A stretch of 44,109 bases of DNA from Candidatus Berkelbacteria bacterium (GTDB lineage: Bacteria > Patescibacteriota > UBA1384 > 2-12-FULL-50-11), in the NCBI GenBank assembly GCA_024654065.1, contig JANLIQ010000076.1, positions 1-44,109 of the forward strand, in the 5' to 3' direction. Within the stretch, counting starts at the first letter, position 1, and each line of letters begins with the position of its first letter. The position numbers were made by a program, and so were the translations under genes. A model generated the notes under the pieces. It was not told the DNA's origin, made no database searches, and was given only the letters and a program-made list of their open reading frames with translations. This document shows positions 1-44,109 of this stretch, piece after piece.

Positions 1-8318: not shown

Positions 8319-11300
8319 TCAACCCTTATTCCCTGGTGCTACTTTAGACTTTTCGGCAGCCAAACCAACGGTAACTTCTGTTGGGTCAATTTTGACATCC
8401 ACCCCGTAGCCCGTACCTGCCGGGATAAGCTTACCGATAATAACGTTTTCCTTAAGGCCACGGAGGGGGGCAACCTGACCCTTCATTGCGGCTTTAATCA
8501 AGACGCTCGTTGTCTCCTGGAAGGAAGCAGCAGAGAGGAAGGATTTAGTGTTTAGAGAGGCTCGAGTAATACCAAGAACGATTTGTTCGTAGTCAATTGG
8601 AACAGCTTTCTCTTTTTTAAGTCGGAGGTTGATGTTGTCAGACTCCAACTTGTCTATAACCTGGCCGGTTAAGAAGGTTGAATCACCGCCCTGCAGTACA
8701 CGAACTTTGGCAAACATTGCACGAGCAATAATCTCGATGTGCTTTTCATTAACCGCAGCACCGTGAGAAGCGTAGATGTTCTGAACTTCTTTAATAATGT
8801 AGGCCTGGGTTGCTTCTAGACCACGTAGATCAAGAGATTGACCTAGATCAATATGGCCATCTGTTAATTTAGCGCCCTTTTCAACCATATCACCGTTCTT
8901 GATAGAGACGTTTATATCTGGGGAAACAGTGTAGCTTACAGTCACAGGCTCAAGCGAGGTAACGGTAATAGTCTTGCCTTTGATGTTGACACGCCCACCA
9001 ATATTAGAACGGATCGCCTTTTTATCTATTGCCGTTGCAACGGCTTGCTTTGCCTTAACAACATCGCCGTTTTTAACTGATAGTTGGTAGTCCTCGATGA
9101 GCACGAATGACTCTTTTGGAATGTCATCGGAAATTATTTCAATAAGCTGTTTATCTTTGTGTTCACTAAGAAGAGCCTTTCCAGAAATCTCGGCTAGAAT
9201 TGCTGGATTGTGAGGCGGACGAGCTTCAAAGATTTCTTCAACTCGTGGCAAACCAGAAGTAATATCTCCGACAGAAACACCGCCCATGTGGAAGGTTTTC
9301 ATTGTTAGCTGAGTTCCAGGTTCACCAATCGCCTGAGCGGCCATGATACCAACAGCGGTACCTACTTTAACAATTTCGCCACTTGCAAGATCGCGTCCAT
9401 AACATTTCTGACAGATCCCCCAAGGTGCACGGCAGTAGAGAGCAGAACGAACCAAAAGTTCGGTTTTTCCAACTTCATTAAGACCAGCTACGATCTCTTC
9501 AGTAATTTCCTGCCCAGCCTTAAGGATAACTTTTCCATCTTTGCTCTTAACTGTCTCCATGCTTACGCGGCCAAGCAGTCTCTCCAAGAATGACTCACCG
9601 TACTCCTGTGATTCAGATTCACGAACAATATTACCGCGCTCAGATTTACAGTCTTCGATAGTAATTACTAAGTCCTGCGCAACATCAACCAGACGTCGGG
9701 TTAAGTAGCCGGCATCGGCAGTTTTAAGAGAAGTGTCAGACTTTCCTTTTCGAGAACCGTGAGTTGAGATGAAATACTCAAGTACTGAGAGTCCCTCTTT
9801 GTAGTTAGATATAATAGGGACTTCAATGATTCCACCGGCCGGGTTAACCACCAATCCCTTCATTCCAGAAAGCTGTGTCATCTGGTTACTTGAACCTCGG
9901 GCACCTGATGACACCATAGTGAAGATTGAACGAGACTTCGGAAGGTCGTTCATAACCTCTTTCTGAATGCGGTTACGGATCTCAGTCCATTTCTCAATAG
10001 TTAGTTTACGTCGCTCATCGTCGGTAATTAAACCACGTCGGTAACGCTTCATAATCTCATCAACAGCTTCTTCGCCTTCGGCAATAAGTTTGCCTTTCTG
10101 TTCTGGAACGTGAACGTCTGAGATAGACATTGTCATTCCGGATTTCTCAGCGAACTTAAATCCGAGCTGCATTAGATCGTCAGCAACACGGGCAGTTTCA
10201 GCCTGACCGTATATTTTGTAGATGTGACGAATAACTACCTTAAGGCGTTTTGTATCTAATGGCTCGTTGATGAAAACATATCCCTCTGGGAGCACAGCAT
10301 TTAATAGTGCTCTACCGACAGTGGTGTCAATTCGCTTTCCATCACTCATGCGAAGTTGAATTTTTGCCTGAGGGTGAATATTGCCACGTTGGTAAGCAAG
10401 ATCTACCTCTTGTGTTGAAGCGAATGCTCGGCCTTCGCCCTCGACTCCTGCCTGTTCGTTAGTTAAGTAGAAGATACCAAATACGATATCTAGTCGTGGT
10501 GTTACCAATGGCTCACCAGAGGCTGGTTTTAGAAGGTTGTGGCTTGAAAGCATCAAATCGCCTGCCTCTTGTCTGGCTTGGGTGGATAACGGAACGTGAA
10601 CAGCCATCTGGTCACCATCAAAGTCGGCGTTGTAAGCAGCACAAACCAACGGATGTAGCTGTATGGCTTTACCTTCAATTAAAAGTGGGCTGAAAGCCTG
10701 GATACCAAGACGGTGAAGCGTTGGAGCACGATTAAGAAGAACGTGAGCTCCTTTAGTTACGGATTCCAAAATTTCCCAAACTTCAGGAGTACCACGATCA
10801 ATCAAACGAGAAGCGTTTTTAACATTGTGAACGTAGCCTTCGCTAATGAGTTTTGAGATTACAAATGGCTTAAATAGCTCTAATGCCATGACTTTCGGTA
10901 GTCCACATTGATCAAGTTTAAGTCGTGGACCAACAACAATAACGGACCGGCCTGAGTAATCTACTCGTTTACCAAGTAAGTTCTGGCGAAAACGACCCTG
11001 TTTACCGCGGAGCATGTCCGACAATGAACGAGGTTGGCGTCCACCAGCTGTAGTCTGACCCTTGCGAGCAGAGTTATCTATCAAAGCATCAACTGCTTCC
11101 TGAAGCATTCTCTTTTCGTTACGAACAATAACGTCAGGTGCACCCTGGTTCATCAGTCTCTTAAGACGATTGTTTCGGTTTAAAACACGGCGGTAAAGAT
11201 CATTCAAGTCACTGGAAGCGAAACGACCACCATCAAGCTGAACCATCGGTCGCAAATCCGGTGGTAGAACAGGCAATTTACCGATTATTAACCAGTCTGC

Positions 11301-12131
11301 ACGGATACCTGCAAGCTTCATGTCAGTTAAGACACGGAGACGCTTCATCAAACGACGGTAAGTGTTGCTTTGAACATTGCTGGCGTGTGCCTTAATTGCA
11401 GAAATCTCAGCGTCAAGGTCAATCTTTTTCAATAGTTCGAGAATTGCTTCTGCGCCAATAGCGACTTTAATAATATTGCCAAACCTTAATGAAATCTCAT
11501 GGAATTTGGCTTCTGGTAGAATCTGACGAGGCAGTAAGGACTGAAGGTCAGATTTAGTTTGTTTATAGTTTAATTCTAGCTGCTCAAGACGCTCCACGGA
11601 ATCTTTAAGCATTTCTTTTGCGCTCTTATATTCACTCTCTAGCTGAGAAAGCGCTTCAGCTTTAAGCTGTTCGTCAACACCAGTTACCACAAAGCTTGCA
11701 AAGTAGATTACTTTTTCAAGATCACTCACAGAGATGTCAAGAATTGTGCTTAAGATATATGGCACACCACGAACGTACCAGATATGGGCTACGGGTACCG
11801 CTAGATCAATATGACCCATCCGCTCACGTCGAACGGAGCTACGAGTTACTTCAACACCACATTTATCACAGATAACACCTTTGTAACGAATCCGCTTGTA
11901 CTTACCGCAGTAACACTCCCAGTCTTTAGTAGGACCAAAAATCCGCTCATCGAAGAGACCATCACGCTCTGGTTTCTGTGTTCGGTAGTTAATGGTTTCA
12001 GGCTTCATAACCTCGCCGTAAGACCATTTTTCAATATCTTCAGGCGAAGCAACACGAAGACGGAGTCCTTCAAAATTAAGAAGGCTAAATTCGGCTTTCT
12101 CTGGCTTGGTATTTAGTTTTAGTTCGGCCAT
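8319..12131 (-). CDS. rpoC: RNA polymerase subunit beta'
   Basis: [16 protein letters not shown]; zinc-binding [44 protein letters not shown]. Confidence 0.99.
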
Positions 12132-15100
12132 TATTTTGTCTCCTTACTCGCTTCTTTAATTTCTTCTGGTTCTTCGGCTAGTTCTGCTTCGTCCATCTGG
12201 GGTTCTTTTAATTCTTCTGAAGCTAGGTCAAGAGATTCCGCTTCTTCGTCTACTTTCATACCCGAAGCAAAGACTTCAGCCTGCATTAAGGCTCGCTGGC
12301 TTTCCAGCTCCTGCAACCGCTCTTCGTTTTCGATTACTTCAACGTTCAAGCTCAGCCCCTGTAATTCGCGCACCAAGACGGCAAACGACGCTGGAACCTG
12401 TGGTTTCTGGATCTCTTCACCACGGATAATTGCTTCGTAAGCCTTCGCTCGCCCGATAACATCATCAGATTTGATTGTTAGCATTTCCTGTAAGGAATGG
12501 GCTGCCCCGTAAGCTTCAAGGGCCCAAACTTCCATTTCACCGAAACGCTGTCCGCCAAACTGGGCCTTACCACCGAGAGGTTGTTGAGTAACCATTGAGT
12601 AAGGTCCGGTTGAGCGAGCATGCATCTTGTCATCAACAAGGTGAATTAATTTAAGCATGTACTTAATACCGACCGTTGTCTGTTCGTCGTAACCGATACC
12701 TGCTCGTCCGTCACGGAGCTGGATCTTACCGGTCTCAGGCAATCCAGCCTTTTTAAGCTCGGTTACTATATCTTCTACCGGAACACCGAAGAAGGCAGGT
12801 GTTGCAACTTTGTAGCCCAGTATTTTAGCGGCCCAACCTAAGTGAGTTTCTAGAATCTGACCTAAATTCATACGTGAGATAACGCCAAGTGGGTTAAGGA
12901 TGATATCAACAGGTGTACCGTCAGGTAGAAATGGCATATCTGCCTCTGGGAGAACGACTGAAATAACACCTTTGTTGCCGTGTCGTCCTGCCATCTTATC
13001 CCCTACCGTAACTTTACGTAACTGTGCGATCGAAACTTCAATTTGCTGGTAAACACCAGCTGGTAATTCGTCGCCTTTATCTTTTGAGAAGATCTTTACC
13101 TCAACAATCTTGCCGCGTTCACCGTGCGGTAGACGGAGTGAAGTATCTTTTACGTCTTTAGCTTTTTCACCAAAGATTGCTCGTAGCAGTTTCTCTTCCG
13201 CGGTAAGTTCGGTCTCACCCTTAGGTGTAATTTTTCCAACGAGAATATCACCAGATGAACACTCTGCTCCAATACGAACAATTCCTTGTTCGTCGAGATT
13301 TGCTAGAGCTTCATCACCAACATTTGGAATGTCTCGAGTGATTAACTCTGGACCAAGTTTAGTGTCACGAACTTCTGTTGAATATTTCTCAATGTGAATA
13401 GAAGTAAAACGATCATTTCGAACTAAGCGCTCCGAAACGATAATAGCATCCTCGTAGTTGTAACCGCCCCAGCTTAGATATGCGACAGTTACGTTTTGAC
13501 CAATTGCAAGCTCTCCTTGATCTGAAGCCGAAGAGTCGACAATCACCTGGCCTTTAGTAACCTTATCGCCAATCTTTACTGTTGAGCGCTGGTTAATACA
13601 GGTGCTTTGGTTTGAACGAACAAACTTAGATAGAAGGTAAGTTTTTTCCTTAGAACCGGTTTTAATTCGGATCTGCTCACCGTCAGCGTATGTAACTACA
13701 CCGTCATCTTCCGAAACAACTAATTGTCCAGAATCTTTCACAGCACCTTCTAGTCCGGTACCAATAATTGGTGCCTGCGGTCGTACCAGGGGGACTGCTT
13801 GTCGTTGCATGTTTGAACCCATCGATGCACGAGTAGCATCGTTATGTTCAACGAACGGAATTAAAGCAGAGGAGATAGATACAGTCTGTTGAGGAGATAC
13901 GTCGATATAGTCAACTTTGGTTGGGCTTTCAATTAATGGATCACCGTGGCGACGAGCAATAACCTTAGAGCCAACAATGTAGCCGTCTTTATCTAGTTTA
14001 GTTGAGAACGGTGCTAAGGTGTATTTCTCTTCTTCGAAAGCATCTAGATATTCAACCTTACTAGTAACACGAGCTTTCGAGCCTTTTATTTCAATCTTAC
14101 GAAACGGGGTTTCGATGAAGCCATATTCGTTAACACGAGCGTTAGATGCCAGGTAGCCTACCAAGCCAATATTTTGACCTTCTGGAGTTGTGATCGGACA
14201 AACACGACCGTAGTGAGAACGGTGAACGTCACGAACGTCAAAGCCGGCATGTTCTCGAGACAATCCCCCAGGGCCGGTAGCAGATAGAGTTCTTTTATGC
14301 TCCAACTCTGCCAAAGGGTTGGTTTGGTTCATAAACTGGCTCATCTGACTGGATGCGAAGAACTCCTGTAGAATAGCGGCGACTGGACGTGAGTTTATAA
14401 GAGCAATTGGGTTAACCTCATCTGGCTCAGCAATCTGACTCATACGGTCTTTGATAATACGTTCTACACGAAGCAGACCAACACGAATGCGGTTCTGAAC
14501 TAACTCACCGACAGCGCGAACTCGTCGATTCTTTAAATGATCCACGTCATCAGGCAGACTTCCTGGAGTATTGTTTAGACGAATTATCTCTTTGATAGTT
14601 TCAACAACGTCCTCAAGACGTAACACACGATTCTTATCTGTGTTTGGAACGTTCATCTCTAAACGTTGATTGATCTTGTAGCGACCAACACGACCTAGGT
14701 CGTATCGTTTTGCATTGAAAAAGATTGTATCTATATAGCTTTTGGCAGTCTCTGGAGTTACTAAGTCACCGGGACGAATTCGCTTGTAAACCTCAACTAA
14801 CGCCTCTTCGTAAGTAGCAGCAGGGTCACGAGCTAAAGTTGACTCTATATACTGAGCATCTTTATTGGTATCTACGTCCTTAAACAAGGTGGTGATCTGT
14901 TTGTCGTCTAGTTTTGCCAGTGCTCGCAAGAAAGTGGTAATGGGGATGCGTCGTTTTCGATCAACCTTAACCGAAATGACATTGCGAGAGTTCGTTTCAA
15001 ACTCTAGCCATGCGCCACGATTAGGGATGACTTTAGCCCCAAAGAGATTTCTGCCACCAATGGTTTCACTAGTAAACAACACGCCAAATGAACGAACAAT

Positions 15101-15469
15101 CTGGGAAACAACAACCCGTTCGACACCGTTAATAATGAAGGTGCCACGATCAGTCATTAATGGGAAATCACCTAAAAAGACCTCTCCCGTTTTAGTCTTG
15201 TTGGTTAGTTTATTCGTTAGTTTAATTTGGCACCGAAGAGGAGCCTTATAAGAGAGATTCTTGTCTTTAGAAGTCTTCTCGTCGTATTTAGCCGGATCTA
15301 GTGAGTATTTGCCAAATTCTAAGGAAAAGAGCTTACCGGTGAAATCTTCAACTGGTGAGATTTCATTCAAGAGTTCACCAATGCCCTCATCAAAAAGCCA
15401 GCCGTAACTTTTCAGCTGCACTTCAATTAAATTAGAGAGTCCCTCCTGAGCTTCCAATGGGCGAAACAA
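12131..15469 (-). CDS. rpoB: RNA polymerase subunit beta
   Basis: GPGGLSREHAGFDVRDVHRSHYGRVCPITTPEGQNIGLV; GDKMAGRHGNKGVIS. TTG start downstream of AGGAGGAAT. Confidence 0.99.
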   Translation of the reverse strand: MFRPLEAQEGLSNLIEVQLKSYGWLFDEGIGELLNEISPVEDFTGKLFSLEFGKYSLDPAKYDEKTSKDKNLSYKAPLRCQIKLTNKLTNKTKTGEVFLGDFPLMTDRGTFIINGVERVVVSQIVRSFGVLFTSETIGGRNLFGAKVIPNRGAWLEFETNSRNVISVKVDRKRRIPITTFLRALAKLDDKQITTLFKDVDTNKDAQYIESTLARDPAATYEEALVEVYKRIRPGDLVTPETAKSYIDTIFFNAKRYDLGRVGRYKINQRLEMNVPNTDKNRVLRLEDVVETIKEIIRLNNTPGSLPDDVDHLKNRRVRAVGELVQNRIRVGLLRVERIIKDRMSQIAEPDEVNPIALINSRPVAAILQEFFASSQMSQFMNQTNPLAELEHKRTLSATGPGGLSREHAGFDVRDVHRSHYGRVCPITTPEGQNIGLVGYLASNARVNEYGFIETPFRKIEIKGSKARVTSKVEYLDAFEEEKYTLAPFSTKLDKDGYIVGSKVIARRHGDPLIESPTKVDYIDVSPQQTVSISSALIPFVEHNDATRASMGSNMQRQAVPLVRPQAPIIGTGLEGAVKDSGQLVVSEDDGVVTYADGEQIRIKTGSKEKTYLLSKFVRSNQSTCINQRSTVKIGDKVTKGQVIVDSSASDQGELAIGQNVTVAYLSWGGYNYEDAIIVSERLVRNDRFTSIHIEKYSTEVRDTKLGPELITRDIPNVGDEALANLDEQGIVRIGAECSSGDILVGKITPKGETELTAEEKLLRAIFGEKAKDVKDTSLRLPHGERGKIVEVKIFSKDKGDELPAGVYQQIEVSIAQLRKVTVGDKMAGRHGNKGVISVVLPEADMPFLPDGTPVDIILNPLGVISRMNLGQILETHLGWAAKILGYKVATPAFFGVPVEDIVTELKKAGLPETGKIQLRDGRAGIGYDEQTTVGIKYMLKLIHLVDDKMHARSTGPYSMVTQQPLGGKAQFGGQRFGEMEVWALEAYGAAHSLQEMLTIKSDDVIGRAKAYEAIIRGEEIQKPQVPASFAVLVRELQGLSLNVEVIENEERLQELESQRALMQAEVFASGMKVDEEAESLDLASEELKEPQMDEAELAEEPEEIKEASKETK

Positions 15470-15654
15470 CTTGCGCAGTATTCCTCCTAGCTAGTTAAAC
15501 AAAAAGCCACTCCGTTATGGAGCAAAACACCCTCGACGCTATGTCGTTTGTTTATTTCTCCTATTTCCCCAACCTGTTCCGAAACTAATAATAACTGAAT
15601 CGAACCGTTTGTCAATAGGCAATTTCTGACAGCTAAGTTTGAAGAACCCTACGA

Positions 15655-18600
15655 CTAACTCAGCACCTCAAGCAGGTTATTATAGCCAGCGTTTTTAGCA
15701 AAGTTGTTCAGACTATAAAGGTTTTTTAATAATAACGTGATCCGTAGAGGTACTTTTAAGCCGACTTCTTTAATCTTCGTAACCAGATCAAATATTCCCT
15801 CTGGATTCTCAGCAATAGATACCGAGTTAACACCGTTTGATAATAAAGCCATAAGCTCTTCTTTGGAAAAAGTTGTATCATGATTCTCTGGCTGTCGAAG
15901 GAGATATTCGGCTAAAGCTCCCCTGACATTATCACCTGTTAAGCTCCCGAACAGTTGACGGTCATCATCTGATAGCTCTAAATAAAAATTTCGATCCAAG
16001 ATAGCCACCTTCTTATCTTCGGTTATTCTGAAGTTACCCGGGTGAACGTCGGAGTGTACGACACCGCTGACTATTTGATAGAGATAGTTGGAGGTAACTA
16101 GTCGAACGACTTCTTTCATGTCCTGTTCGGACAGTATTCCTTCTTGGTAATTTGTTGAATCGCCAACGCGAAACTGCGTCAGATTCTTTCCTTCTATAAA
16201 CTCCTCGACCTTGACGTACTTACCGCTATTCTCATCCAAACGAGGTACTTGAATCTGATAATCGCTTCCCTCAACCTTAAACCCGTTCCAATTTGCGTTG
16301 AATTGCCTTTCATTCTCGATAAAGCGCTCGTCATTAATATCCGACAAAAGCCATTCCTCGAGATCGGCAAGTAGATGTTCTTTAACCATCTTGTAATGAA
16401 GGTTGTCTGGAGACTTTTTTATAAGACGATCGGCAGTACGATGGGCAAGGTTCATTGACTCTCGAATTCGCTGTTCGGCATTCGGATTAAGAACTTTTAC
16501 TACCGTAGGGGTCTCGACGGACGGATTGTCATGGCGATAGACTGTTAAAAGCGAGCCGCCGCCGACTCGCGCCGAAAGCATACTGTCTTCCTGGAGTAGG
16601 TCCGGTCTTTCGCGTTGAATTGTACGGAAAGCTGATAATTTTGATTGGCCTTTAATTGAGTCGTACACGGCGGAGAATTTCTGCTCCACGGCCGGATCAA
16701 TATGGACATATTGTCCGAGTAGTTGCAAGAAGCGAACGCCGGGAGCGCCAAGCGTCGTAGCGACTTCGATCATTGCCTCGGACTCCTCCATCTTTTCAAA
16801 AATAACCCCCTCACGATAAGCCTCGGGCAGAGACCGTAGCACTTCCTGCTCCCCGAAGTTAATCGGTCGCTCCGAGTTCTCGGTGCCGATTTTTCCGTGG
16901 AATGACCAACGGTATGTTTTTTCTACAGCAGCGTCACCAAGTGTTTCATAGCCTGGAACCTCTACGGGCAGTTCTCGATCCAGTTCGTCTTCGAATCCAG
17001 AACCCTCCTGCTTGTACTCGTCGCGGATCGTCTCTTTGATAATCGAGCGGTAATCGGCTGACTCGGTCGGACGTTGAAGAATTGCGCGAGCCAGTAGAGG
17101 GCTTAGAAGAAAGTAGAGTTCGTCTTTATTGGCTGCACCCGCTAGTGACTCCATAATCTCATCCACCATTTGCACGCGTTCAGGCTTCAGTTTGACGTGA
17201 TTGTCGAATAAGCGATGAGCAACCTCCATAGTATTGTGTCGGGTATTTAGAACACCATCCTCGGGTTTGGTTAAAAGCTTTCGAACAATGCCGTGCCGTT
17301 CGACGATGTTGCTTCGATACAAACGCTCAAGCAGGTCGTCTATACGGACATATAATTGTCCTCTGTATGAATCGACATCCTGACGCAGAGCCGGTTTGTC
17401 TTCTATCCAACTATTAATTTTTTCAGGCGAGTCAAAATAGGTAAGCGTAGACGGATCAAGTCGTCCGGCGACATCTGATTCTTTCGTAATTACACCCCAC
17501 CAGTGTTCAATTAAAATACGGGCAAAACCCTGTTCATCCTCCCGAGTTTCGGTAAGCGCCAGAAGCGAGCCACTTGGATCTTTCAGTATCTTTTCCAGCA
17601 CCGCGTCTGCTCCGGTGAGCGTGCCGATTTCCTTCGAAGATTCTTGGTATGAATCCAGAATATATTTTTGAACTTCGATCATCTGCGCAGGAGTTTGAGC
17701 CAGATTCTCTGTCAGGTGGTCGATAAGTTCCGGCGAGTCTCCGACGCCGATCTTTTTATCCACAAAAAGAAGAGTCTTCAGCTCGCCATAAGTAACACCA
17801 TGAGCCAGCTCATTCGCGGCGAAAGCTTTAACCCGCCGTCGGATATCCGAGTCGATGAATAAGTCTGCCAGCAACATCTTTCTTTCGGGTAATAGGTTCG
17901 GGTTCCATAATTTTTGAATAACTTCCTGAATCGTTTCTAATAGTTTCTCGACATCATAAATGTCGGAATTAAGCCGCGGCCATGAGAATCTGGTGAATTG
18001 ATACCAGCGTTCCAATCCGCTCCACGCTTTTTCATTTTCGAGCTTGATTGCTTTTTCCATGAGGTTGGTGAAAAGATTAGGCCATTCATACAAACCCTTC
18101 ATCCATTGGCCACTGCCTTCAAAATAAGAGTCGCTCAAGCTCTTAAACAGCTCCAGGAGCGCCGCCTCCTTTTCTGAATCATCTTGCGAGTAAATACTGT
18201 CAAAAGCGCGGATGGTAGAGTTACAGATATCGCTCCAAAGTGAACTGTTAATATCGTAATGTCCCGCATCTAGCATTAATTCCTTATAAAGATTCAAAAC
18301 TCGCGCCTGCGACTCGGGCTGATTATTATCGATCTTCAGTCGATCATCTTCTTCTAGTGCAAGTAGAATGTTCAGGTAGGTAGAACTAGCATCCATCGGC
18401 GCCATTGAAGAGCAATTCTCTCGTAAGATAGTCGGGAATCTCTCCATATTAGTCGCGATATAGCTGATAATTTTTTCGTCCGCATCTCCGGACACTTCGT
18501 TGCTTCCACCGGTTGTTTTGTTGAACTGTTTCAGTAGCTGCGAGAACTCATCGGACTCTACTCTCTCTTTTGAAACGATCGAATCTAACACCCGGCGTAC

Positions 18601-20154
18601 TCCATCAATCCCCTTGGTCGAACCAGTACGCTCGAGAATTTCGATAATGGTTGCTTCATTACTGTCACTGATAGATGTTGCGACGTTGTTGATAAATGTT
18701 TGTTGATTAAAGAAGCGGTCGTAGCCGAGCTGGAGCATAAAGCGATCAACAGTAAGTGCAAGCTTTTGAAGCTCTAAGAGAAATATTCCGGGGTCAAACT
18801 CTCCGTTTGCTTCGTTCGTAAAAACGGCCGCAATTTTATCAAGATGGACAATGTAGTCCTCTAGCCGCGACTGGAAACCGTCGGAACAGAACAAGAAATC
18901 AATATCGCCTTTTTGCCATAACTCTGGATCGAAAATATTGCCGATGCTCTGCAATCGATTTTCGCTGGCATCATCTACTATCTCTAATGATAGAAAGTCA
19001 CCCTCTTTAGATTTGATATCAGCAACTTTCGAGTATTTTTGAAGAGGAATAGCTAGTCCTATCTCGAGCAAGGCGAATAACTGTGGTGCTTTTAATGATT
19101 CTGGAAAGTTATTCGCGTTTTGCAAGCTGTCGAAGATTTTTTGGCTGGCTTCTTGGTATGCGATAATTTCGAAGGAAGTAGTCGTTGTATTTTCCGCGCT
19201 TGTTCGTATCATCTGCTTCTGTTCGTCTCGGCCATTATTTCTAATATGTCGCTGAACTAGGCGATAAGTCTCTTCCCTCCATTTGGCAAGGGCTTCTGTC
19301 GCAAGAAGTAAAGATCGAGCGTCGCCCGTCCTTGTTAAGTTTGTCGCCAACTCCTCAACAGCCTGTCGCTCCATCTTCGCTAATGCCTCAAATTCCCGAT
19401 AGAAAGGTTTTTCCTCTAGTTGCGTTAACTCTTGGGTTGACTCCTTAAACTCGGATGAGAGTGGACTCGATTCTTGAGAGATATTTTCTATATCAAGAAA
19501 GTATTTCAGTGACAAAATATTCAAACGCCTGTCTTCGAGACTCCCATGTGCAACGGACCAGCCACCTTCTTCTGTCTGAAGCCGCTCAAAGAGTGAAGCT
19601 CCGGCTAACGGATTATAGCCTGATTTTTCTAGGAAATTCACAACGCTGACCAAGTCGGCTTCTACTTCGTTCATTCGGTCAAGTCCGGCGTGTGATTTGA
19701 CCCGATCTAGCGCTCTCTTGCTAAGCCCTTTATTCATCTGTCGAGCGGCATGCCCGGCTTTAACATGCTGACCTTCATGGGCAAGAAGAGCCGCGAGCTC
19801 GTCTTCGGTTGTCACCTTTTGAAGAATTCCAGGGTGGATGATAATGTGGCCATCAGGCAGAGCAAAAGCGTTGGCGATCGAATTTCCTCGACTGACCCTT
19901 ACCTTGTAAAGACTATCTTCCCCAAACAGTCGACTGCTGATCTCATCAATTTTAGCTTGAGTCGGACTATCTTTTGGGGCAAATCCGTAAACCGCTTCTA
20001 GTATTTTGACTTCTTGGTTGCTTGCCGCCGATAAATAGCGTTCGTCTACATCTTCGTGAGTTGTTCCTTGCTCGTTAAGCTCCTTCGGTTGCAACGTAGA
20101 CTCGTCCGAAGGAGGGACGGCATGTAATCCCAGGTCTCGAGACTCTATACTCAT
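15655..20154 (-). CDS. M48-type metalloprotease / ABC1 (UbiB-like) atypical kinase fusion, 1499 aa
   Basis: N-terminus: NAFALPDGHIIIHPGILQKVTTEDELAALLAHEGQHVKAGH...NEVEADLVSV...AHGSLEDRRLNI. C-terminus: TVVKVLNPNAEQRI...VEEFIEGKNLTQF...SGVVHSDVHPGNFRITEDKKVAILDRN. No obvious signal peptide. Confidence 0.85.
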   Translation of the reverse strand: MSIESRDLGLHAVPPSDESTLQPKELNEQGTTHEDVDERYLSAASNQEVKILEAVYGFAPKDSPTQAKIDEISSRLFGEDSLYKVRVSRGNSIANAFALPDGHIIIHPGILQKVTTEDELAALLAHEGQHVKAGHAARQMNKGLSKRALDRVKSHAGLDRMNEVEADLVSVVNFLEKSGYNPLAGASLFERLQTEEGGWSVAHGSLEDRRLNILSLKYFLDIENISQESSPLSSEFKESTQELTQLEEKPFYREFEALAKMERQAVEELATNLTRTGDARSLLLATEALAKWREETYRLVQRHIRNNGRDEQKQMIRTSAENTTTTSFEIIAYQEASQKIFDSLQNANNFPESLKAPQLFALLEIGLAIPLQKYSKVADIKSKEGDFLSLEIVDDASENRLQSIGNIFDPELWQKGDIDFLFCSDGFQSRLEDYIVHLDKIAAVFTNEANGEFDPGIFLLELQKLALTVDRFMLQLGYDRFFNQQTFINNVATSISDSNEATIIEILERTGSTKGIDGVRRVLDSIVSKERVESDEFSQLLKQFNKTTGGSNEVSGDADEKIISYIATNMERFPTILRENCSSMAPMDASSTYLNILLALEEDDRLKIDNNQPESQARVLNLYKELMLDAGHYDINSSLWSDICNSTIRAFDSIYSQDDSEKEAALLELFKSLSDSYFEGSGQWMKGLYEWPNLFTNLMEKAIKLENEKAWSGLERWYQFTRFSWPRLNSDIYDVEKLLETIQEVIQKLWNPNLLPERKMLLADLFIDSDIRRRVKAFAANELAHGVTYGELKTLLFVDKKIGVGDSPELIDHLTENLAQTPAQMIEVQKYILDSYQESSKEIGTLTGADAVLEKILKDPSGSLLALTETREDEQGFARILIEHWWGVITKESDVAGRLDPSTLTYFDSPEKINSWIEDKPALRQDVDSYRGQLYVRIDDLLERLYRSNIVERHGIVRKLLTKPEDGVLNTRHNTMEVAHRLFDNHVKLKPERVQMVDEIMESLAGAANKDELYFLLSPLLARAILQRPTESADYRSIIKETIRDEYKQEGSGFEDELDRELPVEVPGYETLGDAAVEKTYRWSFHGKIGTENSERPINFGEQEVLRSLPEAYREGVIFEKMEESEAMIEVATTLGAPGVRFLQLLGQYVHIDPAVEQKFSAVYDSIKGQSKLSAFRTIQRERPDLLQEDSMLSARVGGGSLLTVYRHDNPSVETPTVVKVLNPNAEQRIRESMNLAHRTADRLIKKSPDNLHYKMVKEHLLADLEEWLLSDINDERFIENERQFNANWNGFKVEGSDYQIQVPRLDENSGKYVKVEEFIEGKNLTQFRVGDSTNYQEGILSEQDMKEVVRLVTSNYLYQIVSGVVHSDVHPGNFRITEDKKVAILDRNFYLELSDDDRQLFGSLTGDNVRGALAEYLLRQPENHDTTFSKEELMALLSNGVNSVSIAENPEGIFDLVTKIKEVGLKVPLRITLLLKNLYSLNNFAKNAGYNNLLEVLS

Positions 20155-20225
20155 TTAATCTTATAGTAGTGTTAAAACTGCTATACGAGAAGCTATGCAA
20201 TATCACGAATGTTGCGAAGATATGA

Positions 20226-21188
20226 TTAGACAATTTCAAGCAAGCGGGTCTGAAGCTCTTTTAGGTTAGCTCCAGTCGTGGCACTGACCAGAACTGCTTG
20301 AGGATATTTTTTCTGCATAGCTTTTGTTTCGTCAAGCGAGAGTAGGTCGGACTTATTGATGACCACCAATCGCGGTTTATCAAGTAAGGTCGGATCGTAC
20401 TTCTTTAGTTCAGTTAAAACGGAGTTTTCTGATCGCTTGAGTTCCGGCGCAGTACCATCGAGTACATGCAGCAGTACCTTGACGCGCTGGGTATGCTTGA
20501 GGAATTCCGCACCCAGCCCTTTGCCTCGATGAGCGCCTTCGATTAAGCCTGGTAGATCAACCAAGGTTAAGGATTGCTCGCCAAGCGGTAAGACCCCTAG
20601 AACTGGTTCAGTGGTGGAGAAATTATAGGCACCGATTCGGACATTAGCTCCAGTTAGAGCCTTGATTATTGACGATTTGCCCGAGCTTGGCTCGCCGATC
20701 AGGGCTACATCGGCTACTAATTGTAGCTCCAATTTAACATTCAAAACCTGTCCGGGCGTGCCTTTGGTGGCTTCGAATGGATTCTGATTGGTCGACGACA
20801 CAAAATGGACATTACCTAGTCCGCCCTGGCCGCCTCGAGCAATGACGATACTCTCGTCGCTAGTGGTTAAGTCGGCAATGACTCGATTATCAACAAGATT
20901 GATTACCCGAGTTCCGGTAGGAATAAGTAGCTCTAAGTCAGCGCCGGCCGAACCGGTCTTTCTTTTATTGGCGCCGTTGTGGCCCCGTTCGGCCTTAAAT
21001 GTTTTTCGAAAACGAAACGAGGCTAAGGTATCTAGGTTGTGAGTACTGCGCAAAATAATACTACCGCCCCGACCACCGTCGCCACCCTCAGGACCGCCCC
21101 TAGCCACAAACTTCTCTCTTCGCCACGCAATCACTCCATCGCCACCGTCACCAGCTTTGAGCTCAATCTCAACTGAATCTACCAACAT
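20226..21188 (-). CDS. obgE: Obg-family GTPase
   Basis: Glycine-rich Obg fold (GGDGGRGGSIILRS) and GTPase motifs GEPSSGKSSIIKALTG, LVDLPGLIEGAHRGKGLG, NKSD. Confidence 0.97.
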   Translation of the reverse strand: MLVDSVEIELKAGDGGDGVIAWRREKFVARGGPEGGDGGRGGSIILRSTHNLDTLASFRFRKTFKAERGHNGANKRKTGSAGADLELLIPTGTRVINLVDNRVIADLTTSDESIVIARGGQGGLGNVHFVSSTNQNPFEATKGTPGQVLNVKLELQLVADVALIGEPSSGKSSIIKALTGANVRIGAYNFSTTEPVLGVLPLGEQSLTLVDLPGLIEGAHRGKGLGAEFLKHTQRVKVLLHVLDGTAPELKRSENSVLTELKKYDPTLLDKPRLVVINKSDLLSLDETKAMQKKYPQAVLVSATTGANLKELQTRLLEIV

Positions 21189-22552
21189 TAACTTGAGGTT
21201 CCGAAAACGATCTTCAACAATTCACGCAGGAGAACGGGCGGATTCTTAAGGATATTAGTGTCAGGGTTGATATTGAAGGTTTCGGTCAACAGACCGGGGT
21301 TTGGGAGTAAAATATTGCCTTTGGCTATAAAGATACCATTCACAGTTCCTTTTTTTATGTCGTTATTCCCAAAAATAATGTTGCCACCTAAGGAAATATA
21401 CGTTCCACAGTCAATTTTCAGATTGCCATTCGAAGGAGCCTCAAAGACAATGTCACCTTCTGTGATTAAGGCAAATCGCGTTCCAGAAGCACAAGAAACG
21501 CCACCAAGAAACTTGACTGGCATTGAACCTTCAGTCGCATGTCTTCTAACGGAAATTGTTCCTGCTCCAGAAAATGTAGTTCCCTTTTTTTCATCTTGAC
21601 CAATTTTGTAAAAACCATCAGGCGAATCAACAAAGACATTCCACAGCCTTCCCTCTGGAGGAGTCGAAAATGTATTCATATCTAGTTTATGTGGAATATA
21701 TTTATCGGCAGAGTTGAGGTTCCAATTTGCGTCATTATAGATAATAACCTCATTGGCATTATAAGATTTATTAGAATTAAATTGATTAATTAATGTAGAT
21801 CCAATTTTAGTCCAGTTAATGGTAGAAATACGATCTTTATCGTAATTAGAAATAGTTTCTCCATTCACGGATGTACCAACTAAATTTCCAACTGCTAGCG
21901 CGGATTCAGATTGAATGAAGCCGTCCAACGTTCCATTTAAAGCGGCTGTGTTACCACTAATAATAATTCCTTTATTAAGGGGGATTGTCTGGAACAGATA
22001 TGCAGATAAATTACGACTACCTCCTTTTACTGTAGTAATCGTCTTGAGACAAATATGAGTTGTGCCAACCCCGCATCCCGGTCCAGATAGGAAGGTAGTA
22101 GGATGAGATTGCCCTGATGGAGGATTCTCTAAATAGCTCTTCACCTTCTCGATATCTTCTTTACTAACGTCTGTATCAAATGTTAATCGGAAGTCTTTTA
22201 ACACAGGAAGTTCATCTTTCTCAATACCTTTAATGGATATCTTATAATATTCTCCATCAGCACCACCATTAATAATACTGGTGCTGATGGTATGGTTAGG
22301 AAAGCTACCCTGACCCTCAGTGAGGGTAAACTTATTATTATTGAAAGTGTAAGTAACCCCAGCTTTCGGAAAACGAAGTTTCGCTGGCATCATAATCAAT
22401 TTCGGGGGTAACTCAATGATAATCTGTGCTGTCCTTGGTGGTAGTCGTGAGAAAATAAACATGCTTCCCCCCGGTGGTGGTCCGTATGCTTTCGCCGACG
22501 GAATTAAGATAAAAATAAGTAGCAAGGAGAATAGAAACCGTTTAATCATCAT
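21188..22552 (-). CDS. Exported beta-rich protein (454 aa) with shared C-terminal domain
   Basis: N-terminal signal sequence MMIKRFLFSLLLIFILIPSAKAYG. C-terminus FSTPPEGRLW...GAGTISV...VNGIFIAKGNILLP...LLRELLKIVFGTSS resembles the 826-aa protein at 24974-27454. Confidence 0.8.
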   Translation of the reverse strand: MMIKRFLFSLLLIFILIPSAKAYGPPPGGSMFIFSRLPPRTAQIIIELPPKLIMMPAKLRFPKAGVTYTFNNNKFTLTEGQGSFPNHTISTSIINGGADGEYYKISIKGIEKDELPVLKDFRLTFDTDVSKEDIEKVKSYLENPPSGQSHPTTFLSGPGCGVGTTHICLKTITTVKGGSRNLSAYLFQTIPLNKGIIISGNTAALNGTLDGFIQSESALAVGNLVGTSVNGETISNYDKDRISTINWTKIGSTLINQFNSNKSYNANEVIIYNDANWNLNSADKYIPHKLDMNTFSTPPEGRLWNVFVDSPDGFYKIGQDEKKGTTFSGAGTISVRRHATEGSMPVKFLGGVSCASGTRFALITEGDIVFEAPSNGNLKIDCGTYISLGGNIIFGNNDIKKGTVNGIFIAKGNILLPNPGLLTETFNINPDTNILKNPPVLLRELLKIVFGTSS

Positions 22553-22904
22553 CGCATAACGTTGTTGTACAGTATCTTACTGTTCCCTGTATTCTAGGAA
22601 GTGCCACTAGCTTACCATTACTGTCTCTTTTCAAAGCTACTGCTCCGTAAGCATCGTACTTTGGAATATCTTCACCTTCTAGCTGATTAACTAAAAGAGG
22701 ATTTTCGGTATCGGCAGTTTGATCACTGACGTACCACTCCAAAGTAGTGCCATTGGAGGGCCCTCCTGTCATCGGACCCAGAAAACCTGTTCCACGAAAG
22801 TCGAAATATACAAATCCACCAATGACTATTGCAACCACAACGATAAGAGTTAAGTGGCGATGCATCTGATGTACGATTCTCTCTTCACGTTCTGCATGCT
22901 TCAT
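22542..22904 (-). CDS. Small single-TM protein (120 aa), partner of the exported protein
   Basis: RHLTLIVVVAIVIGGFVYFDF TM segment. Overlaps the start of the downstream gene. Confidence 0.75.
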   Translation of the reverse strand: MKHAEREERIVHQMHRHLTLIVVVAIVIGGFVYFDFRGTGFLGPMTGGPSNGTTLEWYVSDQTADTENPLLVNQLEGEDIPKYDAYGAVALKRDSNGKLVALPRIQGTVRYCTTTLCDDD

Positions 22905-22984
22905 CTATTACTAATGTAGCACTTAAGGCGCTTAGAAAAAACAATCCAAATCTTATCAGTCAACCTGAATGTATGATGATACTA

Positions 22985-23010
22985 ATAAAAAAGCCCCGAT
23001 AAATCGAGGC
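22985..23010 (-). terminator. Rho-independent terminator
   Basis: Minus strand GCCTCGATTTATCGGGGC-TTTTTTATT. Confidence 0.75.
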
Positions 23011-23029
23011 AAACCCAAAAAAAGTGGGC

Positions 23030-23767
23030 CTAGGGAATGTTGACGCCTGACAGTTTGTAATGAACTTTGGTCAGGAATGTGTTGGGACGACTGGGCCAGA
23101 TGTCTAGTGTGACGTCCTTTTCGATCGCATTCCTTAACTCATAAGACTGCGTGATGTAAAGGATTCGTTCCACCGGTGTACCGTTATTCACATTCGCCGG
23201 AGGCACGATCGTAACCGTGATTAAGATAACCTGATTCTGGTCGGCTCTCTTCACTACCGTTAGATTTACTCCAACCGGTTGACTGGAAGTTGAAAGCCGA
23301 ACAGTATTTGATGCGTCATCGATCTTAAGAACGACGTCGTAGTCAGCCGTAGTTGGCCAGTCAGAGGTAACAAGCGTAACTTCAGCCGTAACCTCCATCT
23401 CTACTCCGATTCCGATACTTAAGTCTCTTGTTTTTAATCTTCCCGCTCCATCATTAACCTGGGCAGTGAACTCGTAATAACGGAACTGATTGGGTACTCC
23501 TGAAATCTCACCGGTTTCAGAATTCAGGCTCAGACCATTCGGTAATAGTCCTTTGGCTATCGACCAACGGTACGGTAGCTTTCCGCCAGTAGCCCGTAGA
23601 AACTGGGAATAGTGTCGTCCTTCATTGCCCGACGGGAAGCTTGATGTGGTAATCGTCAGCTCGTTCGTCGCACCAGCACCACCACAACCAACCATGGAAG
23701 CTAGCAACAAAAGACCCACGACCATGAACATGCCTATCGCATAACAGGCGAGACTGTTTGTAATTTT
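23030..23767 (-). CDS. Probable lipoprotein with a putative-Ig (He_PIG-like) domain
   Basis: Start MKITNSLACYAIG preceded by GGAG; lipobox-like ASMVGCGG; ATGGKLPYRWSIAKGLLPNGLSLNSETGEISGVPNQFRYYEFTAQVNDG is a He_PIG signature. Confidence 0.75.
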   Translation of the reverse strand, partial: KITNSLACYAIGMFMVVGLLLLASMVGCGGAGATNELTITTSSFPSGNEGRHYSQFLRATGGKLPYRWSIAKGLLPNGLSLNSETGEISGVPNQFRYYEFTAQVNDGAGRLKTRDLSIGIGVEMEVTAEVTLVTSDWPTTADYDVVLKIDDASNTVRLSTSSQPVGVNLTVVKRADQNQVILITVTIVPPANVNNGTPVERILYITQSYELRNAIEKDVTLDIWPSRPNTFLTKVHYKLSGVNIP

Positions 23768-23833
23768 CATTATCGACTCCATGTGAAGATGCACCAAATC
23801 TCAAGGGCGTATCTGATGATCTAAGATGAGTGC

Positions 23834-23862
23834 AATGTAGCTCACCGACAATGAAGAGTCAA
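23834..23862 (-). promoter_or_regulatory. Promoter TTGACT-N17-TACATT for the lipoprotein gene
   Basis: Minus-strand hexamers at 23857-23862 and 23834-23839. Confidence 0.6.
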
Positions 23863-23890
23863 TGTGTATGTTTTCTGATTTGAAAATTTT

Positions 23891-23915
23891 AGAGTTTAGT
23901 TTAGCTCTAAACTCT
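23891..23915. repeat. Inverted repeat AGAGTTTAG-TTTAGCT-CTAAACTCT in a divergent promoter region
   Basis: Perfect 9-bp arms between two divergent promoters. Confidence 0.7.
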
Positions 23916-23940
23916 ATTCAGAAGAAATTTCCAGAATTGG

Positions 23941-23968
23941 TTGACAAATACAACGACTGAAGTACATT
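23941..23968 (+). promoter_or_regulatory. Promoter TTGACA-N16-TACATT, leaderless start predicted
   Basis: TTGACA 23941-23946; TACATT 23963-23968; ATG at 23975, 7 nt after the -10. Confidence 0.5.
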
Positions 23969-23974
23969 TGTTAT

Positions 23975-24664
23975 ATGAAGAACTATTTAACTAAATTTCT
24001 TAAAAAACTAAATCCTAATCAGAATGTTGTTATGGGACTAATTGGCTTGATTTTAGCATCTTTTGGAGCAATGTTATTAATGGGCTACACGCCCGCTAGT
24101 ATTACACACGGACAAACTGGAAGACCGTATACAAGTACGTGGAAAGCTCAAAAAGCCATTACTGTTTGTTGTTGGGGATCTAATAATGTCGAGGTTGGAA
24201 TAGGGATATCTGAGTGGCTAGTTGATGGAAAGATAGAAGGAGTCCCAGCATTTACAGAAACCTGGAAGACAAATGATCCTAGTGCTATTTTTGTTAAAAC
24301 TAACGCAGGCCATGGCGATAGGGTATTTGTTCCCTATCCTCCGAGTTCTAGCCATTTTGATGCTTCAAAGTGGTTACTCGGAGCGGTATTCACTGAAAGA
24401 GGATCAAGTGTTTTATACCTTAAAGAAAAGACAATAGATAGCTTACGAGCCGATTGGGAAATAACTAAGTGGAAAAGTAGGGCGGGTGGTAATGGAGGTG
24501 TGGCTTGTGACGGAGATGATATCGACTGTCGCTATGCGACAGGCGCATACGGCTGGACCGATAGTGAATCAATTGGTTCAGCCCGAAATTCATCCCAACC
24601 AACTGGTGGTGGTATATTCATGCCCCTTGAATGGACGGTGAATGGTACGCTTTTCCTCGAATAG
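23975..24664 (+). CDS. Membrane-anchored extracytoplasmic protein, unknown function (229 aa)
   Basis: N-terminal TM NVVMGLIGLILASFGAMLLMGY followed by a soluble domain containing Cys residues. Confidence 0.7.
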   Translation: MKNYLTKFLKKLNPNQNVVMGLIGLILASFGAMLLMGYTPASITHGQTGRPYTSTWKAQKAITVCCWGSNNVEVGIGISEWLVDGKIEGVPAFTETWKTNDPSAIFVKTNAGHGDRVFVPYPPSSSHFDASKWLLGAVFTERGSSVLYLKEKTIDSLRADWEITKWKSRAGGNGGVACDGDDIDCRYATGAYGWTDSESIGSARNSSQPTGGGIFMPLEWTVNGTLFLE

Positions 24665-24959
24665 CTTGTTTTTTCGTCAATTGACATCAAGTGTTTTTGC
24701 GCTTGGTTCTTTGATATTTTTAATTGGAATCTTTCAGTTCGCAAGTGGATTGCCAAAGGTAGTTAGTGAGCTAACACCTTCCAGTTTAACTGAAAGAAAT
24801 ATTGCAATTAAAGCGGCTAAGGAGTCTGGGCGTACAGACTATAGTTATACTACTCATTTCATTCCGGGTATCGGAATTATTGCCAATCCCCAGGATTACT
24901 TGAATCAGATGAATACCAAGGTAAGTGAAGGAGAAACCCAGAGTAGTGAGACAAAATAA
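24642..24959 (+). CDS. Small single-TM protein (105 aa)
   Basis: TM SSVFALGSLIFLIGIFQFASG. Overlaps the 3' end of the preceding ORF. Confidence 0.65.
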   Translation: MVRFSSNSLFFRQLTSSVFALGSLIFLIGIFQFASGLPKVVSELTPSSLTERNIAIKAAKESGRTDYSYTTHFIPGIGIIANPQDYLNQMNTKVSEGETQSSETK

Positions 24960-24973
24960 AAACGAGAAAAGGC

Positions 24974-27454
24974 TCAAGACGAGGTGGTAAAAACAATCCT
25001 CAGCAGTTCCTGGTAGAGTGCGGTTGGATTACTTGCAAATAAAGAATCGTATTCAACATTAAATGGACCAGTCAACGAAATTTTACTGGGTAATCTAATT
25101 GAATTCTTAGCAATAAAAATACCTTTAACTTGACCACTTGGAACATTTTTGAAAATTATTGTCCCATCATTACTACTTGAGCTCCGACTTAAAGCAGTAT
25201 AAGCACCGCAACCAACGAAATCAGTATTGATATTTATTTTCCCGTGAACGATAAAACCGAGACGAGTACTATCCTCACAAAGAAGTCTTCCGTTGATATT
25301 AAGATCCCCATTTATAACAATCGTACCAGCTCCATGGAAAGTAACCGAACCTAGAGTTAAGCTATTATTTTCGATTTTCCAAATTTTACCCTCAGGAGGG
25401 GAAGAAAAAGTACTACTATTACTATTAGTTGGAATATTTGTATCTGAGTTTAAAAACCAATTAGCTCCATAATAACTTCCGCCACTTACCCCAGTACCAA
25501 GACCTTGACCCTTTGCATAAAGAGCACCCAATTTGAGACTAATTCGGTTCCAATCAAATGTTTCTGATTGACCATCAATATAATCATCGAGTTGATTAGT
25601 CGAACCCTGAACATTTACCGAACCTCCTACTGCTATTGCCTTAGAGTCAAGCGTGAAACCAGCTACTTGTTCGGGTGCAGCCACATTGCCTTCGACATTT
25701 ATTTGGCTAACATCGATCGGTATTCTTTGTAATAAAGTTTGGTTAATTGGGTTTCCTGGACGCTCGGTGGGATTATTTAGAGTTAGTCTAGATCGCAAAC
25801 ATAGGTTAGTCGCCACATCTTCTTGAGCTGGAACACAATCTGAGTCTCCAAGAAAAGTATGATCAAGAGATTGTGGTTGGTTTCTAAGAGATCCGACAAT
25901 ATTATTGAAAACAGCAAACGTCACCCGTTCTTTATATGTTAACCTCACGCCCCAATTCTGAATTCTGGGATCATCTAAATTAATTCCGTCACCCTTAATA
26001 ATATCTTTTATGGTTAGCCGGAAGGTATTATCAACTAAGTTGTTATTGACCCGATCCACACTTATTTTTGGTGAACAAAGACTGTTTGTCATAAAACAAA
26101 GGCTGGTTTCGTCGAATGTATAAAGCTGATCACCAAACCGTAATCGATCAGGGGTATAAATCTGGCTCGTAGGTAAGTTGATCTGCAAACTAGCCGGATC
26201 TGGCAATATCCCACATTTGTCTCCGGGAAATGATTTAAGCGAACTAATTGGGGTTCTCCAAACTTTAGCAACATTTGTCGAACCTTGATTAGTACTGCCC
26301 GTTCCTCGACCCTCGGCAATAAAGATATTGTCTTTATGAATGGCTATATCAGTAACCGAGTAGCCTCTAAACTCCGTATCCCTCCGATCGATAGAACGAT
26401 AGAAGTATGAATCGGAGCCTACCGGCAAAACATGTGAAGGACAAGCCCGATAAAAATCTCCCTCTTGCGTCCCGATCATTAGCTGACGATCAGTCAATGC
26501 CCGCAGGGATGTGACAGCACCCTTACTGAAACCATAGCTGTTGCCGGGGCAATGTTGTGAGCTTCCCTCCAGGAAGCAAGTCGAGTTCAATTTTACATAA
26601 GTAACCCCATCCCAAGTTTGGTAAAGAGTATCAGATACGCCATTTGCCCTTTTTGATAAACCGACGTAATTAATGCCAAATAATTCGGCGGACGAGCCGA
26701 TACATTCTGTCATTGTTCGAGGAAGACCATCTGGGAAATATGATTTCCAGCTATTGGCATTGCCATTGTCAACAGATCTGATAAGTCGACAGCCAACGGT
26801 TCCTTGGCCTGAATTCAAAAATGATGCAAACAGAGTCTGTCCGATTGAGAAAATGTGTTGAATAGCATAATAGCCGCTGCTACCTAGACCATCAGTAACT
26901 ACCTGTTCCCAATTGGGGTTTCGTGGATCTTCAGTATTTTTCAGCCGCCAGATTTGAGCTCCATCGTAATTACGGGTTCCGGCATAGAGATAGTCACCGA
27001 AAACTGCAAGTGACGTAATCTCTTTATTTCCAGGATTAGGCCAGGGGGGAGACGGTAATTTAGTGTTGAACCATGTATTTAAATTCGGGTCAAACGCAAA
27101 CACATATGACTTGCCCGCCCCTATGGCTCGTGATCCAGCGTAAACATACTTCGTACCATCGGTATTAGGAAACTCAACCAAAGAAGTAGTTTTATCACCA
27201 CTAACACCACCTAAATTGCCTGAAGGGAAAAATAGGTTGGTCGTTTGACGAACCTGGGCACCGTTGGTATTTTCCGTTCCAGCCATTAAGGTATCTCCGT
27301 ACGAAAGAAGTTTCGTAGCACTAATATTTTCTGATTGTCCAAAACCAAAATCACTAGCACTACTCCAATTGTCAGCTGCTTGAGCTGTCATCGGCCTACT
27401 AAAGACGCTAATAACTATTAAGACTGCCAATAAGACTTTACTTACTTTCTTCAT
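24974..27454 (-). CDS. Exported protein (826 aa): beta-propeller-like N-terminus plus shared C-terminal domain
   Basis: Signal peptide MKKVSKVLLAVLIVISVFSRPMTAQAAD; repeats YGDTLMAGTENTNGAQV / FGDYLYAGTRNYDGAQIW; C-terminus FSSPPEGKIW...GAGTIVI...VKGIFIAKNSIRLP...LYQELLRIVFTTSS. Confidence 0.8.
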   Translation of the reverse strand: MKKVSKVLLAVLIVISVFSRPMTAQAADNWSSASDFGFGQSENISATKLLSYGDTLMAGTENTNGAQVRQTTNLFFPSGNLGGVSGDKTTSLVEFPNTDGTKYVYAGSRAIGAGKSYVFAFDPNLNTWFNTKLPSPPWPNPGNKEITSLAVFGDYLYAGTRNYDGAQIWRLKNTEDPRNPNWEQVVTDGLGSSGYYAIQHIFSIGQTLFASFLNSGQGTVGCRLIRSVDNGNANSWKSYFPDGLPRTMTECIGSSAELFGINYVGLSKRANGVSDTLYQTWDGVTYVKLNSTCFLEGSSQHCPGNSYGFSKGAVTSLRALTDRQLMIGTQEGDFYRACPSHVLPVGSDSYFYRSIDRRDTEFRGYSVTDIAIHKDNIFIAEGRGTGSTNQGSTNVAKVWRTPISSLKSFPGDKCGILPDPASLQINLPTSQIYTPDRLRFGDQLYTFDETSLCFMTNSLCSPKISVDRVNNNLVDNTFRLTIKDIIKGDGINLDDPRIQNWGVRLTYKERVTFAVFNNIVGSLRNQPQSLDHTFLGDSDCVPAQEDVATNLCLRSRLTLNNPTERPGNPINQTLLQRIPIDVSQINVEGNVAAPEQVAGFTLDSKAIAVGGSVNVQGSTNQLDDYIDGQSETFDWNRISLKLGALYAKGQGLGTGVSGGSYYGANWFLNSDTNIPTNSNSSTFSSPPEGKIWKIENNSLTLGSVTFHGAGTIVINGDLNINGRLLCEDSTRLGFIVHGKININTDFVGCGAYTALSRSSSSNDGTIIFKNVPSGQVKGIFIAKNSIRLPSKISLTGPFNVEYDSLFASNPTALYQELLRIVFTTSS

Positions 27455-27825
27455 TTATAATCTATCTCAAACTGAAATCTTGGTATTTTAATATTTGTAT
27501 TATTCTTCTCTAGTTTTGTCGCTCCGGTGTTAATATCATCAGCGTACTCTGGTCTAGTGGTATCGGTTATGGTATTTGGTAAAGCAATTTTTTGTTGTCC
27601 GACTTTAGAATGATCACTCGATTTTAAGCGGATTGTTGTCGGACCAACATTGCCAGTTGTGCCTGAGTCCGGAGATAGATAACCTTTCCAATCAACAACG
27701 ATGCCTGAGATTAAAATTATCAAAATCGCTCCAAGTCCAATAATGGCAAACGAATGGCGATGGAGAAACTTCTTTAATAAACTCATCGTAAACCAAAAAT
27801 CATGCCTAACGGTTTTCCAAAACAA
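27451..27825 (-). CDS. Small single-TM protein (up to 124 aa), partner of the 826-aa protein
   Basis: HRHSFAIIGLGAILIILISGIVVDWKGYL. Overlaps the next gene by 4 nt. The start could be the internal ATG at 27786. Confidence 0.7.
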   Translation of the reverse strand: MFWKTVRHDFWFTMSLLKKFLHRHSFAIIGLGAILIILISGIVVDWKGYLSPDSGTTGNVGPTTIRLKSSDHSKVGQQKIALPNTITDTTRPEYADDINTGATKLEKNNTNIKIPRFQFEIDYK

Positions 27826-29383
27826 CGCTTACCGCCGAAGGCAGGTAACTTACTAGACTAATTCCTTCGGGGAGGGTGAAATCAGATAATTTGATCGTAA
27901 TGGAATATGTCCCAGCCGACTGATAAGGCGAAAGGCTTAGTTTAAGTTTGGCTGTACCGTCTGCCAGATTACTTAAAATTGTTGACGGTCCAGAAACTAA
28001 GACTGAAACTGAGCTTGGCGTAAGAGAAGTTACTTTTAGAAGTGAGCTTAATCCATCGTACTCAATTTCGGGAACGATGGTTTTTACCGTACTAGTAAGT
28101 TCTAAGTCGATCTTGGCACTTATTTTGCTAGTTCCGTCCGCAATGGTAACACCTGAGGGTAAAGATAAAGTAATTGAAACAGTAGTATTACTACTCAGAG
28201 CAGCAACGGGAATTGGTTCTGTTGGAATCTCAGTTAAATTAGCTAGTTGATCAGCTGAGCCCGTAACGGTCACTACTGATGGATCAACGATAATAGATTT
28301 GATCCAAAAACCACTTGCGGGTTGACCTGATGTAATTGGACGAATGCCAACGGTTTTCAAATTTCCAGCTTTTACCAAATTAATTGTGGCCTCAACTTCA
28401 GTTGGATTAAAACTGACCGAACCAATAACTTCACCAGCAGAATTAAGGGCAACTAAACTAAACTTCTGAATTATTTTTTGGATTTCTCCATTTAATTTAA
28501 CTTGAATAAATGCTTGAGATAAATTAGTTAAAACAGATTTTGGTCCCCTTGCTTCAACCTTCAATGGCTCATAGGTTGGTTCATCGGGTACTAAATCATT
28601 TCCAGCTTTACCAGAAAATTTAGCTATTACGGTCACAGTTTTTTTAATAACAGGTTCAACAGTAACTACAACATTACTGGGGTTAATCCTAACTATTGTC
28701 ACATCTTGAATTTTAGAAGTTAGTTTTACCGGCAGGTCGTAAGTTCCTTCTCCACGAGCGGCTACATCGACAGTAGCGGAAAAGTTATCTGCCGTTAAAG
28801 ACTTCCACTTATTATTTTGGGCACTAACAATTATTTTTGTGTTTACTTGGCTACCAAAGCTTGCTGCCATTCCTTCAGGAAGATTGACAGCCACCAATGG
28901 AACACCACTTGGAAGTTCGGCAGTTTTGGCTCCGATACCACTAACTAATCCCACAATTAAAAAAGAACCTATTAAAGAGAAAAAACCAATAAGAAATGAA
29001 TTCAAATATGGTGGTTCAGAATTGGTTAGGCTTGCCTTGTTACTAAATAATCCCAACCATCGATCATCTAAATAAAGTGGTAAACCTATAACTAGTAATA
29101 CTAAACCGAATTGGGCTAATACGTGGAGACCGGGAAGAGTAATGTAGGCACTAATAACGAGTAACGAAAGAGCTAAACCAATTAAGGAAAAATAGTTTAT
29201 ATTCTTCCTAGAATTAAAAGTTCGCACAATCAAGTACAAGATTACCGCTACCAGTAAAATATCAAAAGAAAAATATAACCAACGTGTGGTGTCACCAACA
29301 CCAAACTGCAACCATCCCTGCCAGATATCTTTCAGCGTCTGTATATCCCCTCCTAGATTTAAGTATCGAGTATCAAGTGTCAA
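27806..29383 (-). CDS. CdaA-like membrane anchor fused to YbbR/CdaR-like repeats, no DAC domain; start uncertain
   Basis: N-terminus RWLYFSFDILLVAVILYLIVRTFNSRKNINYFSLIGLALSLLVISAYITLPGLHVLAQFGLVLLVIGLPLYLDD resembles the TM region of CdaA. The rest contains repeated YbbR-like segments (e.g. VTVEPVIKKTVTVIAKFSGKAGNDLVPDEPTYEPLKVEARGPKSVLTNLSQAFIQVKL). The tracked start is TTG inside tandem repeats; the true start probably lies after AGGAGGGG. Confidence 0.7.
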   Translation of the reverse strand: MTLDTRYLNLGGDIQTLKDIWQGWLQFGVGDTTRWLYFSFDILLVAVILYLIVRTFNSRKNINYFSLIGLALSLLVISAYITLPGLHVLAQFGLVLLVIGLPLYLDDRWLGLFSNKASLTNSEPPYLNSFLIGFFSLIGSFLIVGLVSGIGAKTAELPSGVPLVAVNLPEGMAASFGSQVNTKIIVSAQNNKWKSLTADNFSATVDVAARGEGTYDLPVKLTSKIQDVTIVRINPSNVVVTVEPVIKKTVTVIAKFSGKAGNDLVPDEPTYEPLKVEARGPKSVLTNLSQAFIQVKLNGEIQKIIQKFSLVALNSAGEVIGSVSFNPTEVEATINLVKAGNLKTVGIRPITSGQPASGFWIKSIIVDPSVVTVTGSADQLANLTEIPTEPIPVAALSSNTTVSITLSLPSGVTIADGTSKISAKIDLELTSTVKTIVPEIEYDGLSSLLKVTSLTPSSVSVLVSGPSTILSNLADGTAKLKLSLSPYQSAGTYSITIKLSDFTLPEGISLVSYLPSAVSVVLENR

Positions 29384-29391
29384 GTTTCAAG
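29357..29391. repeat. Degenerate 7-bp tandem repeat (5 units)
   Basis: ATTTAAG TATCGAG TATCAAG TGTCAAG TTTCAAG. Confidence 0.8.
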
Positions 29392-29422
29392 GGCGCTATT
29401 ATTACTAACAGACGTCTGAGTC

Positions 29423-29451
29423 TTGACGGCATCTACATACCGTGGTATGGT
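29423..29451 (+). promoter_or_regulatory. Promoter TTGACG-N17-TATGGT
   Basis: TTGACG 29423-29428; TATGGT 29446-29451. Confidence 0.5.
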
Positions 29452-29457
29452 AATCTT

Positions 29458-29543
29458 ACAAATGGCCTTCGGGCTTTAGTCTGCGCAAGCAGACTAGGTA
29501 AATGCAAGGGAGCGGTCAGAGTAAATCTTTGGTCGCTTTTTTG
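29458..29543 (+). ncRNA. Putative ~85-nt sRNA whose 3' end is antisense to the toxin gene 3' end
   Basis: Promoter at 29423-29451; GGCC-TTCG-GGCT hairpin; TAGTCTGC-GCAA-GCAGACTA perfect hairpin 29477-29496; terminator AGCGGTCAGAG-TAAAT-CTTTGGTCGCT-TTTTTT 29511-29543. Confidence 0.55.
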
Positions 29544-29908
29544 ATTCTTATAATCGAACTTTCCTTGGCAAGAGTGATTTTGTCTGTAAGGCGCTTAGAA
29601 CTAATGAGTCGTAACTGGGAAATCATAGCTGCACGGGTCTCTCCGTCGTTAGCTAAACACTCAACATAAAATCGGTTATCTTTCATTTTGGTCGAAAGAG
29701 GCACAGCCCAGAAAAGGAATTGATTAAACTTTCTTAGTATAATAACCGGCCGGCTAAAGGACTTGCCCTTACCATCTTCCTCGTGCCCAACATTAGCTCC
29801 GAGACGACACCACCAAATCTCTCCATCGCGAAAATATGATAATTGAACTGATTTCTCCTCTATACTCCCCTTCGCTTCGTGCCATTTCTTGTAATCCCGT
29901 TTCGTCAT
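29516..29908 (-). CDS. PemK/MazF-family type II toxin-like protein
   Basis: GEIWWCRLGANVGHEEDGKGKSFSRPVIILRKFNQFLFWAVPLSTKMKDNRFYV...AMISQLRLISSKRLTDKI. Confidence 0.9.
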   Translation of the reverse strand: MTKRDYKKWHEAKGSIEEKSVQLSYFRDGEIWWCRLGANVGHEEDGKGKSFSRPVIILRKFNQFLFWAVPLSTKMKDNRFYVECLANDGETRAAMISQLRLISSKRLTDKITLAKESSIIRIKKATKDLL

Positions 29909-29946
29909 CTATTTTTCAGCATAACAAAAAAGTTCAGTGGAAAGTG

Positions 29947-29975
29947 TTGACTTTCGAGAACGAATTCATTATAAA
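29947..29975 (+). promoter_or_regulatory. Promoter TTGACT-N17-TATAAA
   Basis: TTGACT 29947-29952; TATAAA 29970-29975; predicted TSS about 29982. Confidence 0.75.
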
Positions 29976-30007
29976 TACTGCATCTTCGGCCCTAAAGGAG
30001 GAACCCG

Positions 30008-30424
30008 ATGACGAACAACACCTTAAAACTAGTAGTCGCCCTGGATTGTATTCGCAACGAAGTGTGTAGTGGCATCAGTTCTAACGGGGGCGGAGCCGCA
30101 ACTGAAAAGCAGTTTAGAACTCTACACTCCAGTTTGTTCATAATAGCTGACGCCCTTAATATCGACGAGCAAACAATGTTTGCTGATTGGGGCATTACAA
30201 AAGAGACCTGGCGTCGATGGCAAAAAGGCAAACAGTATCCCTCGCTCTGGTCTCTACTGGGCCGTGAAAAAAGTCTGGTCAACTTGATCGAGCGTAGGAC
30301 GTACCTGCCGAGAGACCTCATGCGCGATGCAGCAAGAGAGTTCTATCAGGTTGTCGGAAGACTAGTTTCCCAGTTGCCTGCGGAAAATCTTTTTCCACCG
30401 CATGGGGAGATATGTGGGATGTAA
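30008..30424 (+). CDS. Hypothetical protein with an HTH-like segment (138 aa), divergent from the toxin gene
   Basis: AAAGGAGGAACCCG SD before the ATG. DEQTMFADWGITKETWRRWQKGKQYPS resembles a helix-turn-helix. Confidence 0.7.
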   Translation: MTNNTLKLVVALDCIRNEVCSGISSNGGGAATEKQFRTLHSSLFIIADALNIDEQTMFADWGITKETWRRWQKGKQYPSLWSLLGREKSLVNLIERRTYLPRDLMRDAAREFYQVVGRLVSQLPAENLFPPHGEICGM

Positions 30425-30452
30425 GGATGGCTTATGACTGCCCTTCGAATCT

Positions 30453-30485
30453 GCCCTGGCGCACACCGCGCCAGGGCCTCTTTTT
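30453..30485 (+). terminator. Rho-independent terminator
   Basis: GCCCTGGCGC-ACACC-GCGCCAGGGC perfect 10-bp stem followed by CTCTTTTT. Confidence 0.9.
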
Positions 30486-30673
30486 ATAAATGAGATATCG
30501 TGAGGCATGACCCATCAAAAGCAGGTCAGTGAGCGGTTTTTCACCATATTTCGTTAGAGAAGCGGGTGGAGGTAGGGATCGCGAGGGGGTAGGGGGCGGC
30601 TTCGCAAATCAGCCCCCTGGTCCTCGGTTGAAGCCAGGTGGGCGCAGGCCACAACAGTTAGCTCGAAGTAACT

Positions 30674-32377
30674 CTACTCAACACTAATTTTGATAAAGGC
30701 TAGGACATCGCCTTTTTCTAATTCAGGAGCGCCTTCCATACCAACTCCACATTGTTCACCAACTTCGGCTTGATCAACAGCAACTTTACCAATCTTTAAA
30801 CCAGTCATTTTAGCCTTCCCGATTTCTTCTTTATCGCGGTAAGCAACAACTTCATCGCTCATCGTCACGATGCCTTGAGTAACATCTCCACCAGCAATAG
30901 CAATACCTTTTTTCTGAGAAAAGACTTGCAAAATTTTTAGTCGTCCTGTCTCTTCACGCACATAAACTGGAGTAGCAATTTTCTTTAATTTTTCCGTTAA
31001 AAGATCTAGAGCTTCATAGATAACCCAAAACTCACGTAATTCCACTTCTTCTTTTTCGGCTAAGTCCAACATGCGTTTTGTTGGAGTCGAACGAAATGCA
31101 ATGACTAAGGCCTTCGCCGGTTTAGCTAAATTAATATCATTTTCGTTAATCGCTCCAATGCCACTTGAAAGTATCTCAACTGTCGCATCTTTGATTTTAA
31201 GTTTAGAAATCGAATCCTCAAGTGCCGCTAAAGAACCCCCAACATCAGTTTTTAAAACTATTCTTAAGTGATTATCGTTTTCGTCTGTTACCGCTTTGGA
31301 TGTAGTTGCCGTTTGAACCACCATTGTTTTAGCGACTTTTTCATTAGGTGCTGTTATCAGACGATCACCAAATATTGGTACATTTTTTAAACCCATAATT
31401 ACAACCGGAGTGGCTGGTCCAGCAGTGACAATATTACGCCCTAGATCATTTTCTAATACTTTAATCCGACCATATGTCCCACCCGTAACAACGACCTGAC
31501 CAGCTCTGAGTGTTCCGTTATAGATAAGGACGGTAGCAATTGGACCACGTTGTTTATCCATATTGGCTTCAATAACAATGCCTTCGCTTGGAGCCTCAGG
31601 ATCAGCTTTAAGCTCAAGTAAATCGGTTGTTAAAATTACCATTTCAAGTAACTGATCCACACCCTTACCAGTCTTAGCAGAAACGGGGACGACTACAGTT
31701 TTACCACCCCATTCCTCGGGGGCTAGATCATTTTCGACTAATTGTTGTTTGACTCTTTCGATATTTGCCCCAGGTAAATCAAATTTATTTATTGCAACTA
31801 TAACCGGTACATTAGCGCTACGAGCATGGTGGAGAGCCTCAAGAGTCTGTGGTTTGACACCATCATCAGCTGCAACTACTAAAATAACTAAATCCGTAAT
31901 ACTTGCTCCGTGAGCCCTCAGAGCCGAAAATGCTTCGTGACCAGGCGTATCCACAAAAGTAATTTTTCGTTTACTTCCTTCTGAGGTTTTAAACTCAATC
32001 TGGTAAGCACTGATATGTTGGGTGATCCCACCAGATTCACCACCAGCAATGTTAGATTGTCGGATAAAGTCTAATAGAGAAGTTTTGCCATGATCAACAT
32101 GACCCATTATCGTTACGATCGGTGGTCGGGCAATTGAAGATTTTGTATCCGTACTTTTAGTAAAAACATTTGTTGCTACAACTTCTTGTTCGGCTGTCCA
32201 CCCAAATTCCTCGACCAATAGTGCTGCAGTATCATAGTCAATCGACTGGTTAATTGTTGCCATAACACCGTTTTTTATCAACTTACCAATCACGTCAGTA
32301 GCACCAACCTTCATTTTATCTGCCAACGCTCTGACGGAAATAGATTCCGGTAATTGGAGAACCTTTTGTTCGGCCAT
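30674..32377 (-). CDS. infB: Translation initiation factor IF-2 (short form, 567 aa)
   Basis: [48 protein letters not shown]. Confidence 0.98.
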   Translation of the reverse strand: MAEQKVLQLPESISVRALADKMKVGATDVIGKLIKNGVMATINQSIDYDTAALLVEEFGWTAEQEVVATNVFTKSTDTKSSIARPPIVTIMGHVDHGKTSLLDFIRQSNIAGGESGGITQHISAYQIEFKTSEGSKRKITFVDTPGHEAFSALRAHGASITDLVILVVAADDGVKPQTLEALHHARSANVPVIVAINKFDLPGANIERVKQQLVENDLAPEEWGGKTVVVPVSAKTGKGVDQLLEMVILTTDLLELKADPEAPSEGIVIEANMDKQRGPIATVLIYNGTLRAGQVVVTGGTYGRIKVLENDLGRNIVTAGPATPVVIMGLKNVPIFGDRLITAPNEKVAKTMVVQTATTSKAVTDENDNHLRIVLKTDVGGSLAALEDSISKLKIKDATVEILSSGIGAINENDINLAKPAKALVIAFRSTPTKRMLDLAEKEEVELREFWVIYEALDLLTEKLKKIATPVYVREETGRLKILQVFSQKKGIAIAGGDVTQGIVTMSDEVVAYRDKEEIGKAKMTGLKIGKVAVDQAEVGEQCGVGMEGAPELEKGDVLAFIKISVE

Positions 32378-35300
32378 TATTTCTTCCCCTTTGGCTCTAC
32401 AATCTCCTCGGGCGAAACTTCGTCGGATTCGTTGACAACTGTCATGGAGACAACTTTGTCATTACCACTTGAGCGCATTAAGATAACACCCGAAGCTTGA
32501 CGTGATAGTTTTTTTACAGAAGCAATTGGTATTCGAATAACTTGACCCGTATCTGAAACAATAATTAAATCTTTAGACTGTTTATTGATAACTGTCCCAC
32601 CTGCCAGTAAACCAGTTTTAGGTGTTAATTTGGCTATTCGGATACCGCTTCCACCACGATGCTGGTTGCGAAATTCTTTAACGTTAACTTTTTTACCAAC
32701 ACCATTTTTCGAAATTACACAGATAGCCTCAGATTCATCAGTTAGAACAGTTGTTTCGATTATTTCGTCGTCTCCTTTAAGCCGCATTCCTCTTACCCCT
32801 GAGGCGCTTCGACCCATTACCCGAGCTTCTGACTCATTGTATAAAATAACCTGTCCATTTTTCGTCATTTGAGCAATCTCATCGCTCCCAGTAGTTCGTT
32901 TAACCCAAAGTAAAACATCTTTTGGTTTCAGACCAATAGCGATCACTCCACTTTTACGAACATTTTTAAATGCTTCAGTCGCAACACGTTTAACTACACC
33001 TAATCTTGTTGCAAAGAAGAAAAATCCAGCTCGATTTTTATCCGACATTGTGATTAAGGCCGTAACTTTTTCTTCGGCTTCAATTCGAATTAAGTTAGGT
33101 AGGGCAATACCCTTGCTTTGGCGACTAGAAGCTGGAATTTCGTAAGCTTTAATAGTGAAAACTCTTCCGGCATCGGTAAAGAACATAATATCGTCGTGCG
33201 TTGAAGCAAAAACAATATCAACAACAGCGTCATCCTCACGCGTTTGCATCCCAATTACACCTTTACCACCTCTTTGTTGGCTCTTATAGGTATCGGCCGG
33301 AAGACGCTTGACATAGTTACCCCGAGTCAAGCTAATTAAGACAGACTCTTCGGGAATCAAATCTATAGCCGTAAGTTGACCCAGAGCTTCAGGACGAATT
33401 TCAGTTTTACGCTCAATATTAAACTTAGCTTTCATTTCCAATAACTCGTCCTTAATAATTTTTTGAATTCTCGCTGGCTTAGCAAGAATGTCTTCCAAAT
33501 CAGCAATTAGTTTCAAAATTGCATCATATTCATCGTAAATTCGCTGACGTTCGAGATTAGCTAATTGGGACAAACGCATTTCCAAAATAGCATTGGCCTG
33601 TATCTCAGTCAGTTCGAACTGCTTCATCAATTCGGTCTTAGCCTCTTCCCGATCTTTAGAAGCTCGAATTAATTTAATGATGGCATCAAGATGATCAAGA
33701 GCAATCTTTAATCCTTCTAAAATATGGGCCCGAGCTTTGGCAATCTTCAAATCATATTCAGTTCGACGAGTAACAATAGTTATTCTATGGGCTAAGAACT
33801 CGCAAAGGACTTCCGTGACATTAAGTAATCGCGGCTGGATTCCGTCAATTAAAGCCACTAGATTATAATGGACAACAGATTGTAATTCAGTTAGCTCATA
33901 TAGTTGGTTTAAGATTTTTGAGGCCATCGCTCCAACCTTTAGCTCGACTACCACCCTCACACCATCTTTTTGATCCGACTCATCGCGAAGATCACTTATA
34001 CCCTCGATTTTTTTACTTTTGACCAAATCAGCAATATGAGTAACAAAAGTCGCTTTATTTGTTTGATATGGAAGTTCACTTACAATAATCCTGTTTCGAT
34101 TTTTCTCTTCTTGAATTTCTGCTCGTCCGCGTACCACGACTCGACCCCGACCAGTTGAAAGAGCTTCCTTAATATCATTTTGACCGTAGGCAATTCCTCC
34201 AGTAGGAAAATCAGGTCCCTTAATGATTTCGATTAATTCATCAACGTCGGCTTCTGGTTTTTCTTGTAATAAAAGTAACCCATCTATTATTTCACCGACA
34301 TTGTGAGGAGGAATATTTGTAGCTAAACCTACAGCAATTCCTTGCGAGCCATTAATTAACAGATTAGGCAAGCGCGCCGGTAAGACTACTGGCTCTTTGT
34401 GGGTACCATCGTAGTTGTCTTGAAAGTCCACCGTGTCTTTGTCAATGTCCGCCAAAAGGGCTTCTGCGGCGCCGACTAACTTTGCCTCGCTGTACCTCAT
34501 GGCCGCTGCCGGATCCCCATCCATCGAGTTGTGGACAAAGATACCGCTCGCTAGAGCAAAGTTATGACTGCCTTCAATAGTCAGATCGAATACATCTTCC
34601 CGCTCAGCTAATACTTTAATACTAATAACTTTATGGTTCTGATTGATCGAATGCAAAACTAAATTAGGATCGTTGTCGTAATATTTATTAAGCCCTATTT
34701 CCCATTTAGTTGCGCCGCCGTAATTGTACAACTCAGTTCGTTTCTTCTCATACAGTTCCTTATTGAGAGGTTTTTTATCGTTCAATACGGCCCTACAGAT
34801 GTTTAGAAACTTTGATTTACCCGTAAGATTCGTAAGTCGTCTTTTATTTGAAGCGACAATCTTTTCGTGAAAAATTTGTCGATACTCCGGCACTTGCCAT
34901 AGTCTCTTCAAGGTCTTTGAGCCACGGGTAGCTAGCTCGAGTCGCTTCTCGGGGTGGTTCTTGACAAACTCCTTATTAACCGCACTGAGAAAGAGTCGCA
35001 TTTTCTCCTGATAGGCCGGATCCTGCCAATTCTTCAGGTTTCTTTCAGACAGTCTAGCCCCATATTCTTTTCGATTTTTTGGGTCAGACCAGAATGCGGC
35101 TCGACCAATAGCTATTTTTTGTCGATATTCCTCATCTTTATGCAGTTCAGTAGCGTGTTGGTAATGAATTTCCCAGTGATCGCCCCATTCAACCCTTAAA
35201 ATGTTATCAGGATTATTGTTGAGCTTATTAAAATCGACATGATGCCTCACTCTTCCCCTGCTCTTGGAGTAGATTCCCTGGGTAAGGTTGTAATTGTCAG

Positions 35301-36111
35301 CCATGTGATGGGCCGGAACCCAGGTCTGGGTTTTGTTTTGATATATGAGTCGATAACCTTTTCTCTTGAGGCGGTCTTCTTCTGTAGAGAGCTTTTGGTA
35401 CAATGGCATTAGCGATTGGCCGGTGGTAAGATCTCGAGCTTCCTTATAGGAGCCGTCCCTCAACATAAATCGATGGTTTGGCGTACACCTTATCCTCGCA
35501 CCGTTATCAAGCCGAACTTCAATTAACTCGGCTTGAGTTTGGGTTAAGCGGGGCTTCAGGATTTCTGCGATCGAGATTAAGCCAGAATTATTAACTGTGA
35601 AAGTATAGTTTTTCTTACCGTCTTGATACTCTCTGACTAAATTCTCAAAACTAAGATTTCGGCCGTCTGCCAGTAATACCTCCGTGTCTTTGGTGAAACA
35701 ACCAAAATTACCTTGACCGTTAACAAGTGGCATTCGTAAACTCCACCATTGAGCCATTCTTACCATGGCTTCATAAATTGATGAGTCGCCATGAGGGTGG
35801 TAAAGACCCATAACTTGACCGACAATTTTTGCCGATTTTTGGTGCTTGGAATTGGCCGACAAGCCCATCTCACGCATAACATAAAGGATACGACGTTGAA
35901 CAGGTTTTAATCCGTCTCTAACATCAGGCAGGGCTCGAGCAACAATAACGCTCATGGCGTAATCTAAATAAGACTCGCTCATCTCGTCGTGAATCTGTCG
36001 TGGTTTAATTACACCGAAGTCAGTTTTTTCAGGCATCACTTTAACACTCTTATTGAGAGTATTGGGCTCGCTATCAGCTTGTCGATCTTTTTTTTCTACT
36101 TCTTCAGCCAT
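32377..36111 (-). CDS. gyrA: DNA gyrase subunit A precursor containing an intein
   Basis: GyrA N-extein ...[28 protein letters not shown], a 391-aa intein, then [17 protein letters not shown].... Confidence 0.98.
34528..35700 (-). other. Intein (391 aa) with an HNH-type homing endonuclease, within gyrA
   Basis: Begins [18 protein letters not shown] (block A); [20 protein letters not shown] (block B); HNH core [28 protein letters not shown]; ends [22 protein letters not shown] followed by +1 Ser. Confidence 0.95.
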
Positions 36112-36112
36112 C

Positions 36113-38068
<1,956 letters not shown>

Positions 38069-38251
38069 CTAATATATGGAGAAAACCAAGCCAAGAAAAT
38101 CATTCGAGTTTGAGTTAAATGACAAGCCCCCGATCCGCGTGGAAGGGGGGCCTGGTTGACGGGGTTAGTCGGCGACACGATTGTGCCGAGTCCCGTCTTT
38201 GGGTGGTTTAGGCGTTTGACACCTGCCCACCCTGTTCGCGCCGGCTCCGGA

Positions 38252-38350
38252 TCAGCCGGTGTCCGTGGATGTGGCCGTCGAGGCCGTTGTACCGAAATAA
38301 GCTTCACCTGCGGACATGTGACCCGCAGGCCCTGCGCGTGAGTTCATCAT
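38252..38350 (-). CDS. Possible 32-aa mini-ORF (MMNSRAGPAGHMSAGEAYFGTTASTATSTDTG*) in the gyrB leader
   Basis: GAGGAGGTGAGTTTAA before ATGATG, with a promoter upstream. The start codons sit in the loop of a 7-bp hairpin. Confidence 0.35.
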   Translation of the reverse strand: MMNSRAGPAGHMSAGEAYFGTTASTATSTDTG

Positions 38351-38404
38351 TTAAACTCACCTCCTCATTTTCCGCCTCATCAACTCTGACGATTTGGTAA
38401 AGAT

Positions 38405-38433
38405 AATATAGCAAAAAACTTTATATAAATCAA
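38405..38433 (-). promoter_or_regulatory. Promoter TTGATT-N17-TATATT
   Basis: Minus-strand hexamers at 38428-38433 and 38405-38410. Confidence 0.65.
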
Positions 38434-38449
38434 GGCTTTTTAGAGAATT

Positions 38450-39541
38450 TTACAACTGGCTCTCAACGATCTTTTTTATCTTTTCTTGAAAGATTTTTGT
38501 ATCAAACTTTTCGGCGTGGGCACGGATTTTGGCAGGATCGTATTTGGTGGCATTAAATTCTTTGAGCACCGTCACGAGTGATTCGACCGTCTGTGCGGTG
38601 AAGAATTCGCCCGTCACACCCGGCACCACCGATTCCAGTGCCCCACCTTCGCCGTAGGCGATCACCGGCCGGCCAGACGCCATCGCTTCGAGCGGCGTCA
38701 TCCCAGCATCTTCTTTCGGCGGAAATATCAAACCAATGGCCTGCGAATAAAGATCGGCCAATTTGTCGTCGCTCACCCGGCCGACAAACTCAATTGTTGG
38801 CCCCGCGATCGCCATTAGTTCAGTTATTTTGGTCCCGCCACCAACTACTTTGAGTTTTAGGCCGAGTTGGTTGGCCGCCTTAATCGCTAAGTCCGTTCGC
38901 TTATACGGTTCGTTTCGACCCAGCGTCAACCAGTAGTCGCCAATTTTGTCGGTAATTCTAAACCGGCTGGTAGCAACTGGCGGAAAGATCACTTCGTCCG
39001 GAGTCCGCCCGTAGTATTTCTTCGTGCGTGCGGCAATGTAATTAGAATTCGCAATTAAGTAGTCTGGTCGCTTACTGGCTTGAAGATCCCACCGAGTTAG
39101 GTATTTCAAAATTTGTCCTACCACCGGTCGACCAATTATCGGTAACGGGATTGGGGCGTCTGCCAGATACTTCTCTCTATCACTGGTTAAATATCTTGTA
39201 GGCGTATGGAGATAGCAGATATGTTTAGTGGGCGGTTTAGTTATCGCGCCCTTAGCGTAAGCCGAAGAATCCGACAATATGACATCATAAGCAGACAGGT
39301 CGAAAGATTCGATCGCACGTGGCATCAGCGCTAGATAGTACTTGAAAGCTTTCGGTATTCCGGGAAAATCTTGTAAAAAACTTGAAACAACTTTGCGCCC
39401 AGGCAGAAATTCGTCGACTAGTTTTTGGTCTTTGGCGATGACATAGATTGGTGCCTCTGGCCAAATCTCGCTAAAAGTTCTTAAAACTCGCTCTCCCCCA
39501 CCCCATTGGGTAAAAAAATCATGTACTAGCGCAATTCTCAT
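38450..39541 (-). CDS. Glycosyltransferase family 4 (GT-B)
   Basis: MRIALVHDFFTQWGGGERVLRTFSEIWPEAPIY...GRNEPYKRTDLAIKAANQLGLKLKVVGGG...FPPKEDAGMTPLEAMASGRPVIAYGEGGALE. Confidence 0.95.
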   Translation of the reverse strand: MRIALVHDFFTQWGGGERVLRTFSEIWPEAPIYVIAKDQKLVDEFLPGRKVVSSFLQDFPGIPKAFKYYLALMPRAIESFDLSAYDVILSDSSAYAKGAITKPPTKHICYLHTPTRYLTSDREKYLADAPIPLPIIGRPVVGQILKYLTRWDLQASKRPDYLIANSNYIAARTKKYYGRTPDEVIFPPVATSRFRITDKIGDYWLTLGRNEPYKRTDLAIKAANQLGLKLKVVGGGTKITELMAIAGPTIEFVGRVSDDKLADLYSQAIGLIFPPKEDAGMTPLEAMASGRPVIAYGEGGALESVVPGVTGEFFTAQTVESLVTVLKEFNATKYDPAKIRAHAEKFDTKIFQEKIKKIVESQL

Positions 39542-40899
39542 TGTTCCGATCTAGCCAGCTGTCTTACCATATAAATGAAGGTCGCTAAAATAATGCGGAT
39601 ATCAAACCAGATCGACCAATTCTCGATGTAATAAAGATCGTATTTGACCCGGTCCGCAATCGGGGTATTGCCTCTGGCGCCGTTGATCTGTGCCCAACCG
39701 GTCATACCAGATTTTACATGATGTCGTTTGAGATATTCTGGTAATTCCTGAGCGAATTTAGCTACGTATTTGGGCTGTTCTGGACGCGGTCCGACAATAC
39801 TCATCTTGCCTATGAGTACGTCCCAAAGTTGAGCCAATTCGTCCAGATTTGTCTTACGCAAAATCCGACCGGCTGGAGTAACGCGCGGATCTTTCACTTC
39901 ATTACTCGACCAGCCCCGGAATTCTGGAAACCGATCGTCCCCATCAACATACATACTTCGAAACTTATGAAGGAAGAATTCTTTGCCGTCTTGCCCGATC
40001 CTCTTCTGACGGATAATTCCCGAGCCAGTAGAAACCTGACTAATAGCAAAGAGTATGAGTAACAGTGGCGAAAGAATGATTATGGAAGGTATGACTATAA
40101 CTAGATCCAATAGCCTTTTATAAACCCGTCCCCAGCCTTCTAGCGGTGTTCGGCGAAAGAATAATACCGGACTTCCAGCCAAAGTTCCCATCTCTACGTT
40201 AGTTGAGCGTACTGTGCTCAAGCTCGGCACCAGTACGAACTGTGTATTGGTTCTGTCTGCCCAACTAATAACCGACAACATTGACGCTTCGTCAAGAACA
40301 TTATCTTGTACAACTATCTCGTCAACTTGTCCAGGTTCTAGCTTTGTAAGTTCAGAAAGGTAGTCGCTTTTAATAATCTGGCTTAAGTGGCGACCATGTT
40401 TTTCTTCTATTCGGAAACTGCCTATCAAATTTTCGTGGTTACCCGAAACCAGTAAAACAGAACGAATAACCCCTATCCCTTGGCGACGCAGTATCCCAAT
40501 AGTAGCACTCAAAACCAACTTATCTACGATACACAACAAACTAGTCAGGCCTACACCGTAGACAATCAACAAACGAGGAAAGTTCTGGGCTTCAGGTGAT
40601 CTGCTTAGATATAGAAAGATCATAAAAGCCCCCCAACCCGACAGCAGACCTATAAGCAAGCGGCTAATAGCACTCCAGCCAGTCGGCAAAGAACGTTGGT
40701 TGTACAGACCTTGGCTAGCAAGAAAGACTAGCCAGGCTGGGGTAGCCCACCACAGAAGTCGTAGGTAATTAGAAAATGGGAGTAGATAAATATCTCCGCC
40801 ATCGGAGCGAAGTTTGTAGGCTAAAATCATCGCCAAGACGATTGCTACAGCATCTAAGATGACGGCTAGTATTGCTAAACTTACACTGAATTTTCTCAT
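39538..40899 (-). CDS. Undecaprenyl-phosphate sugar phosphotransferase (WbaP/WcaJ-type)
   Basis: Multi-TM N-terminus and bacterial sugar transferase domain KRLLDLVIVIPSIIILSPLLLILFAIS...KRIGQDGKEFFLHKFRSMYVDGD...LDELAQLWDVLIGKMSIVGPRPEQPKYV. Confidence 0.95.
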   Translation of the reverse strand: MRKFSVSLAILAVILDAVAIVLAMILAYKLRSDGGDIYLLPFSNYLRLLWWATPAWLVFLASQGLYNQRSLPTGWSAISRLLIGLLSGWGAFMIFLYLSRSPEAQNFPRLLIVYGVGLTSLLCIVDKLVLSATIGILRRQGIGVIRSVLLVSGNHENLIGSFRIEEKHGRHLSQIIKSDYLSELTKLEPGQVDEIVVQDNVLDEASMLSVISWADRTNTQFVLVPSLSTVRSTNVEMGTLAGSPVLFFRRTPLEGWGRVYKRLLDLVIVIPSIIILSPLLLILFAISQVSTGSGIIRQKRIGQDGKEFFLHKFRSMYVDGDDRFPEFRGWSSNEVKDPRVTPAGRILRKTNLDELAQLWDVLIGKMSIVGPRPEQPKYVAKFAQELPEYLKRHHVKSGMTGWAQINGARGNTPIADRVKYDLYYIENWSIWFDIRIILATFIYMVRQLARSEQ

Positions 40900-40916
40900 T
40901 CAAAGATATTGTACAC

Positions 40917-40941
40917 CAGAAAACCGCTCTTTCGAGCGGTT
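40917..40941 (-). terminator. Rho-independent terminator
   Basis: Minus strand AACCGCTC-GAAA-GAGCGGTT-TTCT. Confidence 0.7.
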
Positions 40942-40974
40942 CTCCTTGCTTGTAACACGCGTGTTAAAGCAATA

Positions 40975-41178
40975 CTAACGAGCCTTACGCAACATTGGGA
41001 GACCTGTGCGAGCGTTCTCCATTACTTCGTAGCCGGCTGGAATTGCATCAAGGGCGCCCGGTCGGACGTCTTGAGCGAAGAAATAGATGGTCTGTTGGCG
41101 ACCGCCACGCAGGGTAACATCTCGGGAGTGTAGGTAGTAAGTCTTACCAGACTTTGCTGATACTTTGCTAAATGCCAT
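40975..41178 (-). CDS. Conserved small protein of unknown function (67 aa)
   Basis: MAFSKVSAKSGKTYYLHSRDVTLRGGRQQTIYFFAQDVRPGALDAIPAGYEVMENARTGLPMLRKAR. The ATG at 41178 is preceded by AGGAGGTGAGAAGC. Confidence 0.85.
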   Translation of the reverse strand: MAFSKVSAKSGKTYYLHSRDVTLRGGRQQTIYFFAQDVRPGALDAIPAGYEVMENARTGLPMLRKAR

Positions 41179-41324
41179 GCTTCTCACCTCCTTCCCTAAA
41201 GTTTTTTATTTTTAACTTGTGATACAGCAAACCAGTACCGTACCTGATATACATTACTAAAGACCTGATACGAACCTGTCAAGAGGAAAGAGAGTTTTGC
41301 AGGTTCAATTACCTGATATTTTGT

Positions 41325-41376
41325 ATAAAAAACTCGAGGTGGCTATTCTGCTACGTTAGCTAAAACGGCCACCTCG
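41325..41376 (-). terminator. Rho-independent terminator of the small Zn-motif gene
   Basis: Minus strand CGAGGTGGC...GCCACCTCG-AGTTTTTTATAC. Confidence 0.75.
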
Positions 41377-41380
41377 GAGA

Positions 41381-41599
41381 TCATGTTACCTCGGGTGTCT
41401 GAATGCTGATGGGGGCTCTACCAACCCCCTTGCATGTTGATCCAGATTTGTCTAGGTGGTCTCGTAACATATAACGTGACTCCGGAACAAAAGAGTCAGC
41501 TAGTCCCTTTCTGTAACCTAACGGATCGAGATCTAGCCCGATCCCCTTCTGGTGACAGACAGGACAGACCCCTAATAAGACGGGGATTTCGATACTCAT
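41381..41599 (-). CDS. Small putative Zn-binding protein (72 aa)
   Basis: GVCPVCHQKG...RDHLDKSGSTCKG gives CxxC...H...C. AGGAGGTTGTAACTGAAA before the ATG. Confidence 0.7.
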   Translation of the reverse strand: MSIEIPVLLGVCPVCHQKGIGLDLDPLGYRKGLADSFVPESRYMLRDHLDKSGSTCKGVGRAPISIQTPEVT

Positions 41600-41696
41600 T
41601 TTCAGTTACAACCTCCTGGGTTATGGCTTGATTGTATTAGCTAAGTTGGGTAAGTCAAGGGAAATACTGGTAATTTTCAGGTAGAATTGCAGAGTC

Positions 41697-43688
41697 ATGA
41701 AATTTGAATTGGCAACCGATATGAAACCAGCCGGCGATCAGCCGAAGGCGATTGAGGCGCTGGTTAAAGGAATCAACAAAGGCCTGAAGCATCAGGTGCT
41801 TTTAGGTGTGACCGGATCTGGTAAAACCTTCACCGCTGCTAACGTCATCGCTCAAGTTCAAAAACCTACCCTTTTTATAGCTCACAACAAAACGCTGGCC
41901 GCCCAGCTCACTAGCGAGTTTCGTCACTTTTTTCCAAAAAACGCTGTTGAGTATTTTGTCTCTTATTACGATTACTACCAACCAGAGGCATATATGCCCA
42001 ATTCAGATACATATATTGAAAAAGAAGCTCAGATTAATGATGAAATAGATCGGTTACGTCATGCCGCAACACAGGCGCTTTTAAGTCGAAAAGATGTTAT
42101 TATCGTTGCTTCTGTTTCCTGTATCTACGGTCTAGGTTCGGCAGAAGAGTATCAGAAAGCAACATTAGTTTTAACTAAAGGGGATAAAGCTGATCGTGAA
42201 GCAATTATAGATAAGCTTGTTTTTCTACAGTACCAACGCAACGATGTTGAGTTAGCTCGTGGTGATTTCCGTGCTCGTGGCGAAATTATCGAAGTGATGC
42301 CATCTAACGCCACTACACTAGTTCGGATTAAACTTGACGGAGATACTATTGCAGATATTCAGGAAATCGATCACGTAACAGGGACGATTACGGCAACCCC
42401 AAGGTTTGTGGTTATTTACCCTTCTCGCCATTTCGTTACCCCTCCAGAAAAAATTGAAGGAGCCCTTTCTTCAATCGAGACCGAACTTAAAGATCGACTT
42501 AAAGTGCTGGAAAAAGAAAATAAAGGTATAGAAGCAGATCGTTTAGCTCGTCGCACTCTTTATGATATGGAGATGATTCGCGAGGTCGGTTACTGCAACG
42601 GAATAGAGAACTACTCCCGACATTTTGATGGTAGGGCTCCAGGCGAGACTCCAAACACTTTAATGGATTACTTTCCTAAAGATTTTTTAACAATTATTGA
42701 TGAGTCACACGTTACTGTTCCCCAAATCGGTGGAATGTTTAATGGAGATAGGGCTCGTAAAGAAGTCTTGGTAGATTACGGGTTCCGTCTTCCGTCTGCC
42801 AAGGACAACCGTCCATTGAGATTCCCTGAATTTGAACAAAAAGTTGGTCAAACCATTTACACTTCCGCCACACCAGGATCCTATGAACTTGAAAGAACAG
42901 AGCAAACCGTGGAACAGATTATTCGTCCAACTGGTTTGGTTGACCCTGAAATAATTATTCGACCGCTAGATAACCAAGTTGGTGACCTAATGGAGCGAGC
43001 AAAAGAACGTGTTAAACGTGAGGAGAGAGTGCTCGTAACGACCTTGACCAAGAAAATGGCTGAAGATTTAACAGATTATTTCACTGAACAAGGTATCCGG
43101 GTTCGTTATCTGCATTCTGGTATTGAGACTCTAGAACGTATCGAAATACTGCGTGAATTACGTAAGGGTACTTTCGATGTATTGGTTGGGGTTAACCTTC
43201 TGCGAGAAGGCCTGGATCTACCAGAGGTATCGCTTGTGGGAATATTGGATGCTGACAAAGAAGGATTTCTCCGTTCTGACAGATCACTAATCCAAACAAT
43301 TGGTCGTGCCGCCCGAAACGTTCAAGGCCAGGTAATTCTTTATGCGGATAATATTACTGGGAGTTTAAAACGAGCAATCGACGAAACTGATCGGCGCCGA
43401 GCTATTCAGGAAGAGCACAATAAGAAACATCACATTACCCCAACGACAATTTCTAAAGAAATAACCTCAATAGTTGAGCAGGAGCTCTCTGAATCTGTAG
43501 GTTTAGATAAAATTGAAACCCAGTTAGCTAAGTCTAATATTGAATCCCTTATTAAAGCCAAGGAGCGAAGTATGAAGTTAGCCGCCCAAGAATTGCAATT
43601 TGAACTGGCTGCGATACTGCGCGACGAGGTGATAAAGTTGAAGAAAATGCAGAAAGAGAAGGCAGGTTTTGTCGACATAAAAGACTAG
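41697..43688 (+). CDS. uvrB: UvrABC system protein B
   Basis: [71 protein letters not shown]. Confidence 0.99.
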
Positions 43689-43716
43689 GGACTCCCTTTT
43701 CATGGGGAGTCCCTTC
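43688..43716 (+). terminator. Rho-independent terminator of uvrB
   Basis: GGGACTCCC-TTTTCATG-GGGAGTCCC followed by TTCT. Overlaps the 3' end of the convergent 86-aa ORF. Confidence 0.7.
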
Positions 43717-43960
43717 TGAGGGTGTCGGCAAGGTGTTGCCGCAACCTCTGGTCGAGAGAAGGGCACAAAGACTCGTGCCCTTGAGTCACTAGATGAGCCC
43801 CGAGGCGCTTAAGCTCATCTCTTTCGGCGGTTTCGAGTCGAGAGTAGATCTCGATTGCCTTTTGACAGGTGATCGGTTCTGCTTCGAGCGTGACAAGATA
43901 CTGCCGAGCGGTTTGGCGACGGACAATCTGCACCTCGCGTCGGCTACCGGGCCTAAACAC
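43700..43960 (-). CDS. Hypothetical protein (86 aa), GTG start, leaderless predicted
   Basis: Promoter TTGATT-N17-TATCAT immediately upstream, with the TSS falling at about the GTG. Confidence 0.6.
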   Translation of the reverse strand: MFRPGSRREVQIVRRQTARQYLVTLEAEPITCQKAIEIYSRLETAERDELKRLGAHLVTQGHESLCPSLDQRLRQHLADTLRRDSP

Positions 43961-43967
43961 GCCTAGT

Positions 43968-43996
43968 ATGATACCCTAATCGAATCAATTAATCAA
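43968..43996 (-). promoter_or_regulatory. Promoter TTGATT-N17-TATCAT
   Basis: Minus-strand hexamers at 43991-43996 and 43968-43973. Confidence 0.65.
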
Positions 43997-44075
43997 GAGT
44001 TTAGAGCTCGAGGTAGATTCTAGAGTCATCGAAACACTTCGGCTAATATAAGCCGACTAGAAGGTGTGGAGATGC

Positions 44076-44109
44076 ATGACAAGACTGACGTATTATGAAC
44101 GAGAGATTA
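44076..44109 (+). CDS. Start of a truncated ORF (MTRLTYYEREI...), possibly an HTH/IS30-like DNA-binding protein
   Basis: GTGTGGAGATGC SD-like sequence before the ATG; open to the window end. The family guess rests on 11 residues only. Confidence 0.3.
   Translation, partial: MTRLTYYEREI

What the first reader, a model, noticed from the sequence alone, without database searches (positions are those of the whole stretch)
15655..20154. Giant M48 metalloprotease / ABC1-UbiB kinase-like fusion protein
One uninterrupted 1499-aa ORF carries a full M48 signature set at the N-terminus (HEGQH, NEVEAD, HGSLEDR; about 19510-20022). It carries an ABC1/UbiB-like kinase core at the C-terminus (VVKVLNP Lys, EFIEG, HSDVHPGNF, ILDRN; about 15850-16560). 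The ~900-aa linker in between appears mostly helical. The metal-binding Asp is kept in an LDRN context rather than a DFG-like one, and the A-rich loop seems replaced by GGGSLLTVYR. I know both families separately but not this architecture, and a cytosolic M48 without TM helices is itself unusual. It could be a proteolysis/phospho-signalling or AMPylation-like switch.
Basis: partly seen in the sequence, partly recalled or inferred. Interest (0 to 1): 0.85.

Follow-up and report, generated by a model that had tools for sequence, protein, structure and literature searches.

The report
Giant M48 protease–UbiB kinase fusion family
A tiny, probably host-dependent bacterium makes a 1,499-residue soluble protein with a zinc protease at one end and a kinase-like ATP-binding domain at the other; the same two-headed protein recurs, rare and fast-evolving, in several bacterial phyla, sometimes repeated inside proteins of up to 13,472 residues, and no description of it was found.

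Summary
One 1,499-aa frame (15655-20154, minus) has an M48 zinc-protease domain (Pfam E=1.5e-14) and a C-terminal ABC1/UbiB domain (1.2e-14), joined by ~850 mostly helical residues with no known domain; no TM helix or signal peptide. It is not a chimera: about 33 paired modules were found in Patescibacteria, Saganbacteria and the phylum of an 'Elusimicrobia' MAG, as free 1.5-2.0-kaa proteins, adjacent gene pairs, or embedded in ORFs up to 13,472 aa with three tandem copies. M48 zinc ligands are intact in 33/33; kinase catalytic Asp, Asn and metal Asp in 35/35. M48 and kinase trees both pair the window with a module in another phylum's 7,356-aa ORF. The gene sits between obg and rpoB, adjacent in six of seven relatives. 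AlphaFold plus structure alignment puts the C-terminus on human COQ8A (Z 25). Likeliest mechanism: an ATP-using UbiB-fold head and a zinc protease working on shared clients via a helical scaffold. Substrate and cellular role are unknown.

The parts
15655..20154 (-). Giant M48-helical linker-UbiB ORF, 1,499 aa plus stop
19414..19989 (-). M48 zinc-peptidase domain (residues 56-247)
   Evidence: Pfam PF01435 1.5e-14; PDB 3c37 1.9e-10 by sequence and Foldseek prob 1.00 on the model; family HMM 2.4e-56 (window is in the training set)
19765..19779 (-). HEGQH zinc-binding/catalytic motif (126-130)
   Evidence: H126 and H130 in 33/33 modules
19654..19671 (-). NEVEAD; third zinc ligand E163
   Evidence: E163 in 33/33 modules
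19528..19548 (-). HGSLEDR motif (203-209)
   Evidence: H203 32/32, R209 31/32 with letters
16858..19407 (-). Alpha-helical linker (~850 aa), probable solenoid
   Evidence: No significant Pfam family; helix after helix in the model, low pLDDT; its C-terminal part aligns with relatives at 25-34%
15658..16857 (-). UbiB/ABC1-fold domain with N-terminal extension (residues 1100-1499)
   Evidence: PF03109 1.2e-14; AF2 pLDDT 75.5; VIA-align to COQ8A 5i35 Z 25.4, 333 residues, rmsd 3.5
16723..16734 (-). RFLQ, replacing the UbiB KxGQ motif (R1141, Q1144)
   Evidence: RxxQ in 16/16 subclade members with letters, KxGQ/KxxQ in solo UbiBs
16552..16563 (-). GGGS loop, replacing the UbiB Ala-rich loop
16492..16503 (-). 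VVKV, beta-3 lysine K1220
   Evidence: K in 15/17 subclade A and 17/18 group B modules
16330..16341 (-). DIND, at the place of the UbiB ExD motif
16033..16056 (-). HSDVHPGN catalytic loop
   Evidence: D1369 and N1374 in 35/35 giant modules
15991..16002 (-). ILDR metal-binding Asp D1387 (DFG position)
   Evidence: D in 35/35 giant modules
20226..21188 (-). obg GTPase, upstream neighbour
12131..15469 (-). rpoB, downstream neighbour; directly next to obg in six of seven family relatives, an unrelated ORF between them in the seventh
15588..15615 (-). Promoter-like TTGACA-16-TATTAT before rpoB (11/12)
   Evidence: consensus match only

Best explanation
Identity (very likely): a member of a recurrent protein module for which no description was found: M48 zinc peptidase, then ~850-1,600 aa of mostly helical scaffold, then a UbiB/ABC1-fold kinase-like domain, inherited as a unit and passed between phyla of small uncultured bacteria. 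Mechanism (most likely, inferred): a soluble two-headed enzyme. The scaffold holds a client protein. The UbiB-fold head binds Mg-ATP and, in the window's subclade, is released from the usual UbiB self-restraint (GGGS instead of the Ala-rich loop, RxLQ instead of KxGQ, ExD lost), so it phosphorylates or remodels the client or the protein itself. The M48 head then cleaves the client, the ATP cycle gating when it does. Shown: architecture, intact catalytic residues, fold, co-inheritance, loss of the restraint motifs. Inferred: kinase and protease activity, their coupling, the scaffold's client-binding role. Unknown: substrate and cellular role; presence in reduced, probably host-dependent lineages suggests interaction with a partner cell or specialised proteostasis.
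For: Both domains above curated cut-offs and again in G264, G115, G384, G102 and G663; family HMMs find paired M48 and kinase in Saganbacteria L115, 'Elusimicrobia' L118 and further ORFs or gene pairs of that phylum. Zinc ligands 33/33; kinase D, N and metal D 35/35. Independent trees of the two ends give the same two groups and the same sister of the window, L151: kinase 94% SH-aLRT, M48 98/96. Co-linear match to L151 over both ends, 34%. COQ8A Z 25.4 against about 11 for ordinary protein kinases. In ADCK3 the Ala-rich-loop A339G change reverses ADP preference and enables autophosphorylation, enhanced by removing KxGQ (PMC4718504). No TM or signal peptide in nearly all free forms. Separate adjacent M48 and UbiB genes in G251 with a 4-nt overlap suggest the heads work together.
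Against: No activity, expression or substrate is known. In subclade A the column of the alpha-C Glu that normally pairs with the beta-3 Lys is Phe/Tyr; an acid four residues on is conserved and may replace it, or the domain may only bind nucleotide. Two subclade-A members lack the Lys (L104, L109). The linker model is low confidence (pLDDT about 30-65), so scaffold function and any contact between heads are guesses. Linker homology between the two groups is weak (hhalign E 0.005, probability 7%). PDB hits for the M48 include envelope proteases (BepA), so a soluble cytosolic setting needs testing.
Confidence: 0.45

Rival explanations
1. The UbiB-fold domain is an ATPase/lipid-handling module, as proposed for COQ8 and MSMEG_1954-type proteins, not a protein kinase. 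It extracts lipid-attached or membrane-bound clients and hands them to the M48 protease at the membrane face.
For: After COQ8A the best structural matches are mycobacterial UbiB-like proteins with ADP or macrolide; M48 relatives with structures include envelope-linked BepA; group B keeps KxxQ, a Ser/Ala-rich loop and ExD, like canonical UbiB; 'Elusimicrobia' L118 has TM-like segments near the M48.
Against: Subclade A, with the window, lost exactly the motifs linked to canonical UbiB behaviour; no TM or signal peptide in the window protein; no UbiA prenyltransferase found in the window's genome, ~91% complete.
Confidence: 0.27
2. It is a factor for contact with another cell (host or prey): the module is a working part of large surface or injected proteins, and the 1.5-kaa forms are the same factor made alone.
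For: Modules lie inside ORFs of 3.5-13.5 kaa, some with signal-like N-termini, in the 'Elusimicrobia' MAG's phylum; giant proteins of Omnitrophota/Elusimicrobia have been read as predation weapons (PMC12057145); patchy, fast-evolving distribution.
Against: The window protein has no export signal; the kinase-like head needs ATP, scarce outside cells; Pfam scans of the flanks of the L151 and L118 modules found no adhesin or hydrolase domain.
Confidence: 0.18
3. It is a conflict/defence gene (anti-phage), kept at variable genome sites.
For: Inserted at different sites, present in a few percent of sampled genomes, diverged even within one genus; weak PADLOC PD-T4-6 kinase matches, best 1.8e-4.
Against: PADLOC matches cover only the generic kinase core and vanish in other members; no defence genes recognised beside the window gene.
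Confidence: 0.08
4. Assembly chimera or chance fusion of two unrelated genes.
For: None found.
Against: Independent assemblies in at least three phyla carry the same order and similar spacing; both ends give the same sister; uniform GC.
Confidence: 0.01

Closest known systems
UbiB/ADCK/COQ8 atypical kinase family (COQ8A/ADCK3; Pfam PF03109 ABC1)
   Same: Fold including the N-terminal extension (Z 25.4 over 333 residues), beta-3 Lys, HxDxHxGN loop, metal Asp
   Different: Window subclade: KxGQ to RxLQ, Ala-rich loop to GGGS, ExD and alpha-C Glu column changed, KxxNPN instead of KxxRP; C-terminal part of a giant protein; far below the NCBIfam UbiB cut-off (43.8 vs 487.55 bits)
M48 peptidases BepA/LoiP/HtpX (PF01435)
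   Same: HExxH, third Glu ligand, H-x5-R motif; BepA also joins an M48 domain to a helical repeat region
   Different: No signal peptide or TM; followed by ~850 aa of unknown helices and a UbiB kinase fold
Mycobacterial UbiB-like ATPases MSMEG_1954 / Rv3197 (MABP-1)
   Same: UbiB fold binding ADP/AMPPNP; Z 17-19
   Different: Not fused to a protease; the window model is closer to COQ8A
Class III lanthionine synthetase LanKC
   Same: Weak similarity of the kinase core (0.004)
   Different: No lyase or cyclase domain; explained by the shared kinase fold
Giant proteins of Omnitrophota/Elusimicrobia (cited in PMC12057145)
   Same: The module sits inside giant ORFs of the phylum of the 'Elusimicrobia' MAG
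   Different: The window protein is free-standing and soluble; no M48-UbiB module was mentioned in the papers read

Membership tests
Peptidase family M48 | Pfam profile above gathering score | tested here: met
   54.7 vs 20.3 bits
Peptidase family M48 | HExxH plus downstream Glu zinc ligand | tested here: met
   H126, H130, E163; 33/33 modules
Peptidase family M48 | M48-type fold | tested here: met
   3c37 Foldseek prob 1.00, TMt 0.58-0.59
Peptidase family M48 | Zinc-dependent proteolysis | not testable with these tools
   needs protein
UbiB/ABC1 (broad superfamily) | Pfam ABC1 above gathering score | tested here: met
   54.5 vs 22.9 bits
UbiB/ABC1 (broad superfamily) | COQ8A-like fold including N-terminal extension | tested here: met
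   Z 25.4; model 196-569 on COQ8A 261-630
UbiB/ABC1 (broad superfamily) | Kinase catalytic residues Lys, Asp, Asn, Asp | tested here: met
   K1220, D1369, N1374, D1387
Canonical UbiB/COQ8 | KxGQ motif | tested here: not met
   RFLQ; RxxQ in 16/16 subclade members
Canonical UbiB/COQ8 | Ala-rich nucleotide loop | tested here: not met
   GGGS
Canonical UbiB/COQ8 | ExD motif and alpha-C Glu | tested here: not met
   DIND, Phe at the Glu column; acid four residues on
Canonical UbiB/COQ8 | NCBIfam UbiB equivalog cut-off | tested here: not met
   43.8 vs 487.55 bits
Canonical UbiB/COQ8 | Genome makes prenylquinones (UbiA present) | tested here: inconclusive
   No UbiA in own genome, but only ~91% complete; UbiA-family match in 8 of 11 other carriers searched
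BepA-type protease | Exported (signal peptide) M48 + TPR | tested here: not met
   No hydrophobic segment at the N-terminus; no TPR match in Pfam
LanKC lanthionine synthetase | Lyase and cyclase domains with the kinase | tested here: not met
   No such Pfam match; 13.3 vs 575 bits
PD-T4-6 phage defence kinase | Full-length family match | tested here: not met
   Only ~75 residues of the kinase core, 1.8e-4; none in two other members

The most novel reading that the evidence does not exclude
A new class of bifunctional protease-kinase machine in reduced and giant-protein bacteria. A UbiB-type domain has naturally shed its self-inhibitory elements to become a true protein kinase coupled in one chain to a zinc protease; it is used free in Patescibacteria and as tandem modules inside giant proteins of another phylum, spreading between phyla as one unit.
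Probability: 0.35. Interest if true: 0.88.

Novelty: new variant of a known kind. Interest (0 to 1): 0.72.

Why it matters
What UbiB-family proteins do with ATP is a long-standing question (kinase, ATPase or lipid extractor). Here is a natural subclade in which the restraining motifs, previously studied by mutating ADCK3, are already changed, so the idea can be tested without engineering. The constant pairing with an intact M48 protease offers a functional clue to both families in organisms that cannot be cultured, and gives a domain-level handle on otherwise uninterpretable giant proteins. That the same module passes between Patescibacteria, Saganbacteria and the phylum of an 'Elusimicrobia' MAG suggests a shared way of life.

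Tried and rejected
Single-sequence searches of genome contigs, viral contigs, phages and plasmids with the whole protein found no full-length relative, only single-domain matches; the family is too diverged and profiles were needed. G200 giant proteins with weak ABC1 hits are ordinary protein-kinase proteins without a Pfam M48 match, and were set aside. Shorter M48 proteins of the window's class are exported-looking LoiP/BepA-like enzymes, different in architecture. G036's ABC1 hit looks APH-like. Nine diverged rows gave no pattern for a named-genome scan; two closer rows did. The linker's fold was not resolved: weak Foldseek matches to diverse helical-repeat proteins come from a low-confidence model and are not evidence of kinship. 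Fold searches listed no AMPylator, but that is no proof of absence. Text searches for M48 + ABC1/UbiB fusions found no paper; most subscription journals and all preprints, including the giant-gene preprint cited in PMC12057145, were not readable.
Full report
What was checked. The window's minus-strand ORF 15655-20154 is open for 1,499 codons. Pfam finds Peptidase_M48 (1.5e-14, residues 70-142) and ABC1 (1.2e-14, residues 1197-1402), both far over cut-off. NCBIfam gives UbiB and BepA/LoiP models as nearest, far below their own cut-offs. No segment looks transmembrane and the linker has no significant Pfam match.

Setting. The genome is small (770 kb in 77 contigs, ~91% complete). The gene lies between obg and rpoB. 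In six of the seven other genomes of its family obg is followed directly by rpoB; in the same-genus genome an unrelated 333-aa ORF on the other strand sits between them. It is therefore an insertion at a variable slot in a core gene string. rpoB has its own promoter-like element downstream of the giant gene, so rpoB need not depend on it.

It is a family. The window's own class (55 genomes held) contains no other copy, by protein, by PF03109 or by profile. In the phylum (379 genomes) PF03109 showed long open frames. Reading them gave M48-linker-ABC1 proteins of 1,796 aa (G264), 1,908 (G115), 1,886 (G384), 1,607 (G102) and 1,965 (G073, M48 recognised only by alignment), and a two-gene version in G251: a 922-aa M48 ORF overlapping by 4 nt a 1,426-aa ABC1 ORF. 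A kinase profile on the class of G264 (328 genomes) added G663, G404, G582, G499, G568, G665, G210, G622 (contig edge), G610 (with masked bases) and G577, where the contig is one open frame of 6,782 aa. A named-genome scan found relatives in Daviesbacteria, Saganbacteria (1,490 aa), Peregrinibacteria (fragment), Beckwithbacteria (split frame) and an 'Elusimicrobia' MAG (inside an ORF of at least 3,512 aa). In the phylum of that MAG (247 genomes) the module sits mostly in ORFs of 3.5-13.5 kaa. Family HMMs place M48 and kinase in order: two modules in a 5,125-aa ORF (L156), three in a 13,472-aa ORF (L152/L153), and split over adjacent frames in L154 and L155. The phylum of the Saganbacteria genome (74 genomes) adds more candidates, frames of 872-1,625 aa, not read further. 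In the sampled sets the family is found in roughly 2-4% of genomes.

One unit, two groups. In a tree of 63 kinase domains, 27 of the 28 solo UbiB proteins form one group (99% SH-aLRT) and the window's subclade A (17 rows) another (99%); the remaining giants (B) lie between (several long branches, so details are unsure). An independent tree of 33 M48 domains recovers the same A/B division apart from one truncated row, though the separating branch itself is weakly supported. Both trees pair the window with L151, a module in a 7,356-aa ORF of another phylum (kinase 94% SH-aLRT; M48 98/96). Blast shows that pair co-linear: 34% over 801 aa of linker plus kinase and 35% over the N-terminal 259 aa. 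Two ends telling the same story, across phyla, means the module is inherited and transferred whole. Within one genus (g231: G264, G663, G568) the copies are from different groups or barely alike, again pointing to transfer.

Active sites. H126, H130 and E163 are in 33/33 M48 domains, the H203/R209 motif in nearly all. In 35 giant kinase domains the catalytic Asp, Asn and metal Asp are invariant and the Lys is kept in 32. Such constancy in proteins otherwise 20-30% identical implies that both heads are used.

Fold. AF2 of residues 931-1499 with 15 sequences: pLDDT 75.5. VIA-align: COQ8A Z 25.4, rmsd 3.5, 333 residues including the N-terminal extension; mycobacterial UbiB-like proteins 17-19; RIO kinases 11-14; ordinary protein kinases about 11. 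The extension of the model starts on COQ8A's with model 193 on residue 258, which puts R1141 where COQ8A has the Lys of KxGQ (my inference from the ranges). AF2 of residues 1-1120: M48 mostly confident (74-92 over residues 60-130), linker all-helical but poor (about 30-65). Foldseek gives M48 peptidase 3c37 at probability 1.00.

What is special about the window's subclade. Solo UbiBs and most of group B have KxGQ/KxxQ, a Ser/Ala-rich loop, KxxRP and ExD-x3-E. Subclade A has RxxQ (16/16), GGGS (14/17, variants otherwise), KxxNPN, and D/E-x-N/D-like residues with Phe/Tyr at the Glu column. In ADCK3 the KxGQ and ExD motifs fold into the active site, the Ala-rich loop goes with ADP preference, and A339G reverses this and allows autophosphorylation, more so without KxGQ (PMC4718504). 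Subclade A thus looks naturally de-repressed. The missing alpha-C Glu is the main caveat; a conserved acid four residues later might serve.

Function. Shown: two intact active sites, one chain, helical middle, soluble in free form, co-inherited. Inferred: ATP-driven action of the kinase-like head on a client or on the protein itself, with proteolysis by the M48 head, the scaffold bringing the client to both. A quinone role is unlikely here: no UbiA was found in this genome, though it is incomplete. Relatives in giant proteins of a phylum whose giants have been read as predation or surface machines (PMC12057145) make a partner-cell role possible, but the window protein has no export signal. PADLOC gives only generic kinase matches.

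Novelty. Both ends belong to known superfamilies; the joined module, its subclade signatures and its tandem use in giant proteins are not a unit in Pfam, NCBIfam or PADLOC as searched, nor in any paper found. I call it a new variant of a known kind; if the coupled activity is shown it would be a new class of enzyme.

Noticed in passing
window 32377-36111: gyrA carries a 391-aa intein-like insertion ([12 protein letters not shown] ... FVHN|SMDGD, with an HNH-like [14 protein letters not shown] stretch); four family relatives read straight through GNFGSMDGD.
   Followed up: partly
L110 (G577 contig 25): A 20,348-base Patescibacteria contig is one open frame of at least 6,782 aa with methyltransferase, M48 and UbiB domains, and an intein-like CVTGDTLLL...HTFVAGN stretch near its end.
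   Followed up: partly
L152, L153 (G800 contig 16): 13,472-aa open frame with three tandem M48-UbiB modules; the same genome has further module-bearing ORFs of 7,356 and 6,996 aa.
   Followed up: partly
L025:5245-6246: In the same-genus genome the obg-rpoB gap holds an unrelated 333-aa lipoprotein-like ORF on the opposite strand, so this gap may be a recurrent insertion site.
   Followed up: no
G663 contig 9, 10640-11026: A second, apparently decayed fragment of the same kinase subclade in the Daviesbacteria genome (140-aa frame).
   Followed up: no
window 21188-22552 and 24974-27454: Two exported-looking ORFs of 454 and 826 aa share a similar C-terminal stretch (GIFIAKGNILLP / GIFIAKNSIRLP); they lie in the variable stretch between infB and obg.
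   Followed up: no
L065, L066 (G200): Paralogous 1,365- and 1,380-aa proteins with an internal protein-kinase domain; one lies next to a 1,414-aa protein of unknown family.
   Followed up: no

What the first reader, a model, noticed from the sequence alone, without database searches (positions are those of the whole stretch)
21188..27825. Duplicated two-gene surface module: small TM protein plus large exported protein with a shared C-terminal domain
Two gene pairs on the same strand have the same layout: a ~120-aa single-TM protein overlapping a signal-peptide protein (22904-21188 and 27825-24974). The large proteins differ N-terminally (one is propeller-like), but their last ~200 aa share a pattern: F(S)xPPEGxxW ... 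GAGTI.V ... G.I.....G.GxYxxL ... G.VxGIFIAKxxIxLP ... F ... P..L..ELL(K/R)IVFxTSS-stop. The conserved extreme C-terminus suggests a sorting, assembly or pilus/secretion signal. Between the pairs lie a He_PIG lipoprotein and two more membrane-anchored proteins. Together these could be an undescribed cell-surface or attachment system.
Basis: partly seen in the sequence, partly recalled or inferred. Interest (0 to 1): 0.8.

Follow-up and report, generated by a model that had tools for sequence, protein, structure and literature searches.

The report
Displaced type IV pilus surface proteins
Two pairs of neighbouring genes in an ultra-small Berkelbacteria genome are real duplicates; each makes a membrane-anchored partner plus a large exported protein, and the large protein belongs to a family whose relatives sit just upstream of the genes that build type IV pili, so it is probably an undescribed pilus-linked surface or attachment protein.

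Summary
The 826-aa and 454-aa proteins are paralogous over ~409 aa (E 2e-36), more than the ~200 aa claimed, and the small single-TM proteins are paralogous too (E 1e-6). The window is Candidatus Berkelbacteria (Patescibacteria/CPR). All 8 genomes held of its family carry the large protein in one place, ybbR–[small TM–large]–obg–rpoB. The pair is duplicated in three, fused into one ORF in one, and one copy of a second is fused. An HMM built only from this family hits 15 other genomes of the class; in 14 the hit lies on the same strand, 5' of pilB, and in 12 within 5 kb, at the head of a PilN–PilO–PilB–PilT type IV pilus (T4P) operon. The family's own PilT-type operons lack that gene. The two opposite-strand genes between the pairs also have T4P-operon or pilin-linked relatives. 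Best explanation: Sec-exported T4P-associated adhesin-like proteins, each held by a TM partner, moved out of the pilus operon and duplicated. The conserved C-terminus closes a DUF7305-like solenoid domain and resembles no known sorting signal. The T4P link rests on genomics only; tip position and host binding are inference. New variant of a known kind; interest about 0.5.

The parts
27451..27825 (-). small A: single-TM protein (124 aa; likely ATG start at ~27786) with a short C-terminal extracytoplasmic domain ending in a (P)R-[IF]-Q-x-x-[IL]-x-Y motif
   Evidence: ORF; family alignment A9; paralogue of small B E 1e-6; HMM hits limited to the Berkelbacteria family at E<1e-10
24974..27454 (-). 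large A: 826 aa exported protein; Sec signal peptide (MKKVSKVLLAVLIVISVFSRPMTAQA|AD), N-terminal propeller-like repeats, C-terminal shared module
   Evidence: ORF; repeats 49.5 vs 30.3±3.5 for shuffles; weak propeller fold matches; shared module
26210..27376 (-). propeller-like N-terminal region of large A (aa ~27-415), about six I..L..F...LYAGT......AQIWR-type repeats
   Evidence: self-repeat test; Foldseek matches to several beta-propellers at prob 0.94-0.98 but E only ~0.03-0.1, and low AF2 confidence in most of this stretch; similar region in G006 large A, z=7
24977..26203 (-). shared C-terminal module of large A (aa 418-826), with four invariant cysteines (C540, C552, C726, C749)
   Evidence: alignments A1 and A2
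25055..25405 (-). beta-solenoid core of large A (aa ~684-800: SSPPEGKIW...GAGTIVINGDL...GIFIAKNSIRLP)
   Evidence: AF2 pLDDT mostly ~75-91 for aa 690-790; homologous to the T4P-operon head proteins; DUF7305 and other solenoid Pfam hits in the relatives
24642..24959 (+). 105-aa single-TM protein (SSLTERNxAIxxAxxxGxxxYxFxTxFIPGIG), second gene of the + strand pair
   Evidence: A6; homologue in the T4P operon of G038: BLASTP E 2e-4, hhalign E 1.8e-6, own-family HMM E 0.046 at G038:C12:89818
23975..24664 (+). 229-aa single-TM protein ending ...PLEWTVNGTL, first gene of the + strand pair
   Evidence: A5; G038 T4P-operon counterpart BLASTP E 0.002, hhalign not supportive; beside a lone pilin gene in G003, G004, G005, G007
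23030..23797 (-). He_PIG (Ig-like) exported protein, probable lipoprotein; not part of the conserved module
   Evidence: Pfam He_PIG 2.6e-11; absent from this place in G001 and G006
22542..22904 (-). small B: single-TM protein, 120 aa
21188..22552 (-). large B: 454 aa exported protein (signal peptide ...LIPSAKA|Y), shared module only, no propeller
   Evidence: conserved orthologues in G001 and G006 (tree)
27806..29383 (-). conserved upstream neighbour: three-TM (CdaA_N-like) plus four YbbR repeats
   Evidence: Pfam YbbR 3.9e-27; same neighbour in the family loci
20226..21188 (-). conserved downstream neighbour obg (Obg GTPase)
   Evidence: same neighbour in all 8 family genomes

Best explanation
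The module encodes accessory surface proteins of the cell's type IV pilus (T4P), moved out of the pilus operon to the ybbR-obg interval in the ancestor of this Berkelbacteria family and later duplicated. Shown: paralogy, conserved pairing, the Berkelbacteria identity, homology of the C-terminal solenoid domain to exported proteins encoded directly 5' of pilN-pilO-pilB-pilT in most class relatives that have it, its absence from the family's own PilT-type pilus operons, and T4P- or pilin-linked relatives of the two + strand genes. Inferred: each large protein is Sec-exported, folds with two disulfides, and presents an N-terminal ligand-binding part (a beta-propeller in A) on a C-terminal beta-solenoid, as a PilY1-like non-pilin pilus priming or tip adhesin; the small TM partner (fused in cis in some relatives) holds it at the membrane or pilus base. 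Least certain: tip position and binding of a host cell.
For: HMM A1, built from the family only, hits 15 non-family genomes of the class; 14/15 on the same contig and strand and 5' of a long PilB frame, 12/15 within 5 kb. The operons are T4P: PilO 3.5e-9, T2SSE/MshEN, plus PilT, PilC and class III pilins. Domain HMM A10 finds 74/241 phylum genomes; of 39 further genomes checked, 19 have PilB 2.5-10 kb downstream on the same strand and none has it within 12 kb upstream. Pairwise large A vs the G014 pilus-operon protein E 3e-10, z=19. Family PilT-type operons start at pilN with no such gene. + strand genes: G038 pilus operon has the order 197 aa-95 aa-large-PilN-PilO-PilB with matches E 0.002 and 2e-4; in four other family genomes the same pair lies beside a lone pilin gene. 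Fusions of small TM with large (G007; G006 A, z=19 to the G002 small protein) indicate joint function. A propeller plus this C-terminal domain recurs in the G017 pilus-operon protein. DUF7305 hits in 8/16 domain members.
Against: In this family the genes are no longer in a pilus operon; their constant neighbour is ybbR. The closest non-family relative, G021, is also unlinked to pilB. The large proteins have ordinary Sec signals, not prepilin leaders, so they are not pilins. AF2 models are poor outside the solenoid (mean pLDDT 52 and 55), so domain docking and the propeller are weakly supported. The PilT-type pilus operon was not found in the window's own 91%-complete MAG; it is seen in the same-genus genome G001, and the window's genome does hold a PilM/N/O-type T4P operon. 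About half of the phylum-level hits are not pilB-linked.
Confidence: 0.55

Rival explanations
1. Envelope module of the ybbR locus: the small and large proteins work with the CdaA_N-YbbR membrane protein in cell-wall or envelope maintenance; the pilus-operon relatives share only a common beta-solenoid fold or distant ancestry.
For: ybbR is the constant upstream neighbour in the family, and the ybbR and small-TM genes overlap or abut, suggesting co-transcription. All 8 family genomes keep the position.
Against: The sequence link to pilus-operon proteins covers the whole C-terminal domain (E 3e-10 pairwise; HMM to 1.7e-23) and 14/15 of those lie 5' of pilB. The accompanying + strand genes are pilin- or pilus-linked elsewhere. 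No diadenylate cyclase exists in these genomes, so the usual CdaA-CdaR pathway is not intact.
Confidence: 0.2
2. Free-standing adhesins anchored by the TM partner, no longer connected to pili: the C-terminal domain was recruited from the pilus accessory protein and now serves a separate surface fibre or attachment layer (closest to the first reader's idea).
For: Displacement from the pilus operon, duplication with N-terminal diversification, TM-partner fusions, and G005 carrying the TM-partner domain fused to a GH71-like protein fit a membrane-anchored surface display module.
Against: The same + strand gene pair accompanies a pilin gene in other family members and T4P-type ATPases are present throughout the family, so loss of the pilus connection is not required.
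Confidence: 0.2
3. Sorting-signal proteins: the conserved C-terminal ~20 aa is a recognition tag for a dedicated secretion or anchoring enzyme.
For: The C-terminus (NPTxLxxELLxIVF) is well conserved within the family.
Against: It is continuous with a conserved solenoid domain, has no TM-plus-basic tail or LPXTG, and its counterpart in relatives is a different motif (PPPGF) with a variable tail.
Confidence: 0.05

Closest known systems
Exported proteins at the head of Patescibacteria T4P operons (no name found; here called the PPPGF/DUF7305-like family)
   Same: Homologous C-terminal solenoid domain, signal peptide or N-terminal TM, large variable N-terminal part, sometimes with propeller repeats
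   Different: In the window they sit at ybbR-obg instead of 5' of pilN, are duplicated, have a dedicated small TM partner, and end in NPTxLxxELLxIVF instead of PPPGF
Saccharibacteria PilX1/PilX2 of T4P (Nanosynbacter lyticus TM7x; PMC12206443)
   Same: T4P-associated exported proteins without PilD-type leaders; PilX2 carries a beta-propeller and is needed for normal host binding in that paper
   Different: PilX2 is described as a lollipop pilin with a C-terminal RCC1 propeller; here the propeller is N-terminal, the solenoid C-terminal, and no pilin domain was seen. No sequence comparison was made here
PilY1/PilC pilus tip proteins of Proteobacteria
   Same: Sec-exported, non-pilin, propeller-containing, encoded with T4P genes (general knowledge)
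   Different: No Pfam PilY1/PilC match; domain order differs; in PilY1 the propeller is C-terminal
DUF7305 (PF23981)
   Same: 8 of 16 C-terminal-domain members hit it, best E 3.6e-7
   Different: The window proteins themselves do not hit it
Bactofilin, FapA, MinC_C and ice-binding-like adhesive solenoids
   Same: Weak profile and fold similarity of the C-terminal domain
   Different: Scattered weak hits, each in one member; no family assignment

Membership tests
T4P-operon-head exported solenoid family of Patescibacteria | C-terminal domain PEGxxW ... GxGTIxVxGxLxI ... LGFIVxG ... G.x(V/I)A ... YD | tested here: met
   A1 HMM hits 15 class genomes, E 1.7e-23 to 8.9e-7; alignment A10
T4P-operon-head exported solenoid family of Patescibacteria | Gene lies 5' of pilN-pilO-pilB on the same strand | tested here: not met
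   Window family genes lie at ybbR-obg; met by 14/15 class relatives outside the family
Type IV pilin or minor pilin | Class III prepilin leader (G|FTLIE-like) and N-terminal lollipop helix | tested here: not met
   Sequences start with ordinary Sec signals ending AQA|A and AKA|Y; no pilin Pfam hit
PilY1/PilC | Pfam PilY1/PilC profile match | tested here: not met
   No hit at E<=1
PilY1/PilC | Location at the pilus tip and role in pilus priming or adhesion | not testable with these tools
   Needs experiment
PilX2-like propeller adhesin of Saccharibacteria | Propeller domain on a T4P-associated protein without PilD leader | tested here: inconclusive
   Propeller-like repeats in large A and weak propeller fold matches, but AF2 confidence in that region is mostly low; large B lacks it
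DUF7305 (PF23981) | Profile match to PF23981 | tested here: inconclusive
   Half of the homologous domain members match (best 3.6e-7); window members do not
Sortase or PEP-CTERM substrates | LPXTG-like or PEP motif with C-terminal TM helix and basic tail | tested here: not met
   C-termini NPTALYQELLRIVFTTSS and NPPVLLRELLKIVFGTSS carry none of these

The most novel reading that the evidence does not exclude
Patescibacteria possess an undescribed class of T4P accessory: exported proteins that share one C-terminal solenoid domain and carry interchangeable N-terminal heads (propeller, glycine-rich repeats, frames of thousands of residues), with TM partners in Berkelbacteria, serving as the pilus-borne receptor that recognises the host cell; Berkelbacteria have detached and duplicated it to present two different heads.
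Probability: 0.3. Interest if true: 0.75.

Novelty: new variant of a known kind. Interest (0 to 1): 0.5.

Why it matters
How uncultivated CPR bacteria recognise and hold their hosts is an open question; T4P are the leading candidates and their adhesive parts are poorly conserved in sequence, so mostly unannotated. A domain that marks an exported protein family at the head of CPR T4P operons in many lineages gives a searchable handle on candidate pilus adhesins, and the Berkelbacteria locus shows that such proteins can leave the operon and diversify where annotation by neighbourhood would miss them.

Tried and rejected
Structure prediction of large A with 8 homologues: only the C-terminal solenoid is confident; Foldseek vs PDB gave no E<=0.001 match, weak propeller and ice-binding-protein solenoid matches only. 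The G007 small-large fusion was modelled to see how the parts dock: N-terminal part unresolved and fold search uninformative. A mixed alignment of fusion, small and large rows misplaced the small proteins and was not used (A3). Solved-structure sequence search: nothing. PHROGs and NCBIfam: nothing useful, so no sign of a phage origin. The genome-contig scan found 5 loci, which gave the taxonomy. Profile comparison of the 229-aa family with the G014/G038 pilus-operon proteins was not significant, so that link rests on one short BLASTP match (E 0.002) plus gene order and is the weakest part. dN/dS between genera was saturated at synonymous sites and could not be used. The C-terminal sorting-tag idea was considered and rejected. 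Independence of the small-large fusions was considered: the tree puts G006 A with G002 and G007 (support 87/87), so they may be one event.

Full report
WHAT IS THERE. The two gene pairs exist at the stated coordinates. Large A (27454-24974, 826 aa) and large B (22552-21188, 454 aa) both begin with ordinary Sec signal peptides (…MTAQA|AD and …PSAKA|YG by eye). Their similarity is not limited to the last ~200 aa: BLASTP aligns A aa 418-826 with B aa 39-454 at E 2e-36, and both halves of that stretch beat shuffled sequence by 20 and 35 standard deviations. The small TM proteins are also paralogous (E 1e-6; z=10.7).

WHOSE IT IS. The window is contig C72 of a 770-kb, 77-contig MAG, 91% complete. 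Family relatives fetched with titles are Candidatus Berkelbacteria or 'Patescibacteria group bacterium', so this is a CPR genome.

CONSERVATION IN THE FAMILY. All eight family genomes held (G000-G007) carry the large protein in one syntenic slot, between ybbR and obg-rpoB. It is single in G002, G003, G004, G005 and G007 and duplicated in G000, G001 and G006. In G007 the small TM protein and the large protein are one 577-aa ORF; in G006 the copy next to obg is a 931-aa ORF that begins with the small-protein domain (z=19 against the G002 small protein), continues with a propeller-like part and ends in the shared module. G005 has no small gene at this place, but carries the small-protein domain elsewhere, fused to a GH71-like exported protein. 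The tree groups B copies (G000b, G001b, G006b, 93/94), A copies (G000a, G001a, 100/99) and G006a with G002/G007 (87/87), so duplication within the family is likely and the two small-large fusions need not be independent. Across 11 members four cysteines, the PPEGxxW motif, G-x-G-T and several glycines are invariant or nearly so.

WHAT IT IS RELATED TO. A profile made only from family members (A1) was searched against all 55 genomes held of the class. Besides the 8 family genomes it found 15 more. In 14 of these 15 the hit lies on the same contig and strand as, and 5' of, a long PilB (T2SSE) frame, and in 12 it is within 5 kb (positions). The operons read large exported protein - PilN-like - PilO-like - PilB - PilT - PilC - class III pilins - PilD; PilO and PilB were confirmed with Pfam, PilN only weakly. 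A chance gene would fall there in roughly 1% of cases (my estimate from genome size). The exception is G021, the best-scoring outsider, whose gene lies between pnp and a DHH gene. A profile of the C-terminal domain (A10) found 74 of 241 phylum genomes; of 39 further genomes checked for T2SSE, 19 have PilB 2.5-10 kb downstream on the same strand and none within 12 kb upstream. The family's own PilT-type operons were read in seven genomes: none has this gene before pilN. The simplest history is that the operon-head gene moved to ybbR-obg.

THE GENES BETWEEN THE PAIRS. The two + strand genes (229 aa at 23975-24664; 105 aa at 24642-24959) lie inside the duplicated locus in G000, G001 and G006. In G003, G004, G005 and G007 the same two families lie together elsewhere, in each case beside a lone divergent prepilin-type gene. 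In the T4P operon of G038 the order is 197 aa - 95 aa - large - PilN - PilO - PilB; the 95-aa protein matches the 105-aa family (BLASTP E 2e-4; hhalign E 1.8e-6; family HMM E 0.046 at that place), and the 197-aa protein matches the 229-aa one weakly (E 0.002 over 34 aa; profile comparison not significant). These genes thus also point to pili. The He_PIG gene (23030-23797) has no counterpart at this place in G001 or G006 and is not counted as part of the module.

ARCHITECTURE. In the AF2 model of large A the stretch aa 690-790 is confident (pLDDT mostly 75-91) and all-beta; the N-terminal 420 aa are mostly not. Foldseek gives weak solenoid matches (ice-binding proteins) and weak propeller matches, none significant by E-value. 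Relatives' C-terminal domains hit DUF7305 (8 of 16, best 3.6e-7) and, singly, FapA, an ice-binding-like adhesive domain and MinC_C, all solenoid-type (for fold type, general knowledge). The N-terminus of large A contains about six repeats of a LYAGT…AQIWR type (49.5 vs 30.3±3.5 for shuffles). A propeller-like repeat region combined with this C-terminal domain recurs in the 3477-aa pilus-operon protein of G017. The conserved extreme C-terminus closes this domain; in pilus-operon relatives the aligned place reads YDxxxxxxPPPGF plus a variable tail, so it does not look like a sorting tag.

MECHANISM (INFERENCE). Sec exports the large protein; two disulfides and the solenoid form a stiff base; the N-terminal part, a propeller in A and short or absent in B, is the likely binding surface; the small TM protein holds the large protein at the membrane. 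By analogy with PilY1, and with the Saccharibacteria protein PilX2 (a propeller-bearing T4P protein without a PilD leader whose deletion lowers host binding, PMC12206443), it may prime or tip the pilus. In Southlakia, most T4P genes are essential for epibiotic life (PMC10633639). CPR T4P are common, with no PilQ found (PMC6744442). No paper found in the held library describes the operon-head protein family.

LIMITS. The T4P link is genomic; no experiment or confident complex model supports tip location. The MAG itself lacks the PilT-type operon in its assembly, though it holds a PilM/N/O-type pilus operon and the same-genus genome has the PilT type. A ybbR-linked envelope role is the main rival.

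Noticed in passing
window 27806-29383 (-) and G001-G007: A CdaA_N-like three-TM segment is joined directly to four YbbR repeats, and no DAC (diadenylate cyclase) domain is found in any of the 8 family genomes: a CdaA/CdaR-like membrane protein kept without its cyclase.
   Followed up: partly
window 15655-20154 (-): A 1499-aa protein carries an M48 peptidase domain (1.5e-14, HExxH present) at the N-terminus and an ABC1/UbiB-type atypical kinase domain (1.2e-14) at the C-terminus, an unusual pairing.
   Followed up: partly
window 32377-36111 (-): gyrA is interrupted by an intein (Intein_splicing 8.1e-21, aa 147-528).
   Followed up: partly
window 29516-29908 (-): PemK/MazF-like toxin gene (4.1e-11); no antitoxin identified beside it.
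   Followed up: no
G140:C2 around 316084-316560 (-): A 25,343-aa open frame carries the same C-terminal domain and lies 9.4 kb 5' of pilB on the same strand: a giant candidate pilus-linked surface protein in a ~0.8-Mb genome.
   Followed up: no
L105 5537-8604 (G003): Three copies of the 229-aa family and one 105-aa gene in tandem next to a lone pilin gene: local expansion of this TM protein family.
   Followed up: partly
L109 4654-6570 (G005): The small-TM-protein domain is fused to a GH71-like exported protein (2.8e-7, below Pfam's cut-off), suggesting a reusable membrane-anchoring module.
   Followed up: partly
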